DNA of 64,000 nt from Martinezella rhizogenes (GTDB lineage: Bacteria; Pseudomonadota; Alphaproteobacteria; Rhizobiales; Rhizobiaceae): positions 124,001-188,000 of the forward strand of contig NZ_JUHG01000017.1 in the NCBI RefSeq assembly GCF_000799715.1. The letters run 5' to 3'. Made by a program: the position numbers and the translations under genes. Below are positions 1 to 64,000 of this stretch, in pieces. The notes under the pieces were generated by a model, which did no database searches, was not told where the DNA came from, and saw nothing but the letters and a program-made list of their open reading frames with translations. How positions within the stretch are numbered: the first letter of the stretch is position 1; each line of letters begins with the position of its first letter.

Positions 1-209
1 ATCTGAAAAATTGTATAAAAATGTCTCCGGAACTGCCGGCGCCGCTCAATCGGATACAAATTGATACACACTCCGTGGGATGTTGGCACAACTCTGCGAC
101 AGACGGCGCATAGCCTGAGAACATTCGAACTTTGACAAGCAAGTTCGTGCTGCTCCGGGCCAAGGCGTTGTGGATTTCCAGACCACAGGCCCTCCCAATC
201 AAATTTTTT

Positions 210-1454
210 ATGAGGGCAATCGTGCCAAATTTAGTTTTGCGGGCCGCTTTCGGAGCCGCCATTATTGCAAGCCTCACGACTTGCAGCGATCAACAGACCG
301 CGCAGCAACGCCAAGCTCCGCCGAAGCCGGCGATTGGTGCACAGACGCTGGAATCCAGGAGCGTTACCCTGGTCGCTGAACTGCCCGGACGGACGAGCGC
401 GTTCCTCATGGCTGAAATTCGGCCGAGAGTGAGCGGGATCGTCCAAAGCCGTAACTTTCAGGAGGGCGGGGAGGTCAAGGCGGGCGACGTTCTCTATGAA
501 CTCGATCCCACGCCCTTCGAAGCGACATATCGAAATGCCGATGCCGCACTCAAGCGGGCAAACGGTGCGGTTCCAAGCGCCCGGGGGCGGCTTGATCGCT
601 TCATGAGCCTCAGCAGGCAAAATGCCGTCAGCAAGCAGGATTTCGATGATGCGCAGACGGCACTGGTGCAAGCCGAGGCGGATGTCGCCGCCGCAAATGC
701 AGCGCTGGAAACGGCCCGCATCAATCTCGGATACACGAAGATCCGTGCGCCGATCGACGGCCGGATCGATGCATCGAGCGTTACGCCCGGCGCGCTCGTT
801 ACGGCCGATCAAGCACAGGCATTGGCCACGATCCGTCAGTTGAATCTCATCAATGTGGATGTCGTGCAATCCAGCGCCAACATTCTCCGGCTGAGAAAGG
901 CACTTGCGGGCGGCCGGATGAAGACAAATGGCGAATTTGTCACGGTGGAGCTGCTGCTTGAAGACGGGAGCCGCTATCCCAATCCTGGAAAGCTGCAATT
1001 TCTCGATTCCTCCGTATCGGCCAGTGCCGGAACCGTGTCCATCCGCGCCATCTTTCCAAACCCCGATAGACTACTGATGCCCGGCATGTACGTTCGTGCC
1101 ATCGTCGAGGAAGGGGTCATCCAGGACGGGCTTCTGGTGCCGCAACGGGCCGTTTCGCGGAACGCCCGGGGAGAGGCTACCGCCAGGTTTGTAACCCTGG
1201 ACAGCAAGATAGAGGAGCGCGTTCTGGCGGTCGATCGGACCGTCGGAAACAACTGGCTCGTCAACGCCGGGGTCGCCGCCGGCGACCGCATCGTCATCGA
1301 CGGGCTGCAGAAAGCGCAGGTCGGCCAAGAGGTCGAGGTGAGTGCTGTCAGCGTCGATGAAAGGACCGGTGAAGTCCACGCCGTCGAAACGCAATCCAAT
1401 CAGGCGACGGCGGATCGGTCGTCCAGTGACACTTCCGGCACCGCCACACGGTAA
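210..1454 (+). CDS. RND efflux periplasmic adaptor (membrane fusion) lipoprotein
   Basis: This is the adaptor subunit of a tripartite RND efflux pump; it bridges the inner-membrane pump and an outer-membrane channel. The N-terminus has a hydrophobic segment ending in a lipobox-like LTTC with the acylated cysteine near residue 25. A lipoyl-like half motif (residues ~72-101, GDVLYELDP) and its partner (YTKIRAPIDGRI) flank an alpha-helical hairpin rich in Ala and Gln, and a beta-barrel follows, as in AcrA/MexA. The ATG at 210 is preferred over a TTG at 132 because it puts the signal peptide at the very N-terminus; neither has a clear Shine-Dalgarno. The pump gene begins 9 bases downstream. No TetR repressor and no outer-membrane factor gene are visible beside it. 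Confidence 0.9.
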   Translation: MRAIVPNLVLRAAFGAAIIASLTTCSDQQTAQQRQAPPKPAIGAQTLESRSVTLVAELPGRTSAFLMAEIRPRVSGIVQSRNFQEGGEVKAGDVLYELDPTPFEATYRNADAALKRANGAVPSARGRLDRFMSLSRQNAVSKQDFDDAQTALVQAEADVAAANAALETARINLGYTKIRAPIDGRIDASSVTPGALVTADQAQALATIRQLNLINVDVVQSSANILRLRKALAGGRMKTNGEFVTVELLLEDGSRYPNPGKLQFLDSSVSASAGTVSIRAIFPNPDRLLMPGMYVRAIVEEGVIQDGLLVPQRAVSRNARGEATARFVTLDSKIEERVLAVDRTVGNNWLVNAGVAAGDRIVIDGLQKAQVGQEVEVSAVSVDERTGEVHAVETQSNQATADRSSSDTSGTATR

Positions 1455-1463
1455 GGTAGTACA

Positions 1464-4400
1464 ATGTCTCGCTTTTTTATTGATCGACCAATTTTCGCCT
1501 GGGTAATTGCGGTCGCCGTGATGTTGGCGGGTGCGCTGTCGATTGCCAGGCTGTCGGTCTCGCAATATCCCCAGATCGCGCCTACCACGGTGCGGATCAC
1601 CGCAAACTATCCCGGCGCGGACGCGCAGACCGTCGAGAATTCGGTAACGAAGGTTATCGAGCAGGGAATGACGGGCATCGACAATCTCGATTACATCACC
1701 TCCACATCGACCTCGACGGGGCAGGCGTCGATTTCGCTGACATTCACCAGCACGGCGAACCCGGATGTCGCGCAGATGCAGGTGCAGAACAACCTCCAGC
1801 TCGTCGAAGCGCGGCTGCCCCAGGTCGTGCAGAACACGGGCATCACCGTCTCCAAGTCGACGTCGAGCTTCTTCCTGGTCGCCTCCTTCGTTTCGACGGA
1901 CGACCGGCTGACGGCAAACGATCTCGCGGATTACATCGATACGTCGATGAACGATACGCTGCGCCGCATACCGGGGGTGGGCGACACTCAGATTTTCGGT
2001 TCGCGCTACGCCATGCGCATCTGGGTCGATCCCGACAAGTTGGCAAAATACGATTTGATCGTAAACGACGTCAGCAATGCCATCCAGGCCCAGAACGCTC
2101 AGGTGTCGGCGGGTCAGTTGGGAGCCCTACCGCAGCAGCTGGGACAGCAAATCAATGCCACCGTGACGGCGGGCAGCAGATTGCAGACCAAGGAGCAGTT
2201 CGAGGCGATCATTCTCAAAAGCGAGGAAGATGGCGCGCTGGTGCAGCTGAAGGATGTCGCATCTGTGGAGCTGGGCGCCGAGAGCTACACCACAACCGGT
2301 ATCTACGACACTCATCCCGCCGCCGGCATCGCCTTCAACCTCGCGACCGGAGCCAACGCCATCGATACAGCGGATGCGGTGAAGGGAGCGATCGAGAGGC
2401 TGAGCAGCCGCTTTCCCGCGAATGTTCAGGTCGAATATCCCTATGACACGGCGCCTTTCGTCCGGCTCTCGATTGAAGGCGTCATCAAGACGCTGCTCGA
2501 AGCCATCGTGCTGGTGTTCATCGTGATGTATGTCTTTCTCCAGAATCTGAGAGCGACACTGATCCCGACGCTCGCCGTGCCCGTCGTGCTGCTGGGGACC
2601 TTCGGGATCCTCGCAATATTCGGCTATTCGATCAACACGCTGACGATGTTCGGCATGGTTTTGGCCATCGGGCTCCTGGTGGACGATGCCATCGTTGTTG
2701 TCGAGAACGTCGAACGGGTTATGGAAGAGGAGGGCCTCAGCCCCCGCGAAGCCACAATCCGCTCGATGCAGGAAATCAGCGGCGCACTCGTTGGCATCAC
2801 CACGGTGCTGTCAGCCGTGTTCATTCCGATGGCCTTCTTTTCCGGTTCGGTCGGTGTCATCTATCGCCAATTTTCGGTGACGATCGTGTCGGCGATGGTC
2901 CTGTCCGCCTTGGTGGCCCTTATTCTGACGCCGGCGCTGTGCGCGACGATACTGCGCAAGCCGCAAGCCCATGTGCCGAAACGGATTGCCTTCCGCTTGT
3001 TCAATCGCGGCTTCGAGCGCAGCACCCGGCTTTACCAAGGCGGTGTCAGCGTTTTGATAAAGCGGATGTCCGTGGCGATAATCCTGTTCGTGGCGGTCTC
3101 GGCGGTCACTGGTGTTCTGATGAACCGGCTGCCGACGGCTTTTCTTCCCGAGGAAGATCAAGGCCGCCTCTTTGCCACGATCCAGCTTCCGCCGGGCGCG
3201 ACAGCCGACAGGACCGGCCGGGTGCTCGACACGGTCATTCAGCATTTCCTGACTGACGAGAAGCAGAATGTGCAGGGCGTGTTTGGCACGATCGGCTTCA
3301 ACTTCAGCGGTCAGGGACAAAACCTCGCCATCGCCTTTATCGATCTGAAGGATTTCGGGGAGCGAACGACGCCGGAGTCCACGGCGCAAGCCATTGCGGC
3401 ACGCGCCATGACGGCATTCGGCAATATCCGCGATGCGCGCGTCATCGCTCTCGCACCGCCGGCGGTGCCGGGTTTTGGCAATTCCAATGGGTTCGACTTC
3501 TTCATCCGCGATACGGAAAGCGTCGGGCACGATGCCTTAATGGCCGCCCGCAACCAGTTGCTCGGCCTTGCATCCCAGAACGCGCAGCTGACCGGTACCC
3601 GCCCCAACGGCCAGGAGGATACGCCTCAATATGCGGTTTCCATCGATCAGGGCCGGGCGAGCGCTCTCGGGCTTAGTCTTGACGATATCAATTCCACGCT
3701 GTCGACCGCTTGGGGAGGCACCTATGTCAACGACTTCGTCGATCGTGGGCGCGTGAAACGCGTCTATGTGCAGGCGGATAAGAGTTTCCGGATGCAGCCT
3801 TCGGATTTCGACCGCTGGTTCGTGCGCAATAGTCGCGGCGACATGGTGCCCTTCTCGGCCTTTGCCAGCGGACATTGGAACTATGGCTCGCCAAGGCTCG
3901 AGCGCTACAACGGCGCATCTGCCGTCCAGATCCAAGGCGCGGCCGCGGCTGGCGCAAGCTCGGGACAGGCAATGAATGAAATCGACCGGTTGATGCAGCA
4001 ATTGCCTGGCGACTTCTCGCATGAGTGGACAAGCCTTTCGGCGCAGGAACGGCTGTCGGGTGATCAGGCGCTCCAGCTCTACATCATTTCGGTTCTTGTC
4101 GTCTTTCTGGCCTTGGCAGCGCTTTATGAAAGCTGGTCCATTCCGTTCGCGGTCATGCTTGCCATCCCCGTGGGCGTATTCGGCGCGCTCGTGGCCGCGA
4201 CGGTTTTCGGCCAGGCGAACGACGTCTACTTCAAGGTCGGATTGCTAACGACGATAGGGCTCGCCGCCAAGAATGCGATCCTGATCGTCGAGTTTGCCAT
4301 CGCCCAGCAGAGTGCCGGCAAGCCGCTGATCGAGGCCACTCTTGAAGCTGCGCGGCAAAGGCTGCGTCCGATCCTGATGACGTCCTTTGCCTTCATTCTT

Positions 4401-4613
4401 GGCGTATTGCCGTTGGCCACCGCCGATGGAGCGGGATCCGGCAGTCAGAACTCGATCGGCATCGGTGTCATGGGCGGCATGATTTCCGCGACCTTCCTCG
4501 GAATATTCATCATCCCGGTTCTGTTCGTTGCGGTCCGCCGCATCTTCAAGGGACATTCAACCATCTCGAATCCTGCTGTCGAACAATCGGGCGCGTCCGT
4601 AGCGGCAAAGTAG
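1464..4613 (+). CDS. RND multidrug efflux permease, AcrB/MexB (HAE1) type
   Basis: This is the inner-membrane proton-driven pump of the same operon. Its 1049 residues match the HAE1 family, and it begins with the typical RFFIDRPIFAWV. The proton-relay aspartates lie in transmembrane helix 4 (LLVDDAIVVVENVER, Asp406-Asp407), and the relay lysine of helix 10 is in AKNAILIVEFA (about residue 935). Two large periplasmic porter and docking loops separate TM1-2 and TM7-8. It starts 9 bases after the adaptor gene, so the two are probably co-transcribed. It most resembles AcrB, MexB and BepE pumps of alphaproteobacteria; substrates cannot be read from sequence. Confidence 0.95.
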   Translation: MSRFFIDRPIFAWVIAVAVMLAGALSIARLSVSQYPQIAPTTVRITANYPGADAQTVENSVTKVIEQGMTGIDNLDYITSTSTSTGQASISLTFTSTANPDVAQMQVQNNLQLVEARLPQVVQNTGITVSKSTSSFFLVASFVSTDDRLTANDLADYIDTSMNDTLRRIPGVGDTQIFGSRYAMRIWVDPDKLAKYDLIVNDVSNAIQAQNAQVSAGQLGALPQQLGQQINATVTAGSRLQTKEQFEAIILKSEEDGALVQLKDVASVELGAESYTTTGIYDTHPAAGIAFNLATGANAIDTADAVKGAIERLSSRFPANVQVEYPYDTAPFVRLSIEGVIKTLLEAIVLVFIVMYVFLQNLRATLIPTLAVPVVLLGTFGILAIFGYSINTLTMFGMVLAIGLLVDDAIVVVENVERVMEEEGLSPREATIRSMQEISGALVGITTVLSAVFIPMAFFSGSVGVIYRQFSVTIVSAMVLSALVALILTPALCATILRKPQAHVPKRIAFRLFNRGFERSTRLYQGGVSVLIKRMSVAIILFVAVSAVTGVLMNRLPTAFLPEEDQGRLFATIQLPPGATADRTGRVLDTVIQHFLTDEKQNVQGVFGTIGFNFSGQGQNLAIAFIDLKDFGERTTPESTAQAIAARAMTAFGNIRDARVIALAPPAVPGFGNSNGFDFFIRDTESVGHDALMAARNQLLGLASQNAQLTGTRPNGQEDTPQYAVSIDQGRASALGLSLDDINSTLSTAWGGTYVNDFVDRGRVKRVYVQADKSFRMQPSDFDRWFVRNSRGDMVPFSAFASGHWNYGSPRLERYNGASAVQIQGAAAAGASSGQAMNEIDRLMQQLPGDFSHEWTSLSAQERLSGDQALQLYIISVLVVFLALAALYESWSIPFAVMLAIPVGVFGALVAATVFGQANDVYFKVGLLTTIGLAAKNAILIVEFAIAQQSAGKPLIEATLEAARQRLRPILMTSFAFILGVLPLATADGAGSGSQNSIGIGVMGGMISATFLGIFIIPVLFVAVRRIFKGHSTISNPAVEQSGASVAAK

Positions 4614-4652
4614 CCTTTGACCGCGCGCGCCCATGCGAAAAAGGAGATAAAG

Positions 4653-4955
4653 ATGCAAAAAGATCATAATCCCGACTACGTCGATCGCTGCGTCGACAAA
4701 ATTTCCGACATCGGCTCGCGCTGCATTGCGGACCTCGCCGTGATTGGGGTCGTTCTGATTGGATTGATCCTGGCGAGTTCGGTAACAGAGCTGGATGCGG
4801 AGTCATCGTCTTACTCCGCAGCACTTCAGCTGGAGCCGGCCGTAGAGTGCGGTCGTACAGCGTTTAAGTACGATTACACGCGCGCTGGTAGGCGTTGGTT
4901 GTTAGCTTCAAATGATGGACGCCAACCAGTCAGTATCGCAGGCTCATCGATATAG
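4653..4955 (+). CDS. Small single-pass membrane protein, unknown function
   Basis: The product is 100 residues with one likely transmembrane helix at about residues 27-44 (ADLAVIGVVLIGLILASS). A strong ribosome-binding site (AAGGAG at 4641-4646) precedes the ATG at good spacing, which is the main reason to accept it. It lies 39 bases after the RND pump gene and may be the last gene of that operon. The C-terminal half has low-complexity composition and may be degenerate. I do not recognise the family. Confidence 0.45.
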   Translation: MQKDHNPDYVDRCVDKISDIGSRCIADLAVIGVVLIGLILASSVTELDAESSSYSAALQLEPAVECGRTAFKYDYTRAGRRWLLASNDGRQPVSIAGSSI

Positions 4956-5491
4956 TGCCGGACAGCATTTTTGCCTGCGATCCAAGAGTTCTGGCGGAGG
5001 AGATCGGGTCCAGTAGCGCAGCCGCCTTGTCGAGCAAAGCTTCCGACGTCGTCTGCGTAACAATCTCTTCCCGAAGGTCCAGTATCCAGCTGCTCGTCAA
5101 TTTTCATTTGCCCAACCCAAAGACAGAACGCGCTTCACTGCTAAAAAGCAGGAAGTTGCTCTTGTACTTGTCGGCCCGCATTGTGGCTGACGCCCCTCAA
5201 CTCAATAACAGTACTATCGGAAGCGACTTGGAAGGAAATTTTCTATTTTCGAAAATACTTAATAATTGTCCATGATGAAATGATTATTCAATCATATGTT
5301 GTATATTAACAGCAATGATGATTGCGTTTGTTCCACGCAGCATCCGAGGCCTTCGACAGGGGCGGGCAAGCTGGCGACGGAACGCTCTGCGGCAGACGAA
5401 AGCGCTGGCAACGGTCGCGAATGCCGGTGATGATGTGATCATGGAAGTGGATGCTGATTTGTTCTGAAAAGTGCGCTGGGAGGAGGACCCA
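4956..5491. other. Intergenic stretch with possible gene debris
   Basis: No convincing intact gene is seen here. On the minus strand around 4874-5107 an open frame contains DLLRQNSWIAGK, which loosely resembles the N-terminus of succinate-semialdehyde dehydrogenases (LLR..YIDGKW), but the rest is not alignable by eye. The stretch 5220-5310 is AT-rich and could hold the promoter of the following CoA-transferase gene. A short plus-strand frame at 5315-5467 ends in a protein-like tail but has no family I can name. Confidence 0.3.
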
Positions 5492-6814
5492 ATGACGACG
5501 ATCCATCAGAGGCTGTATCGCGACCGGCTGACGTCCGCGAACGGGGCGGTCACGATGATTCCGTCCGGGGCGAAGGTCGCGATGCCACTGGCTGCCGGTC
5601 AGCCACCCGCCATTTTGGCGGCGTTTGCCGAACGGGCCAGGGCGAGAGCCATAGAAGATGTGCGACTCCATTATCTCCTTTGCACTGGCGTCGCGGGAAC
5701 GAGCGTATTCGATTTCGACCTGCGCGACCGGATCACCCCCATGAGTTACTTTCATGGGGGCGTGGAGCGTGCGCTTGACAAGAGGCGATCGGCGGAGGCG
5801 TTGCCTGCCGTCGACTTTGTACCCTGTCATTTCAGCCAGGTGCCGCGCTCAATGGTCGAGCATGTCGGTGTGGACACGTTGATTGCAACCGTCTCGCCGA
5901 TGGACGCGGATGGCAATTTCAGCCTTGGCGCCAGTACCGACTATGCGCTCACGGTATCGCGAAAGCCTGGAATTCGGCTGATCCTCGAGGTCAATCGCAA
6001 CATGCCCTATGTGCGGGGCGATTGCATGATCCCCGTGTCAAGCGTGACGGCGCTGGTTGAAAACGATGTCAGCCTGCCGATCTTGCCTGCGGCCCCGCGC
6101 AATGAAGTGGATGACGCCATCGGGGCGATCATCGCGGGCCTGGTAGACGATGGTGACTGCCTCCAAATGGGTATTGGCGCTTTACCTGACGCGGTATGCT
6201 CTGGGCTTTCAGGGCATCGCCATCTTGGCATTCATACGGAAATGATGACGCCGGGTCTCGCCAGGCTAGTCAAGGCGGGCGTGGTCGATAACAGCCGCAA
6301 GCAGACCCATGCCGGGCGGTCGATCTTCACCTTTGCACTTGGAGATCAGGCGCTTTACGACTTCCTGAACGACAACCCGGAGGTTGAGGCCTATCCGGTC
6401 GACTATGTGAACAATCCCTTCGTCATCGCGCAGAATGACCGGGTGGTATCGGTCAACGCGACGCTACAGATTGATCTGAACGGCGCATGCAATTCGGAGT
6501 TCATGAATGGAAGGCAGTTCAGTGCATCCGGGGGCCAGGTTGATTTCGTGCGCGGCGCCTATGCCTCGCGGGGCGGTCGTTCGATCATCGCCTGTCATTC
6601 CACAGCGGCGAAAGGTACGCTCTCGCGCATCGTTCCGGCGCTGACGGGACCGGTGACAACATCGCGCAACGACACGCATATCGTTGTGACTGAGTATGGA
6701 TGGGCGAACCTCAAGGGCAAGTCCGTGGCCGAGCGAGCAAGGGCGCTGATCGGGCTCGCCCACCCGGATTTTCGTGAGGAGCTGGAGCGAGCAGCCCACG
6801 GGGCAGGGCTTTGA
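5492..6814 (+). CDS. Acetyl-CoA hydrolase / 4-hydroxybutyrate CoA-transferase family protein
   Basis: The 440-residue product belongs to the class I CoA-transferase family, which moves CoA between acyl groups or hydrolyses acetyl-CoA. The catalytic glutamate is expected in GIHTEMM (Glu250), and a glycine-rich CoA-binding loop (MGIGALPDAV) precedes it, as in 4-hydroxybutyrate CoA-transferases. The ATG at 5492 is chosen over an upstream GTG at 5471 because GGAGGA lies just before it. The next intact gene is an SDR dehydrogenase on the same strand, separated by about 215 bases that appear to hold debris of another gene. Acetate, propionate, butyrate and 4-hydroxybutyrate are all plausible substrates. 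Confidence 0.85.
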   Translation: MTTIHQRLYRDRLTSANGAVTMIPSGAKVAMPLAAGQPPAILAAFAERARARAIEDVRLHYLLCTGVAGTSVFDFDLRDRITPMSYFHGGVERALDKRRSAEALPAVDFVPCHFSQVPRSMVEHVGVDTLIATVSPMDADGNFSLGASTDYALTVSRKPGIRLILEVNRNMPYVRGDCMIPVSSVTALVENDVSLPILPAAPRNEVDDAIGAIIAGLVDDGDCLQMGIGALPDAVCSGLSGHRHLGIHTEMMTPGLARLVKAGVVDNSRKQTHAGRSIFTFALGDQALYDFLNDNPEVEAYPVDYVNNPFVIAQNDRVVSVNATLQIDLNGACNSEFMNGRQFSASGGQVDFVRGAYASRGGRSIIACHSTAAKGTLSRIVPALTGPVTTSRNDTHIVVTEYGWANLKGKSVAERARALIGLAHPDFREELERAAHGAGL

Positions 6815-6889
6815 ACACCGAGCGTTGAGATGAGCTGGACGAAAACGCGAGCGACCACGGCATGATCGCCAGGATCGACCGGACGGACC

Positions 6890-7022
6890 GTTGCATATTG
6901 CCAACCTGCATTATCAGGCGATCGGCAAAAGCGGCCGCCATGCCGATCTGCGTCTGCTCAATGCCGATCAAAGTGATATCGCTGACGTCCGCAAGAATAT
7001 TGTGAAAATCGTGATAGGTGAG
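6890..7022 (-). pseudogene. Possible C-terminal remnant of a LivF-type ABC ATPase
   Basis: Read on the minus strand, this stretch encodes about 44 residues resembling the last part of branched-chain amino acid ABC ATPases: TLIGIEQTQIGMAAAFADR is close to the family pattern tillVEQn...AL.iADRayvL..G. No Walker A or signature motif is left, and the neighbouring genes run on the other strand, so it would be a fragment cut by a rearrangement. The match was judged by eye only. Confidence 0.3.
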
Positions 7023-7030
7023 GCAAGGGC

Positions 7031-7798
7031 ATGACGGATAGATTAAAAGGCAAGATTGCAATCATTTCCGGTGGGGCGACGGGTATGGGAGCGGCAGCTT
7101 CCCGACTGTTCGCGCAGGAGGGCGCGAAGGTCGCGATCATCGACCGGAATGGCGACGCCGCCGCGCAAACCGTCGAAGACATTCGCGGTGCCGGAGGCGT
7201 AGCTGCGCACTGGGTGGCGGATGTCTCTGACGAGGCGGCAGTTGCCGACGCGGTGAAAGGAGCGGAAGCTGCATTCGGCGCGGTCACCGTATTGTTCAAT
7301 CACGCGGGAACGATTGTCATCAAGCCGTTCCTGGAAACGACGGTTCAGGAGTGGGACTGGCTGCACGCGGTCAATGTCCGCTCCATGTTTCTGATGACGC
7401 GGGCAGTGCTGCCGGGAATGATCGCCGCGGGCGGTGGCTCGATCGTTTGCACGTCGTCGATTTCCGCCGTGGCCGCGACGCCGATGGAAGTCCTCTACGA
7501 CACCACGAAGGGTGCTGTTCATATGTTCGCTCGGGCGATCGGCGTCGAGTTTCGCGACCGCAACATCCGCTGCAATGCGGTGTGCCCGGGTTTCATCAGA
7601 ACGCCGCATGGTCTGCGGGAGGTTTCCGAGTTGCAGGCTCTGGGCGTCGACGTTTCGGAGGCCGCCATCGCCGCCCAACAGGGCCGCATCGGTGAACCCG
7701 AGGATGTGGCGCAGGCCGCGCTCTATCTCGCCAGCGATGAATCCCGCTTTGTCAACGGCGCCCACCTGTTTGTCGACAACGGCTTCACCGCGATTTGA
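7031..7798 (+). CDS. Short-chain dehydrogenase/reductase (SDR)
   Basis: This 255-residue classical SDR is a NAD(P)-dependent alcohol/ketone oxidoreductase. The nucleotide-binding glycine motif is GGATGMGAA (residues ~12-20), an acidic residue after the second strand (IIDRNGD) favours NAD(H), and the catalytic residues are Ser143, Tyr156 and Lys160 (YDTTK). The PG motif after the active site (VCPGFIRTP) is present. A modest purine-rich stretch (GAGGCAAGG) precedes the ATG. It may work with the CoA-transferase upstream, but the substrate is unknown. Confidence 0.9.
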   Translation: MTDRLKGKIAIISGGATGMGAAASRLFAQEGAKVAIIDRNGDAAAQTVEDIRGAGGVAAHWVADVSDEAAVADAVKGAEAAFGAVTVLFNHAGTIVIKPFLETTVQEWDWLHAVNVRSMFLMTRAVLPGMIAAGGGSIVCTSSISAVAATPMEVLYDTTKGAVHMFARAIGVEFRDRNIRCNAVCPGFIRTPHGLREVSELQALGVDVSEAAIAAQQGRIGEPEDVAQAALYLASDESRFVNGAHLFVDNGFTAI

Positions 7799-7886
7799 CG
7801 ACCGCAAGTGAGCCCTAATAAAGAGCGAAAGTGGCGCATCCTTGAACACGGAGGTTTGGTCAGATCGCCGAGCTTCCGCGGTGCCT

Positions 7887-8966
7887 TTAGCGGTCGATTA
7901 CGAGATCGCTGAGAGGTTTCGAGCAGCAGGGTAGAAAGAAACCCGCGTCGATCTCCCTTTGCCGGATACCGCCGTCGTGCTTCATATCGACGGCTCCGCT
8001 TGTGAGCTTCGACTTGCAAGTCCCGCAAATTCCGTTCGCACAGGACGACGGTATTCTTACCCCGGCCTTCTTTGCACAGGAAAGGACAGTCTGGTCGGCG
8101 CGAACGTCGACCGATTTACCCTGCTTCGAAAATTGAACGCTGAAAGTCTGTGTCTCGACCGCATCGACGATCGGCGGAGGCGCTTCCTCGATCACCGCGG
8201 CATCGAAGCTCTCCTCGTGGTAGTTCTCGGCAGGCACCCCGACTTCCAGGCTGATGCTCTTGGCGGCGCGCATGAACGGAGCAGGCCCACAGCACATCAC
8301 GACGCGATCCGCGATGTCCGGAACGGCCAGCGAAAGCAGTTCCTTCGATATGCGGCCCGTCATACCGGGCCACGACCGCTCATTTGCGATGTCTTCCGGC
8401 AGAAGCAGCAGCCGGAAGCCTTTCGTCCGTTCCGCGAGATGGGAAAGCTCGTTTCGGAAAACGAAGTCCTTCGGTGTCCTCCCGGCATGGACGAAAACGA
8501 TGTCGATCGGCTCCGCCGCATCCGCGAATTCCCGCGCCATGGACATGACCGGCGTAATGCCTGATCCACCGGAAAGAAATAGATACTTCTTGGCCAACGG
8601 TCTTACGAACCGACCAAGAGGCCCTGAGGCCTTGACGACCGTGTTCGGCACGAGGTTGTCGTGCAGCCAGTTCGATATCTTACCTCCGGGAACGCGTTTC
8701 ACCGTAATGGTGATAGCGTTTGTCCGGAAGGGGGAGGACGAGATGCTGTAACAGCGGCCGTCCGCCTCGTTTTCGAGGCCGAGTTCGAACATGAAATACT
8801 GACCGGCGCTGAACGAAAACCGCTTTCGATCCGGCGACACGAATGTGAAGCTCTTCACGTCATGCGTTTCGTCATGGACGTCGATGCAGACGAGCCTGTC
8901 GTCGGTTTCCGGGTTCCATGTGTCGGAAATGGCTTTGCTCGCTATTGACAACTGCTCAGTAGCCAT
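7887..8966 (-). CDS. gbcB: Rieske oxygenase reductase component, GbcB-like (ferredoxin reductase plus 2Fe-2S)
   Basis: The product passes electrons from NAD(P)H through flavin and a plant-type 2Fe-2S cluster to the partner Rieske oxygenase. An FAD-binding barrel (RCYSISSSP) is followed by an NAD-binding domain (LSGGSGITPVMSM) and a C-terminal ferredoxin domain with the cluster cysteines in CANGICGTC and a distal cysteine in FLPCC. The domain order matches GbcB and carnitine/stachydrine demethylase reductases. The ATG at 8966 gives an 11-base overlap with the oxygenase gene; a second ATG at 8987 would lengthen it by seven residues. Glycine betaine is the best-known substrate of the family, but other betaines are possible. 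Confidence 0.85.
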   Translation of the reverse strand: MATEQLSIASKAISDTWNPETDDRLVCIDVHDETHDVKSFTFVSPDRKRFSFSAGQYFMFELGLENEADGRCYSISSSPFRTNAITITVKRVPGGKISNWLHDNLVPNTVVKASGPLGRFVRPLAKKYLFLSGGSGITPVMSMAREFADAAEPIDIVFVHAGRTPKDFVFRNELSHLAERTKGFRLLLLPEDIANERSWPGMTGRISKELLSLAVPDIADRVVMCCGPAPFMRAAKSISLEVGVPAENYHEESFDAAVIEEAPPPIVDAVETQTFSVQFSKQGKSVDVRADQTVLSCAKKAGVRIPSSCANGICGTCKSKLTSGAVDMKHDGGIRQREIDAGFFLPCCSKPLSDLVIDR

Positions 8967-10209
8967 GGGCGCGCATCCGTTCGACATACCAGGTGCCGAA
9001 ATCGTTCAGCGCGACTTCGCTGAACCTGGAATAAGGGCCCGGTTCATAGGCGGGGTCCTGTATGCCGGAATGCGAACGCGCGACGAGATCAGCATCCTGG
9101 TTGGTGGTTTCGATCCATACGTGGGTCAATTTATGGAGATCGTAGTCGATGCCCTCGACGGCGTCCTTGTGGACGAGCCACTTCGTCCTCACGAGCGTCG
9201 TATCGGCAGACAACGGGATTACGATGGCGGTCACCGCATGGTCGCCCATGAAGTGGTTCCAGCTGTTGTGACCCCAGAGATGCATATCGCCGAGGTCCTT
9301 GCGGGTCATGTGTCCGATGAGCTTTGAAGACGCGGCCGTGGCATCCTCGGTCTGGGACTCACCCGCACCGGCGATGATGAGGCGCTGGGTCCGGAAGTTG
9401 GTTTCGCAGTTCCTCATATGTTCGATGGCGGCCGAGGGAAAGCCCTCTTCTTCCCATGCCTTCGTGCGGGCCTCATACATCGCGAAATGGGCCTCGGCCT
9501 GTTCGCGGTCTTCGGGGCTCAGGCTTTCGGGATCGTAACCGAAGTCGAGATCGACGAAGGAAACGCAGAGTTCAGGATGGTTGGCCGAGCAGTGGTAGCA
9601 CTCCCGATTGTTCTCGATCGTGAGCTTCCAGTTACCCTTCTCGATAACGTCCATCTGATGCGCGATCTTGGCATTGGGAATATCGTAAGGAGCCAGTCGC
9701 TCGAGCATGGCCTGCTCGAGGTCGGCGATATCCTCGGGCGGATTGTCCGAAAGACAGATATAGATCAAGCCGCCAATCGATTTGAAGTTGACCGCCTTCA
9801 GGCTTTTGCAGCTCTTGTCGAAATCCTTGCCCATATGCGGGGCGTAGCTCAGTTCGCCTGTGAGTTCGTAGGTCCACTGGTGATACGGACAAACGAGCTT
9901 GGAAATAACGGTCGGGCCTGGGTCGAGGATTCTGGAGCCACGATGACGGCAGACGTTCCGAACGACGCGGATTTCGTTGTCGTCGTCCCGCAGAATGATG
10001 AGGCTGGTGTTGCCGATATCGATAACGACCGCGTCGCCAGCTTCGGGCACGTCGCATTCTAGGCCAACGTAAATCCAGTGGTTCGCAAAGAAGACGTCTA
10101 GGTCCGCCTGGAACACGTCATCCCTGGTGTACAGCCCCGCTGGAAGGGAGTGGCCGTCGGCGCGTTGGTCCAATGAGGCGGTAATCGACGATGGGAATTT
10201 GTTGAGCAT
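8956..10209 (-). CDS. gbcA: Rieske non-heme iron oxygenase, GbcA-like betaine demethylase
   Basis: This is the catalytic alpha subunit of an aromatic-ring-hydroxylating-dioxygenase-type demethylase (417 residues). The Rieske ligands are Cys87-His89 and Cys107-His110 (CRHRG...CPYH). The mononuclear-iron ligands are His206 and His211 in ENNRECYHCSANHPEL, the sequence characteristic of quaternary-amine demethylases (GbcA, CntA, Stc2) rather than aromatic dioxygenases. It is the first gene of the operon, with the reductase translationally coupled behind it. The divergent LysR regulator shares the promoter region. The exact betaine cannot be fixed; glycine betaine to dimethylglycine is my first guess. 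Confidence 0.88.
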   Translation of the reverse strand: MLNKFPSSITASLDQRADGHSLPAGLYTRDDVFQADLDVFFANHWIYVGLECDVPEAGDAVVIDIGNTSLIILRDDDNEIRVVRNVCRHRGSRILDPGPTVISKLVCPYHQWTYELTGELSYAPHMGKDFDKSCKSLKAVNFKSIGGLIYICLSDNPPEDIADLEQAMLERLAPYDIPNAKIAHQMDVIEKGNWKLTIENNRECYHCSANHPELCVSFVDLDFGYDPESLSPEDREQAEAHFAMYEARTKAWEEEGFPSAAIEHMRNCETNFRTQRLIIAGAGESQTEDATAASSKLIGHMTRKDLGDMHLWGHNSWNHFMGDHAVTAIVIPLSADTTLVRTKWLVHKDAVEGIDYDLHKLTHVWIETTNQDADLVARSHSGIQDPAYEPGPYSRFSEVALNDFGTWYVERMRAHGY

Positions 10210-10288
10210 AATCTCACCTTATCTGATCGGTCGCATGAGATTGCTTGCTGGAGAGCAGCAGTTCAACGGCATAAATAATGAGCGTTGC

Positions 10289-10300
10289 CATAACCTTATG
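10289..10300. promoter_or_regulatory. Candidate LysR operator in the gbcA/lysR divergent promoter
   Basis: CATAACCTTATG is a perfect inverted repeat with 5-base arms and a 2-base centre. It lies 52 bases before the regulator start and 80 bases before gbcA. LysR-family proteins commonly bind short dyads in such shared promoters. This is a pattern seen by eye and not a matched consensus. Confidence 0.35.
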
Positions 10301-10340
10301 TAATGCTAAAACCATATGACGAAAACAAGGACATCCAACG

Positions 10341-11291
10341 GTGGCGCTGAGGCGAAAACTTCCCCCACTTACTGCTCTGACCTCGTTCGAGGCAGCGGCC
10401 CGGCTCGCCAGTTTTACCAAGGCGGCCAGTGAGCTTGGTGTTACCCAGGCAGCCATAAGTCGGCAAATCCACCTATTGGAAGAGCTGCTTGGCTTTCCGC
10501 TTTTCGTAAGACTTCACAGAAAGATTGAACTGACCGAAAAAGGCAAGACGCTGGCAACGGCTGCGCAGGATGCTTTCGATCTCATTGCGGCGTCCGTTCT
10601 GGAGGTCACGAAAGAGGATCACGTCACGGAGCTCACCATCGCTGCTTCCGTGGGATTTTCACATTTCTGGCTGTTGCCGAGAATTTCGGAGTTTTCCAAG
10701 CGGCATCCTGAGATCAGTCTGCGCATAGTCAGCCAGGACACGATGCCGAATATCGAGTCGAGTGACTTCGACATGGCGATCCGCTTCGGTAGCGGTATGT
10801 GGTCCGACGGCGTGGCCGAGATGCTGTTCGAAGACGAGATTTTTCCGATTTGCAGCCCTGATTTCGCGAATGCCGCTGGCAATATCGAAAACATATCGGA
10901 TCTGATCGGCCATCCCCTGATTTCAAATGCGACAGATGATCCGACATGGACCGGTTGGAGCGAGTTTCTGGCCGCGTTTTCGGTCGAAATGCCGAAAAAG
11001 ACACTCGGATTGCGATGCAGCTTCTACACCGAGGCCATCTACGCGGCCCTGAACGGACAGGGTATCGCCCTGGGCTGGAGACATCTTGTCGAGGATCTCC
11101 TGCTTCAAGGTCGGTTGGTCCGGGTCACGGAAGCGACGGTAAAGACGCGGAACGCATATTTCGTTGTCATTCCCAAACGGCGTCGCCAGACCGAGGCCGC
11201 ACGTCACTTTCTTTCATGGCTGTCGGAAATGTCATATCGTCCGTTCAATGGAGCGAAAAGCTTGTCCGAAACCTCGGGCCACCGAGGGTAA
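10341..11291 (+). CDS. LysR-family transcriptional regulator, GcvA-like
   Basis: The 316-residue protein has the N-terminal winged helix-turn-helix of LysR regulators in the GcvA subgroup (LPPLTALTSFEAAARLASFTKAA; recognition helix GVTQAAISRQI) and a C-terminal effector-binding domain. The start is a GTG at 10341. It is divergent from the Rieske demethylase operon, 131 bases apart, so it most likely controls those genes in response to a betaine-type effector. That role is inferred from position. Confidence 0.9.
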   Translation: MALRRKLPPLTALTSFEAAARLASFTKAASELGVTQAAISRQIHLLEELLGFPLFVRLHRKIELTEKGKTLATAAQDAFDLIAASVLEVTKEDHVTELTIAASVGFSHFWLLPRISEFSKRHPEISLRIVSQDTMPNIESSDFDMAIRFGSGMWSDGVAEMLFEDEIFPICSPDFANAAGNIENISDLIGHPLISNATDDPTWTGWSEFLAAFSVEMPKKTLGLRCSFYTEAIYAALNGQGIALGWRHLVEDLLLQGRLVRVTEATVKTRNAYFVVIPKRRRQTEAARHFLSWLSEMSYRPFNGAKSLSETSGHRG

Positions 11292-11438
11292 CCACAATCT
11301 TCCGTACTGCGACTATAGATGCCGCAGGACACGGCAAGATTTGCGTGTCTGATCATCATGGTGGGCATAACTCACCAGTGTGGATAATTTTTCAATCAAT
11401 CATCGAATTCTTTTCAATCGCAAATGTGCTGAGAACAT

Positions 11439-11948
11439 ATGACCCTCGATAAGCTTTTACCGTATCTGGGTTCCTCCGAACAAAACAGGGAACTGGCCGA
11501 CCTGTTGGCGTCTGTCGGATTCGACATCTCTGTGATGCCGGGGCGGGTGCAGCGCGGCGCCGGCACTGGGCATTGCGAGCTAAATTCGTTGGGTATTGAG
11601 CTCGCCTTCTATTTTCATACTGACTACAAAAGCAGGTTCGGAGCGCCCAAGAATGATGGCAAAGCGATCTTGTCAGCCATCTTTGCCCACGGCAACGCCA
11701 ACAAGGTGCGTAAGGCCTATGTCGGTCCTTTCCCTTTCAGCCCCGGCCCAATTCACAACCGTCACGAAGCTTTACGAGGGTTCGGGACGCCTCTCCGGAC
11801 CGAGGAAGATGACGGCATTGTTGAATGGGACCAATGGATGAAAAGCGGCCTGCAGGTACGTACGGAATACAATGAGGATGGTTCCCTCTTTGTCTGCATG
11901 TACTCAGTGCCCTTCATTGACGTTGCGTCCGGAGCCCTCAACCGCTGA
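11439..11948 (+). CDS. Hypothetical protein, possible immunity-like fold
   Basis: The 169-residue soluble protein has no signal peptide. Its C-terminal part (PFPFSPGPIHNRHEALRGFG, then a W and an alternating hydrophobic strand LQVRTEYNEDGS) has the rhythm of small beta-rich proteins often annotated as polymorphic-toxin immunity proteins. That resemblance is weak and no toxin gene is visible nearby. The ATG at 11439 is in a sensible position but without a strong Shine-Dalgarno. I do not recognise the family. Confidence 0.6.
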   Translation: MTLDKLLPYLGSSEQNRELADLLASVGFDISVMPGRVQRGAGTGHCELNSLGIELAFYFHTDYKSRFGAPKNDGKAILSAIFAHGNANKVRKAYVGPFPFSPGPIHNRHEALRGFGTPLRTEEDDGIVEWDQWMKSGLQVRTEYNEDGSLFVCMYSVPFIDVASGALNR

Positions 11949-12061
11949 ACTGGAAAACTCGGGAAAACGCGCTGTTGATAGAAGCGTAAACTCACAAAAC
12001 GACACGGAGGCCGGCTACCATAAATTGTGCTCCTTCCGCCCGTGACCTCCCTGTTCCGGCA

Positions 12062-12373
12062 TCAATAGCGGGTGACCATGAACAGCTTGTTGTCTCTGAC
12101 GCCTGCCGATATCCCCGGATAGGTCAAGGGATCATCGTTGGGTCGGCGTGGCACGGTCGATTTCCAATCATAAAAAGTATACTCACCCGAACCGGACCGC
12201 TCTTCCTTGCAGCCCAAAATTTTTACAACCCGGTCGTAACTCATGCCGTTGACGATCTTGTCCCTCTGGGTCTCGCCAAACTTACATTTTGATGCAGCAA
12301 CGGCAAATTCAGTATTTGCAAGGAACAGGGCGCAAGCGCCAACTGCCAGGTAGTTTATATATTTTAGATTCAT
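12062..12373 (-). CDS. Small exported protein, SmpA/BamE-like or BLIP-like domain
   Basis: The 103-residue product has a signal peptide of about 27 residues (ending in EFAVAA). The mature part starts with two cysteines-containing segments around IVNGMSYDRVVKILGC, a pattern typical of the SmpA/OmlA (BamE) and BLIP-like fold (I..GMs...V..iLG). A cysteine pair (C in SKCKFG and in LGCKE) could form a disulfide. No operon partner is visible. Function unknown. Confidence 0.6.
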   Translation of the reverse strand: MNLKYINYLAVGACALFLANTEFAVAASKCKFGETQRDKIVNGMSYDRVVKILGCKEERSGSGEYTFYDWKSTVPRRPNDDPLTYPGISAGVRDNKLFMVTRY

Positions 12374-12441
12374 CCGTTCATTCCGATATGTGATCGATTC
12401 TCAGCATCATCCATTACCATTGCGGCGGGCCAAGCGCCTAG

Positions 12442-12786
12442 TGGCACTACATCGCGCCAGGAAAGCAGTTTCAGCGAGCTTCCGCTTACCGTGATGTAGC
12501 TGCCGCGCAAAGGGCGGCGAACGCCACGCCTTACGCCCGGTCGTTCAGACCCATCGCGCCCGGCCGATATGCGGTCACCTATGCGGAGTGCCAATACGGC
12601 TTCAGCCAGTTCAACAGCGGGGTCAAGCTTGAGACAGGCGGTGACCATGACTTGCTGTTCAATTACGTCAGCCCGCGCAATCCGGTCGCCGTATCGTCCG
12701 AGGCATCCGCCGCAGAACGCGAGGTTATGCAGGAAGTTTTTCCGGAGATTTATACCTCGATACGGTTCACGAAGTTTGGCTCATAG
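12442..12786 (+). pseudogene. Open frame without a start, probably the 3' part of a broken gene
   Basis: Frame 1 is open for about 114 codons from 12442 to the TAG at 12784-12786, but it has no usable start near its 5' end and is closed upstream by a TAG at 12439. The translation looks like a real protein rather than a shadow: it contains GRYAVTYAECQYGFSQFNSG and ends in EIYTSIRFTKFGS. The family is not recognised. It may be an N-terminally truncated gene or one interrupted by a nonsense codon. Confidence 0.35.
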
Positions 12787-13030
12787 CCGCATCGCCAGTT
12801 ATGGCGCCTGCTCCCTGATGCCGGATTTCTATGCGCGGTTGGGTGCACTGATTGGCTCCGATCGCCGGCTATATGTCTGAAATCCCTAATGTTAATAACT
12901 CCATTGTCATATCTGCGTTGCTCGCTTTGAGCCAATTTATCTTGACTAAATAAATCATATTATATAGCTCCCTGGCATCGCGTGTGGGGATCAATGAACT
13001 CGCGTTCTCGGCGAATTCAAGGGGGTATAT
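12787..13030 (+). other. AT-rich promoter region of the TonB receptor gene
   Basis: This 244-base stretch holds no gene I can support. From about 12885 to 12970 it is much more AT-rich than its surroundings and contains a TTGACT -35-like hexamer at 12942-12947 that overlaps the iron-box candidate listed separately. It is the likely promoter and leader of the siderophore receptor gene. Confidence 0.5.
12943..12957. promoter_or_regulatory. Candidate IRO box (RirA site) upstream of siderophore receptor
   Basis: The sequence reads TGACTAAATAAATCA, which fits the rhizobial iron-responsive-operator pattern TGA-N9-TCA exactly. It overlaps a -35-like TTGACT and lies 74 bases before the GTG start of the TonB receptor gene. 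Binding by RirA would repress the gene when iron is sufficient. The motif is short and could occur by chance, but the location is right. Confidence 0.45.
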
Positions 13031-15160
13031 GTGAAGAAGCGCATTGGACTTCTGTCCTTGCTGGTTGCTGGGGTGTGCGGCCCGGCAGCGGCGCAGGACG
13101 CGACTGAGTTGCAGCCGATCGTCGTCAAGGCATCGGGCGGTGAATCCTCTCTACCGGAGGAATATCCGGGCGGACAGGTCGCAAAAGGTGGCCGTGTGGG
13201 GATGCTCGGCAACCGCGACGTCATGGACACGCCTTTCAGCACGACGAATTATACGGCCGAGACGATCGAGAACCGGCAAGCAAACACCGTTGCCGACGTG
13301 GTTGCGAGCGATCCGTCCGTCAGAAACACGCATGCGACCGGCGGTATGGTCGATTCCTTCTATATCCGCGGCTTCCCGGTCAACGAAGGCAACTTCGGCG
13401 AGGTCGCTTTCGACGGTCTCTACGGCGTCGCGCCGACCTATCGCGTCTTCACGGATTATGTGGAGCGAGTGGAGGTACTGAAGGGGCCAAGCGCCCTGAT
13501 CTACGGCATTTCTCCGAACAGCGGCGTCGGCGGCGCGATTAATATCGTGCCCAAGCGCGCGCCGGATAAAGACCTGACGCGGGTGACCACGGAATATGCC
13601 TCCGACCTGCAAGGCGGCACGCACCTCGATTTTGCCCGCCGCTTCGGTGACGAGCGGCAATTCGGCTTGCGCTTCAATGGCAGTGTGCGTGGCGGAAATA
13701 CCCCGCTCGACGATCAGAAACAGGAAGCCTATGTCGGCGCGCTCGCCCTAGATTACGAGGGGGAGAATTTCCGCGCCAGCGTCGACGTCATCGGCCAGAA
13801 ACAGCATCTCGATGCGCCGCAGCGGCCCTTCTTCCCGGTGGCGGGGCTTACGCTTCCGAATGCGCCCGACGGCCGGCTGAATATTCAGGAGCCATGGGAA
13901 TGGTCACGCAGCAGGGATCTCTCCTTGATGACGCGCGCCGAATATGACCTCAGCGATACGGTCACGATTTTTGGTGCGGTCGGGGGAGGACGCTCCCATG
14001 TCGCAAGGCTGTTCGGCACGCCAAGTCTTCTGAATTCGAACGGCGATGTCAGCGTCACGCCGCAGAACTTCGTGTTCGACGTCGAGAGAGTAACCGCCGA
14101 AACCGGCGTCCGCGCGAAGTTCGATACTGGCCCGGTCTCGCACGCCGTGACCTTGCAGGCCACTTATCTGCGCCAGACCTTGGATCGAGCCTCCGTTTCG
14201 GGTACGGCGCAGCGGACCAACATCTACAATCCGGTGCTGCGCCCCGAACAGTATGTGCTAGCGCCGAGTAGCGTCGGGAGGGCATCGGAAAGCACCCTGT
14301 CCGGCATTGCACTATCGGATACGCTCTCGATCCTAGACGAACGCGTGCAGTTGACGGTCGGTGGCCGCTTCCAGTCGATCGATTCGAAGAATTTCAATGC
14401 AACGGGCGCGGTCACGTCGTCATCCGATGAAACCGCGGTCACGCCGCTCATCGGTCTCGTGGTCAAGCCATGGGAAAACGTATCGCTCTACGCCAATTAT
14501 ATCGAAGGTCTCGGCGTCGGCGACACGGCGCCGGCAAATGCGATCAATGCCGGTGAGACCTTGGCGCCCTATCGAACGAAGCAGTATGAAATCGGCGCAA
14601 AGTTCGACCTTGGCAGGGTCATGCTCAGCGCGGCTGTCTTCCAGATCGAGAAACCCTTCGGGCAGCTTGAAAGCCGGGGTTCTGATCTGGTCTTCGTCGC
14701 CGGCGGGGACCAGCGTAACCGCGGTCTCGAGATCAATGCCACCGGCGAAGTCACCTCCGACATTAGGCTTCTCGGCGGGGTCGCCTTCATCGACGGCGAA
14801 CTGACGAAGACCAACAATGCCGCAACCGCCGGCAACACTCCGATCGGCGTCCCCACGATCCAGGCCAATCTCGGCGCCGAATGGGATACGTCGTTCGTGG
14901 AAGGGCTGACGCTTGCCGCCAATGTCATCTTCACGGATGAACAGTTTGCCGACACAGCCAACAAGACTGAACTTCCGTCCTGGACAAGGTTCGATCTCGG
15001 CGCCCGTTATGCGACCACGATCGAGGATCGGCCTGTGACCTTCCGTGCCTCGGTCGAGAACCTTTTCAACAAGGATTATTGGTCGGGCGTTGCAAGCTTC
15101 GGCACAATCTCGCAAGGCGCACCCTTGACCGTGAAGCTGTCGATGACAACCGATTTCTAG
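13031..15160 (+). CDS. TonB-dependent siderophore receptor
   Basis: This 709-residue outer-membrane receptor imports a ferric siderophore using TonB energy. A signal peptide of about 21 residues (ending PAAAQ) is followed by a TonB-box-like LQPIVVKA, then a plug domain (YIRGFPVNEGNF, VEVLKGPSALIYG, GGAINIVPK) and a 22-strand barrel ending in a terminal phenylalanine. The plug motifs place it in the FhuA/FpvA-like siderophore group and not the BtuB or haem groups. The start is a GTG at 13031 after a GGGGG tract. A strong terminator follows. The binding-protein gene facing it may handle the same ligand. Confidence 0.92.
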   Translation: MKKRIGLLSLLVAGVCGPAAAQDATELQPIVVKASGGESSLPEEYPGGQVAKGGRVGMLGNRDVMDTPFSTTNYTAETIENRQANTVADVVASDPSVRNTHATGGMVDSFYIRGFPVNEGNFGEVAFDGLYGVAPTYRVFTDYVERVEVLKGPSALIYGISPNSGVGGAINIVPKRAPDKDLTRVTTEYASDLQGGTHLDFARRFGDERQFGLRFNGSVRGGNTPLDDQKQEAYVGALALDYEGENFRASVDVIGQKQHLDAPQRPFFPVAGLTLPNAPDGRLNIQEPWEWSRSRDLSLMTRAEYDLSDTVTIFGAVGGGRSHVARLFGTPSLLNSNGDVSVTPQNFVFDVERVTAETGVRAKFDTGPVSHAVTLQATYLRQTLDRASVSGTAQRTNIYNPVLRPEQYVLAPSSVGRASESTLSGIALSDTLSILDERVQLTVGGRFQSIDSKNFNATGAVTSSSDETAVTPLIGLVVKPWENVSLYANYIEGLGVGDTAPANAINAGETLAPYRTKQYEIGAKFDLGRVMLSAAVFQIEKPFGQLESRGSDLVFVAGGDQRNRGLEINATGEVTSDIRLLGGVAFIDGELTKTNNAATAGNTPIGVPTIQANLGAEWDTSFVEGLTLAANVIFTDEQFADTANKTELPSWTRFDLGARYATTIEDRPVTFRASVENLFNKDYWSGVASFGTISQGAPLTVKLSMTTDF

Positions 15161-15194
15161 GAACCGGGATTTCCTAAATCGCCACCATGATTAT

Positions 15195-15232
15195 CGGCGC
15201 GCCTGCTCATCCATGGCAGGCGCGCCGTTTTT
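15195..15232 (+). terminator. Rho-independent terminator of the TonB receptor gene
   Basis: A perfect 12-base-pair GC-rich stem (CGGCGCGCCTGC at 15195-15206 pairing with 15216-15227) encloses a 9-base loop and is followed by TTTTT. It starts 35 bases after the receptor stop codon and is read in the receptor direction. Confidence 0.9.
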
Positions 15233-15322
15233 GCTTTGGGGTCGGGAAATATGCGGGTCGAACCCGGCGGCCATTGAGCTTTGGAGAAACAGGGATTTCC
15301 GTCTGTTTCTCCGATCGTTTAT

Positions 15323-16480
15323 TTATGGCGTTTTTGTCGTCAGGCTGACGCTATAGCCCGGCTTGTAGGCGATGGGCAGAAAACGCCTATGATATTCCGC
15401 AAAGGTCGCGTCGGGATCCAGATCGGCGAAAAGATCCGGGTGAAACCACTTCGCCAGCTGCTGAATGGCGACGAATTCATACGGGCTGTTGTAGAACTGG
15501 TGCCATATGCCGTGAAAATTGCGGGTCTTTTGCGCCTGGGTCCCGGTATAGGCATCGCGCGTCAAATACCATTCGAGCTTTTTCCGCAGCATCTCGGGAT
15601 CGGCACCCGGACCGAGTGGAATCCAGTGACCGCCCGGAGCATAGGCTTGCCAATCGGAGCTGCTGACAACGACGTGCTGCGGGTCTGACACAATGACCTG
15701 CTCGGGATTGATCTGGCCGAAGGTCGTCGGCAAAAAGTCGCTGCCGATATTGTGACCGCCTGCCACTTCGACATATCTGCCGAAGTTTTCCGCGCCGAAG
15801 GACAGGCAGCAATCGTCCGAATAGCCGCCGATACGCTCAACGAACACGCGCGGGCGATCCGGTTTCACCTTGTCGAGCACGTCGGTGACGCGTGCGACTG
15901 CTTGCCGGCGGAAGGCAATGATTTCCTCGGCGCGCTCCTTGCGATCCATGATTTCGCCCAGCAAGCGAATAGTCCGCTCTGTGTTTTCGAGCGGATGGTG
16001 GCGAAAATCGACATAAAGTACCGGGATGCCCAGGGATGCGAGCTTCTCGACATATTGGGCATCCTCATTGGCACGCATGGCCTCGATGTTGAGGAGAACA
16101 ACGTCGGGTTTGCGGATGATGGCCGATTCGATGTCGATCAGACTGCCTTCCTGCCCCGAAAAAGTCGGCAGTTTCGCAAGGTCGGGAAAAACCTCGAGAT
16201 ACTGGGCATAGGTTCCCGGATCGGCCTGGATCAGATCATTACGCCAGGCAACGATACGTGACAGCGGGTCCTTGGGCTCCAATGAGGCGATCAGATAGAG
16301 TTGCCGGCCCTCCCCGAGCAAGATGCGTTTGACCGGCGCGTTGACCGTCACCCTGCGATTGGCCACGTCGATAACGGTGATCGGTGACTGTCCATCCTGC
16401 GCCGTTGCCGGGATATGCCAAAAGGTGAGCAACACCAGCAGGGCTATTGCGCCCTGATATATCGAACGCCGTCTTCTCAC
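15323..16480 (-). CDS. Periplasmic metal/siderophore-type ABC binding protein
   Basis: The 385-residue exported protein resembles the TroA/FecB-like class III binding proteins that deliver iron chelates or corrinoids to ABC importers. A signal peptide (LLVLLTFWHIPATAQ) precedes a lobe that begins ITVIDVANRRVTVNAPVKRI, the usual opening of the family, and the linker region IESAIIRKPDVVLLNIE is typical. The GTG start at 16480 has AAGAGG seven bases before it. It converges on the TonB receptor gene, so a shared iron ligand is likely. No permease or ATPase for it is visible in the window. Confidence 0.85.
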   Translation of the reverse strand: MRRRRSIYQGAIALLVLLTFWHIPATAQDGQSPITVIDVANRRVTVNAPVKRILLGEGRQLYLIASLEPKDPLSRIVAWRNDLIQADPGTYAQYLEVFPDLAKLPTFSGQEGSLIDIESAIIRKPDVVLLNIEAMRANEDAQYVEKLASLGIPVLYVDFRHHPLENTERTIRLLGEIMDRKERAEEIIAFRRQAVARVTDVLDKVKPDRPRVFVERIGGYSDDCCLSFGAENFGRYVEVAGGHNIGSDFLPTTFGQINPEQVIVSDPQHVVVSSSDWQAYAPGGHWIPLGPGADPEMLRKKLEWYLTRDAYTGTQAQKTRNFHGIWHQFYNSPYEFVAIQQLAKWFHPDLFADLDPDATFAEYHRRFLPIAYKPGYSVSLTTKTP

Positions 16481-16668
16481 GAATAAACCTCTTCTTCGAA
16501 TGTCTTGCGCGACTTAAGCCATAGAGCCAGAGCAAGGAAAAGCGACAATTTGGAAAGAGCCGTAACCAATGGAAATGCAGCGTCCACCTGAATCTTCAGG
16601 TTTAGGTCAAGCACCTCCCAATGGGTGCCACGAGACAGATTTTCCGTGGCGATGAATTGCCTCGCCTC

Positions 16669-16812
16669 TTACCTGATTTCGAACAGACCGTGTTTCACGC
16701 CGTTCGTCCTGTCGTCCTCTATCCCCCGATAGACGGTTTCGGTTGCCGAACAATTCTGGGTCGTCGTGGCCAGCAGGCATAGGGAGAGCAACACTGTTCG
16801 CGGTCGGTCCAT
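16669..16812 (-). CDS. Possible small exported peptide (47 residues)
   Basis: An ATG at 16812 preceded by AAGGCGAGAAGC opens a 47-codon frame. It begins with a basic stretch and a hydrophobic core (MDRPRTVLLSLCLLATTT) followed by a polar tail, like a short secreted peptide. There is no recognisable family and the ribosome-binding site is only fair, so this is a weak call. The rest of 16481-16968 holds nothing else that I can support. Confidence 0.25.
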   Translation of the reverse strand: MDRPRTVLLSLCLLATTTQNCSATETVYRGIEDDRTNGVKHGLFEIR

Positions 16813-16968
16813 ATGCTTCTCGCCTTTCATTCGGATGCAAAGTGTTTTGCCACGAAATCATCAAATGAAAAATATTTGGCTTCGCCTGTCGGAAAACGTG
16901 ATCGGCAGTCGTCCTTGGGACAGCCCGTCGATGGGTGCAATCTTCAAACCTGTTCCGAGGAGACGATC

Positions 16969-17391
16969 ATGACCGACACAGAACAATCATCGAAGCCCAA
17001 TATCCCGGCCAAGGGTGGCCTGGTGGCCTATGTGATGGTGGATGGCGCCGTGAAGGCGGCCGAATTCTACGAGCGCGCCTTCGGAGCCGAGCGTGCCTTT
17101 ATGTATCCGGCCGATGAGCAGGGCCGGACGATGCATATTCATCTCTATGTCAACGGCAGCTCTCTGATGCTCGGCGATTTCTATCCCGAACATGGCTTTG
17201 GAGTGGAAAAGCCGCAGGCTTTCTCGCTGCAACTGCTGGTCGACGACCTCGATCCCTGGTGGAAGCGTGCCGTCGAGGCTGGAGCGGAGGTCGTCATGGA
17301 ACCGCAGGTGATGTTTTGGGGCGATCGCTGGGGCCAGCTTCGCGATCCCTTCGGCGTCACCTGGGCGATCAACGCACCTGTAAAGGCATAG
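16969..17391 (+). CDS. VOC-family (glyoxalase/PhnB-like) protein
   Basis: The 140-residue product has the vicinal-oxygen-chelate fold seen in PhnB-like proteins: the N-terminal VAYVMVDGAVKAAEFYERAF and the C-terminal VMFWGDRWGQLRDPFGVTWA are characteristic. GAGGAG lies 8 bases before the ATG at 16969. The biochemical role of PhnB-like members is usually unknown. It converges on the kyn operon with only 13 bases between the stop codons and is not obviously part of it. Confidence 0.85.
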   Translation: MTDTEQSSKPNIPAKGGLVAYVMVDGAVKAAEFYERAFGAERAFMYPADEQGRTMHIHLYVNGSSLMLGDFYPEHGFGVEKPQAFSLQLLVDDLDPWWKRAVEAGAEVVMEPQVMFWGDRWGQLRDPFGVTWAINAPVKA

Positions 17392-17404
17392 TCCCTCCTT
17401 CCGA

Positions 17405-18235
17405 TCAGTCGGAGAGCAGGGCTCGTGTCAACGGATGCGCCGGATCGGCAAGGCCGTCCAAGATGGTGAAATGGTTGCGGTCCGGCTCGATGACCACAGA
17501 GGTTGCCGCGCCGAGACCGGTCCAGATATTGGCAAGCAGGGCGTTCTGACGGACGAATTCGGAGCGTTCCGCGCCACCGACCCAACAGGTGAGCCGGAGA
17601 TTGTCCATCGGTTCCAGCAGCGCTGGGCTCTCGGCCATGGCTTCCGCAGCATCGATGCGCAGTTGCTGGTTCATGGCTCGCTTCATGATCGGGCGCAGAT
17701 CGTGCAGGCCCGAGATGGACAGCACATGGCGGATGCGGGGCTGTACGGATGGTGAAAGCGGAGAGATGGTGGTGACCATGCGGGTGGCGAGCTGGCCGCC
17801 GGCCGAATGCCCGGTGAGGATCAACGGACCATCGATCATGTCGGCCGCGGCACCAATTGCGGCCGCGATCTCCTTCGCGATGCCGCTGATGCGCATCTCC
17901 GGGCAAAGCGTGTAGGAGGGCATGGCGACGGCGTAGCCGCTGGCAACGGCGCCTGCGGCCAGATGTGACGAATAGCTCTTGTCCAGTTGCAGCCAGTAGC
18001 CGCCATGGACAAAGACAACCAACCCCTTCGGTTTTTCCGAAGGGAGGAAGAGGTCGAAGCGATTGCGCGGGCTCGGACCGTAGGCAAGGTCGAGCTTGGC
18101 TCGCCCGCTGGTAGTCATGCTGTCGCGGAAGGCCTGTGCCGGTTCCACCCAGGCCGCCGGCCAGCGGTCTCCATCAACGACATAGGCACCGTTGGTATAG
18201 GCAACGTCCCAATCGGTGATCCTGAAATAGCTCAT
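17405..18235 (-). CDS. Alpha/beta hydrolase, probable kynurenine formamidase (arylformamidase)
   Basis: This 276-residue enzyme probably hydrolyses N-formylkynurenine to kynurenine and formate. It has the HGGYW oxyanion-hole motif (residues 77-81) and a GHSAGG nucleophile elbow with Ser144, and a C-terminal histidine in RNHFTIL. These features match the alpha/beta-hydrolase type of arylformamidase rather than the metal-dependent KynB type. The ATG at 18235 follows an AGGAG at good spacing, giving a 38-base gap after kynU. Its position directly after a kynureninase gene is the main support for the substrate. Other carboxylesterase roles remain possible. Confidence 0.78.
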   Translation of the reverse strand: MSYFRITDWDVAYTNGAYVVDGDRWPAAWVEPAQAFRDSMTTSGRAKLDLAYGPSPRNRFDLFLPSEKPKGLVVFVHGGYWLQLDKSYSSHLAAGAVASGYAVAMPSYTLCPEMRISGIAKEIAAAIGAAADMIDGPLILTGHSAGGQLATRMVTTISPLSPSVQPRIRHVLSISGLHDLRPIMKRAMNQQLRIDAAEAMAESPALLEPMDNLRLTCWVGGAERSEFVRQNALLANIWTGLGAATSVVIEPDRNHFTILDGLADPAHPLTRALLSD

Positions 18236-18273
18236 CGCCCGATCTCCTGGCTCCTGCAAACACCCATCCGCTG

Positions 18274-19521
18274 TTAGGTCACAGCGGAGCGCACGACAAA
18301 GCGCGCTTCCTGCCATGATCCGCTGCTCAGAATATCTTCCAGCACGCCCGCCGCCTGCCAGACATCGCGGTAGCTGACGTAAAGCGGCGTGAAACCGAAG
18401 CGCAGGGTCGAAGGCGCGCGGAAATCGCCGATGACGCCGCGCTCGATCAACGCCTGCATCACTTCATAGCCGTTGTCATGGGTGAAGGAGACCTGGCTAC
18501 CGCGTTGTTCGCTGTCGCGCGTGGTGTCCAGCACGACGCCATATTGGCCGCATTTGGCTTCCACCAGACGGATAAAGAGATCGCTGAGCGCGATGCTCTT
18601 CTGACGCAACATGTTTAGATCGACCTCGTCCCAGATGCTAAGCGCGCCTTTCAATGCCCGCAGCGACAGGACCGGCGGCGTGCCGCAAAGGAAGCGCTTG
18701 ATGCCATCGCCTTCGGCAAAACCCTGCTCGAAGGCGAAAGGCCGGGCATGGCTCCACCAGCCGCTGAGTGGCTGGACGATTGAGCCATGATGGCGGTGCG
18801 CGGCATAAATGAAGGCCGGCGCGCCGGGACCGCCATTCAGATATTTATAGGTGCAGCCGACCGCGAAATCGGCATCGCTACCATCAAGATCGACCGGCAA
18901 CGCGCCGGCGCTGTGGCAGAGATCCCAGATGACCAGCGCGCCGGCCTCGTGAATCCTGCGCGTCAGCGCCGCCATGTCGCGCAGCGCGCCCGTCTTGTAG
19001 TTGACGTGGTTGACGAGGACGACGGCTACCTGATCGTCGATCAGGCTCTCGATATCGTCGGCATCCCGGCCTTCGAGGCGAAGCGTCGTGCCCGGCCGCG
19101 TGGAAGTGACACCTTCGGCCATATAGAGGTCAGTCGGGAAACTATCGCCTTCGGCAACGATGACGTTACGGTCGGGGCGCATCGCCAAAGCCGCATGCAG
19201 GGCCTTGTAGATATTGATTGAAGTGGAGTCGGCAACCACGGTCTGCCCCGGGGCTGCGCCAATTAGCCGGCCGATGCGGTCGCCGAGTTCGAGCGGCAGT
19301 TGGAACCAGCCGGCGCTGTTCCAGCTGCGAATGAGGCCGTTGCCCCATTCCTCCATCATCGCCTGCTTGAGTTCCGTGAAGACATCATGCGAGGCGGCGC
19401 CAAGAGAGTTGCCGTCGAGATAGATGACGCCGTGGGGCAGGGCGAAGCGGCTGCGAAAGAAGCGCAGCGGATCGGCCTCGTCCATGGCCTCGATGGCGGC
19501 GAGATCGGGAAGGCTGTCCAT
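18274..19521 (-). CDS. kynU: Kynureninase
   Basis: Kynureninase is a PLP enzyme that cleaves kynurenine to anthranilate and alanine. The 415-residue length is usual. The PLP lysine is Lys226 in CTYKYLNGGPGAP, the pyridine-nitrogen aspartate is Asp200 in IWDLCHSAGA, and the N-terminal LDGNSLG is diagnostic. The ATG at 19521 is preferred over an upstream start at 19572 because it avoids overlap with the permease gene and has AGAGG before it. It sits 13 bases after the permease gene in the same operon. Confidence 0.95.
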   Translation of the reverse strand: MDSLPDLAAIEAMDEADPLRFFRSRFALPHGVIYLDGNSLGAASHDVFTELKQAMMEEWGNGLIRSWNSAGWFQLPLELGDRIGRLIGAAPGQTVVADSTSINIYKALHAALAMRPDRNVIVAEGDSFPTDLYMAEGVTSTRPGTTLRLEGRDADDIESLIDDQVAVVLVNHVNYKTGALRDMAALTRRIHEAGALVIWDLCHSAGALPVDLDGSDADFAVGCTYKYLNGGPGAPAFIYAAHRHHGSIVQPLSGWWSHARPFAFEQGFAEGDGIKRFLCGTPPVLSLRALKGALSIWDEVDLNMLRQKSIALSDLFIRLVEAKCGQYGVVLDTTRDSEQRGSQVSFTHDNGYEVMQALIERGVIGDFRAPSTLRFGFTPLYVSYRDVWQAAGVLEDILSSGSWQEARFVVRSAVT

Positions 19522-19534
19522 GGTATCGGCCTCT

Positions 19535-20458
19535 TTATTCGCGAATGGTTTCCCTGGAGGGTGCACCGCCACGGCTGCGGCGGATGCTCGGCAGCGCCAG
19601 CATGATGAGCACGAACAGGCCGGTGGCGAGCTTCAGGTTCGATGGCGGCAGGCCGGCGGCAAGGCAGAGCGACACCAGCTGGTAGTAGATGATCGAGCCG
19701 ACGAAGGGCGCGAGCAGTTGACGCAACACGGATTGCTTGCCGGTGAAAGCCTCGCCGATCATCAGCGCGGCCAGGCCGTTGATGAGGATGCCGATGCCCA
19801 TGTTGACGTCGGCAAAGCCCTGCGACTGCACCATCAGCGCACCGCTGGTGGCGGAAAAAGCGCTGGCAAGACCGACGCCGCCGATGGTCGCGGCCCAGAC
19901 GTTGATGCCCTGCGCCTCGGCCATGTCGGGATTGGCGCCGACGGCGCGCATAGCCGTGCCCTTCTCCGTCTTGAAATAGAGGTTGAGGGCAATGAGGACG
20001 ATAAGAGCAATGACGCCGGCGACGATGATCTTGCTCGCCGGAAAGCCCGGCTGCGTCAACGGCACCCAGTCGAAAACGGTTGGTGCGCCGAAGACCGAGA
20101 GGTTCGACTTGCCCATGATGCCGAGATTGATGCTGTAGAGCATGGTCGACATCAGGATGCCGGCGAGCAGTGTATGGATGCGGAAGCGCAGATGGATGAA
20201 GGCCGTGCAGCAGCCAGCCGCGAGCCCAACGGCGAAGGCGGCGACGATCGCGAGCGGCGGCGTCACGCCTGCCGCAAGCAAGATGCCGCAGATGCAGCCG
20301 CCAAGCGGAAAGGCGCCTTCGCTGGTCAGATCCGGAAAGCTCAGCATGCGGAAAGGGATCATGATGCCGAGCACGACGAAGCTCAAGATAAAGCTCTGCG
20401 CCAGCGTCACCGGGATCAGCGAAATGAAACTCGAAACGGTTGTCTGAATGAAATCCAT
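19535..20458 (-). CDS. ABC importer permease, TrpY-like (kyn operon)
   Basis: The 307-residue integral membrane protein has about eight or nine hydrophobic segments and a LivH/RbsC-like core (FPDLTSEGAFPLGG, MRAVGANPDMAEAQGI). Together with the neighbouring ATPase and binding protein it matches the TrpXYZ type of ABC system. It is followed at 13 bases by kynU, so the transported compound is probably kynurenine, formylkynurenine or tryptophan. The assignment of substrate is by context only. Confidence 0.85.
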   Translation of the reverse strand: MDFIQTTVSSFISLIPVTLAQSFILSFVVLGIMIPFRMLSFPDLTSEGAFPLGGCICGILLAAGVTPPLAIVAAFAVGLAAGCCTAFIHLRFRIHTLLAGILMSTMLYSINLGIMGKSNLSVFGAPTVFDWVPLTQPGFPASKIIVAGVIALIVLIALNLYFKTEKGTAMRAVGANPDMAEAQGINVWAATIGGVGLASAFSATSGALMVQSQGFADVNMGIGILINGLAALMIGEAFTGKQSVLRQLLAPFVGSIIYYQLVSLCLAAGLPPSNLKLATGLFVLIMLALPSIRRSRGGAPSRETIRE

Positions 20459-20462
20459 GATA

Positions 20463-21242
20463 TCAGCTCACCAGCAGCATGCGGTCGGTCTTGACGGCGA
20501 AATGACCGATCAGCTCGGGCACGGTGATCCGGCGCTTTCCCTCGCCGGTGATCTCGAGATGAACGCGGCCGGCGTCGAGCATGATGATACTGTCGCCGAA
20601 ATCGACGGCGTGCTGCATGTTGTGCGTCACCATCAGCGTCGTCAGCTTCAGCGCCTCGACGGTGCGCACTGTCGCCTGCATGACGATACCGGCGGTGCGC
20701 GGATCAAGTGCCGCCGTATGTTCGTCGAGCAGCAGGACATCCGGTGAACCGCCGACCGCCATGATCAGCGACAGCGATTGCCGCTGGCCGCCGGACAGTA
20801 GCTCCACCTTCGTATCCAGCCGGTTTTCCATGCCGAGGCCGAGAACCGACAGCCGTTCCCTATAGGTGGCAAGCCTAGATGCATTGAGACCGGGGCGCAG
20901 GGCGCGCTTCTTGCCGCGCAGTTCCGCAAGCAGCATGTTTTCGGCGACCGTCATGCTGGCGGCGGTGCCCTTCATCGGGTCCTGGAAGACGCGGGCGAGG
21001 CGTGCCGCGCGCTTGTGCACCGGCGTGCCGGTGACGTCGTCGCCATTGATGATGATCTGGCCGGAATCGAGGCTGAGCGCGCCGGAAATGGCGTTGAGCA
21101 TGCTGCTCTTGCCGGCACCGTTCGAGCCGATGACCACGCCGAATTCGCCTGATTTGAGCGACAGGGTGAGGCCGTCGAGCGCGACCTTCTCGTCCGGCAG
21201 ACCCTTGTAGAAAACTTTGCGCGCGGATTTGATGTCCAGCAT
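20463..21242 (-). CDS. ABC importer ATPase, TrpZ-like (kyn operon)
   Basis: This 259-residue ATP-binding subunit powers the neighbouring permease. Walker A is GSNGAGKSS (residues 39-47), the signature is LSGGQRQSL, and Walker B with its glutamate is DVLLLDEHTAALDP followed by the H-loop VTHNMQHAV. GGGGAGG precedes the ATG at 21242, which is preferred over a start at 21290. Four bases separate it from the permease gene. Confidence 0.9.
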   Translation of the reverse strand: MLDIKSARKVFYKGLPDEKVALDGLTLSLKSGEFGVVIGSNGAGKSSMLNAISGALSLDSGQIIINGDDVTGTPVHKRAARLARVFQDPMKGTAASMTVAENMLLAELRGKKRALRPGLNASRLATYRERLSVLGLGMENRLDTKVELLSGGQRQSLSLIMAVGGSPDVLLLDEHTAALDPRTAGIVMQATVRTVEALKLTTLMVTHNMQHAVDFGDSIIMLDAGRVHLEITGEGKRRITVPELIGHFAVKTDRMLLVS

Positions 21243-21331
21243 CCGTGCCTCCCCTGCGGTATAAGCTTGCAAAATGGCGGCGTTGGCCACGCCGCCATAT
21301 CTGCTGAATTATCAGTCGAAGATGCCGCTTG

Positions 21332-22318
21332 TCAGTTGACGAAGCAATTGCAATCGGCAAGTCCGGCCGGCACTTCTGCGCCGAAAGCCTTCAGAACCGT
21401 CTTGTTGATCAGCGGCGCATGGTCCGCATAGGCCGGGCGCACCGGGGCGATCGTCTTCGGATCCGCGCCCTTCAGGATCTGCGCGGCTATCTTGCCGGCA
21501 TTTTCGCCGACCTGCTCGTAATTGACCGCGAAGCTTGCCGGTACGATACCGCTGCGAACGGCGGCGTCATCCGAATTGACGATCGGGATTTGCGCCTGAC
21601 GAGCCGCCGCGGAAACGGCGGTGATCGCCGGCTGCAAGAGGTTGGAGGCGGGCGTGTAGATCACGTCGGCCTTGCCGGCCAGCGATGCGATGCGCTGCTG
21701 AATGTCGTTGACGCTGTCGACGCCAACGGGAACTACTTCGAAGCCGGCGGCAGGTGCTGCTTCCTTGACCTTCTCAAGCAGGGCGACGTCGTTGGCTTCG
21801 CCCGGATTGTAGGGCAGGCCGAAGCGCTTGGCATTCGGCAGCAGCTTCTTGGTGAAGGTCATGATGGCAGCGATATCCTGCAGGTCGGATGCGCCGGTAA
21901 TGCCCTCGTCGCCGGCATCCCAGGACGGAACCAGCTTGGCGGCGACCGGGTCGGTCACGGCCGAGAACACGATCGGGATACCCGAGCCTGCCAGCGCCTT
22001 TTTGGCGATCTGCGAGACCGGCGTGGTGACGGTGTACATCAGCTTCGGATGATCGGATTGCAGCTTGGCGATCATCTGCGGCACCAGCGAAGCGTCGAAG
22101 CTGGTGTTGCTTTCGGTGTAGACGACATCCTTGCCCTCAACGAAACCATTATCGGCCAGTGCCTTCTTGAAGCCGGCGATCGAGGCGTTGAGCTGCGGAT
22201 GTTCGCCGAAATTGGCGATGGCGATCTTGATCGGCTCGGCGGTCGCAGTCGCGACGCTCGCCATGAAAGCGCTCGCAAGAACGAGCCCGGACAGCCATTT
22301 GGACGTGGTTTTGCGCAT
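21332..22318 (-). CDS. ABC importer binding protein, TrpX-like (kyn operon)
   Basis: The 328-residue periplasmic protein has a signal peptide ending VATATAEP and the two-lobe fold of the TrpX family (related to LivJ/RbsB: IAIANFGEHPQLN, GFKKALADNGFVEGKDV). It is the first gene of the operon, with a GGGAGG ribosome-binding site. In characterised members the family binds tryptophan or tyrosine. Here kynU and a formamidase follow, so kynurenine is a reasonable candidate ligand. Confidence 0.88.
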   Translation of the reverse strand: MRKTTSKWLSGLVLASAFMASVATATAEPIKIAIANFGEHPQLNASIAGFKKALADNGFVEGKDVVYTESNTSFDASLVPQMIAKLQSDHPKLMYTVTTPVSQIAKKALAGSGIPIVFSAVTDPVAAKLVPSWDAGDEGITGASDLQDIAAIMTFTKKLLPNAKRFGLPYNPGEANDVALLEKVKEAAPAAGFEVVPVGVDSVNDIQQRIASLAGKADVIYTPASNLLQPAITAVSAAARQAQIPIVNSDDAAVRSGIVPASFAVNYEQVGENAGKIAAQILKGADPKTIAPVRPAYADHAPLINKTVLKAFGAEVPAGLADCNCFVN

Positions 22319-22403
22319 GATTTCCCTCCCGGATGTTGTGAGCAGCCGCGTTTAATCGGCCTTGTTGCGGCGGATCATAGCGCCTGCCGTGTCTCTGTCA
22401 ATT

Positions 22404-22456
22404 TCTGATATATGATATGCACCATCAGAACCTTTGATATATATTTTTACATCAGA
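22404..22456. promoter_or_regulatory. Candidate GntR operator cluster in the divergent kyn promoter
   Basis: An inverted repeat TCTGAT (22404-22409) and ATCAGA (22424-22429) is followed by another ATCAGA at 22451-22456, with TGATATAT-like steps between them. The whole stretch is strongly AT-rich. It lies between the importer operon and the divergent GntR gene, as expected for an autoregulatory operator. No consensus was matched. Confidence 0.45.
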
Positions 22457-22485
22457 GCCATTTTATATATAATTTCAGGACTCGG

Positions 22486-23232
22486 ATGACCGGGACGAAC
22501 GCCATGCAGGACAAGGACTCATTGACCAAGACGGAAGCGGCCTATTGGCTGCTACGGCGGGATATTCTCAACACGAAGCTCAGGCCCGGCGCGTCGTTGA
22601 AGCTCAGTGTCTTGCGGGATGCCTATGGTGTCGGCTGGACCCCTTTGCGCGAGGCACTGTCGCGGCTAGAGGCCGAGAAGCTTGTCACCGCGGTCAGCAA
22701 TCGCGGCTTTGCCGTCGCGCCGGTGTCGCGCGCGGAACTGGAAGACCTGATGCGGGCGCGCATGGTCGTCGAACTGCCATTGCTGCTGGAATCGATCGCG
22801 AAGGGTGGCCCGGACTGGGAATCCGCTGTCGTTACCGCTCACTACCGCCTGTCGCGCTGCAAGATCGTCCCCGATGCCGCTTCCGAGGAGATGGCGGACG
22901 AATGGGACGAGAGGCATACGGCCTTTCACGCCGCGCTGATCAGCGCGGCATCATCGAACTGGCTGCAACGCTTCCAAAGCACGATTTCCGACCAGCTCCG
23001 CCGCCACCACCGCTTCCTCGGCCTGGCGCCGACGCAGCGCGCTGCCGCAGGCCTGACGGTCGGCTACGAAAAGGCGGTCGCCGCTTTGCGCGACGCGATG
23101 GCGATGGAGCATCATACGGCGCTGATGGAAGCGGCGCTCGACCGCGATATCGAACGCGCAAGGGTGCTGATGACCGAGCATATCGGCTATACGCTGCAGG
23201 TCTATATTCACTCCGAAGACGAGGCTGGGTAA
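22486..23232 (+). CDS. GntR-family (FadR/FCD subgroup) transcriptional regulator
   Basis: The 248-residue protein has an N-terminal winged helix (LRPGASLKLSVLRDAYGVGW, TPLREALSRLEAEKLV) and a C-terminal all-helical FCD domain with the metal-ligand pattern ending ALDRDIERARVLMTEHI. It is divergent from the kyn importer operon, which it probably represses, releasing in the presence of a pathway compound. An alternative ATG lies at 22504. Confidence 0.9.
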   Translation: MTGTNAMQDKDSLTKTEAAYWLLRRDILNTKLRPGASLKLSVLRDAYGVGWTPLREALSRLEAEKLVTAVSNRGFAVAPVSRAELEDLMRARMVVELPLLLESIAKGGPDWESAVVTAHYRLSRCKIVPDAASEEMADEWDERHTAFHAALISAASSNWLQRFQSTISDQLRRHHRFLGLAPTQRAAAGLTVGYEKAVAALRDAMAMEHHTALMEAALDRDIERARVLMTEHIGYTLQVYIHSEDEAG

Positions 23233-23254
23233 CGCTACGGAACTCTTTTTGAGA

Positions 23255-23461
23255 TTACCCAATCATCAGACCATCAAAGACTTCAACCATCGCATCGCTG
23301 ATGGCCTTGCCAAGAGCGGCCGCGCTCTTCGACAGCTCTTCCTCATTCATGCCGCGAGCGGCCATCGCCAAAGCAGCGCCTTCTCCCGTCACGATTTCCT
23401 GCGCGCGCTGGATCGTCCAAAGAGCGAAGTCGCTGCGATTGCTGATTTCCACGGTTTCCAT
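23255..23461 (-). CDS. Small conserved-looking helical protein, unknown function
   Basis: The 68-residue acidic protein is mostly helical by composition (ARGMNEEELSKSAAALGKAI) and has a good AGGAG six bases before the ATG. It converges on the GntR gene. I do not recognise it, but its coding character and start site support a real gene. Confidence 0.55.
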   Translation of the reverse strand: METVEISNRSDFALWTIQRAQEIVTGEGAALAMAARGMNEEELSKSAAALGKAISDAMVEVFDGLMIG

Positions 23462-23714
23462 GATGTCTCCTGATTTGTTCGAGCAGATGCCTTATAGCGA
23501 ATTTGCAGGACAATGCAGTTCGAAGAGTCGTTATGAGAATGAGCCCGAGATAGTCGAGTGACGCCGCGGTTTGATTTGTTTGTTCGAGCGAAGCCGCACC
23601 TGTGAAGGCGGCGGGCTCATCGGCGATGAAGCGCTAGCCCTCGACCGTTTCAAGGCGTGGCGGAAGCTTGTGGAGCGAGCGCGTATAGCAGGCCTGCGGT
23701 TTAGTTTTCCTTCG

Positions 23715-26069
23715 CTAGAGCCAGCCAAGAGCCGTCGCTGCGCGAAGCGCTTCGGCGCGACGGCTGCACCCCAGCTTTCTGAAAAGATTGCCGAGATGGA
23801 ATTTCACCGTCACCTCGGAAATGTTGAGCGTTTGGGCGATGCGCTTGTTCGACAGTCCACCGGCGATCAGTTGCAGCATCTGCGCTTCGCGCTGTGACAA
23901 GCCGCCCTGCAATGCGCGGGCCTGTGGTGAATTCACCGAGGTAGAGAAGATGGAAAGCGCGGTTCGGACATCGGAGAAAGTTTCGATGAAGCTTCGGATG
24001 CGCCGGTTTTTCAAAAGAGGCGCCAGGAAGATCCGCTCCTCGGACAATACGCCATTGCATCCAAGCCGAGTCGCGCTTTCGAGCGCGGACAGGATATGCG
24101 CGCGCGCTGCGGCATTGTCGCGGCGCTGGTGCGCGGCGTAACTCCGCCACAGCTGCAGCGCCACTTTTTCCCGGTTCGTAACCTGCGGGTTGGCGATAAG
24201 AGCATCGATCTGGCGCGAGAGATAGGCGCGGGGCGTCGAAAGGCGTACGGCATCGCGCAACCACGCCATGGCATAGGAAATCTCATCGCGTCGGCTCAGA
24301 CGTGTCAGTTCCTCGGTCGCACTTTCGACCCAGTTGCGCCCGATCCGCATGCGCACGGCTGAAAGCGTGGCGGCCGCATCGCCCCAGCGATTGGCGTTCT
24401 GATAAGCGATGGCGGTGCGGATCTCCATCATCGCGTGAAACTGCAGCCCCTCCGACAGATGGATCCATAGCCCGTCCAGGAAGCCGGGCCGGATCGCCAT
24501 TGGGAAATGGTCGGCTAAAACCTGCGAGGCGTAGTGAAGTGCGAACTGCATCAGGCTCGGCCAGATCTCCGCGGCGGCGAACTGTTCGAATTCCGTCTGG
24601 ACAAAATCCAGAAGATCGCGCGAACGCCCCGTTTCATAGGCGATGCAGGCCTCCGCCAGACGCAGCATTCGGAACTCCGCTTCCGCCTCATGTGGAACCT
24701 GTTCCAGCTTGCTCCGCGCTTCCCGTGCGGCTTGTCTGGCGAACAGTGCGTCGCCGCTCATCAGGCACAGCACGATCTGATGCAGATGAATGAAGAATTC
24801 GAGCAGCGGCTGTCCGCTTAGTTGGCGCAGATAGATCAGGGCGCGGGCGGCTGCGGCCTCCGCCTCGCGAAAGTTGCGGCGGCGGATCTCGAACTCGAGA
24901 AGCGCATTGTAGTACGCCGCCCATTTGCCGTGGTCGCCCATCGGATAATCCGCCATGAACTCGCCAAGGCGGGTGATCATCGCATCGCTCGGCGTCAGGT
25001 CCTCGGCAATCATCAGATTGAGCCTGAAGGTCCGGGCGGCGAAGGAAAATCGTGATCCGCGCGCCAGGACCTTCAAGGGGTCCAGATAGTCGGAGCCGAG
25101 ATGCCGGCTCAGGAGATGGCGCACGCGCTGCAATTCGCCCTGCTTCAGAAGCGTTCGTGTGACGGCAAAGAGCACCGTTTCGTTGGTCGCGATCATCTCC
25201 TGTGAGAAGCGCAGGACGATATCCCGAAACCTGTTCAGGCTGCTGCGATAGATCAGGTCCCGGCCGTGAGCGCGTTCGAGGATCTGCGCCGCATGGGCCT
25301 CGTGCCCGTGGTCGATGAGCAGGGCCATGGCCGCAAGCGATCGTCCCGCCCGCTCGTATGCCGATGCGACCTCTATCACCGCTCCCTCGGTCTCGAATGT
25401 CGCCAGTCGTTCGCGCACGGCGATGGCAAGAAGCCGCAAAAGGTCCGGATGTTTTTCCGGGTTCGCCGTCAGAAACGGCGGCAGCATCTCCGTCCAGTCT
25501 CCAGTCGGCGCGGGCAAGGAGGCCTCGAGCCAGATCGAGAGAGCAGTCGTCTGCCCGGGCGGCAGATGGCTGAGAAAAGTCTCTCGCAGGTAGTCGATGC
25601 ACAGCCTTTCATTCGGGGCAGATACCAGGGGCAGAAAGGCAGGCCAACCCGCATATCCGTCGCGCATGAGGCTTGCCTGCTCGCAAGGCAGCTCGCGCAG
25701 CTCGCCCTCGGTTAAAGTCATGTCGATCGCATCGAATGTGGCGGAGCGACGGTAGAGGATCTGCCGCGCCAATCCACTGATGCGCTGATCCGGACGGCAC
25801 GCGATCACGACGGATTGGGCAGTGTCCAGAACCTGAGCGGAAAGCCGTGCCGATCTCGCGGAGACCGGCACATCCCACAAAAGCCATCCGTCCTCGACGT
25901 CATCCAGCCGGGGCTGCTGCAATGAGCAGACACGCTTGCCCAACATCTCCGCAACCATACGCAACAGGACGGTTTTTCCAGCGCCGGCGGGCGCGCGCAG
26001 GAAGATCACACCCGCGGTTTCATCGGCAATGCGGCAACAGAGATGAGGGCGCGGCAAAAACATGCTCAT
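23715..26069 (-). CDS. MalT-like LuxR-family (LAL) transcriptional regulator
   Basis: This is a large ATP-binding regulator of about 784 residues. The N-terminus carries a P-loop (APAGAGKT), the middle is a long helical TPR-like sensor region, and the C-terminus is a LuxR/GerE helix-turn-helix (LSQREAQMLQLIAGGLSNKR, followed by ISEVTVKFHLGNLFRKLG). The frame opens at a GTG at 26087; the ATG at 26069 or 26063 is equally possible. It is divergent from the ABC/hydantoinase operon 120-140 bases away and is its likely activator. LAL proteins are usually activated by ATP and a small ligand. Confidence 0.88.
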   Translation of the reverse strand: MSMFLPRPHLCCRIADETAGVIFLRAPAGAGKTVLLRMVAEMLGKRVCSLQQPRLDDVEDGWLLWDVPVSARSARLSAQVLDTAQSVVIACRPDQRISGLARQILYRRSATFDAIDMTLTEGELRELPCEQASLMRDGYAGWPAFLPLVSAPNERLCIDYLRETFLSHLPPGQTTALSIWLEASLPAPTGDWTEMLPPFLTANPEKHPDLLRLLAIAVRERLATFETEGAVIEVASAYERAGRSLAAMALLIDHGHEAHAAQILERAHGRDLIYRSSLNRFRDIVLRFSQEMIATNETVLFAVTRTLLKQGELQRVRHLLSRHLGSDYLDPLKVLARGSRFSFAARTFRLNLMIAEDLTPSDAMITRLGEFMADYPMGDHGKWAAYYNALLEFEIRRRNFREAEAAAARALIYLRQLSGQPLLEFFIHLHQIVLCLMSGDALFARQAAREARSKLEQVPHEAEAEFRMLRLAEACIAYETGRSRDLLDFVQTEFEQFAAAEIWPSLMQFALHYASQVLADHFPMAIRPGFLDGLWIHLSEGLQFHAMMEIRTAIAYQNANRWGDAAATLSAVRMRIGRNWVESATEELTRLSRRDEISYAMAWLRDAVRLSTPRAYLSRQIDALIANPQVTNREKVALQLWRSYAAHQRRDNAAARAHILSALESATRLGCNGVLSEERIFLAPLLKNRRIRSFIETFSDVRTALSIFSTSVNSPQARALQGGLSQREAQMLQLIAGGLSNKRIAQTLNISEVTVKFHLGNLFRKLGCSRRAEALRAATALGWL

Positions 26070-26206
26070 GATGGTCCGATAGATCACTGTCGCACAAAAA
26101 CCTATACCATACTGCTAAAAAACTATACCTTTGTGAGGTTGCCTGCAGAGGCGTTGAGGGAAATGCTTGTGTCCCTACGCAGCTGGTCAACAAGGCACCC
26201 CTAGCG
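26070..26206. promoter_or_regulatory. Divergent promoter region of the LAL regulator and transport/hydantoinase operon
   Basis: Within this AT-rich interval two near-identical blocks, AACCTATACCAT and AACTATACCTTT, occur about 20 bases apart (26099-26136). Direct repeats of this kind are typical of MalT-like activator sites, but no consensus was checked. Confidence 0.35.
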
Positions 26207-27235
26207 ATGCAGCAACATCCGTTGGTCGCGATCCTCACTCGGATCGGCACGTTCGTGCTGGTCATGATCGCCCTGTCCATCATGATCTTTCTGCTGGCGC
26301 GCGTCGTGCCGGGCGATCCCGCGCGCATGGCGCTCGGGCCGGCCGCGACGCAGGAACAGGTCGATACGCTGCGTCTTCAGATGGGCCTCAATCAGCCGAT
26401 GGTGCTGCAATATCTCGACTATGTGCGCAACGCCCTGCACGGCGATCTCGGAATGTCGCTCGTTTCGCAGCGTCCGGTCACGACCGACCTCGCCCAGACT
26501 GTTCCAGCGACCGTGGAGCTGGTGCTCGTCTCCGTGATCTTCATGTTTGTGGTCGCTATTCCGCTGGGCGTCATCACCGCGCATTACCGCGATCGCGCCT
26601 GGGATCATATCGGGCGTGTCCTGTCCCTGACCGGGGTAACGATTCCAAGTTTTCTGTTTGCGATCAGCCTGCAATTGCTGGCGGCGCGTTACCTTCCCGG
26701 CTGGCCGATCATCGGCAGGATCGATCATACATTGAACTGGCAAGGCGGCCCCACGGGTTTCCTGTTGCTTGACGGGCTGCTGGCGGGACGTTTCGACGTC
26801 ATGCTGAACGCGCTGCAACACCTGGTGCTGCCGGCCTTCGCGCTGTCCATGGCGGGTATCGGGCAGATCACCCGGATCACCCGCTCGTCGATGATCGAGA
26901 ACCAGCGCAAGGATCATGTCCTGACGCTGCAAAGCTTCGGCGTGCCGGAACGCGTCATCATCTTTCGCTATTTGCTCAAGCTCTCCTCCATCGCGCCGCT
27001 GACGATCATGGGCCTCGAATTCGCGTCGCTGATCGGCAATGCCTTTGTGATCGAAATGGTCTTCGCCTGGGGTGGCTTCGCCTCCTATGGGCTAACAGCA
27101 ATCCTTCAGAAGGATCTGAATGCGATCACCGCCGTGGTGCTGGTGGCGGGGCTGTTCTTCATCGTTGCGAACCTGATCGTGGACGTCCTGATCTCAGTCA
27201 TCGACCCGCGCCTGCGCCGCAGGGAGGCACGCTGA
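26207..27235 (+). CDS. Peptide-type ABC permease 1 (DppB-like)
   Basis: The 342-residue permease has the DppB/OppB architecture: an N-terminal TM (LVMIALSIMIFLLARVVPGD, the family signature), a long periplasmic loop, and the EAA-type cytoplasmic loop (LQSFGVPERVIIFRYLLKL). It works with the DppC-like partner that begins at its last base (TGATG overlap). The importer family takes up dipeptides, oligopeptides, glutathione, nickel and various amides. Confidence 0.92.
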   Translation: MQQHPLVAILTRIGTFVLVMIALSIMIFLLARVVPGDPARMALGPAATQEQVDTLRLQMGLNQPMVLQYLDYVRNALHGDLGMSLVSQRPVTTDLAQTVPATVELVLVSVIFMFVVAIPLGVITAHYRDRAWDHIGRVLSLTGVTIPSFLFAISLQLLAARYLPGWPIIGRIDHTLNWQGGPTGFLLLDGLLAGRFDVMLNALQHLVLPAFALSMAGIGQITRITRSSMIENQRKDHVLTLQSFGVPERVIIFRYLLKLSSIAPLTIMGLEFASLIGNAFVIEMVFAWGGFASYGLTAILQKDLNAITAVVLVAGLFFIVANLIVDVLISVIDPRLRRREAR

Positions 27236-28116
27236 TGGCCGATATGAATATGCTCGATGCTTCCGATCGGGGACTGAGCGACGGTTATATGATGTGGTAT
27301 CGCTTCAGCCGCAATCCGGCTGCGGTGATCGGCACGTTGATGCTGATTTCGGTCGCCGTACTGGCGGTTTTCGCGCCGTGGCTGACGCCCTATCCGAAGC
27401 ATGTGGGTGCGGTCGTCGATTTCCGTGCGCGGCACATGCCGCCGGACCTGACGCATTGGTTCGGCACGGACAAGGCGGGCCGCGATATTTTCTCGCGGAC
27501 GGTCTTTGGCCTTCGCGTCTCGCTTCTTCTCGTGATTGGCGTGCTTGGCATTTCGGTGCCGATAGGCACCGTGCTCGGCCTGATCGCGGGCTACTTCGGC
27601 GGCTGGGTCGAGAAGATCATCACCGGGCTGACAAATGTGATGCTGGCGATGCCGCCTCTGGTGATGGCGCTTGCTGTGTCCAATCTGCTCGAGCCGACGC
27701 TGATGAATGCGATGATCGCAATCACGCTTCTGTGGTGGACGTGGCACGCGCGGCTGATCTATTCGGTCTCCAAATCGATTGCCTCCGAAGACTTCATCGA
27801 AGCCGCCCGTCTTGCCGGCGCCGGTCCGATGCACATCCTGTTTCGCGAGATCCTGCCGAATTGCGTCGCGGTGATTTCGGTGAAGACGACGCTGGATGCG
27901 GCCTTCGTGATCCTGTTCGGCGCGACGCTCAGCTTTCTCGGTTTCGGCGTCAAGCCACCAACACCCGACCTTGGCTCCATGGTCGCCGATGGGCGGCAGT
28001 TCATGCCCGATTACTGGTGGGAAGTCCTTTGCCCCGGTGTGGCCGTGCTTTATGTGACGCTCGGGTTCAATCTTCTCGGCGATGGCCTACGCGATATGTT
28101 CGATGTGGAGAGCTGA
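27235..28116 (+). CDS. Peptide-type ABC permease 2 (DppC-like)
   Basis: The 293-residue permease has the usual DppC N-terminus (FSRNPAAVIGTLMLISVAVL), the HWFGTDKAGRDIFSR block that identifies the family, and the EAA loop (EAARLAGAGPMHILFREILP). The start overlaps the stop of the DppB-like gene by one base, so the two are translated together. Confidence 0.93.
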   Translation: MADMNMLDASDRGLSDGYMMWYRFSRNPAAVIGTLMLISVAVLAVFAPWLTPYPKHVGAVVDFRARHMPPDLTHWFGTDKAGRDIFSRTVFGLRVSLLLVIGVLGISVPIGTVLGLIAGYFGGWVEKIITGLTNVMLAMPPLVMALAVSNLLEPTLMNAMIAITLLWWTWHARLIYSVSKSIASEDFIEAARLAGAGPMHILFREILPNCVAVISVKTTLDAAFVILFGATLSFLGFGVKPPTPDLGSMVADGRQFMPDYWWEVLCPGVAVLYVTLGFNLLGDGLRDMFDVES

Positions 28117-28120
28117 GCCC

Positions 28121-29767
28121 ATGGCCGAACCGCTTCTGAAGGTCGAGGCCCTCAACGTCTCCTTCACCACCTACGGCCGTACCCGGCAGGTCCTGCGTGA
28201 TGTGGGCTTCACCGTTGCCGCCGGAGAGCGCGTCGCGCTGATCGGGGAAACCGGATCGGGCAAATCGGTAACCGCGAAGGCGATCATCGGCACTCTACCG
28301 AAGAATGCGACGATCAGCTCGGGCACGATCGCGGTTGCGGGGCGCAACGTGCTGACCATGCCTCGATCCGAGCGCGAAGCGCTGAAGGGTACGGCGTTCT
28401 CGCTGATCATGCAGGACCCGCTTTCGTCCTTCAATCCGGTGTTCAAGATCGGCACGCATCTCGATGACGTCATGCGCTTCGCCGATAAGCGCGATGGCGT
28501 GGTTTCGTCTAGGGCGGATCGCCGCCTACGTATCGCGGCGGTGCTGCGTCGGGTTCAGCTTGCCGACGGCGAGCGCGTGATGAACGCCTATCCGTCGGAA
28601 CTGTCGGGCGGCATGCGTCAGCGCGTATTGATCGGGCTTGCGCTGCTGCATCAGCCGAAGCTCTTGATTGCCGACGAACCCGGCACGGCGCTCGACGTGA
28701 CCACGCAGGACGAGATCCTGAACCTTATCAACCAGCTGGTCGTCGAGGAGAACATGGCTCTCCTGATGATCACCCACAATCTCGGCGTCGTGCGCAAGGT
28801 CGCGGACCGGGTCGTGGTCATGCATCATGGCGATATCGTCGAGGCCGGTCCTTGCACCGAGATTCTGCACAGTCCGAAACAGCCCTACACCAAGGCGCTC
28901 CTCGAGGCGGTGCCGCCGCTTTATGGCCGGCGCGTCACCGACCTGCCGCAAAGCGATCGCGCTCCCATCGTCAAGGTCGAGGCGTTGAACAAGATCTATG
29001 GCAGGCGTCCCGGCTTCCACGCCGTGCGCGATGTGAACCTGACGCTGCGCGAGGGCGAAATTTTCGGGCTTGCCGGCGAATCCGGCTCGGGCAAAACCTC
29101 GGTGGCTCGCATCATCATGGGCCTGTCGCGCCCGACCTCTGGAAGCGTCACCATTGATGCCCCCGCGCCGGGGCATGGCAAACGGTTGACCCAGATCGTC
29201 TACCAGAATCCCGGTACCTCGCTCAACCCGAAGCGCACGGTGAAGCAAACACTTGCCCTGCCGCTGAGATCCATCGGCATGGATGGGCCAGCACGCGAGG
29301 CGCGGATGAGCGAGTTGATGGGCCTTGTCCGTCTGCCGCAATCCTATCTTGCGAAGTATCCGCACGAACTTTCAGGCGGCCAGAAGCAGCGTGTGGCCAT
29401 CGCGCGCGCTCTTGCGGCCGAGCCGAAGATCCTGATCCTGGACGAGCCCACCGCCGCCCTCGATGTCTCGGTGCAGAAGACGGTGATCGAGCTGCTCCTG
29501 CAATTGCGCCGGGATCTCGGTCTCACCTACCTGATGATCTCGCACGACCTTTCGCTGATGCGGAATTTCTGCTCGCGCATTGCGATCATGCTGCGGGGCG
29601 AGATCGTGGAGGAGGGGCCGACGTCCGAGGTCTTTGCCGAGCCGAACCATCCTTACACCCGCGCGCTGATCGCCGCGATCCCCGTCGTCACCGACGAGGA
29701 GGAGCGCCAGAAACCCGTCGTGACCCAGGAAGAGCGCATGCGCTTCCTCGTGAAAACCATAGATTGA
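28121..29767 (+). CDS. Peptide-type ABC transporter, fused double ATPase (DppDF/GsiA-like)
   Basis: The 548-residue protein joins two ATPase domains. Domain 1 has Walker A GETGSGKS and signature LSGGMRQR; domain 2 has GESGSGKT, LSGGQKQR and Walker B ILILDEPTAALD. The EPNHPYTRALIAAIP segment typical of the oligopeptide ATPase C-terminus is present in both halves. The ATG at 28121, four bases after the DppC stop, is preferred over 28082, which would overlap the permease gene. It energises the DppB/C-like permeases. Confidence 0.93.
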   Translation: MAEPLLKVEALNVSFTTYGRTRQVLRDVGFTVAAGERVALIGETGSGKSVTAKAIIGTLPKNATISSGTIAVAGRNVLTMPRSEREALKGTAFSLIMQDPLSSFNPVFKIGTHLDDVMRFADKRDGVVSSRADRRLRIAAVLRRVQLADGERVMNAYPSELSGGMRQRVLIGLALLHQPKLLIADEPGTALDVTTQDEILNLINQLVVEENMALLMITHNLGVVRKVADRVVVMHHGDIVEAGPCTEILHSPKQPYTKALLEAVPPLYGRRVTDLPQSDRAPIVKVEALNKIYGRRPGFHAVRDVNLTLREGEIFGLAGESGSGKTSVARIIMGLSRPTSGSVTIDAPAPGHGKRLTQIVYQNPGTSLNPKRTVKQTLALPLRSIGMDGPAREARMSELMGLVRLPQSYLAKYPHELSGGQKQRVAIARALAAEPKILILDEPTAALDVSVQKTVIELLLQLRRDLGLTYLMISHDLSLMRNFCSRIAIMLRGEIVEEGPTSEVFAEPNHPYTRALIAAIPVVTDEEERQKPVVTQEERMRFLVKTID

Positions 29768-29784
29768 TCGAAGAGGAGCCTGAC

Positions 29785-31341
29785 GTGTATCGCGTTGGAA
29801 TTGACGTCGGCGGCACCAATACGGACGCTGTCGTACTGAATGGAAAGACTGTGTTGGCGGGGGTCAAGGCCTCGACGACCGAAGACGTGACGTCGGGCGT
29901 GATCGAAGCACTCGAAAAGGTGATCGAAGCGTCCGGCATCGACCGGGCGCGGATTGCGGCTGTCATGATCGGTACGACGCATTTTACCAATGCGGTGATC
30001 GAGCGGCGTCACATGGACGAAGTCGCGGCGATTCGCCTGAGCCTGCCGTCGGGGGCCGGCCTGCCGCCGATGGTCGACTGGCCCGACGACCTTCGCGAGA
30101 TCGTCGGCAATCATGGGTATCAGGTGAAAGGCGGCTATGAATTCGACGGGCGCGAACTCTCGCCACTGGACGAGGACGCCATTGTCCGGATCGCGGGCGA
30201 CATCCGTGCCAAGGGTCTGAAGGCGGCGGCTGTCACCTGCGTCTTCAGTGGCATCAACGACGCCATGGAACTCCGCGCCAAGGAGATCTTGCAACAGCAT
30301 TGCCCCGGTCTGCCGGTCGTGATGTCAAAGGATATCGGTCGCCACGGCCTGATCGCCCGCGAGAGCGCGACGATCATGAACGCCAGCCTCCTGTCGCTCG
30401 CGGATCGCACCGTGGCGGCATTCGGCAAGGCCCTGGAGACGGCGGGGATACCGTGCCCGTTCTATATTACGCAGAACGACGGCACGCTGATGGCCGCCGA
30501 TGTCGTGCGCGGTTTCCCGGTCCTGACCTTCGCCTCCGGCCCGACCAACTCGATGCGGGGTGCGGCATTCCTGACCGGTATCAAGGATGCCGTTGTCGTC
30601 GATGTCGGCGGCACCACCTCGGATGTCGGCTCGCTTTCGCACGGCTTCCCGCGCCAGGCCTCGACTACGGTCGATATCGGCGGCGTGCGCACGAACTTCC
30701 GGATGCCCGATGTGTTCTCGATCGGCTTGGGCGGCGGCTCGCTGGTCGTCAGAGGCGACGCCGGCCTGACCGTGGGACCGAAGTCGGTGGGCTACCGCGT
30801 TCGCAAGGAAGCCCTCTGCTTCGGCGGCACGACGCTGACCGCGACCGATATCGCCGTCGCCTCCGGCAAGGCCGATGTGGGTGACAGGGCGCTGGTCGCA
30901 AACCTCGACAAGGTACTGGTCGATACGGCCGTCGCGAAGATCAATGCGATGCTCGAAGCCTGCGTCGAGCGCAGCCGCATCTCATCGACGCCCGTGCCGG
31001 TGATCGCCGTGGGCGGCGGTTCCATCCTCATGCCCGACCGTATCGGTGAATTGGAGGTGATCCGGCCTGAGAATTTCGCCGTGGCGAATGCCGTCGGCGC
31101 CGCTATCGCGCAGATCAGCGGTGAAACGGACCGCGTTTTCTCGCTGATCGACGGACGCACGCGCGAAAGCGCGCTCGCAGAAGCGGAAGCGGAAGCGCGT
31201 GAGAAAGCGATCGCTGCGGGGGCGCTTGCCGAGACGCTTGAGGTCATCGAGCGCGAGGACATGCCGCTTGCCTATCTGCCCGGCAACGCCACGCGCATCC
31301 ACGTCAAAGTCGTCGGAGAAATGGGAGGCGATCATGCCTGA
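29785..31341 (+). CDS. Hydantoinase/oxoprolinase A-type protein (HyuA), copy 1
   Basis: The 518-residue protein is of the HyuA/oxoprolinase subunit A type, which uses ATP to activate cyclic amides. It opens with the ASKHA phosphate-binding loop (DVGGTNTDAV, residues ~6-15), followed by GTTHFTNAV, the hydantoinase_A block SGPTNSMRGAAFLTG and DVGGTTSDVG. The GTG at 29785 has AGGAG six bases before it; a TTG at 29764 would overlap the ATPase gene. It overlaps the DUF917 gene by 8 bases. No HyuB partner is present; the DUF917 protein takes that place. Confidence 0.88.
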   Translation: MYRVGIDVGGTNTDAVVLNGKTVLAGVKASTTEDVTSGVIEALEKVIEASGIDRARIAAVMIGTTHFTNAVIERRHMDEVAAIRLSLPSGAGLPPMVDWPDDLREIVGNHGYQVKGGYEFDGRELSPLDEDAIVRIAGDIRAKGLKAAAVTCVFSGINDAMELRAKEILQQHCPGLPVVMSKDIGRHGLIARESATIMNASLLSLADRTVAAFGKALETAGIPCPFYITQNDGTLMAADVVRGFPVLTFASGPTNSMRGAAFLTGIKDAVVVDVGGTTSDVGSLSHGFPRQASTTVDIGGVRTNFRMPDVFSIGLGGGSLVVRGDAGLTVGPKSVGYRVRKEALCFGGTTLTATDIAVASGKADVGDRALVANLDKVLVDTAVAKINAMLEACVERSRISSTPVPVIAVGGGSILMPDRIGELEVIRPENFAVANAVGAAIAQISGETDRVFSLIDGRTRESALAEAEAEAREKAIAAGALAETLEVIEREDMPLAYLPGNATRIHVKVVGEMGGDHA

Positions 31342-32467
31342 GACGCGCAAGCTGAAATATGACGACGCCGTCCTGCGCATACTGACGCCGGAAGACCTCG
31401 ATGCGCTGGAGATCGGCGCCGGCATTCTCGGCACCGGCGGTGGCGGCAATCCGTATCAGGGCAAGCTTCTCGCCCTTGAGGCGATGAAGGCCGGTTACGA
31501 GATGAAGGTTCTTGCCACCGACAGTATCGAGGCGGATGCGCTATGCATGTCCATCGGCGGCATCGGCGCCCCGGTCGTCGGCGTGGAGCGTATCCGCGAA
31601 GGGCGCGAGGGGCTGCGCTGCCTGCGCGCGATGGAAGAGCTGATCCGCACGCCGATCGATGCCATCGTCTGCGAGGAGATCGGCGGTTCGAATGCGATGA
31701 ACCCGCTGGTCACGGCGGCGCTCGGTGGGCTGCCGGTCCTCGATTGCGACGGCATGGGTCGGGCCTTTCCCGAAATGCAGATGACCACCTTCTCGATCTA
31801 TGGTCACAGCTCTACGCCCTCGGTGATGTGCGATCTGCACGGGAATGCCGTGATCTTCAGCCATGCGGTGTCCGAGGTCTGGCACGAGCGCATGGCGCGC
31901 GCCTGCGTCGTGGCCCAGGGCGGCGGCGCCATGCTCGCGACGGCGCCGATGCAGGCGCACTACGTCCATCAATATGGCATTCAGAAAAGCTACACCAAGG
32001 CGATCGCGCTCGGCGAAGCGGTGATCCGCGCGCGCAAAGCGCAGGAAGATCCGATCGCGGCAGTTTGTGCGCTTGAGGGCGGGCGACGCATCTTCAACGG
32101 CAAGATCACCGATCTGAAGCGCCATCTGCGTGGCGGCTTTGCCGTGGGCGACATGGAGCTTGCGGGCTTTGACGATTGCATCGGTCAGACGGCGAACGTG
32201 GCGATCCAGAACGAATTCCTGATCTTCCGCCGGGACGGCAAGGTCGAGGTCTGCGTGCCCGATCTGATCGTCCTGCTGGATGTCGATACGGGTTATCCAA
32301 TCACCACCGAAATGCTGCGCTACGGCCAGCGCGTCGCCGTGATCGCCATCCCCTGTCACGAATTGCTGCGCAGTGCGCGCGCGCTCGACGTCGTCGGCCC
32401 GGCGGCCTTCGGCTACCGCGACATTACTTACCTGCCGTTGCCTGCTCCTGTGGGGACGGCAGCATAA
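31334..32467 (+). CDS. DUF917 family protein, copy 1
   Basis: The 377-residue soluble protein has the DUF917 hallmark ILGTGGGGNPY (residues ~31-41), EIGGSNA and the later block GFDDCIGQTANVAIQNE. As I recall, Pfam has renamed part of this family after S-methyl-thiohydantoin desulfurase, which would fit a hydantoin-like ring as substrate. It starts inside the end of HyuA copy 1, so the two proteins are probably made in equal amounts and may form a complex. The direct chemistry is not established here. Confidence 0.88.
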   Translation: MPETRKLKYDDAVLRILTPEDLDALEIGAGILGTGGGGNPYQGKLLALEAMKAGYEMKVLATDSIEADALCMSIGGIGAPVVGVERIREGREGLRCLRAMEELIRTPIDAIVCEEIGGSNAMNPLVTAALGGLPVLDCDGMGRAFPEMQMTTFSIYGHSSTPSVMCDLHGNAVIFSHAVSEVWHERMARACVVAQGGGAMLATAPMQAHYVHQYGIQKSYTKAIALGEAVIRARKAQEDPIAAVCALEGGRRIFNGKITDLKRHLRGGFAVGDMELAGFDDCIGQTANVAIQNEFLIFRRDGKVEVCVPDLIVLLDVDTGYPITTEMLRYGQRVAVIAIPCHELLRSARALDVVGPAAFGYRDITYLPLPAPVGTAA

Positions 32468-32522
32468 TCACATAATCATAAGCGGGGCAGTTTCAGTTTC
32501 CGCATCCAAGAGGAGAACGTGA

Positions 32523-34118
32523 ATGAAAATGGGTTCCAATAGTTTGCGCCTTGCAGCACTGTTCCTCGGCACGGCCATGGCGCTGCCGCTGACGTCGGTT
32601 GCGGCCTCGTCGGCCGACAAGGTGTCGATCGCCGTCAATACGATGCAGATCTTCAGCTCGCTCGACCCGGCGAAGGTCACCGACTACACCGGCTACATGG
32701 CCATCGTGAACATGTATGACGGTCTGACAACGGTGAGCCCTTCGGGCGATATCGTTCCCCATCTGGCAAAATCTTGGGAAATCTCGCCGGACGGCCTGAC
32801 CTACACCTTCCATCTGCGTGATGACGCCAAATTCCAGGACGGCACGCTACTCAAGGCCTCGGACTTCGTCTGGTCGATCCGGCGTCTGCTCGGCATCAAC
32901 AAAGGTCCCTCGAACCTCGTCGTCGGCCTTGTGAAACCCGAAAACATCACCGCGCCCGACGATACCACCGTCGTCATCAAGCTCGACCGTCAGTTCTCGC
33001 CCTTCATGGCGGTGACGCCGCTGATGATGGCGCTCAACGAAAAGCTGATCGAGGCCAATACGAAGCCGGAGGACAAATGGGGCGAAGCCTATGTCGGCGA
33101 GCATTCGGCGGGCTCGGGGCCTTACAAGCTCGTCAGCTACAACCGTTCGGCCGACATGGTGATCGCGCGTAACTCTGACTATTTCCTCGGCTGGACCAAG
33201 GGCACGCCGATCGACGAAGTGCGCTTTATTCAGACGAGCGACGATGCCACGGTGAAGGCCCTGGCCGAGAAAGGTGATCTCGGCCTTTCCTCGCATGGCA
33301 TGGGCAATGACACCTATGAGACAATCGGCAAGATGCCGAACTACAAGCTGATCCAGACCGGCACGGCCGGCGGCTTCGTCATCAAGCTGAACTCCAAGGT
33401 CTATCCGACGGATGATGTCCATGTACGGCGGGCGATCGCCTATGCGACCGACTACAAGACCATTCAGGAGGCGATCTATCCGGGCTTCGACATGACCGGC
33501 CCGCTTTCGACCGCATTCAAGGATGCCCATAGCGACGACATCCAGCCGGGTGTCTTCGACCTCGAAAAGGCCAAGGAAGAGCTTGCCAAGTCGAAATATG
33601 CTGGCCAGAAGATCACGCTGGTCAACAGCTATGTCGCCTCGCTCGCATTTGAGGCGGACGTGGCGCTGCTGATGCAGGCAAATCTTGAACAGATCGGCAT
33701 CACCCTCGACATCAAGCCCGAGCCGTGGAACCGCATCGTCGAGCTCTCTTCCAAGCCGGAAACGACGCCTGCGTCCACGCAGGTCAACATCTCGCCCAAT
33801 TATCCCTCGCCGGATGCGATATTCTACAACCAGTATCACTCCAAGGCTTCAGGCACCTGGATGTCGATGGAATGGCTGCAGAATCCGGAGGTCGATGCGC
33901 TGATCGACAAGGCGCGCGCGACCACCGACGTCAAGGAACAGAACGCGGCCTACAAGGAGCTTCAGGCGAAGCTCTTCGATCTGCAGCCGGATGTTTGGGC
34001 CGTATCGCCGAACCGCCGTTATGCCGCGAACAAATGCTTGCAGGGTTACGAATTCATCCCGATGCAAAGCTGGGATCTGAACTTCTCGAACTTCCATTGG
34101 GACTGCAAGGCGAACTGA
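32523..34118 (+). CDS. Peptide-type ABC binding protein (solute-binding family 5)
   Basis: The 531-residue periplasmic protein belongs to the DppA/OppA family. A signal peptide (LAALFLGTAMALPLTSVAAS) is followed by the family signature region (LAKSWEISPDGLTYTFHLRD) and the GPYKLVSYN block. An AGAGGAG tract precedes the ATG. It is the substrate receptor for the DppBC-like permeases, although it is placed four genes downstream of them, between two hydrolase pairs. Confidence 0.93.
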   Translation: MKMGSNSLRLAALFLGTAMALPLTSVAASSADKVSIAVNTMQIFSSLDPAKVTDYTGYMAIVNMYDGLTTVSPSGDIVPHLAKSWEISPDGLTYTFHLRDDAKFQDGTLLKASDFVWSIRRLLGINKGPSNLVVGLVKPENITAPDDTTVVIKLDRQFSPFMAVTPLMMALNEKLIEANTKPEDKWGEAYVGEHSAGSGPYKLVSYNRSADMVIARNSDYFLGWTKGTPIDEVRFIQTSDDATVKALAEKGDLGLSSHGMGNDTYETIGKMPNYKLIQTGTAGGFVIKLNSKVYPTDDVHVRRAIAYATDYKTIQEAIYPGFDMTGPLSTAFKDAHSDDIQPGVFDLEKAKEELAKSKYAGQKITLVNSYVASLAFEADVALLMQANLEQIGITLDIKPEPWNRIVELSSKPETTPASTQVNISPNYPSPDAIFYNQYHSKASGTWMSMEWLQNPEVDALIDKARATTDVKEQNAAYKELQAKLFDLQPDVWAVSPNRRYAANKCLQGYEFIPMQSWDLNFSNFHWDCKAN

Positions 34119-34185
34119 TCTCCGCATTCCAGACAAGCAGACCCGGCCCCGTTGGGGTCGGGAACGCCATTGCCGAAGGTGACAC

Positions 34186-35262
34186 ATGCTTCAGGAATTT
34201 TCCGAAGACGACATCGAGCCGCTTGCAACGGGTGCCTGGATTCTGGGGACCGGGGGTGGCGGCAATCCCTATATCTCGACGCTGAATCTCCGCCGTCTTT
34301 ATGCCGAGGGCCGGCGCGTTCAGGTGATGGACCCGATGGCGCTTGACGACGACGACATGGTTGCCGTCGTCTCGAAGATGGGCGCGCCGCTGGTCAGCCA
34401 GGAGCGGCTGGGCGATCCCGTTCATCTTGCCCGCGCGGTCGAGGTTATGGAGGATTACCTCGGCAAGCCTTTCCGCGCGATCATGAGTGTGGAGATCGGC
34501 GGTTCGAATGCGCTGTCTTCCTTTCTTGCCGCAGCCATGCTCGGCCGCCCGGTCGTCAACGCCGATGCGATGGGCCGCGCCTATCCGGAGGCGCAGATGA
34601 CTTCCTTTGCCATCGGCAATCTGCCGATGTTCCCGCTTTCTCTGGTCGATGTGCGCGAAAATGAAGTCATCGTCACCCGCGCGGCGTCGTGGAAATGGAT
34701 GGAGCGGATCTCGCGCAAGATCTGCACCGAGGTCGGCTCGACAGCCGCCACCTGCAAAGCACCCCGCACCGGCCGGGAGGTCAAGGAATGGGGTATTCAC
34801 TATACGATCACCAAGGCGACCGAGCTCGGCCGGGCCGTGATCGTGGCGCGTGCGCGCCACGATGATCCGGTGAAAGCGGTTCTCGAACACGAGGGCGGTA
34901 AGCAGCTGTTTCGCGGCAAGGTCATCGACGTTGCGCGCGAGACCACCGGCGGCTTCCTGCGAGGACGCACGGTGATCGAAGGCATCGACGCGGACAAGGG
35001 TGCGCGTATGGAGCTGGCCTTCCAGAACGAATGGGCGGTCGCTTTCCGCGACGGCGAGCCTGTTGCGATGACGCCGGATCTTCTGTGCCTGCTCGACACG
35101 ATTTCGGGCGGCGCGATCGGCACGGAATCGGTGCGGTACGGCCAGCGCGTGACGGTCGTGGCTCTGCCTGCCCCGAAACTCCTGACCTCGCCCGCGGGGA
35201 TCGCCGCGGTCGGCCCTCGTGCTTTCGGTTATGACATTGATTTCAGATCGGTATTCGCATGA
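34186..35262 (+). CDS. DUF917 family protein, copy 2
   Basis: The 358-residue paralogue of the DUF917 protein upstream keeps ILGTGGGGNPY (residues ~19-29) and EIGGSNALSSF but is clearly diverged, so this is an old duplication and not a recent copy. It lacks about 15 N-terminal residues of copy 1. Its stop overlaps the start of HyuA copy 2 by four bases (ATGA), which means tight co-translation. Confidence 0.88.
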   Translation: MLQEFSEDDIEPLATGAWILGTGGGGNPYISTLNLRRLYAEGRRVQVMDPMALDDDDMVAVVSKMGAPLVSQERLGDPVHLARAVEVMEDYLGKPFRAIMSVEIGGSNALSSFLAAAMLGRPVVNADAMGRAYPEAQMTSFAIGNLPMFPLSLVDVRENEVIVTRAASWKWMERISRKICTEVGSTAATCKAPRTGREVKEWGIHYTITKATELGRAVIVARARHDDPVKAVLEHEGGKQLFRGKVIDVARETTGGFLRGRTVIEGIDADKGARMELAFQNEWAVAFRDGEPVAMTPDLLCLLDTISGGAIGTESVRYGQRVTVVALPAPKLLTSPAGIAAVGPRAFGYDIDFRSVFA

Positions 35263-36797
35263 AACGCATCGGTATTGACGTTGGCGGCACCAACACGGAT
35301 GCCGTCTTGATCGACGGCGAAAACATCATCGCCTCGATCAAGGTTCCCACGACGCAGGACGTGATGTCGGGCGTGAAGGCGGCGTTGAGCCATGTGGCGG
35401 GGCAAGCGGGAGGAGCTGGCCGTCCCATCGATGCAGTGATGATCGGCACGACGCATTTCACGAATGCCGTGGTCGAGCGCGCGCGCCTGGAGCGCGTCGC
35501 GGCGATCCGCATCGCCTTGCCGACCGGCGCGTCGCTGCCGCCGATGTGCGACTGGCCGGAGGATCTGCGTGCTGCGGTCGATCCACTGATCTTCATGGTG
35601 CATGGCGGCCACGAATATGACGGCAGCCTGCTGGTGCCGATGATCCCCGATGAGATCCGCGACGCCGCGATGAAGATCCGCGACGCGGGCATTACCTCAA
35701 TCGCGATCTCCGCCACCTTTTCGCCGCTGACGACCGAATGCGAGGTCAAGGCGGCCGAGATCGTCCGTTCGGTGATCCCGGATGCGAGGATCACGCTGTC
35801 GCATACGCTTGGCCGGATCGGATTGCTGGAGCGCGAGAACGTCGCGCTTTTGAATGCGGCGCTGCAATCCCTCGGCAAGACGACCGTGCAGGCTTTTTCG
35901 GATGCGCTGCGCGAGGCGGGCTTGGCCGCACCTTTCTATTTGACGCAGAACGACGGCACGGTGGCGCTTGCCGATGTGGCGGCGGCAAACCCGGTTCATA
36001 GTTTCGCCTCCGGACCGACGAACTCGATGCGCGGCGCGGCCTTCCTGACCGGGCTCACGGATGCCATGGTCGTCGATGTCGGTGGCACCACCTCGGATAT
36101 CGGCTGCCTTGTCGGTGGCTTTCCGCGCGAGGCGAACAATATCGTCCATATCGGCGGTGTACGCACGCTGTTCCGCATGCCTGACCTCCTGCCGATCGCT
36201 CTTGGTGGCGGAACGATCATCGATCCGGAAACCGGAAAGATCGGCCCGCGCTCGGTCGGCTATCGCATCTTGACTGAAGCCCGCGTCTTTGGCGGCAACA
36301 CGCTGACCACGTCGGATGTCGCTGTCGCGGCGGGATTGATCGAGATGGGCGACAGGGACCGCGTGAAGAACCTTGATCCGGCCTTCGTCAAGACGAGCCT
36401 CGGGCGTATCCGTGATATGGTCGCAGACAGCTTCGATCAGATGAAGACCTCGGCGGAGGATGTGCCACTGATTGCCGTTGGCGGCGGAGCCTTCCTGATC
36501 CCGGACAAGATCGCCGGAGCTTCCGAAATTCTTCGCGTCGAAAATGCCGGCGTGGCGAATGCACTGGGTGCCGCGATGGCGCAGGTCTCCGGCGAAGTCG
36601 ATCAGGTGTTCTCGGGCCTGAGTCGTGACGAGGCGCTTGCAAAAGCGGAGGATGGGGCGCGAGATGCCGCCGTCGCTTCCGGCGCGAGCCGTGCAAGCCT
36701 CAAGACCCTCGAGGTCGAGGATATCCCGATCGCCTACCTGCCGGGCGGGGCGCGCCGCGTGCGTGTGCGGGTGATCGGAGACATCGCTTTCAATTAA
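35259..36797 (+). CDS. Hydantoinase/oxoprolinase A-type protein (HyuA), copy 2
   Basis: The 512-residue paralogue of HyuA copy 1 keeps DVGGTNTDAV at the N-terminus, GTTHFTNAV, SGPTNSMRGAAFLTG and DVGGTTSDIG. The order is reversed relative to the first pair: DUF917 then HyuA. The ATPase-fold motifs are complete, so both copies should be active. The two pairs may act on different ring-containing substrates or on successive intermediates. Confidence 0.9.
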   Translation: MKRIGIDVGGTNTDAVLIDGENIIASIKVPTTQDVMSGVKAALSHVAGQAGGAGRPIDAVMIGTTHFTNAVVERARLERVAAIRIALPTGASLPPMCDWPEDLRAAVDPLIFMVHGGHEYDGSLLVPMIPDEIRDAAMKIRDAGITSIAISATFSPLTTECEVKAAEIVRSVIPDARITLSHTLGRIGLLERENVALLNAALQSLGKTTVQAFSDALREAGLAAPFYLTQNDGTVALADVAAANPVHSFASGPTNSMRGAAFLTGLTDAMVVDVGGTTSDIGCLVGGFPREANNIVHIGGVRTLFRMPDLLPIALGGGTIIDPETGKIGPRSVGYRILTEARVFGGNTLTTSDVAVAAGLIEMGDRDRVKNLDPAFVKTSLGRIRDMVADSFDQMKTSAEDVPLIAVGGGAFLIPDKIAGASEILRVENAGVANALGAAMAQVSGEVDQVFSGLSRDEALAKAEDGARDAAVASGASRASLKTLEVEDIPIAYLPGGARRVRVRVIGDIAFN

Positions 36798-36799
36798 AG

Positions 36800-37014
36800 A
36801 AAATCGCATGGCCCCGGCAAGGGCGAGTTTTTCATCTGCAATGTGGTGGGCATGACATTGCGTCTCGCGTGGCCTATCTGAAACAGGATCTCGCGAGCGC
36901 TGCGCACCGCGTTGTCAATCGCGATCTCGCGCCCTATCACATCAGGACTGGATAACGGCTGAAGGCAGAGCCTTCGTCGCCACCCACGAGAAAATCTACG
37001 AGGTCACGCTGTGA
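36800..37014 (+). pseudogene. Decayed end of an unidentified gene
   Basis: The 228 bases between HyuA copy 2 and the dipeptidase gene are not ordinary spacer. Protein-like runs occur in shifted frames: AYLKQDLASAAHRVVNRDLA (stop near 36955) and then AEGRAFVATHEKIYEVTL ending in a TGA at 37012-37014. This looks like the C-terminus of a gene that has lost its frame and most of its length. The family is not recognised. Confidence 0.35.
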
Positions 37015-37025
37015 CGGAGGCAAGA

Positions 37026-38075
37026 ATGAGCGAAGATCCGATCCATATTCCCGTATTCGATGGGCATAACGACATTCTGTCGCGCCTGATGGGCGAGGGG
37101 CGTGTGGGCGCGGAGGCGCGCTTCCTGAACGGACAGGAGGGCGTGCACATCGACCTTCCCCGTGCACGGCAGGGCGGTCTCGTCGGCGGACTTTGCGCTG
37201 TCTATGTCCCCGGAACCGGCAAGGCGCTGGATGCCAACGGCGATCTGCCACGGGTCGATCGTCAGAGCGCGCTGGATCACACGATCGCGCAGGCCGCTCT
37301 CCTGCGCCGGATAGAGGGGCAGTCGGAAGGCGCTTTCACGGTCTGCACGTCGGTCGCGGAAATCCGGACCGCAATCGAATACGGCAGCTTCGCCGCGGTC
37401 TTCCATATCGAGGGAATTGAAGCTGTCGGACCGGATCTCGATTTTCTCCATCTGCTTCACGCGGCGGGGTTGCGCACGCTCGGTCCGGTCTGGAGCCGCC
37501 CCAACATCTTCGCGCATGGCGTACCCTTCCGTTTCGGTCATGGTCCCGATATCGGACCCGGATTGACCGAAGCCGGTCGCGACCTGATCCGCCTGTGCAA
37601 CCGGCTGAAGATCATGATCGACCTTTCGCATATGAACGATGCCGGGTTTTGGGATGTCGCGAAAATCTCGGATGCGCCGCTCGTCGCCTCGCATTCGAAC
37701 GCCTTTGCGATCTGCCCCCATAGCCGCAATGCGACCGACAGGCAGCTCGATGCGATCCGTGAGACAGGCGGCCTCATCGGGCTGAATTTCGGCGTCAAGT
37801 TCCTCCACCCCGAGGGCAAGGCCGATGCCGGGACGGATATTTCGGTGATGGTGCGCCACATCGACTATCTGGTTGAACGGGTGGGCATCGATCATGTCGC
37901 GCTGGGATCGGATTTCGACGGCACGCTGATCTCGAACAAGATTGGCGACGTCACCGGCCTTCCGCGCCTGCTGAGCGCGCTGCGGCAGGCAGGCTATGAT
38001 AACGAGGCGCTGACGAAGATCGCGCATCGCAACTGGCTTTCGGTGCTAGAACGCACCTGGGGAGCATGCCACTAG
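37026..38075 (+). CDS. Membrane (renal-type) dipeptidase, peptidase family M19
   Basis: The 349-residue zinc dipeptidase hydrolyses dipeptides, often with a D-residue or dehydro-residue at the C-terminal side. Metal ligands are visible: His14 and Asp16 in FDGHNDI, the bridging glutamate in HIEGIEAV, His in IDLSHMND and in ASHSN, and Asp in ALGSDFDG. GGAGG lies six bases before the ATG at 37026, which is preferred over the upstream GTG at 37011. It is the last intact gene of the transporter/hydantoinase operon and could cleave the dipeptide or N-substituted amino acid released by the ring-opening enzymes. Confidence 0.9.
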   Translation: MSEDPIHIPVFDGHNDILSRLMGEGRVGAEARFLNGQEGVHIDLPRARQGGLVGGLCAVYVPGTGKALDANGDLPRVDRQSALDHTIAQAALLRRIEGQSEGAFTVCTSVAEIRTAIEYGSFAAVFHIEGIEAVGPDLDFLHLLHAAGLRTLGPVWSRPNIFAHGVPFRFGHGPDIGPGLTEAGRDLIRLCNRLKIMIDLSHMNDAGFWDVAKISDAPLVASHSNAFAICPHSRNATDRQLDAIRETGGLIGLNFGVKFLHPEGKADAGTDISVMVRHIDYLVERVGIDHVALGSDFDGTLISNKIGDVTGLPRLLSALRQAGYDNEALTKIAHRNWLSVLERTWGACH

Positions 38076-38138
38076 TTTGCCAGTTAGGCCGAAGTGAATG
38101 GTGTGGGCGGCGCGCATTGTCCAGAGCAGAAGCAGTTC

Positions 38139-38280
38139 CTAAGAGAGAGGGTAGCCTGCCTCGTTCTTCAGACCGCGCTTCTGTGCCTTGGTATAGATGT
38201 CATGGAATACGGTTTTTCCGTCGTTCACGTCCGCGATCATGCGGGTGACGCCGCCGACGACCACGGAGCGACAGCGCCAT
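38139..38280 (-). pseudogene. Remnant of an unidentified gene next to apbE debris
   Basis: On the minus strand a frame of about 45 residues reads ADVNDGKTVFHDIYTKAQKR followed by GLKNEAGYPLS and a TAG. It is protein-like but lacks any start and is shorter than a domain. It lies downstream of the ApbE remnant in the same direction. The family is not recognised. Confidence 0.25.
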
Positions 38281-38311
38281 GCAGACTGATCGAAGAGCAA
38301 CATCTCTCATT

Positions 38312-39990
<1,679 letters not shown>

Positions 39991-40887
39991 ATGGCACACG
40001 AAAACTTCAACGATCTTGCTGCGTTTGCTGCCGTCGCCAAAGAACGCAGTTTCACCAAGGCCGCAGCTAAGCTCGGGGTTTCGCAGTCGGCTCTCAGCCA
40101 GACGATACGCGCTCTTGAGGAGAGGATTGGACTTCGCCTTCTCACTCGCACGACACGCAGCGTCGCCCCAACCGAAGCCGGCGAGCGCCTGTTGCAGACT
40201 GTGGCTCCCAGATTCGAAGAGATCGAAGCCCAGCTCGCAGCGTTGAGCGAGCTGCGCGAAAAGCCCGCCGGAACCGTTCGGATTACGGCGGGCGAACATC
40301 CGGCCATTTCCATCCTACAGCCGGCCTTAAAGCGATTTTTGCCGGATCATCCGGACGTCAATGTCGAGATCATCATCGACTATGGCCTGACCGATATCGT
40401 CGCCGAAGGGTACGATGCCGGAGTCCGAATGGGCGAGCAGGTCGCCAAAGATATGATTGCCGTACGCATCGGCCCGGAGATGCGGATGGCCGTTGTTGCG
40501 TCCCCTGTTTATTTTGAACGCCGTCCACCGCCTGAAACACCACAGGACCTGATGGTGCATAGGTGTATCAATATACGGCTTCCCACCTACGGTGGACTAT
40601 TCCCGTGGGGTCTCGAGAAAGACGGCCGTGAGGTCAATGTGCGCGGCGAAGGGCAACTCGTGTTCAACAATCTTGGTCTGCGGCTAAGCTCGGCCTTAGA
40701 CGGCCTCGGGGTGGCCTATATGCCGGAAGACCAGGTGCAGCCCTTTGTCGCGACGGGTCGGCTGATACGCGTTTTGGAAGACTGGTGCCCATATTTTCCA
40801 GGTTACCATCTATACTATCCAAGTCGCCGGCATTCGTCACCCGCACTATCGTTGCTGGTGGATGTTCTCCGCTACCGCTCGGCTTGA
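39991..40887 (+). CDS. LysR-family transcriptional regulator, CrgA-like
   Basis: The 298-residue protein has the LysR winged helix (FNDLAAFAAVAKERSFTKAA, GVSQSALSQTIRALE) followed by the periplasmic-binding-like effector domain ending in PGYHLYYPSRRHSSPAL. That C-terminal block is typical of the CrgA/AaeR-like subgroup, which often controls a divergent oxidoreductase. The aldo/keto reductase gene is the likely target. Confidence 0.92.
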   Translation: MAHENFNDLAAFAAVAKERSFTKAAAKLGVSQSALSQTIRALEERIGLRLLTRTTRSVAPTEAGERLLQTVAPRFEEIEAQLAALSELREKPAGTVRITAGEHPAISILQPALKRFLPDHPDVNVEIIIDYGLTDIVAEGYDAGVRMGEQVAKDMIAVRIGPEMRMAVVASPVYFERRPPPETPQDLMVHRCINIRLPTYGGLFPWGLEKDGREVNVRGEGQLVFNNLGLRLSSALDGLGVAYMPEDQVQPFVATGRLIRVLEDWCPYFPGYHLYYPSRRHSSPALSLLVDVLRYRSA

Positions 40888-40967
40888 TCCTAAGTTCTTC
40901 GGGGTCAGTTACTCCGCCATGTTGTAGGGCAGGGGAAGCGCGGCACGATTACCCGGAAGCGCCTGCC

Positions 40968-41690
40968 CTAGGCCGTTAAGGCTACCCGCTTGCGGCGCTG
41001 CAGCCATTTGACGGTGTAATAGGTGATGAAGATGTACAGGCCGGCGATCGTGACACAGTGCACGAAGAAACCGGCAACCGATTCTTCGAAATTCCACCAA
41101 TCGAGAGTCACTTCCATGGTGAGCTTGGTGCCAAGGCCCAGTTCGAAAGAGCTCCAGATGCCATGAATGGCGATCGAGACGGCGATAAGCCGCAATGCCC
41201 AGGTGCGGAATGGGCTCGGTCTGGAGATGCTGGACAGATTGAGCGCCAAGTCCATGATCATCGGCCAGCGCAAACCGATATGGACGGCGACGATGACGAG
41301 CGCCCAGTAAGCCGCCAAGGTATGAATCTGCCTCACGGTGAAGCCGCCATAGGGCGACATGATGCCAGACAGCGCGTTGGAAATGAACACGCTGGTTGCG
41401 AGCAAGACCAGCATTGCGACAAGCAGCAGAAACGTCACTGCGATGTTGAACAGTCCGCGCGCCTTGCGACGGGCCTTGGGTATCGTGCCGTACCATCGGC
41501 GATTGAAGACATTATGCACAACGACCAGCAGGAACATGGTGGTTCCGGCCAATTCATGGACTATGTTCCCGAGCCACCAGTAGGAGAGACAAAAAAGGAG
41601 CAGGCCGGCCGCGATAAGGTCAAAGGTAAGGCGTAGGAGGAAAACGGAATTCAAGGCGCGGTTCCTCACATTATTCGACCGGCGTGCCAT
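40968..41690 (-). CDS. DUF4405 membrane protein, probable cytochrome b-type
   Basis: The 240-residue membrane protein has about five hydrophobic segments. Histidines sit in pairs within helices: IVHELAGTTMFLLVVVHNVF and RQIHTLAAYWALVIVAVH. This is the arrangement of di-haem cytochrome b domains such as those of DUF4405/FdnI-like proteins. The ATG at 41690 overlaps the cytochrome P460 gene by 20 bases, so the proteins are co-translated and the membrane protein is a likely electron partner of the periplasmic haem protein. Confidence 0.82.
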   Translation of the reverse strand: MARRSNNVRNRALNSVFLLRLTFDLIAAGLLLFCLSYWWLGNIVHELAGTTMFLLVVVHNVFNRRWYGTIPKARRKARGLFNIAVTFLLLVAMLVLLATSVFISNALSGIMSPYGGFTVRQIHTLAAYWALVIVAVHIGLRWPMIMDLALNLSSISRPSPFRTWALRLIAVSIAIHGIWSSFELGLGTKLTMEVTLDWWNFEESVAGFFVHCVTIAGLYIFITYYTVKWLQRRKRVALTA

Positions 41691-42156
41691 CAAATCTCGG
41701 GATGCGATAGGCTGTGTATAGGAAATCGCTGTCTGCCTGGCCGCGATGACACGACTGACAGCGAGCGGTGTTCTCGTCCATGTTGACGGACTTGTCCGGC
41801 CAGAACCACTGGAACTGCCAGTCGGCAGTGCGGCGGGAATCGTCGTAGTCGGCACCGAACCCTTCGCCCTTTTCCATCACGAAATAGCGATGGAGTTTGT
41901 CATCGCGGTAATCGACGAGCACGAAATGGCTGCCCGCCGGGATTGGCCGCTTGTTCTTGACGGCATCGATTGCGTCTTGCGTCGTCATGATATGTTCGGT
42001 CACATTACCGCGCCGGACGGTCGTATAATGGACGAGCTGATCGAGGTTTTCGGGAAACTTCACCCGGTTGGTCTCGGCATGCACCTGCCAGCCGACGACG
42101 AAGACCGCGCCGGCGACCAGAGTTGCGAACGCCAATGGCTTTGCAAATTTCCACAT
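41671..42156 (-). CDS. Cytochrome P460 family periplasmic c-type haem protein
   Basis: The 161-residue exported protein has a signal peptide of about 27 residues and a CXXCH haem site (Cys133-Cys136-His137, ARCQSCHRGQ). The body (AGSHFVLVDYRDDKLHRYFV, WQFQWFWPD) matches the cytochrome P460 family, in which a lysine is cross-linked to the haem and the protein oxidises hydroxylamine or scavenges nitric oxide. Several lysines are present but the cross-linking one cannot be told by eye. The DUF4405 gene is overlapping downstream. Confidence 0.85.
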   Translation of the reverse strand: MWKFAKPLAFATLVAGAVFVVGWQVHAETNRVKFPENLDQLVHYTTVRRGNVTEHIMTTQDAIDAVKNKRPIPAGSHFVLVDYRDDKLHRYFVMEKGEGFGADYDDSRRTADWQFQWFWPDKSVNMDENTARCQSCHRGQADSDFLYTAYRIPRFDGTPVE

Positions 42157-42243
42157 GAAGAACCTCGCTTCGGAGTTCGTTGATAGCGATGGAGCCGTCC
42201 GGTCCCGTTTCCAGGGATCGCGGCGACTGCCGTTGGCGCGCGG

Positions 42244-42714
42244 CTACTGTCGATACTGTTCGTCCGTGACCTTCTCCAACCACGCGACAGTTTTGCCGTC
42301 GAGCGCTTCAACGATGGCGATATGCGACATGCCGTTGGTCGGCGTCGCGCCATGCCAATGCTTGACGCCTGGCGGAATCCAGACGACGTCGCCTGGCCTG
42401 ATGACCTGCACGGGTTTGCCCCATTCCTGGACGAGACCGAGGCCGGCAGTGACGATAAGCGTCTGTCCCAGAGGGTGCGTGTGCCAGGCGGTGCGAGCGA
42501 CAGGCTCGAAAGTCACAATGCCGCCGCCGATGCGAGCGGGCGCGGTGCCCTGGAAGCGGGAGTCGACCCGTACCGAGCCAGTGAAGTTATCGGCGGGCCC
42601 GACGGTGGAGGGTTGTGACTCTGGATGCGTAACGGTGATCGTTTGGTTGGACTGAGCCGACGCGGACGACGCCAGCACGGCGAGAGAAAGGATTGTCGCG
42701 GCAAGGGACTTCAT
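42244..42714 (-). CDS. Exported cupin-domain protein
   Basis: The 156-residue protein has a signal peptide ([18 protein letters not shown]) and one cupin barrel with metal-ligand histidines in [15 protein letters not shown] and [10 protein letters not shown]. Similar small cupins are quercetinase- or YhhW-like, but periplasmic ones often act with carboxymuconolactone-decarboxylase-like proteins. Such a gene lies immediately upstream, ending eight bases before this ATG. The reaction is unknown. Confidence 0.85.
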
Positions 42715-42722
42715 TGGACGGC

Positions 42723-43160
42723 TCACTTTGAGTTCTCTTGGAAAACGTCATTGGCGACCGCAACAGCGGAGACTGCGCTTGGCCAGCCCGAGTAGAAGGC
42801 CATATGCGTGATCGTCTCGACGATCTCGTCCTTGGTCAGGCCGTTCTGGAGGCCAAGCTTGATGTGCGATCTGAGTTGATCCGGACGATTGAGGGCGATC
42901 AACGCGGAAATCGTGACAAGGCTCCTATCTCGCTTTGAAAGCCCTGGGCGCTCCCAGATATCGCCGTAAAGTACATTATCCGTGAGTTCAGCCAGTTTTG
43001 GCGCCGTCGCTCCCATCAGTTGCTGGGCGCGCGACTGCTGCTGGACAGGGGCCGCATCCGACGCGGCGGTGGGCTGGCTTTGGGCGGTCGCCATGGTGGA
43101 AATTCCTCCGGACAGAAGCAGGCTGGTTGCGACGAACAGATGTCTGGTGAGCGTCTTCAA
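42723..43160 (-). CDS. Exported carboxymuconolactone decarboxylase-family protein
   Basis: The 145-residue product has a signal peptide ([20 protein letters not shown]) and a CMD/AhpD-like helical domain ([40 protein letters not shown]). The TTG at 43160 is preferred over the ATG at 43193 because AGGAG lies seven bases before it and the signal peptide then starts correctly. Exported members are common beside cupins; the active-site CXXC of AhpD is absent, so it is probably not a peroxidase. The start overlaps the stop of the hydrolase remnant (TTGA). Confidence 0.85.
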
Positions 43161-43400
43161 TGTGTGACTCCTCGCAAGTGTTGAGGGGAACATGGCGCCC
43201 CGGAACAGAACCGGAGCACCACGGTGATCGAGCCGTCATAGACCAGCGTGAACGGGTTTTGTTTGTAGTCGGCTGCGACAGCGTCGGTGTTGCTCATTGT
43301 CGGAACTCCTAACATTGCACCTGAGAGAATAAGCGTGGAGGCTCCGAGGAACTCGCGCCGTTTCTTGTTGATGATTTCGTCTGTCAGTTCGAACCCCTTT
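43158..43400 (-). pseudogene. N-terminal remnant of a Tat-exported alpha/beta hydrolase
   Basis: The minus strand reads KKRREFLGASTLILSGAMLG, a Tat-like signal region with RR, followed by DYKQNPFTLVYDGSI. The second block matches the N-terminus of dienelactone-hydrolase-like exported hydrolases as I remember them. After about 55 residues the frame runs into unrelated sequence and stops at a TGA overlapping the TTG of the CMD gene. The catalytic part is missing, so it is not functional. Confidence 0.45.
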
Positions 43401-43445
43401 GTTCCGCTCGAAGCTTTCTTTCGTCAGCGAGGCGGAACAGCCCCC

Positions 43446-44537
43446 TTATTGATCCAGCTTCTTTTCGGTGAGAAATTTCGAGACCAGATCGGCGATCTCG
43501 ACATTGTTGAGATCCGACATCAGGAAGTGCGTGTTGCCGCGAATTCCGATCTCCGGAAGATGCACCAAGCGGGCGTCGCCGCCGTGCTTGTTGACCGCAT
43601 CGACCCAGAGCCGGGCCATGGCGAGCCGCACCCGCCAGTTGTCCTGTCCGCGCTCCTCAGTCGGTTCGACGGAGAAGTTGTCGCCGTAGTAAATGACGAT
43701 CGGGATGCGCGTGAGTTTCTCGAAATCCGCGCGTGACACAGCTTCCGGAGATAAGGTGCCCGCAGCGCTCGGCATCGCCGGCGGCAGTTCGCTCTCGGGG
43801 AAGATAAAACCACTGCCGGGCTCAAAGGCGACGATGGCCTTGACGTTGGTGTTCTTGATCGCAGTCAGCCAGCCCGGCCCGCCGCCCTGCGAATGGGTGA
43901 AGAGGATAGCCGGGCCGATCTTGCTGAATAGTGCCGACATTCCGTCCGAGACGACCCCTGCATCATACGGACCGGTATTGGGTGTGACCGACCGGAAGAA
44001 CTGATCCAGGGCCTCCGGCTTTCGATCGAACTGGACATTGTCGAAGAAGTTTGGCCATTTGCCGAGGCGGAACTGATCGAAGAAGAGCTGGTCGTAGGGC
44101 GTCGGCTCGATCGTCGTGGCGACGGTGCTGTTGCCGGCGCGTCCACGACGTGGCTGATCGACCAGATAGACTGGGAAATGCCGGCGCAGGAAGATGTTCT
44201 GGAAGCCCTCGCGGCCGTCCGGTGTGGTCTCCCAACTGCGGGCGGATTGATAGGCCCCATGCAGCATGACGATCGGCAGGGTCTTCGGATCCTGCGGCAC
44301 CTGATAGAAGGCGTAGACATGGTCGCCGTGGAGGGTCTGCCCTTCGGCCGTCGGCGCGTTGTTGTTATAAGCGCCTGGCTTACCAAGCACCGTTCCACCG
44401 ACGGCAAAGCTCCCTTGCTCCTCGATTGCAAGGGGTGCTTTCTTATCTACCTCGGCCGCCAAGCCAGTCATGTTTGTGCTGACATATGCCGAAGCAGCTA
44501 GCATGGCGGCAAGGAATTTCAACGTCCCGCTTTTCAT
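43446..44537 (-). CDS. Exported alpha/beta hydrolase, esterase-713-like
   Basis: The 363-residue protein has a signal peptide (LKFLAAMLAASAYVSTNMTG) and an alpha/beta-hydrolase fold: oxyanion HGAYQSARSWE, nucleophile elbow THSQGG, an acidic residue in the GDN segment and a late histidine in RGNTHFL. The N-terminal VGGTVLGKPGAYNNNAPTA and VYLVDQPRRGRAGNST are close to the bacterial esterase 713 type. It is periplasmic and probably cleaves a small ester or lactone. Confidence 0.85.
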   Translation of the reverse strand: MKSGTLKFLAAMLAASAYVSTNMTGLAAEVDKKAPLAIEEQGSFAVGGTVLGKPGAYNNNAPTAEGQTLHGDHVYAFYQVPQDPKTLPIVMLHGAYQSARSWETTPDGREGFQNIFLRRHFPVYLVDQPRRGRAGNSTVATTIEPTPYDQLFFDQFRLGKWPNFFDNVQFDRKPEALDQFFRSVTPNTGPYDAGVVSDGMSALFSKIGPAILFTHSQGGGPGWLTAIKNTNVKAIVAFEPGSGFIFPESELPPAMPSAAGTLSPEAVSRADFEKLTRIPIVIYYGDNFSVEPTEERGQDNWRVRLAMARLWVDAVNKHGGDARLVHLPEIGIRGNTHFLMSDLNNVEIADLVSKFLTEKKLDQ

Positions 44538-44550
44538 AGATCATCTTCTC

Positions 44551-44566
44551 GCGCAATTGGTTGCGC
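44551..44566. promoter_or_regulatory. Inverted repeat just upstream of the esterase start
   Basis: GCGCAA and TTGCGC flank a TTGG centre, forming a perfect 16-base dyad 14 bases before the esterase ATG. It could be an operator or a leader hairpin. No regulator is encoded next to it. Confidence 0.35.
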
Positions 44567-44626
44567 AAGAAGGTAGTCTTGATTTGCGATGAGGATTAGA
44601 GGGACGAGGGCGATAAGCCTTATTAG

Positions 44627-44662
44627 AACAACTTATCAATCACAAACTTTTGATAAGTTGTT
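44627..44662. repeat. Long perfect inverted repeat in an AT-rich gap
   Basis: AACAACTTATCA at 44627-44638 is matched by TGATAAGTTGTT at 44651-44662, a perfect 12-base dyad with a 12-base loop. It sits between the end of the lipoprotein gene (44715) and the esterase start (44537). The arms are AT-rich and no T-run follows, so a protein-binding site is as likely as a terminator. Confidence 0.55.
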
Positions 44663-44714
44663 ATGGAATAAATTGATCTGAATTTCCAGGGTCTGCTCGT
44701 CATTTCTTTTCTTT

Positions 44715-45575
44715 CTATTGGGCCTGTGCCGGGCGCTGTTTGTCGGTCCAGGACGGTGGCATCCCGACCTGAGAGGCTGCAAAATCCTTCAGGCCGGGTG
44801 ACCGGCCAAATTTCTCGCAAGCAGGGTATTTGGGCTTTCCACCGAGGTCGGACTTGATTCTTTGCCCAGACGGGATTTTCGGCAGCCCCTTGAAGGGCGT
44901 CTTGCCGGTGACGAGCATCTTGGAAAAATCACCGCCGAAGCTCGCCGCAAGCGAATAGGCGTCCCCAATTTGCGAAACGCGTGCATTCGTCGTCACGAAG
45001 TTCGCGCCCTTGGCCCATACCATCGCACCAACTTGCCTGCCGTCCCTTGTGGTTGCCTCGGCCTCTACGGAAAGCCCCCCAAGCCCCATGGGCAGCCTCG
45101 GGACGGGAACGGGAACGACAAAGTTGGCTCCGAGCGACGCTACGGTCGACAGACCGGCCACCGTGGCATTGGTCGGCACGATGCGGGTGATGGTTGCGTG
45201 AACGACGAGATCCGCATCCTCTTTTCGCTCCACAACCACGAAACGATCGCTGACGCCAACGCAGAGCGCGCGGCTGATTACATTTGCGACTAGAGCTTGG
45301 TCTGAAGATTTCTTGATGGACAGTGCAGCAGCACCTGAAACTGCGGTTGGCTCAATGTAGATCGTTTTAGTTGATGCGAGATCGGTTGGAGCGACTTTAT
45401 AATTTGCCTTCGTCAATCGCCCTTTGTTTGATGTCAAACCGTCGTAGGATGTCAGCGAATTTGCTTGTTCGAGGGGCACAGCGGCGCAGCCACCAAGCGA
45501 CAACGCAAGGAGAGCGGGCGCAATCAGTCGATAACACGGGTGGATGCCTGCCAGGCCAAGGCGGGAATGCAACAT
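44715..45575 (-). CDS. DUF3313-like lipoprotein
   Basis: The 286-residue lipoprotein has a long N-terminal hydrophobic segment ending in the lipobox LSLGGC (Cys30). The body (IYIEPTAVSGAA, DRFVVVERKEDADLVVHATI) resembles the DUF3313 family of putative outer-membrane lipoproteins. AGGAG precedes the ATG with good spacing. It is 36 bases downstream of the patatin gene in the same direction. Confidence 0.82.
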   Translation of the reverse strand: MLHSRLGLAGIHPCYRLIAPALLALSLGGCAAVPLEQANSLTSYDGLTSNKGRLTKANYKVAPTDLASTKTIYIEPTAVSGAAALSIKKSSDQALVANVISRALCVGVSDRFVVVERKEDADLVVHATITRIVPTNATVAGLSTVASLGANFVVPVPVPRLPMGLGGLSVEAEATTRDGRQVGAMVWAKGANFVTTNARVSQIGDAYSLAASFGGDFSKMLVTGKTPFKGLPKIPSGQRIKSDLGGKPKYPACEKFGRSPGLKDFAASQVGMPPSWTDKQRPAQAQ

Positions 45576-45611
45576 TTCGTTCTCCTGTTGGGTGAGGGAA
45601 AGCCAGTGCGG

Positions 45612-46781
45612 TTACCGCCACTGCGCCGTTTGTGTGATTTTAGGCGTGCCGGTGAACGAGGGCCTGTCTTTCCACAGGCTGTCGCTTGCCATCTTTGCGT
45701 ATCCGAGGTTGTAAACCGCGCGCATGTAGTTGGTGTTGAATGGGTCGGTCATGTTGTAGGCGACCTGCGTATCGATCGAGGCGACACGGAACCGAATGCC
45801 GTTCTTTTGGGCATAGACGTAAGTGGCCACCAGCGCGCTACGTGTCTGTGCCTTGATGAGGGAGGAATTCGCCCTGGCCATGACTGCAAACGTGTTGTTC
45901 GTGGTGGTCGAAAATTCGGACATCAGCGCGTTGTTGACGATAATGTACATGTTTAACGTCACGCCCTTGGGCCACTCGACCTTGTCGGAGTTGGCCATCC
46001 ATCCCTCCGGAATAGTCAGGATCTGGGAGGCCGATCCCCCGTCGGAGTGCATCTCCTCGAACGACTGATCGCCTGATTTTGCTTTGATGAGCACCGCTGG
46101 ATAAAGGCCGGGGATACTTGCCGACGCGATGATGATGTCCTGGAAGAGTTGTAGCGCATCGGGCCTGCCGCTATCCGCAATGGCGCCCATGTTCCATATC
46201 ACCGCCCTTTGGGAATCGAGGTTCGAGGTCAAAACAAGCAGGCGCCGTCCCTTGCGATGCTCCGCGGCGATTTTCGCCAATACGTCCCGCGTCAGGCGCC
46301 GTTCGACCATTGTCCGAAGTGGCTTCTGCTTCAGGAGGCTCGCGCCCATAAGACCTTGGGGCAGAAAATCGGCATCGATCAACTTCTTGGCGACACCGCT
46401 TGTGTACAGATCGACAAGGATGCTGTCATAGGCCGGACCAAGGAAGGCGTAAGGCGCAATCAGCGCACCCGTACTGACGCCGCTGACAATATCAAATTCG
46501 GGCCGCTGTCCCCCATCCGACCAGGCGTTCAGCGCCCCGACGCTGAACGCGCCTCCAGCGCCTCCGCCCGACAAAACCAGGTAATTGACTTCCTTGCTTC
46601 TCGGAATAGGCAACCACGCATGTGTCTCGGGGAGATTCCGGCTCGTATCCGCATAAATACGGATATCGTTAAACCCCTCGATACCGGCGGTCGCGGCGGC
46701 CTTCGGCCCATAGGCAACACGGTCCGGTGCCATGCAGCTCGCAAGAAAAGCCAACATGAAGATGATTATCACACGATGCAC
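45612..46781 (-). CDS. Patatin-like phospholipase, lipoprotein
   Basis: The 389-residue protein carries a lipobox FLASC (Cys16) and a patatin domain with the GGGAGGAFSVG oxyanion loop, the nucleophile in GVSTG, and the DGG dyad aspartate (HSDGGSA). It would hydrolyse phospholipid or lipid acyl chains in the periplasm or at the outer membrane. The start is a GTG at 46781. It precedes the DUF3313-like lipoprotein gene. Confidence 0.85.
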   Translation of the reverse strand: MHRVIIIFMLAFLASCMAPDRVAYGPKAAATAGIEGFNDIRIYADTSRNLPETHAWLPIPRSKEVNYLVLSGGGAGGAFSVGALNAWSDGGQRPEFDIVSGVSTGALIAPYAFLGPAYDSILVDLYTSGVAKKLIDADFLPQGLMGASLLKQKPLRTMVERRLTRDVLAKIAAEHRKGRRLLVLTSNLDSQRAVIWNMGAIADSGRPDALQLFQDIIIASASIPGLYPAVLIKAKSGDQSFEEMHSDGGSASQILTIPEGWMANSDKVEWPKGVTLNMYIIVNNALMSEFSTTTNNTFAVMARANSSLIKAQTRSALVATYVYAQKNGIRFRVASIDTQVAYNMTDPFNTNYMRAVYNLGYAKMASDSLWKDRPSFTGTPKITQTAQWR

Positions 46782-47191
46782 AACTATTGCCCCGTTCCGA
46801 GCAAGTGTCTGGAAACTACATTAAAGTTTCCGCCGGATGTCCTGTAGACATCGGCCCATGTCTTTTGCCGGATCAATAATATCCAGGCGAAATGCCATAA
46901 CATAAAGTAGCTTTTGTAATTCACTGGAATCCTCCTTTGGATTCTTATTTGGCGGAATTAACTCAACTTTGTCATTGCCTTGGGGTTTTTATTGATGGTT
47001 AAACTGGCCGGACTCGGGGCTGAGCCCGGCCAGTCTACCTCGGGAAAATTGGGGTCAAATTCGCCCGAGATAGGCTATGAAAACCCCAAGTCTCGACAAG
47101 ACTTAGTGGTGTCCGATTTTTTGAAAAATCGAGTATGTGTCGTTCGTGCCGAGGAGACGCCGTTGCAAATCTTCAGGTCCGCCGATCTTCT
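46782..47191. other. Intergenic region with two hairpins
   Basis: No gene is supported here. Besides the terminator candidate at 47003-47034 there is a dyad CGATTTTT-TG-AAAAATCG at 47114-47131. The AT-rich stretch at 46860-46990 is the probable promoter region for the patatin gene. A plus-strand 136-codon frame (46980-47390) is antisense to the methyltransferase gene at its end and is not convincing. Confidence 0.45.
47003..47034 (-). terminator. Candidate terminator of the methyltransferase-like gene
   Basis: ACTGGCCGG pairs perfectly with CCGGCCAGT, then an A-C mismatch and a CTC/GAG step close a 6-base loop. The hairpin lies about 158 bases after the minus-strand stop codon at 47192, and the minus strand continues TTTAA, a weak U-run. 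Confidence 0.5.
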
Positions 47192-47812
47192 TCAAAAGGG
47201 CAACCGAACAAGAATTGGCAGGACACCATTGCTTTGTCCGACTTCGATGAGTTCGAAGAGCGGCCAGGGAATGAGAAAAAGACAACCATCCCGAAGGGTT
47301 CTGAGAACGTTTCGAGGTCTTATTTCCAATTCGTTCGTGTCTCGCCAAAGGGATGGCTTCGGAAGCAGACGTGGCGTTGAAGCCAGGTAGTCCTGAAAGA
47401 CTGTTCCAAAACGGTTTCGCAGAAATTTCTCTTCCTGAGCGACGGTTGCCGTGAAGACGGCGAGGGCTGTCGCGACGAAAATGAGCATCGTCAAAATGCT
47501 GCCCGTTTGCGCCCCGATACCACCAATCCCTACAAGACTGAAGAAGTAGAGCGGATTGCGCGTTACAGAATATGGTCCATCCATGACCAAGGTGACACTT
47601 TTCCGTCCACCCACGTATAGTGTCGACCACATACGCCCCAAGATTGCTACAAATGTTGCGATGATGCCCGCTGAAGCCAAAATCGTATGGACGACGCCAT
47701 CGGTCGGCCAGGATGACTGGCTGATACAAACGCCGCCCAAATATAAGAATGCAAGACTGCGCAGGGCGTTGATACGGGTGTTCTGAACGGTGGAAAGGGA
47801 AAGGCTACTCAA
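47192..47812 (-). CDS. Isoprenylcysteine carboxyl methyltransferase/PEMT-family membrane protein
   Basis: The 206-residue integral membrane protein has four hydrophobic segments and the family-defining DGPYSVTRNPLYFFSLVGIG and EEKFLRNRFGTVFQDYLA motifs. Bacterial members are annotated as ICMT or phospholipid methyltransferases, but few have a known substrate. The TTG at 47812 overlaps the TGA of the upstream gene (TTGA), which is the usual coupled arrangement. The long start at 47908 lies inside that gene. Confidence 0.75.
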   Translation of the reverse strand: MSSLSLSTVQNTRINALRSLAFLYLGGVCISQSSWPTDGVVHTILASAGIIATFVAILGRMWSTLYVGGRKSVTLVMDGPYSVTRNPLYFFSLVGIGGIGAQTGSILTMLIFVATALAVFTATVAQEEKFLRNRFGTVFQDYLASTPRLLPKPSLWRDTNELEIRPRNVLRTLRDGCLFLIPWPLFELIEVGQSNGVLPILVRLPF

Positions 47813-48309
47813 TGGCCCGCCTCGAAAGCGAGCAGCTTTCCGAATAAGGCCCGTGGCTTCAACGCCGAAGCGCGGGCCTCGTCCAACTGACCGGGCCACG
47901 GCCGCCATCCGAGCCGGGTGCCGACAGAACCGCGAGCACCCGCGACGGCACTGACGAGCGCGAAAATACGTCGCGACACAAGGTCACTGGCGCCCGATAC
48001 TCCCAGCCCGATCGCTGGGAGAAGAATATAGGACGGCGGGACAGAAAGAGGCCTGCCGATAAACGAGGCGAAGAACAGGCTGCCACGGTCCATTGCTTCC
48101 AACAATTTGTAAATCGCCAGGTCGGGATGTTCAACACACGCCCGATGAACTCTCGCGATCGTGCCTGCGAAAACCGCCGGTGTTGGATGCGGCCTCAAAC
48201 CCTGCGTAGGCCGACAAAGGTTGTCACCGCAAGGCGGCATTGATGGCACAATCCAGGCAAGCCTTGGTCGAATGGCCTTGTGGAAAGTAGGTGAGATTTT
48301 GACGGACAT
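47809..48309 (-). CDS. Hypothetical protein, coupled to the methyltransferase-like gene
   Basis: The 166-residue product has a good AGGAG and an ATG at 48309. Composition is basic and Pro/Ala-rich, with one hydrophobic stretch (RPLSVPPSYILLPAIGLGVS). I cannot place it in a family. Its stop overlaps the next start by 3 bases, which supports translation. A frameshifted membrane protein is an alternative, since the sequence is not clearly globular. Confidence 0.45.
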   Translation of the reverse strand: MSVKISPTFHKAIRPRLAWIVPSMPPCGDNLCRPTQGLRPHPTPAVFAGTIARVHRACVEHPDLAIYKLLEAMDRGSLFFASFIGRPLSVPPSYILLPAIGLGVSGASDLVSRRIFALVSAVAGARGSVGTRLGWRPWPGQLDEARASALKPRALFGKLLAFEAGH

Positions 48310-48534
48310 GAAGCGCTCCTGATCGCTGAGGTTCGCGTACCAGGATATGCGGAAGACTGATTTCTGTGCTTTAAGACATGTTAAGTTATGCTACTGCGAA
48401 TATCGGCCTTCGGAATATAAATTCCGGTATTCGACGATGAATCCCATTTTCCCGCCAAAAAATGGAATTACTTTGAGTATTAATTGGCATTCGTCGATAA
48501 AAATGTAAAATTTAGGTATTAATAGTACTTATAT
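48310..48534. other. AT-rich gap with short dyads
   Basis: This stretch between the two-component operon and the hypothetical gene is markedly AT-rich. It contains CGGAAT-ATAA-ATTCCG (48411-48426) and, overlapping the histidine kinase stop, GTACTT-ATATTT-AAGTAC (48525-48542). The second may help to end the kinase transcript; the first may be an operator. No gene is seen. Confidence 0.45.
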
Positions 48535-49983
48535 TTAAGTACCGAATATTTTAATCCGCTTGGTGCCGGCGGTCTGCCTATCGCCAGCGAGCGCTTTTCG
48601 ACCGAGAACCCCTCCTTTGTCGGTGGAAGCCATCATATATTCAGAGTTAGCCTGTACCGGCGGCAATTGTATCGTCACGCGGAGGCCATGCGGCGATATG
48701 TTCTCCAGCAAAAGCGAGCCACCGTGGCCTTTTGCGATTTCATCCGCAATCGAAAGTCCCAGCCCAAAACCGCTGTTGAAATTCTGTGACCGGGCCTCGT
48801 CGGCCTTGAAGAAGGGCTCCAGAACTTTGTCTTGGAGCCCTTCTTCAAGGCCGGGGCCGTCGTCGCTTACGATGATTACTGCTCCACCTTGCGGGCCATA
48901 GCGTAAGTCGATAGTTACCTTTGTGCCGAACCTTACCGCGTTCTCCACTATATTGGTGATGGCGCGTATGAGCGCTTTTTGCTGGCACAAATATCCAAAC
49001 CGCTCAGGTCCGCTGTAAATCACGTCATGCCCGAGATCACAAAATTCCGATGTGATCGTCCGCAACAGACTTGAAATATCAACCTTTCGAAGCGGCTCTA
49101 CTGTCGCAGTGCTGCTTAGATACTGAAGGCTTTCCTCAATCATCGTGGTAAGGTTGTCGATATCCGCCAGCATGGCTTCCCTTGAGGCGGGGTCCTTCGA
49201 GCGTTCGACGCGCATTCTCAGTCGCGTCAAAGGCGTCCTTAGATCGTGGCTCACAGCCGTCAGCATCCGTGTGCGATCATCGACCATTTTGCGAATACGT
49301 TGACGCATGTTGTTGAGCGACATCGCAAGCGTGCGAAGTTCCTTGGCGCCTTCGGCGGTGAACTGTTCTTCATCGTTACCGTCGAGGCGCAGTTTCCCTG
49401 CCGCGTCCGCAAAGCGAACGAGAGGCGATGTAATCATGCGACTTATGTAAAGTACCAAGAGAAGCATCGGCAGCATCAGAACGGCGGCCTTGGCGATGAA
49501 CTCTACAACTGCGCTGAAAGATGAGGGGGAAATATCGGCACCGGAGAACCCAATGACGAGAGCACGCAACGCGTCAAGACGCACCGCAAGTGTACTGTGT
49601 CCCTCGCCATCCGGAGTGTTTTCAAGAACGACCGCTTCAAAATCGGCAGGCAGGACGCCCTGAAGCTCATCCGAGATGAGGTGGTCATCCGTTTGACGCG
49701 CCCCTTCGCTACTGACATCGCTCCATGGCAGAATCTTCAATTCGAGACCGCTGGAGGCGCTTGCCCTCACCACATTCTCGACTTCGACGTTATTTCTGGC
49801 GCTTCTGACCTGATTCACGATCAGCTCGATTTGCGCACCTTTAACCATAAGCATTTTTTCATTATGGAAAATGAATGGCTCAGGTAGAATCGCAATAATA
49901 CCGATAACGATCAACGGAACAGGAATAGACGCGAACACTATGAACTGGAGCCATATGGACGCTTTGCGGAAGCGATCAATCAT
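48535..49983 (-). CDS. Sensor histidine kinase, EnvZ-type
   Basis: The 482-residue inner-membrane kinase has an N-terminal TM, a periplasmic sensor domain, a second TM (AAVLMLPMLLLVLYISRMI), a HAMP region, the phosphoacceptor box AVSHDLRTPLTRLRMRVE, and ATP-binding boxes N (ITNIVENAVRFG), G1 (SDDGPGL) and G2 (FGLGLSI). The architecture is EnvZ-like. It overlaps the response regulator gene by 4 bases. The second RND efflux operon lies just beyond the regulator gene on the same strand, so the pair may control it. Confidence 0.93.
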   Translation of the reverse strand: MIDRFRKASIWLQFIVFASIPVPLIVIGIIAILPEPFIFHNEKMLMVKGAQIELIVNQVRSARNNVEVENVVRASASSGLELKILPWSDVSSEGARQTDDHLISDELQGVLPADFEAVVLENTPDGEGHSTLAVRLDALRALVIGFSGADISPSSFSAVVEFIAKAAVLMLPMLLLVLYISRMITSPLVRFADAAGKLRLDGNDEEQFTAEGAKELRTLAMSLNNMRQRIRKMVDDRTRMLTAVSHDLRTPLTRLRMRVERSKDPASREAMLADIDNLTTMIEESLQYLSSTATVEPLRKVDISSLLRTITSEFCDLGHDVIYSGPERFGYLCQQKALIRAITNIVENAVRFGTKVTIDLRYGPQGGAVIIVSDDGPGLEEGLQDKVLEPFFKADEARSQNFNSGFGLGLSIADEIAKGHGGSLLLENISPHGLRVTIQLPPVQANSEYMMASTDKGGVLGRKALAGDRQTAGTKRIKIFGT

Positions 49984-50735
49984 GGCTCTGTCGCAACCTC
50001 TGGGGTGAAGACATACCCGCCCAGACGCACGGTTTTGATGAATGTCGGCTCCTTGTAATTTGGTTCGATTTTCTGCCGGACACGACTGACATGTACATCG
50101 ATGCTGCGTTCAATGGGTCCGGCCGCGCCTGCGTGGGTACGGGCAAGTATTTCCTGGCGGTTCATGACTTGTCGAGGGTTCCGGCAGAACACCAGCAGCA
50201 CATCAAACTCAGCCGTCGTAAGCGACACATGAAAACCGTCAGTGTCCGTCAGTTCGCGGGTGACCGGGTCAATTCGCCAGCCTGCAAATGTCATAGGTTC
50301 CTGGGTTGGCTTAACTTGCGTTGAATAGGAAGAGCGCCGGAGAAGCGCTTTTATTCTGGCCAAAAGCTCCCTGGATTTAAACGGTTTCGTGACATAGTCG
50401 TCTGCGCCCAATTCCAATCCAACGACCCTGTCTATCTCTTTCGTTCGCGCCGTAAGCATAAGGATGGGGATTGTATCGGACGATCTGATCCTTCTGCATA
50501 TGCTGAAACCGTCCTCACCTGGCAGCATTCCATCCAGCACTATGAGGTCGAACGCCTTCTTCTTCAGTACACTGTCCATTTCAACGGCCGACCCAACCGC
50601 CTCGGCGGCGTAACCCGCCTCCTTGATCAGATCGATCAGCATACTCGCGATATCCCGATCATCCTCGACGACGAGGATTCGGGCTGACGCTTGAGGAAGA
50701 ACATTGCATGCGACGTTATTCATAGCCCTGGCCAT
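49980..50735 (-). CDS. OmpR-family response regulator
   Basis: The 251-residue protein has a receiver domain with the acidic pocket EDD near residue 25 and the phospho-Asp in LIVLDGMLPG, plus TARTKE and the KPF lysine, and a C-terminal winged helix ending in SIDVHVSRVRQKIE and RLGGYVF. The frame starts at ATG 50735; an ATG at 50723 is an alternative. It is upstream of and overlaps the kinase gene by ATGA. Confidence 0.94.
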   Translation of the reverse strand: MARAMNNVACNVLPQASARILVVEDDRDIASMLIDLIKEAGYAAEAVGSAVEMDSVLKKKAFDLIVLDGMLPGEDGFSICRRIRSSDTIPILMLTARTKEIDRVVGLELGADDYVTKPFKSRELLARIKALLRRSSYSTQVKPTQEPMTFAGWRIDPVTRELTDTDGFHVSLTTAEFDVLLVFCRNPRQVMNRQEILARTHAGAAGPIERSIDVHVSRVRQKIEPNYKEPTFIKTVRLGGYVFTPEVATEP

Positions 50736-50879
50736 TTGTGTCGGAATTCCGACTTTTAGTTAGCCCGTTTTCTATCGTGGTTGTCAGCAACAATTGTGTT
50801 TAATTTTGTTACTGTGGTTCCGCCATGGACGTCTTCGGCTCGCCAGATTGGTGGGAGACGGTCAGCCTCGATCGTCAAT

Positions 50880-53800
50880 TCATGGAACAGGCTCTGGCTC
50901 CTGCTGTCTTCCTCGGAAGATCCGCTTGAGACGCAGCAGGAAGTCGTCGACGAAGGTGAAGATCACGGGAATAACGACGAGGCTGAGGACGGTTGATGTC
51001 ATGAGGCCGCCGATGACGACGATCGCCATCGGCTGACGGAAACTCGCATCGCCACCGCTGAGGCTCAGGGCTACGGGAAGCATGCCGCCGCCCATGGCGA
51101 TCGTCGTCATCACGATTGGGCGCGCGCGCTTGTGGCAGGCGTCGACCAGGGCGTCGAAGCGCGAGAGACCTGAGCGCCGTGACATGATCGCATATTCGAC
51201 AAGCAGGATCGAATTCTTCGTCACCACGCCCATCAGCATGAGGAGGCCGATCAAAACAGGCATGGAGAAGCTCGTGCCTGTCAGCACCAGCGGCAGCAAG
51301 GTGCCGCCGAGCGATAGTGGAAGCGCCATCAGGATCGTCAGCGGCTGTAAGAAATCATGGAAGAGCAAAACCAGCACGGCGTAGATGCAGAACACGCCGA
51401 TCCCCATGGCGATGGCGAAACTGTCGAAGAGTTCCGAGCTGCGCTCCAGTTCGCCCTGTTGGACAAGCTTGACTCCGTCTGGAAGGTTCTGAAGGGCGGG
51501 CAGTGCCTGCGCCTCGCTATAGACGTCACCAAGAATGCGGCCATTGAGCTCGACCGAGAGTGTGACGTTTCGAGAGCGGTCGATGCGGTTGATCTCCGAA
51601 AGGCTGCCGCCGATGCGGATGTCGGCGACCGAGCCGAGATCGACGCTTCCCCTGACGCCGGCAACGCGGAGATTGGCGATGTCATCGATCGTCGTCCGGT
51701 TGCTGGGATCGAACCGGACCCGGATCGAAAGCTGCCGCTGAGGCAGGTTGAGCTTGGCGAGCGCGGAGGAATAGTCGCCACTCGTCGCCACGCGAGCTGC
51801 GTTGGAAATTGCTTCTGGCGTGACGCCAAGGGCGGCGGCGCTGTCAAGATTCGGAATAATCTGGATTTCCGGTGCCTGCAGGGAGGCACTGGAGGTCACT
51901 GCGCCGATGCCTGGGAGCGTGCGCAGTTGCTCTTCGAGTGCGGCGGATGCCTGGGCAAGTGTATTGGGGTCGTCGCTCGCGAGAGCAATGTCCAGTTTGG
52001 TGCCATTGCCGCCCGTGCCCACTTCGATCCTGACACCTGGAAGTACGGCGAGCGCCTGGCGGATATCATTTTCGATCTCAGACTGTTTGCGGCTGCGCTC
52101 GCCGATCTTCTTCAGATCGACAACGAGCGACGCGGTCGCCGTGTCCATGGTTACGGAGGAATCGATCAAGTCGCGTGATGATGCGCTTCCTACGGCAGTA
52201 AACACGCGCGTCACGTCCGGCAGGCTGGAAACGATATCTGACGCGCGCCGCGTCACGGCGTCCGTTTGTCCGAGCGAGCTGCCGGGCTGAAGTGTTAGCG
52301 TGACTTGCGTCTGCGCGTCGTCCGATGGCGGCAGGAAACCGGAGCTGAGCATGGTAAGGGTCGAAAGCGACAGACAGAGGAATATGCAGACGCCGAGGAT
52401 GGTCAGTTTACGATATCGCAAGCAGGTTTTGACGAGGGCTATATAAGCGCGCATGACCCGGCCGTCTCTCACCTCGACGGGATGCCCCTTCATTAGGTAA
52501 GCGGCCATCATCGGTGTCAGTAGGCGGGCAACGACCAATGAGGCGAGAACCGCCACCGCGGCTGTTATGCCGAACTGGCGGAAGATCAGGCCGGGAATGC
52601 CGCTCATGAAGGCGGTCGGCAGGAAGACCGCGACGAGCGTCAACGTCGTGGCGATGACGGCAAGGCCGATCTCGTCTGCAGCTTCGAGCGCAGCCTCCTT
52701 CGGTGACTTGCCCATTTGCAAGTGCCGCGCGATGTTCTCGATCTCGACAATCGCATCGTCGATGAGGATACCGACCACGAGCGAGAGCGCGAGCAGGGTC
52801 ACCGTGTTGAGGCTGAAATCCGCGAGATACATGATAAGGAAAGTCGGGATGACGGAGAGCGGCAGTGCCACCGCCGAAAGCAGAGTTGCCCGCCAGTCGC
52901 GCAAAAAGAGCCAGACCACCACAACCGCGAGCATCGCGCCTTCGTAGAGCATGTGCATGGAACCGTCGTAATTTTCGATGATCGGCCCGACCGTGTTGTA
53001 GGCCTCGACGATCTCGACATCGGTATTGGCTGCGATAAAGTCCTTCATGGCCGCTTCGATTGCGGCCGCAACGCCTGTATCCGAAAAGCCGTTCGATCGT
53101 TTGACCTCGACAGCGATCACGGGTTCGCCGTCGAGATAGGCGATTGACGAGCGATCCGCAAAACTGTCGGTTACCTTGCCGATCTCGTCCAGCCGCACCA
53201 GCTCCCCACTGGGAAGGGGAATTGCGAGCGACTTCAGCTGCCTGATTGAGGAAACCGCGCCGAGAGTGCGTATCCCCTGCTTGCCTCCGCCGATCTCTGC
53301 CCGTCCGCCTGACATGTCCGACTGCACGGATTTGAGTTGCGAGGAAACGGTTGCAGCGCTGAGGCCGAGCGCGCTCATGAGCTGAGGGTTAAGGTCGATG
53401 TGCACTTCACGCTCGATACCGCCGATGCGGCTGACCTCACCGACACCCGATACGGAGAGCAGAGCCTTCGTCATGTCGTTGTCGACGAACCATGAAAGCT
53501 CCGTTTCGTTAAGGCGGGCGGAGCGCACGGCGTAGGTGAGGAGGGTGGAACCCTGCACTGTCACCTTCGTCACGCTGGGTGACTGCATCTCGGATGGCAG
53601 CTCGCTGCTCGCGCTGTCGACGGCGTTGCGCACCTCGTTCAGCGCTTCCTCGCTGCCCTTTCCCAACTGAAACGAGACATTGATGGTGACGCTCCCATCC
53701 GTGATTGTCGTCGTGATGTGGTCGAGGAGGCTCAGCGAGGCGAGCCTGTCTTCGATCTTGCGCGCAACTTCCGTTTCGAGCTGGGCTGGCGCGGCGCCTT

Positions 53801-53957
53801 CCAGCGCTGCGCTCACCTGGATCGTCGGCAGGTCCATGTCCGGAAAATTCTGCACCGCTAGCCTGTCAAAGGCGAGCAGACCGCCGACAGTCGACAGGAT
53901 GAACAGCAGGATGGCGGGAACGGGATTGCGGATTGACCAAGAGGAAAAGTTCATCAC
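50880..53957 (-). CDS. RND efflux permease 2
   Basis: The 1025-residue pump begins with FSSWSIRNPVPAILLFILST, which is typical of the MdtC/OqxB-unlike alphaproteobacterial HAE1 branch. The proton relay is visible in LIDDAIVEIENIARH and in TKNSILLVEYAI. It follows its adaptor by a 4-base overlap (ATGA). Its N-terminus (RNPVPAILLFILSTVGGLLA) groups with pumps that extrude varied small compounds. The operon order is outer-membrane factor (broken), adaptor, pump. Confidence 0.94.
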   Translation of the reverse strand: MMNFSSWSIRNPVPAILLFILSTVGGLLAFDRLAVQNFPDMDLPTIQVSAALEGAAPAQLETEVARKIEDRLASLSLLDHITTTITDGSVTINVSFQLGKGSEEALNEVRNAVDSASSELPSEMQSPSVTKVTVQGSTLLTYAVRSARLNETELSWFVDNDMTKALLSVSGVGEVSRIGGIEREVHIDLNPQLMSALGLSAATVSSQLKSVQSDMSGGRAEIGGGKQGIRTLGAVSSIRQLKSLAIPLPSGELVRLDEIGKVTDSFADRSSIAYLDGEPVIAVEVKRSNGFSDTGVAAAIEAAMKDFIAANTDVEIVEAYNTVGPIIENYDGSMHMLYEGAMLAVVVVWLFLRDWRATLLSAVALPLSVIPTFLIMYLADFSLNTVTLLALSLVVGILIDDAIVEIENIARHLQMGKSPKEAALEAADEIGLAVIATTLTLVAVFLPTAFMSGIPGLIFRQFGITAAVAVLASLVVARLLTPMMAAYLMKGHPVEVRDGRVMRAYIALVKTCLRYRKLTILGVCIFLCLSLSTLTMLSSGFLPPSDDAQTQVTLTLQPGSSLGQTDAVTRRASDIVSSLPDVTRVFTAVGSASSRDLIDSSVTMDTATASLVVDLKKIGERSRKQSEIENDIRQALAVLPGVRIEVGTGGNGTKLDIALASDDPNTLAQASAALEEQLRTLPGIGAVTSSASLQAPEIQIIPNLDSAAALGVTPEAISNAARVATSGDYSSALAKLNLPQRQLSIRVRFDPSNRTTIDDIANLRVAGVRGSVDLGSVADIRIGGSLSEINRIDRSRNVTLSVELNGRILGDVYSEAQALPALQNLPDGVKLVQQGELERSSELFDSFAIAMGIGVFCIYAVLVLLFHDFLQPLTILMALPLSLGGTLLPLVLTGTSFSMPVLIGLLMLMGVVTKNSILLVEYAIMSRRSGLSRFDALVDACHKRARPIVMTTIAMGGGMLPVALSLSGGDASFRQPMAIVVIGGLMTSTVLSLVVIPVIFTFVDDFLLRLKRIFRGRQQEPEPVP

Positions 53958-55048
53958 GGTTCCCTCTCCAACTGAACGAGCGCGTCTCCCACCACCCGGA
54001 CGAGGGCCTTGTCCGAAAGGAAGGCGCCGCCCGCCGTCACGATTTCGGTGGAGCGGCCGAGGCCCGAGAGGATTTCCACTTCGCTGCCATTGCGACGACC
54101 GGTTTCCACACGAACGCGCGAGGCGCGCTTGCTTGCATCCACGGTGAAGACATAAGCGATACCATCACGCATCACGAGCGCGGTCTCCGGCACGGTGATC
54201 GCCGTCGTGGTCTCAAGCTCGATCTGGCCGGCGACGTAAAGGCCGATGGGCGGGCGGGCCTCCGCCGGCAGCGCCACATAGGTGAGCGCCCGCCCGGTAT
54301 CGGTGCTGACCGTCGGCCCGACAAGCCGAACGATTCCCTTGACGCGTTGGTCGCCGGGGCCGACGATTGCGGCGTTCAGGCCTGCTTTGATGCGGGGCAG
54401 ATAGCGCGCGGACACTTCCGCCTGCCACTCGACGCGCTGCTGGCGAACCATACGGAACAGCTCCGTACCGGAGGACACGACAGCGCCGAGCTGGGCCGAG
54501 CGGGATGTGATCAACCCATCGTCCACGGCCAGAATAGTTGTCTTGGTGAGCTTGATCTTCTGGCTTTCCAATAAGGCTTCGGCGGATTCGACACCCGCGA
54601 TCGCCGTCTGCTCGCCGATCAGATACTCGCTGATCTTCTCATCCGAAAGCGCGCCGCTTCCCTGGATCTTTCGTGCCCGGTCGGCATTCGCCCTCGCCTT
54701 GGCAAGGGCGGCCTCGGCGCTTGCCAGCGCGGCCTCCTGATTACGCAGTTCCGCGCGCACGGATTCGTCGGCAAGCCGGACGAGGGGTTGTCCTTTCGAG
54801 ACAACCGACCCGACGTCGACAAGGACATCCGTCACACGCAGGCCATCGATTTCCGCGGCGATGACAGCCTCATGCCAGGGCTTCAGCCAGCCGCTGGCCG
54901 GTACCGTCTCGGGCCACCGGCGTTCTACCGGCTTTGCCACGGCAACGGTAAGCGCTGCTGCCTCGTTCTGTTGCGCGATCACAGGCTCTGCGATGGAAAT
55001 AAGATTCACACCCAGGAAAAGGGCAAGAAGAAGAGGTAGCGGTCGCAT
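53954..55048 (-). CDS. RND efflux periplasmic adaptor 2
   Basis: The 364-residue adaptor has a signal peptide (LPLLLALFLGVNLISIAEPV), the lipoyl half motifs VVSKGQPLVRL and ILAVDDGLITSRSAQLG, and an alanine-rich helical hairpin between them. The ATG at 55048 follows AAGGA about ten bases upstream and shares its A with the TGA of the remnant upstream (TGATG), so coupling is retained. It serves the RND pump downstream. Confidence 0.9.
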   Translation of the reverse strand: MRPLPLLLALFLGVNLISIAEPVIAQQNEAAALTVAVAKPVERRWPETVPASGWLKPWHEAVIAAEIDGLRVTDVLVDVGSVVSKGQPLVRLADESVRAELRNQEAALASAEAALAKARANADRARKIQGSGALSDEKISEYLIGEQTAIAGVESAEALLESQKIKLTKTTILAVDDGLITSRSAQLGAVVSSGTELFRMVRQQRVEWQAEVSARYLPRIKAGLNAAIVGPGDQRVKGIVRLVGPTVSTDTGRALTYVALPAEARPPIGLYVAGQIELETTTAITVPETALVMRDGIAYVFTVDASKRASRVRVETGRRNGSEVEILSGLGRSTEIVTAGGAFLSDKALVRVVGDALVQLEREP

Positions 55049-55305
55049 CAGAGCAGGTTTCCTTTCGACTTTTCCCGAAGAGGTCCTGGGGCCGCCGCCC
55101 GCGTCCCAGCCGCCACGGGGTCGTCGAAGGCCGACCACCAGGACACTAGATTGCTGGTCTGGCCGTTACGTGGATAAGTCGCATGCCAGACATTTGCGAT
55201 CTTCACGTCGGGTCTCTCAAGATCGGCGACGGCAGCGCAGCCCGAGACGATTGGGCAGGCGGCGGCACTGCCGATGGTGACGATTTTACGATAGGCTGCT
55301 TTCAT
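55048..55305 (-). pseudogene. Truncated NodT/OprM-type outer-membrane efflux protein
   Basis: The 85-residue product has a lipoprotein signal (lipobox VSGC) and the family N-terminus: CAAVADLERPDVKIANVWHA and VSWWSAFDDP match the NodT pattern gc.VGPdy.rP...p..W and WW..F.DP. After about residue 65 it diverges into a short unrelated tail and stops, whereas the channel should be near 470 residues. The remaining part was probably deleted. The pump must use another outer-membrane channel. Confidence 0.7.
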
Positions 55306-55678
55306 CGCTGTACTCACAATCCCGCACTTCGAGCACGGGATGTAGCCGATCGGATGTGAGGTGGGGTCAAAGACCGGTTAAGATTGATTAAGTTTGATGT
55401 CGGGTGGGCGCATCGCACTTCCCCGGCCTCAGTCATTAGTCGTGATTCATATTGGGAACAGTTGTGCCGGCCGGCGGCTCCAGACTTTACTCAGCCGGAG
55501 TGCCTGTTCGCCGGGGGAGAATGACCACAATGCGGAATTGAAGTCCGGTCCGAGCAATCTGAGGATCGGGATCGGGTTTGCCCGTCACGGTAAACCCGAT
55601 CCCGATGCAGAGACGAGTACAAGAAACCAGGGCCAACGAAAAAGGATGTCAGCGGCCTTGCGGCGCCTTACTGGGCTC
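55306..55678. other. Intergenic stretch containing a strong hairpin
   Basis: Between the truncated channel gene and the MipA-family gene this region carries no gene. Its main feature is the 15-base dyad at 55565-55606. The segment 55330-55440 next to the channel start is the likely promoter for the efflux operon. Confidence 0.4.
55565..55606. repeat. Perfect 15-bp inverted repeat downstream of the MipA-family gene
   Basis: ATCGGGATCGGGTTT (55565-55579) pairs with AAACCCGATCCCGAT (55592-55606) around a 12-base loop. It starts about 72 bases after the minus-strand stop at 55679. No T-run follows in either direction, so it may be a rho-assisted terminator, a stabilising 3' hairpin or a repeat unit. 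The arm itself contains a tandem ATCGGG. Confidence 0.65.
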
Positions 55679-56544
55679 CTAGAATTTGTAACCGACGATC
55701 AGCATCGCAGATGGCTGCATGTCGTTCTGAACGATCGGGCTGTCCTTCGCGTCGCCGGTCAGGAAACCGACGCCTGCCTGGCTGCGCACAATCCAGTGTT
55801 CCGTCGCCATGTATGTTACCGATGCCTCGATATCGAAACGCTTCAGTCCCGCGCTCGCCTCATATTGCCGCAATCCCGATCTTGCAGACTGCGTTGCGGT
55901 TACCCCGAAATAACTCTCCATATGATTGTCATCGGCAAATGTCGCGGAAGCCCCCGCGGAAAGGATGAAACGATCATAGTGATGCGAGACATTTGCTCCG
56001 ACCTGACCGACCAGGCCGTCGCTGCCCCCAATCGTCTTGTCGACAGAAGCATAGAATTCCACCGGTCCCATTTCATACGAGAGCTGCGCTCCGACTAGTG
56101 CACCAGCATCGATGTCACCCAGACCTTTGAGGTGGTCGGAATCATCTTCATCGCGCCCACCTCCCATGTCGTAACCGCCCTTTACCGTGAACTTAAATCC
56201 GTTGGACTTCAGCACTTCGACTTCCAGCCCGCTCGGATCGACAGTGACGCGATCACCGAAGGTCGCGGAGATCATGGGAATGGGGGCCACTTGGAACTCG
56301 TCCGACCCTTCGAATTTCGGCGCATACATGGCTCCGGCGCCGACCATGACATTCCAGTCGGAAAGCTTCTGGCGTATGCCCCCAAACCGTCCCTTGTCGA
56401 AGTTCTCCGTCGGGGGATGGCGGGCTCTTCACCCTCGTAAGGGTCGGCGGCGCGTGCCTGGGTTAGGGGGCAAGCAGCTACCGCGAGTCCAGCAGCGATG
56501 GCGACACGCCGCGGATGGCTTAATAAGGACTTGCTCAATGACAT
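55679..56544 (-). pseudogene. MipA/OmpV-family outer-membrane protein, frameshifted
   Basis: The protein is split between two frames. The start at 56544 encodes a signal peptide (RRVAIAAGLAVAACPLTQAR) and then PYEGEEPAI; from there the continuation is only in another frame, which reads PPTENFDKGRFGGIRQKLSD and then VMVGAGAMYAPKFEGSDEF to the terminal VGYKF. The break falls in a run of five G (plus strand 56412-56416); one more base would restore a single 289-residue beta-barrel protein of the MipA/OmpV family. It is either a pseudogene, a slippage-switched gene or a sequencing error. Confidence 0.75.
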
Positions 56545-57029
56545 TCGAATTGGCTCCTGGGATCCGATAGAGAGTTTTCAACGCGTGCAAAGTGTGAAAG
56601 CCCGACGCGCCGGCCTCTCGCGGTCGCACTGTCCCAGACGACGTCGTTAACTTGGGTTTTGTGATGTTAAGAAATATTGCCCAGGTCGATGCCGCTGACC
56701 CGTGAGCCTAGAACCGCGCGTCGATGGCCGGGCAATAGCGGGAATGGGCGGATAACGTCCCGCAGCGTCCGGGAAATAGGCGATATCCTCAATACAGACA
56801 CCGCCCTCTGGCCGTTCGGACCGCCGGGCGCCGTTGACACGATAGTCGAGCACAAATACCGCGCTCCGATCCAAGGCAAAGGAATGTTGTCAATTGAACT
56901 CCTGACGCAGCCGCCTTTCGACACGGCGGGGGCGATCGTCCCGAGAAAAATAAACTTTCCCGGCTCTGTCGGAGTTCTCTTCTGTTGGCCGTCCTTGGAG
57001 CATCGACCACTTCAACCTGGAGAGACATC
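56545..57029. other. Intergenic region upstream of DoxX gene
   Basis: I see no convincing gene or regulatory motif in this 485-base stretch. Several frames are open on both strands but have improbable composition and no ribosome-binding site. It must hold the promoters for the MipA-family gene (minus) and DoxX gene (plus). Confidence 0.35.
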
Positions 57030-57443
57030 GTGGAAAACGCTCAATCGGCTTGGCAGACCGCCGCCATTCTCATCGCCCGCCTGATCTTCGCCGCCGTTTT
57101 TCTGATGGCAGTCTCGTTCAAGTTCATGGATATGGGCGCGACCGCCGGCTACATCGCCGCCGTGGGTTTCCCGTTCCCGCTATTCCTCGCCTGGTGCGCG
57201 GCGATCCTTGAAGGGCTGCTGGTCATTGCCTTCCTGACCGGCATATTCTTCACACCGGCGGCTATCGTTGCAGCCGTTTATGTCATCTTCCTCGGGTTTT
57301 CATTCCACGGCCCGTCGCATTGGGCTGGCAATCAGGCCGAATTCGGCTTCTTCGTCGACCATTTTACGTTCCTTGCCGGCCTGTTCTTTGCCGCCGTGCA
57401 TGGACCGGGGAGTGTGCTTGCCATCAGGGTCGGCCGGCCGTGA
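57030..57443 (+). CDS. DoxX-family membrane protein
   Basis: The 137-residue protein has four hydrophobic helices, with the DoxX/SURF4-like features FAAVFLMAVSFKFMD at TM1 and WCAAILEGLLVIAFLTG at TM3. The GTG at 57030 follows GGAGAG; a long start at 56985 is less likely. DoxX proteins are linked to redox or thiosulfate-quinone functions, but the role here is unknown. Confidence 0.82.
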   Translation: MENAQSAWQTAAILIARLIFAAVFLMAVSFKFMDMGATAGYIAAVGFPFPLFLAWCAAILEGLLVIAFLTGIFFTPAAIVAAVYVIFLGFSFHGPSHWAGNQAEFGFFVDHFTFLAGLFFAAVHGPGSVLAIRVGRP

Positions 57444-57483
57444 GCGGACGGATTTCATGATCCAATCCGCAAGTCATTGCCAA

Positions 57484-58212
57484 TCAGATGTCGAAGTTCT
57501 GTGGCAGGATCACGAGGTCGCGGATCGTCACATTGCGTGGCCGTGTCAGCATGAACAAGACCGCTTCGGCAACTTCAGACGGCTCGATGAGATTGCCGGC
57601 TGCCATCGCTTTTTCGAGATTTTCCGGTGGCCAATCCTTCAGGAGCGCCGTCACCACCGGACCGGGCGCGATTGCCCCCACCCTTATTCCATGTTTCGAG
57701 ACTTGCCGCCGCACCGTGTGGACGAAGGCTTGCACCGCATGCTTCGAGGCTGTGTAGACCGGTTCCCACACCACCGGGACATGACCAGCCACGGAACTTG
57801 TCACGATGATATCGCCGGTCTTGCGCTCCACCATATGCGGGAGGACCGCGTGTACGCAGCGAAACACGGCATTGATGTTGAGATTGAGCATCCGGTCAAA
57901 GGCATCCGGATCGCCTTCGATAAGATCGCCGCCGATATAAGAGCCTGCATTGGCGTGGAAGACGTCGAGTTGCCCAGCTTTTGAAAGGATCTGCGGCATC
58001 ATGGTCGCGATGCTGCTTGTGTCGGCCAGATCGATCACCAACGGGATAGCGTTACCGCCAAGTTCCTGGCAAACCGCGTTCAGCCTGTCTTCCGCGCGGT
58101 CGATCAGGACGACACGGGCACCGGATTCAACGCAGATCTTGCTGCAGGCAAGGCCAATCCCGGATGCGGCACCAGTGATGGCGACGACTTTTCCCTGGAG
58201 TTTGTTGGTCAT
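57484..58212 (-). CDS. Short-chain dehydrogenase/reductase 2
   Basis: The 242-residue classical SDR has TGAASGIG at the N-terminus, an Asp in LIDRAED favouring NAD(H), the NAG motif (FHANAGSY), and the catalytic Ser in VTSSVAG with YTASK. The C-terminal VILPQ resembles family members that oxidise ribitol, clavaldehyde or serine-type substrates. It lies in a carbohydrate cluster with a second SDR 35 bases upstream on the same strand. Confidence 0.9.
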
Positions 58213-58247
58213 TTTTCATTCTCCTCCTGACTATTTTAAGGTTGATG

Positions 58248-59012
58248 TCACCGGGTAAGGTAGCCGCCGTCAACCACGAGCACGGAGCCCGTGACATAGC
58301 TTGCGGCCGGCGAGCACAGGAACAGGACGCAGTTGGCGATCTCCTCCGGCTGGCCGTAGCGTCCCATCGGGGTCATCTGCCGCCAGACGGAATCCCATTC
58401 CGGAATGGCAAAACCGCCCCGGGTCATGTCGGTGTCGATATAGCCAGGCGCGACCGCGTTCACCCTGATGTTTTCAGCCGCGACCTCGCTGGCCAGGCTC
58501 TTCGTCATCATATGCACCGCTGCCTTGGATGCATTGTATGCGACCTGATTCTGCGGAATGTTCGTGACGAATCCCGAGATCGACCCGACGTTCAGAATGA
58601 CCCCGCCGCCCTGCTCGCGCATCGGCTTCATTGCGGCGCGGCAAAAGCGAAAGGCCTGAATGAGATTGGTGGACATGATCGTGTCCAGCATCTGGTCATT
58701 GAAATCCGGTGTATCGCCATGCACGGCGACACCGGCATTGTTGACAAGAATATCGATGCGTCCGTATTTCGCGATCGTATGCTGGATCAGCATGTCTGGC
58801 GCGGCCGGGTCCGTGGCGTCGGCGGATACGAAATCATACTCATAGCCGGCATCGTTCAGCAGGGCGTCCGCTTCCGGATTGTCGCGGCGCGCGGTCAGAA
58901 CGGATTTGGCTCCGGCTTCGCCGAAAAGCTGGGCAATCGCCAATCCGATGCCGCGATTGCCGCCGGTAATGAGGGCAACCTTGTCGTCCAGCCTGAATTG
59001 TTTCAGGGTCAT
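58248..59012 (-). CDS. Short-chain dehydrogenase/reductase 3
   Basis: The 254-residue classical SDR has [15 protein letters not shown] and the YNASK active site, and ends in the common C-terminal [10 protein letters not shown]. It is typical of sugar-alcohol or gluconate-type dehydrogenases in polyol pathways. An AGGAGGAGA tract precedes the start. It is upstream of SDR 2 in the same cluster. Confidence 0.92.
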
Positions 59013-59129
59013 CCTAGTCTCCTCCTCTTTATCTCTTAACTGTCTACCAGCTCCTCAGCAGGTTATCGCGCGGTCGGCCGACATTGACCCGGCCAGCGTA
59101 CTGGAGAGGGCGATGTCAATGTTGCCCTC

Positions 59130-60332
59130 TCAGCTTGCCTCCTCCGCAAAGCGTTGGCTTTCCTGTGATAGAAAGCGTTGGTGGAGGATACAGGCGGCGC
59201 CGAAGGCGGGACCGACTGTTTCCTCTTCGTTCACGTCAATGGATGGCAATGGAAAGCTTGCCTCCTGCGCTAACTGGATATGGTGGGCGACGCGCGCCGC
59301 CATCAGCGGATAGAGAGCCGCGACGGAACCGCCAAGGATGATGCGGTCGGCATCGATGACGCGACAGGCCTGGATGAGGCCAAATGCCAGGGCTCTTGCC
59401 CATTCCTCCGCAATCGAGACCGCGCCGGGTACACGATCGCGCACATCGGCAAGGAAATGCCCGAATGTCGGGGCAACGATGGCCGGTGTCTTGCGGTACT
59501 CCGTCATGATATGTTCCAGGCCCAGAACTTCCTCGAGGCTGCGGCTCGGCTCCGATGCACTGGAGATTCTCAGATGCCCGATCTCGCCCGCCAATCCGTT
59601 GGCGCCGCGAAACAGGCTGCCATCGGCAATAATGCCGCCGCCAACCCCGCTTTCCATGACCAGGAACAGCGTCACGCCGGTGTGCTTGTCGTTTCGCCCA
59701 TAAGAAGCGCCGATAGCAAACGCGTTGCCATCGTTCTCCGCGACGACTGGCACGGAAACGGGCAGGGACTCCCGCACCAATTCGGCAAGCTGGACATTTT
59801 CCCAGCGTAGCAAGGGCGCTAGCCGGACAAATCCGTGCTTGTCCATTTGTGCCGGCACGGCAATACCTATGCCTTCGCAGCACTCCAGCCTTGAAGACGG
59901 AATGGCCCCCAGCACCATCTGGATCGCCCGCTCGACGGTGGCGGTAACGCCGGCGGATGCGCCGTCGAACGGTTCGACCGTGGTCGAGACAATGTTGCCG
60001 CCAAGATCGATCTCGACGGCACTAATATGCTCCACGCCTATTTCTATGCCGAGGAAATAGACGGCACCTGGCACCAACTCGATCATGATTCCCGGCCGCC
60101 CCGCATGGGCGTGACCGCCGCGCGACTGTTCACCTTCGCTGACCTCGCGCACCAATCCATCAAGCGTCAGGCCAGCGATGATATGGCCGGAAGAGGAGCG
60201 GTTCAGCCCCAGCCTGCGGGCAAGTTCCGCCCGGCTGAGCGGGCCGAACTGATACAACGCACGCAACGCCGCCAGCTCGTTGCGCTGGCGGATTCCCCGT
60301 GGCGAACTCGTTGCTACCGCCGGCTCTGTCAA
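59130..60332 (-). CDS. ROK-family transcriptional regulator
   Basis: The 400-residue protein has an N-terminal winged helix (LSRAELARRLGLNRSSSGHI) and a ROK (sugar kinase-like) domain. The ATP-loop-like GVEHISAVEIDLGGN and the AGEIGHLRI box are present, but the usual zinc cysteine motif (C.CG..GC) is missing: after GHLRI the sequence reads SSASEPSRSLEEVLG. The start is a TTG at 60332 with GGAG before it. ROK repressors bind free sugars; this one may control the adjacent epimerase and dehydrogenases. Confidence 0.88.
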   Translation of the reverse strand: MTEPAVATSSPRGIRQRNELAALRALYQFGPLSRAELARRLGLNRSSSGHIIAGLTLDGLVREVSEGEQSRGGHAHAGRPGIMIELVPGAVYFLGIEIGVEHISAVEIDLGGNIVSTTVEPFDGASAGVTATVERAIQMVLGAIPSSRLECCEGIGIAVPAQMDKHGFVRLAPLLRWENVQLAELVRESLPVSVPVVAENDGNAFAIGASYGRNDKHTGVTLFLVMESGVGGGIIADGSLFRGANGLAGEIGHLRISSASEPSRSLEEVLGLEHIMTEYRKTPAIVAPTFGHFLADVRDRVPGAVSIAEEWARALAFGLIQACRVIDADRIILGGSVAALYPLMAARVAHHIQLAQEASFPLPSIDVNEEETVGPAFGAACILHQRFLSQESQRFAEEAS

Positions 60333-60453
60333 AAATGAACTCCGCTAATTTTTGTGAGGAACGGACGAGTGGTGGTGCAATAAAGGTAAGCGCAAATGTC
60401 GATATGCGAGAGCTACGGTTTTCACCACTGCTTCCGCTGATGATATTGCCCTG

Positions 60454-61338
60454 TCAAGGGCGTGCGTTGGTGGCCCGTCGTCGCACTGCTTCCTGCATCT
60501 TGAGATCGATGAAGGCCTTGGCATGCTCGGCAAGCGGCATGTTTTCCGTCCATGTGTCTCGCCAGATGGCGCAGGCAAGCGACAGACCTTCGTCCACGAC
60601 GGCGCTGGAGAATGACTCGAAGGTGATGTCCTTGTCATAGCCGATATCGAGCAGCGCATCGAACACCAGGTCGAAATTGATGCAACCGTCGCCCAGATAG
60701 CCGCGATTGCTCTCGCCGATGTGGAAATAGCCGATCTTGTCACCGGCAAGCCGGATCGCCGCAGCCGGATTGGCCTCCTCGATGTTCATGTGGAACGTAT
60801 CGAGATGCAGAAACACATGATCGGAACCCGTCGCCTCTATGAAGGCAAGCCCCTGCGCTGTCGTGTTGAGCAGATTTGTCTCAAACCGATTGACGATTTC
60901 GAGCACGAGATCCACGTCCGCCGCCTTGGCGATATCAGCCGTCCTGGCAATGGCCTGAACACTGTTCGCGCGGCCGCTTTCGGTCGGCATCCGGCTGTAT
61001 TTGGTATGGGCGGAATAAAGGATGCCACCGAGCTTGGTGCCGCCGATGTCGCGGACGGCCCTGACCGCATCGGCGAGCATGCGCTCACCGGCCTTGACCG
61101 TCTCGGCATCGTCGCTCGAAACGTCGGCACTGAGCGGCAAGCCCATTGTGACGGCAATCTGCAGGTCGAGTGAACGCGCCCGCTTGGCCAATTGGTCGAG
61201 GTTGAATTTCTCGGGCCGCAGATAAGCAAACTCGATGAGTTTGTATCCGCACGCGGCCGATTTCTCCATCGCGTCCTCGAGCATGTGTTGCGTGCCGCCG
61301 CCCGTCCAGACGAACGAATGGATCCCCAATCTTCCCAT
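60454..61338 (-). CDS. Sugar phosphate isomerase/epimerase; D-tagatose/allulose 3-epimerase-like
   Basis: The 294-residue TIM-barrel enzyme has the metal/catalytic set of the ketose 3-epimerase group: glutamate in LEIVNRFETN, aspartate in HLDTFHMNIEE, His in FHIGESNRG, and a second catalytic glutamate in TFESFSS. GGAGGAG precedes the ATG at 61338. It would interconvert ketohexoses such as fructose and allulose or tagatose and sorbose. A xylose-isomerase-like role in inositol metabolism is an alternative. Confidence 0.82.
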   Translation of the reverse strand: MGRLGIHSFVWTGGGTQHMLEDAMEKSAACGYKLIEFAYLRPEKFNLDQLAKRARSLDLQIAVTMGLPLSADVSSDDAETVKAGERMLADAVRAVRDIGGTKLGGILYSAHTKYSRMPTESGRANSVQAIARTADIAKAADVDLVLEIVNRFETNLLNTTAQGLAFIEATGSDHVFLHLDTFHMNIEEANPAAAIRLAGDKIGYFHIGESNRGYLGDGCINFDLVFDALLDIGYDKDITFESFSSAVVDEGLSLACAIWRDTWTENMPLAEHAKAFIDLKMQEAVRRRATNARP

Positions 61339-61841
61339 GTAATTCTCCTCCCAGAAGAATATCCTATATGTTGCTACACACAACAAAATAGCCGATCGCC
61401 TTCGATGTCAAGTCGCTTCATCTGTGTCGGCCTATCGATGTGGAAAATAGTCGATACGCGATCCGATGCAGTTTTCGCCGGGAGAATCGCGCCAGGTGCG
61501 GCGTATTCACGTCCGTACCCCGGTGTCAGTTTGGTATTGACACTTTTGGCAAAAGCGCTAATTTGTATTTTTACACAACATATGTAAGGCCAATTGCGCC
61601 AGGCGAGGGGTTTGCAGAGCGGAATTGCGGCGATCCTAGATGGTAAAGCCGCAAATTGACGGGAAAATCCTAGACTCTGAGACACATTTCGCGGGTGCTG
61701 CCGGATCAAATTGAAGCGTGATTTTTTTCGCATATGCCGTGCCGAAGAGGGAGAGGAGCCCTTGCAGGCGCGAGTGACGCAGGGATGGCAGATTGGGCGG
61801 AGCGATATGCTCGCGACCCGATCCGGGGAGGGGCTCTGGCC
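61339..61841. promoter_or_regulatory. Divergent regulatory region between epimerase and AraC genes
   Basis: A TGTTG-N7-CAACA dyad lies at 61369-61385, 31 bases upstream of the epimerase start. ACACAACA occurs within it (61378-61385) and again at 61573-61580 beside TTAC-N9-GTAA. Repeats like these are common operators of AraC or ROK regulators. No gene is supported here; an upstream start of the AraC frame at 61734 or 61785 is possible. Confidence 0.4.
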
Positions 61842-62798
61842 ATGAAGGCTGACTTAAGGATCGTTCCGGACTTTGAAATGGTCATATGCGCACCGGCGGA
61901 ATCCTTCCGCTGGCACATGCACCATTATCCGTATTTCGGAGCCAAGTGGCACTATCACCCCGAATATGAGCTGCATCTGACACGCAAGAGTTCGGGCGTG
62001 ATGATGGTTGGCGATTACATCGGTGAGTTCGAGCCAGGCTGCCTGGTTCTGACCGGACCCAACGTCCCGCACAATTGGGTCAGCGATATAGAGCCCGGCG
62101 TCTTGATCCAGAACCGCGATATGCTGGTTCAGTTCAGCGCCGAATGGGCCGATCGCGTCACCGGCCTTTGCCCGGAACTCGCCAGCATCCGTCCACTCTA
62201 TGAAGATGCCGTCTACGGCGTGGAGTTTCTCGGCGCGACGGCCATGGCCGGGCAGCGGCTGCTTGCCCAGATCGGCGGTGCCCATGGCGCGGAGCGCATC
62301 GTGCTGTTTATGCAGCTGATGGTCACGCTGGCCCAGAATCCCGGCGATCGCCGCAGGCTATCGAGACTGGCGCCGGCCTCCGCGCATGTGGAACTGCCGC
62401 GGGAACTCGATGTCGCCATGCGCTATGTGCTCGAGCACTATAGCGACGATATCGATCTTGCCTCGGTATCCCGGCTGTGCGGGCTGGAGCCGCAGGCATT
62501 TTCCCGATTTTTCAAGCGGCAGACCGGCCATACATTTGCGCGCTATGTCATTCTGGCGCGCGTCTATGCGGCCTGCTCGCTGCTGACGCAGACCTATAGG
62601 CCAATCACCGACATCTGCTTCGAGGTCGGCTTCAACAACATCGCCAATTTCAACAGGCAGTTCATCAAGGTTTGCGGTCGCACGCCGTCGGACTACCGCC
62701 GCAATGCTCACAAGATCGGCACCAAGGCGCGCGCGGATCCGTTCAGGGAGATCCGCGCCTTTTCAGCCGGCATCGGTGCGGTCGGCGAAAAAGTATAG
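61842..62798 (+). CDS. AraC-family transcriptional regulator (cupin sensor)
   Basis: The 318-residue regulator has an N-terminal cupin-type sensor (AKWHYHPEYELHLTRKSSG, with a histidine pair) and a C-terminal double helix-turn-helix (DLASVSRLCGLEPQAFSRFF and ITDICFEVGFNNIANFNRQF). The ATG at 61842 has GGGGAGG eleven bases before it; starts at 61734 or 61785 would extend it. It is divergent from the epimerase and upstream of the sugar binding-protein gene, so it probably regulates the importer. Confidence 0.9.
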   Translation: MKADLRIVPDFEMVICAPAESFRWHMHHYPYFGAKWHYHPEYELHLTRKSSGVMMVGDYIGEFEPGCLVLTGPNVPHNWVSDIEPGVLIQNRDMLVQFSAEWADRVTGLCPELASIRPLYEDAVYGVEFLGATAMAGQRLLAQIGGAHGAERIVLFMQLMVTLAQNPGDRRRLSRLAPASAHVELPRELDVAMRYVLEHYSDDIDLASVSRLCGLEPQAFSRFFKRQTGHTFARYVILARVYAACSLLTQTYRPITDICFEVGFNNIANFNRQFIKVCGRTPSDYRRNAHKIGTKARADPFREIRAFSAGIGAVGEKV

Positions 62799-63034
62799 GT
62801 CGGTCGCAAAGCACGCGTGGCAGAGGATTTTTACCGATACTAAGTTCGTCAGACGCGCATGGAGGCGGGTCCACAAAAATAAGCTGCGGTATCCGACCAT
62901 GATAGCGAGATGAAATTCGACCGCCGGGAGGAGCCGGGGCGTTGGATTTTCGAGGCCCCGACTGCTGTCGGGCCTAGCAAGATGCTTGTCGACAACCGTC
63001 CGCAAGCACAACGAACACTCTGGGAGGAGAGTTT
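62799..63034 (+). other. Promoter/leader region before sugar binding protein
   Basis: These 236 bases between the AraC and binding-protein genes contain no supportable gene. A GGGAGGAGA ribosome-binding site lies at 63022-63030 before the next start. Nothing else stands out. Confidence 0.5.
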
Positions 63035-64000
63035 ATGATCGGAAAAAATGGAATTGGACTTGCGGCACTCGCAATCAGTCTCATGGCGACTGTCATGCCC
63101 GCAAAGGCTGACTTCTGGTCGGATGCCGGAGCGAAATACAAGGGCGTCGTTCTGCATGGTGTGACCGAGAGCACGCCGCCCTCCAACTACATCAAGGATG
63201 TGCTTGCGCCGGAGTTCGAGAAGAAGACCGGGATCAAGGTCGCGATCGAAACCACGTCTTGGGATCAGATGTACGACAAGGCCATCAAGGACATGGAAGC
63301 CAAGACCGGCATCTATGACATGGTCTATATCGAACAGGACATCATCTACGCCTATCTGGCCCGCAACTTCCTTGTCGATATCACCAAGTCGCTCAAGGAC
63401 GACGCGTCGCTGAAGGCGCCCGAATTCGACGAGACGCATTTCACCACCTTCGCCAACTATTTCAAGAATGCCGATGGGGATCTCTTCGGCGTCCCGATGG
63501 AAGCCTTCATCAAGATATATCTCTATCGCACCGATCTCTTCAACGACCCGAAGATCAAGGAGGCGTTCAAGAAGGAAACCGGCAAGGACCTCGTCCCGGC
63601 GAAAACGCACGAGGAATATACCCAGATCGCGGAATTCTTCACCAAATACGGCAAGGACAACGGCCTTGAGCTTTGGGGCACCACCGCGCAGGCCCACACC
63701 GGCCATCCGGCGTCCTGGTATGAATTTTTCGAGTCCGTTGCGCCAACCTTCGGTGTGTTCAATTGGGGCATCGACGCTTCCAAGAACTATGCGGCGAGCG
63801 TCGAAAATGGCGGTACGATGAACGGCCCGGAGGCCAAGAAAGCGCTGAAATACTGGCTGCATCTGCGCGATATCGCCCCGCCGGAATCGGCGGCAAGCAC
63901 ATGGACGGAAGTCGGTACGACATTCGCCGCCGGCCGTGTCGCACAGGGCCTGGTCTACGGCGAGAACGCGGCCTGGATCGCCAGCGACGCTGAAAAGTCG
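63035..64000 (+). CDS. Sugar-type ABC binding protein (solute-binding family 1), partial
   Basis: The frame is open from the ATG at 63035 to the window end, 322 codons without a stop. It has a signal peptide ([17 protein letters not shown]) and the MalE/UgpB-like body: [40 protein letters not shown] and [19 protein letters not shown]. It is the receptor of a carbohydrate importer whose permeases and ATPase should follow outside the window. The neighbouring epimerase, ROK and AraC genes suggest a ketose or polyol. Confidence 0.9.

Follow-up and report, generated by a model that had tools for sequence, protein, structure and literature searches.

A conserved HyuA-DUF917 operon of Rhizobiaceae and Rhodobacterales, a candidate system for importing and opening a cyclic peptide-like amide

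Several described systems resemble parts of the locus reported here. The aga genes for agropinic acid combine a family 5 binding-protein (SBP-5) importer with HyuA-like ring opening, and in E. coli the gene for IaaA (isoaspartyl peptidase/L-asparaginase) lies beside a Gsi/Dpp-type importer. An importer together with a beta-aspartyl peptidase is also found in the cyanophycin utilisation loci treated in PMC10206079, which describes IaaA enzymes as accepting a range of beta-aspartyl dipeptides. Among the HyuAB hydrolases (5-oxoprolinase, N-methylhydantoinase and caprolactamase CapAB), 5-oxoprolinase is described in PMC6061476 as having a subunit A that phosphorylates and a subunit B that is required for hydrolysis. 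The (S-methyl-)thiohydantoin desulfurases belong to the DUF917 family; the passages of PMC11055893 that deal with this family call it not experimentally characterised as of 2024, and report DUF917, AroM and dipeptide-type ABC genes as enriched near cyclodipeptide-oxidase genes.

The operon described here lies in a 64,000-nucleotide stretch of Martinezella rhizogenes DNA (contig NZ_JUHG01000017.1), hereafter the window, and has something in common with each of these systems. It differs from the aga genes in its terminal peptidases and DUF917 neighbours, and its binding protein is only weakly similar; from the loci that join a beta-aspartyl peptidase to an importer it differs in having two HyuA-DUF917 pairs. 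Its HyuA proteins share the ASKHA ATPase fold and motifs with HyuAB hydrolases but are shorter (512-525 aa), neighbour DUF917 and have no HyuB on their contig. With the cyclodipeptide-oxidase-linked clusters, as PMC11055893 presents them, the operon shares DUF917, a dipeptide-type ABC importer and a presumed cyclic-amide chemistry, but it adds the paired HyuA genes and a terminal IaaA/M19 segment; neither a cyclodipeptide oxidase-like domain (by Pfam) nor a cyanophycinase was found among the nine operon genes and five neighbours. In our literature search no homologous cluster turned up to which a substrate had been assigned, nor any biochemistry or assay for a HyuA-DUF917 pair, nor anything usable on agropinic acid or ergothioneine. 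The initial annotation knew of no described system with such gene content; its interpretation was partly anticipated by the gene associations in PMC11055893. We lean towards reading the locus as a dedicated catabolic operon, through which a small cyclic peptide-like amide would be imported, opened at the expense of ATP and cleaved as a dipeptide, possibly a beta-aspartyl one.

Organization and conservation of the operon

Nine genes run in one direction between positions 26207 and 38075, all with domains above Pfam cut-offs in a profile search, and both their positions and their Pfam assignments agree with the initial annotation. In current Pfam naming DUF917 appears as S-Me-THD_N and S-Me-THD_C; the start of D1 was picked by alignment with relatives.

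23715..26087, minus strand: divergent large LuxR-type regulator, 790 aa; C-terminal GerE helix-turn-helix over the Pfam cut-off
26101..26128, plus strand: direct repeat MCYATAC-N14-MCYATAC, putative operator; conserved block in an alignment of 52 upstream regions
26207..27235, plus strand: DppB-type permease; BPD_transp_1 (PF00528) and BPD_transp_1_N (Pfam)
27235..28116, plus strand: DppC-type permease; BPD_transp_1 (PF00528) and OppC_N (Pfam)
28121..29767, plus strand: fused double ABC ATPase, DppD-DppF type; two ABC_tran stretches and oligo_HPY
29764..31341, plus strand: HyuA1, ASKHA-type ATPase subunit, 525 aa; PF05378 and PF01968
31334..32467, plus strand: DUF917-1 (D1); S-Me-THD_N and S-Me-THD_C
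32523..34118, plus strand: periplasmic binding protein, SBP family 5; SBP_bac_5
34186..35262, plus strand: DUF917-2 (D2); S-Me-THD_N and S-Me-THD_C
35259..36797, plus strand: HyuA2, 512 aa; PF05378 and PF01968
36803..37014, plus strand: iaaA remnant, C-terminal part only; tblastn with intact IaaA and DNA alignment
37011..38075, plus strand: M19 dipeptidase; Peptidase_M19, E 4.2e-98, 328.8 bits versus a cut-off of 26

The regulator and the direct repeat belong to the unit and lie outside the stretch first annotated. According to the ORF list most junctions are overlaps or short gaps, as had been claimed: the permease genes overlap, some 4 bp separate the second permease from the ATPase, overlaps of 4 bp join the ATPase to HyuA1 and D2 to HyuA2, HyuA1 and D1 overlap by about 8 bp (both DUF917 genes overlapping their HyuA partner), and gaps of 55 and 67 bp flank the binding-protein gene on its D1 and D2 sides. 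The exception is the 213-bp gap between HyuA2 and M19, filled by the iaaA remnant, which the initial annotation had overlooked.

Among the best 80 relatives there are 51 type-1 loci, as defined by HyuA1, and all 51 have the eight core genes in a single order with the divergent LuxR-type regulator, which is far beyond chance. These loci occur in Rhizobiaceae, with Agrobacterium, R. rhizogenes and the nodulating strain R. freirei PRF 81 (L050) among the hosts, and reach into Rhodobacterales; such a conserved gene set with its own regulator bears out the earlier view of the genes as one unit. The eight core genes are under purifying selection, with dN/dS values of 0.02-0.22 against five relatives; for M19 the values are 0.09-0.17 in comparisons with three of these relatives, the ones in which it is whole. 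In a further 28 loci (type 2) a HyuA-DUF917 pair adjoins AroM-type genes, and no IaaA or M19 match was found inside the fetched stretch. The operon looks composite in origin: clusters of other types contain separate relatives of each of its pairs. DUF917 genes are also found on plasmids from lactobacilli to rhizobia. An apparent natural DUF917-HyuA fusion in one relative (L158) was rejected, the long frame being an out-of-frame extension of two overlapping genes.

The importer and the upstream region

An SBP-5 binding protein, two permeases and two ATPase domains with oligo_HPY together make up a Dpp/Opp-type ABC importer. We considered a nickel importer of the NikABCDE kind and rejected it: the double ATPase as a whole protein exceeds the NCBIfam cut-offs for NikD (403 bits versus 319) and NikE (354 versus 333), scores to which its two domains both contribute, but the remaining importer components, the binding protein and both permeases, stay well under those for NikA (130 versus 393), NikB (226 versus 447) and NikC (248 versus 358).

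The best PDB sequence match of the binding protein is AgaA (6hlx, E 1.5e-34), which we take to bind agropinic acid, raising the question as to whether the operon serves opine-lactam catabolism, with an importer and HyuA-type lactam opening in the agropinic acid style. The presence of Agrobacterium and R. rhizogenes among the hosts would fit such a role. The kinship to AgaA is nonetheless distant, with the next chain almost equal (E 1.3e-30), and the same operon is present in Rhodobacterales; opines of the agropinic-acid type are not known to contain a peptide bond, so M19 and IaaA would be left unexplained. We regard this explanation as quite unlikely.

The divergent regulator, which from its size and the layout we assume to be MalT/LAL-like, shares its promoter region with the operon. 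This region contains the direct repeat with 21-bp spacing, followed by a conserved TTG that begins 16 bp past the start of the second CTATAC. The repeat is exact in 50 of the 51 type-1 loci and in none of the 28 type-2 loci, and its strict form occurs exactly once in the 6.5-Mb genome. It is likely an operator bound by the divergent regulator, which would activate the unit through it. As a genome-wide regulon marker the repeat was dropped, as reversed controls matched more often: with one mismatch allowed there are three matches in the genome versus 14 for the reversed control, and a more permissive pattern, found in 26 of the 385 genomes in the class and twice in this one, has a reversed control that by eye matched in visibly more rows. 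One locus not of type 1 (L154) has a single repeat match, away from its DUF917-HyuA pair. What gives the repeat weight is only where it stands, its constant spacing and the fact that it is conserved in front of the operon. Between positions 26000 and 38700 we found no sigma-70 consensus promoter (3.0 expected) and seven terminator-like sites (7.9 expected).

The HyuA and DUF917 pairs

The columns of the HyuA motifs D-V-GGTNTD and D-V-GGTT-x-D, presumably the ASKHA phosphate motifs, are invariant in 38 HyuA1/HyuA2 rows, and a stricter regular expression for both motifs matches 134 of 152 rows; judged by sequence, the ATPase motifs are intact. HyuA1 is related to N-methylhydantoinase and to 6yra, an entry deposited as 5-oxoprolinase/caprolactamase, and the predicted fold of HyuA2 (model pLDDT 70.3) matches ATP-dependent amide and ketone enzymes, namely acetone carboxylase (Z 17.2) and caprolactamase A (Z 15.7). 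Against the caprolactamase alpha equivalog (NF050156) HyuA1 and HyuA2 score 107.2 and 90.4 bits, far below the cut-off of 1000, and no NCBIfam cut-off is reached by any HyuA, DUF917 or M19 gene of the operon.

A whole-genome profile search gave seven HyuA and four HyuB (PF02538) matches; the HyuB matches lie on contigs C2 (three) and C10 (one), with none on the operon contig, C6. DUF917 occupies the usual place of HyuB beside both HyuA genes. The ring opening proposed in the initial annotation is revised accordingly, to HyuA beside DUF917; the absence of HyuB, with DUF917 instead, had been missed. We propose that HyuA phosphorylates the ring amide with ATP in the cytoplasm, and that the DUF917 partner may replace HyuB, completing hydrolysis and opening the ring; the two pairs could each take one of two related rings or stereoisomers, or one of two steps. 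The D2 model (pLDDT 85.7) has one clear fold relative, 2o3i (CV_3147, deposited without function; Z 34.5), and the search with it yielded no structural support for a HyuB-like role, a missing match that proves nothing.

The Pfam family of D1 and D2 takes its name from S-methyl-thiohydantoin desulfurase, which could suggest degradation of thiohydantoins or ergothioneine derivatives. A desulfurase role was dropped for both, since D1 reaches 107.2 bits versus 440 (NF058529, thiohydantoin desulfurase) and 111.3 versus 450 (NF058532, the S-methyl form), and D2 92.6 and 112.3 bits against the same two cut-offs, whereas a lone third DUF917 gene on contig C3 of the genome, serving as positive control, passes at 608 versus 440. 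D1 and D2 differ from the desulfurases also in being paired with HyuA genes. This weakens the thiohydantoin and ergothioneine option raised earlier, and we consider it very improbable.

A hydantoin-type use, in which the pairs would open a hydantoin-like ring to an N-carbamoyl compound and the peptidases would be incidental, has more in its favour: the HyuA family name and the similarity to N-methylhydantoinase, the action of DUF917 thiohydantoin desulfurases on such rings (from the NCBIfam family names), and the D2-HyuA2 pair of Shinella HZN7, which adjoins M20 aminoacylase-family and racemase-like genes. There is, however, no M20 or carbamoylase-type gene among the nine operon genes, and behind HyuA2 stand IaaA and M19, which cut peptide or beta-aspartyl bonds. 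We think this use unlikely.

The terminal peptidases and the proposed pathway

Compared with the intact gene of a relative (L042), the iaaA remnant lacks about 740 bp, comprising the intergenic stretch and some 220 codons from the start of the gene, among them the catalytic-Thr motif, and DNA alignment reveals further 1-bp and ~70-bp deletions; the GTG start codon of M19 lies in a 4-nt overlap with the former iaaA stop. Of the 51 type-1 loci, 37 have an open IaaA frame and 14 a missing or broken one; M19 is open in 12, and at least one of the two is open in 40. From these counts IaaA-M19 was most likely the end of the ancestral operon, with IaaA having decayed here. The catalytic-Thr motif HGTVGAV is present in 44 of the 45 IaaA frames and absent only from the broken frame of L056, which has an internal stop. 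In-operon IaaA exceeds the Pfam Asparaginase_2 cut-off (L042, L034) and is close to solved beta-aspartyl peptidases; with 243 and 248 bits (L034, L035) versus 567 it stays below the beta-aspartyl-peptidase equivalog NF007589, which places the kinship at the family level. M19 is nearest to the solved structures 3ly0/3fdg and has the motifs that we take to be metal-site residues.

Ten of the 51 type-1 loci have neither peptidase behind HyuA2 (one, L052, ends at a contig end inside HyuA2), suggesting that the peptidase is dispensable or replaced. In the other nine, the first three downstream ORFs were called with a simple ORF rule; they contain no recurrent family that could be a replacement peptidase, and the one frame that does recur overlaps HyuA2. 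In L084 an IaaA lies ~3 kb downstream on the opposite strand. The claim of a complete route is weakened, since M19 is intact in only 12 of the 51 loci.

An intact IaaA gene on another contig of this genome also adjoins ABC importer genes. This, and the frequency of open IaaA frames, would agree with scavenging of beta-aspartyl or isoaspartyl dipeptides, the HyuA-DUF917 pairs acting on a side compound. Yet both pairs are present in every type-1 locus (the type being defined by HyuA1) and IaaA is not, so that ring opening rather than IaaA looks like the core; such a role is in our view doubtful.

The position of IaaA and M19 right behind HyuA2 suggests that ring opening yields a linear dipeptide or beta-aspartyl dipeptide, and this favours the catabolic operon for a cyclic peptide-like amide. 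In that pathway the binding protein and Dpp-type importer would take up the compound, which could be a cyclic dipeptide, a cyclic imide or a lactam, probably aspartate-based, and the opened product would be cut by M19 and, ancestrally, by IaaA, whose step M19 or the intact IaaA of the other contig may carry out in the present strain. Counting against it are the peptidase-less loci, the NF007589 scores and the type-2 pairs, which stand beside AroM-type genes with no peptidase match; the D2 fold search, the apparent fusion that proved to be two genes and the NikD and NikE scores of the ATPase count against it as well. The earlier reading of uptake, opening and release is supported in part: the conserved unit stands, with its enzymes revised to HyuA and DUF917 without HyuB and its ancestral end most likely to IaaA-M19. 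More tentatively, HyuA-DUF917, with DUF917 in place of HyuB, might form a class of its own among ATP-dependent cyclic-amide hydrolases, and the operon might be dedicated to cyclic dipeptides or succinimides derived from aspartate, which on opening would give beta-aspartyl and alpha-dipeptides for removal by IaaA and M19.

The operon is a good entry point to HyuA-DUF917, as it combines a binding protein with two enzyme pairs and two peptidases at its end, together with a single regulator and its one likely site. If the favoured reading is true, the operon would reveal how bacteria associated with soil and plants exploit peptides closed into a ring, which ordinary peptidases are unable to cleave.

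Conservation and control of the operon

The initial annotation described nine genes in one direction, with domains of a dipeptide-type importer, two HyuA/DUF917 pairs and an M19 dipeptidase, and both the reading frames and a domain search bear this out. The features of the region are as follows.

21332-23232, upstream of the regulator: ABC_sub_bind binding protein (-) and GntR/FCD regulator (+)
23715-26087, divergent from the operon: LuxR-type regulator of 790 aa, with a 119-bp gap to the operon
26207-38075 (+): permeases PermB and PermC, fused double ATPase, HyuA1, D1 (first DUF917 protein), binding protein (SBP), D2 (second DUF917 protein), HyuA2, M19

A species-genome collection scanned with an alignment of five D2 proteins gave 465 pattern matches and 393 confirmed relatives, and genes were mapped around the best 80 of these 393. 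They fall into 51 loci that have HyuA1 (type 1), 28 that lack it (type 2), and one further locus, L049, on a contig that starts inside the SBP gene. All 51 type-1 loci among the best 80 of 393 have the order PermB-PermC-ATPase-HyuA1-D1-SBP-D2-HyuA2, with the divergent regulator; many of the loci compared are from sister species and non-independent. A core gene is cut or split in three of the 51 (HyuA2 at a contig end in L052, HyuA1 in L078, PermB in L088), and L092 carries a stop codon at the very 5′ edge of its HyuA1 match. Hosts among the best 80 of 393 include Rhizobium, Agrobacterium, Neorhizobium and Xaviernesmea on the Rhizobiaceae side and Alloyangia, Salipiger and Acidimangrovimonas in the Rhodobacterales; the cluster is plasmid-borne in Rhizobium sp. 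11515TR and Alloyangia pacifica. The window itself is part of contig C6 in a Rhizobium-like genome. Among named loci, with records of the window's own genome possibly excluded, the closest are Rhizobium sp. ICMP 5592, with 99% identity in D2, and R. rhizogenes NBRC 13257, with 98%. Against five relatives the eight core genes have dN/dS ratios of 0.02-0.22; for M19, compared with the three of these in which it is whole, the ratios are 0.09-0.17.

The interval between the regulator and PermB carries a direct repeat, MCYATAC-N14-MCYATAC, with 21 bp from the start of one half to the start of the other. Of the 51 type-1 loci, 50 carry it exactly and L081 carries a variant; none of the 28 type-2 loci has it. 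The strict form has one exact match in the 6.5-Mb genome, at the operon promoter, and with one mismatch allowed 0.04 matches are expected by chance in the window. Because looser forms match frequently by chance elsewhere, with reversed controls equal or higher, the claim rests on position, spacing and conservation. We found no sigma-70-like promoters and no excess of terminator-like sites inside the operon, a result that would speak against separate, unrelated transcription units.

Two modules of apparently separate history

In quick trees (SH-aLRT support only; distant outgroups, long branches) type-1 HyuA2 and D2 group with the nearest type-2 pairs, with support of 100 and 97. HyuA1 is placed beside its counterpart from a third cluster type (support 96 for the split separating these and the outgroup), and D1 groups with that type's first DUF917, with a support of 92, which is below the starred level. 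The third type, seen in three genomes (G010, G025, G377), has a LuxR-type regulator, an SBP, permeases, two ATPases, one HyuA and two DUF917 genes. The nearest type-2 pairs are solitary, with a transporter and AroM-type genes running divergently from them; the stretches fetched for the 28 type-2 loci gave no IaaA (isoaspartyl peptidase/L-asparaginase) or M19 match. From these groupings the operon would seem to consist of two joined modules of separate history.

The type-2 pairs adjoin a protein in which an AroM domain, akin to the Asp/Glu/hydantoin racemases, is fused to a LuxR helix-turn-helix. Two such proteins (L037 11007-11918, L036 10901-11788) have both domains by Pfam, the match extends into the helix-turn-helix part in 28 of 28 type-2 loci (L093-L121 except L114), and 26 of the 28 have a second AroM match without a helix-turn-helix. 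The fused protein resembles a racemase fold that has become a ligand sensor.

Loss of iaaA and the terminal peptidases

Alloyangia pacifica has an IaaA gene between HyuA2 and M19, and the 213-bp HyuA2-M19 gap in the window is a two-piece match to the C-terminal end of that IaaA. Alignment with the intact iaaA of L042 shows that about 740 bp are absent from the window, namely the intergenic DNA and approximately 220 codons from the start of the gene, including the HGTVGAV motif of the catalytic threonine; the remnant also has a 1-bp gap and a ~70-bp deletion. R. rhizogenes NBRC 13257 apparently has the 5′ deletion junction in common with the window, and its second deletion differs. The M19 start and the old iaaA stop still overlap by 4 nt.

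Among the type-1 loci, 25 of 51 have IaaA open alone, nine have both peptidases open, three have an open IaaA with a remnant or split M19, three an open M19 with a defective IaaA (remnant in L043 and L090, internal stop in L056), one an IaaA split into two frames, and ten, including L052, which the contig end cuts off, neither. IaaA is thus open in 37, M19 in 12, and at least one of the two in 40. Since every one of the five type-1 Rhodobacterales loci in this set (L086-L089, L092) has both genes open, as do four loci from Rhizobiaceae or Rhizobiales, it is likely that IaaA-M19 was the ancestral end and was lost repeatedly. A split or remnant M19 3′ of an open IaaA (L042 13639-14651, L078 13665-13930, L070) is the mirror image of the window. 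Elsewhere the genome has one intact IaaA (contig C4, adjoining ABC importer genes) and one further M19 (contig C11).

HyuA-DUF917 pairs and the compound imported

HyuA1 and HyuA2 are 52% identical, D1 and D2 40%. Each HyuA gene overlaps a DUF917 gene with no HyuB, the usual partner subunit, nearby; the genome has seven HyuA N-domain and four HyuB matches, the HyuB genes lying on contigs C2 and C10 and none on the operon contig, C6. According to PMC6061476, phosphorylation in 5-oxoprolinase is carried out by subunit A, and hydrolysis requires subunit B. From the overlaps and the lack of a nearby HyuB we infer that the second half-reaction is performed by DUF917.

For HyuA2 the model (mean pLDDT 70.3, several stretches <50) has two matches along its length: acetone carboxylase, with Z 17.2 and rmsd 6.0 over 457 aligned residues, and caprolactamase A, with Z 15.7 and rmsd 4.5 over 454. 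For the D2 model (pLDDT 85.7) the sole standout fold match is CV_3147 (2o3i; Z 34.5, rmsd 2.8, 331 aligned), deposited without function, and the search gave no link to HyuB. Thiohydantoin desulfurase was rejected as an identity for D1 and D2, which score 93-112 bits where NCBIfam's two DUF917 desulfurase models require 440 and 450. A third DUF917 of the genome (contig C3, L162 10446-11687 (-), outside the window) scores 608 against the desulfurase cut-off of 440, and most same-genus genomes searched have a DUF917 match about as distant from D2 as this copy. In two loci from genomes of the same class (L154 5573-14860, L155 5594-7726) a HyuA-DUF917 pair occurs with a TonB receptor. L154 additionally has a large regulator of the LuxR type, and its M17 aminopeptidase adds another kind of peptidase to those found next to such pairs.

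One NCBIfam result points in another direction, to nickel import. The double ATPase exceeds the NCBIfam cut-offs for NikD (403 vs 319) and NikE (354 vs 333), probably through summing of its two ATPase domains; the SBP and permeases fall under theirs (NikA 130/393, NikB 226/447, NikC 248/358).

We consider it somewhat more likely than not that a cyclic peptide-like amide is imported, that HyuA-DUF917 opens its ring using ATP, and that the resulting dipeptide is then cleaved. Dipeptides are what enzymes of both the IaaA and the M19 kind cleave, so the operon end suggests that the product is a peptide; as IaaA is the commoner end, this peptide would contain aspartate. IaaA enzymes take many beta-aspartyl dipeptides, as described in PMC10206079; two in-operon IaaA proteins score 243 and 248 bits against the NCBIfam beta-aspartyl-peptidase equivalog cut-off of 567, a relation at family level. 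That HyuA-DUF917 forms a class of its own acting on an aspartyl cyclic dipeptide or succinimide is a tentative, rather doubtful proposal. Counting against the peptide reading are the ten of 51 loci with neither peptidase, the IaaA scores, the DUF917 fold without a HyuB link, and the type-2 pairs with AroM-type neighbours and without IaaA or M19. A literature search found no assay of a HyuA-DUF917 pair, which we weighed against the functional reading.

PMC11055893 reports cyclodipeptide oxidases with DUF917, AroM and dipeptide-type ABC genes in their vicinity, and describes DUF917 as lacking experimental characterisation. In Shinella HZN7 a related D2-HyuA2 pair has an M20 gene behind it. Hydantoin pathways would be expected to finish with a carbamoylase, and by this comparison the ending of the operon may mark the type of ring that is opened.
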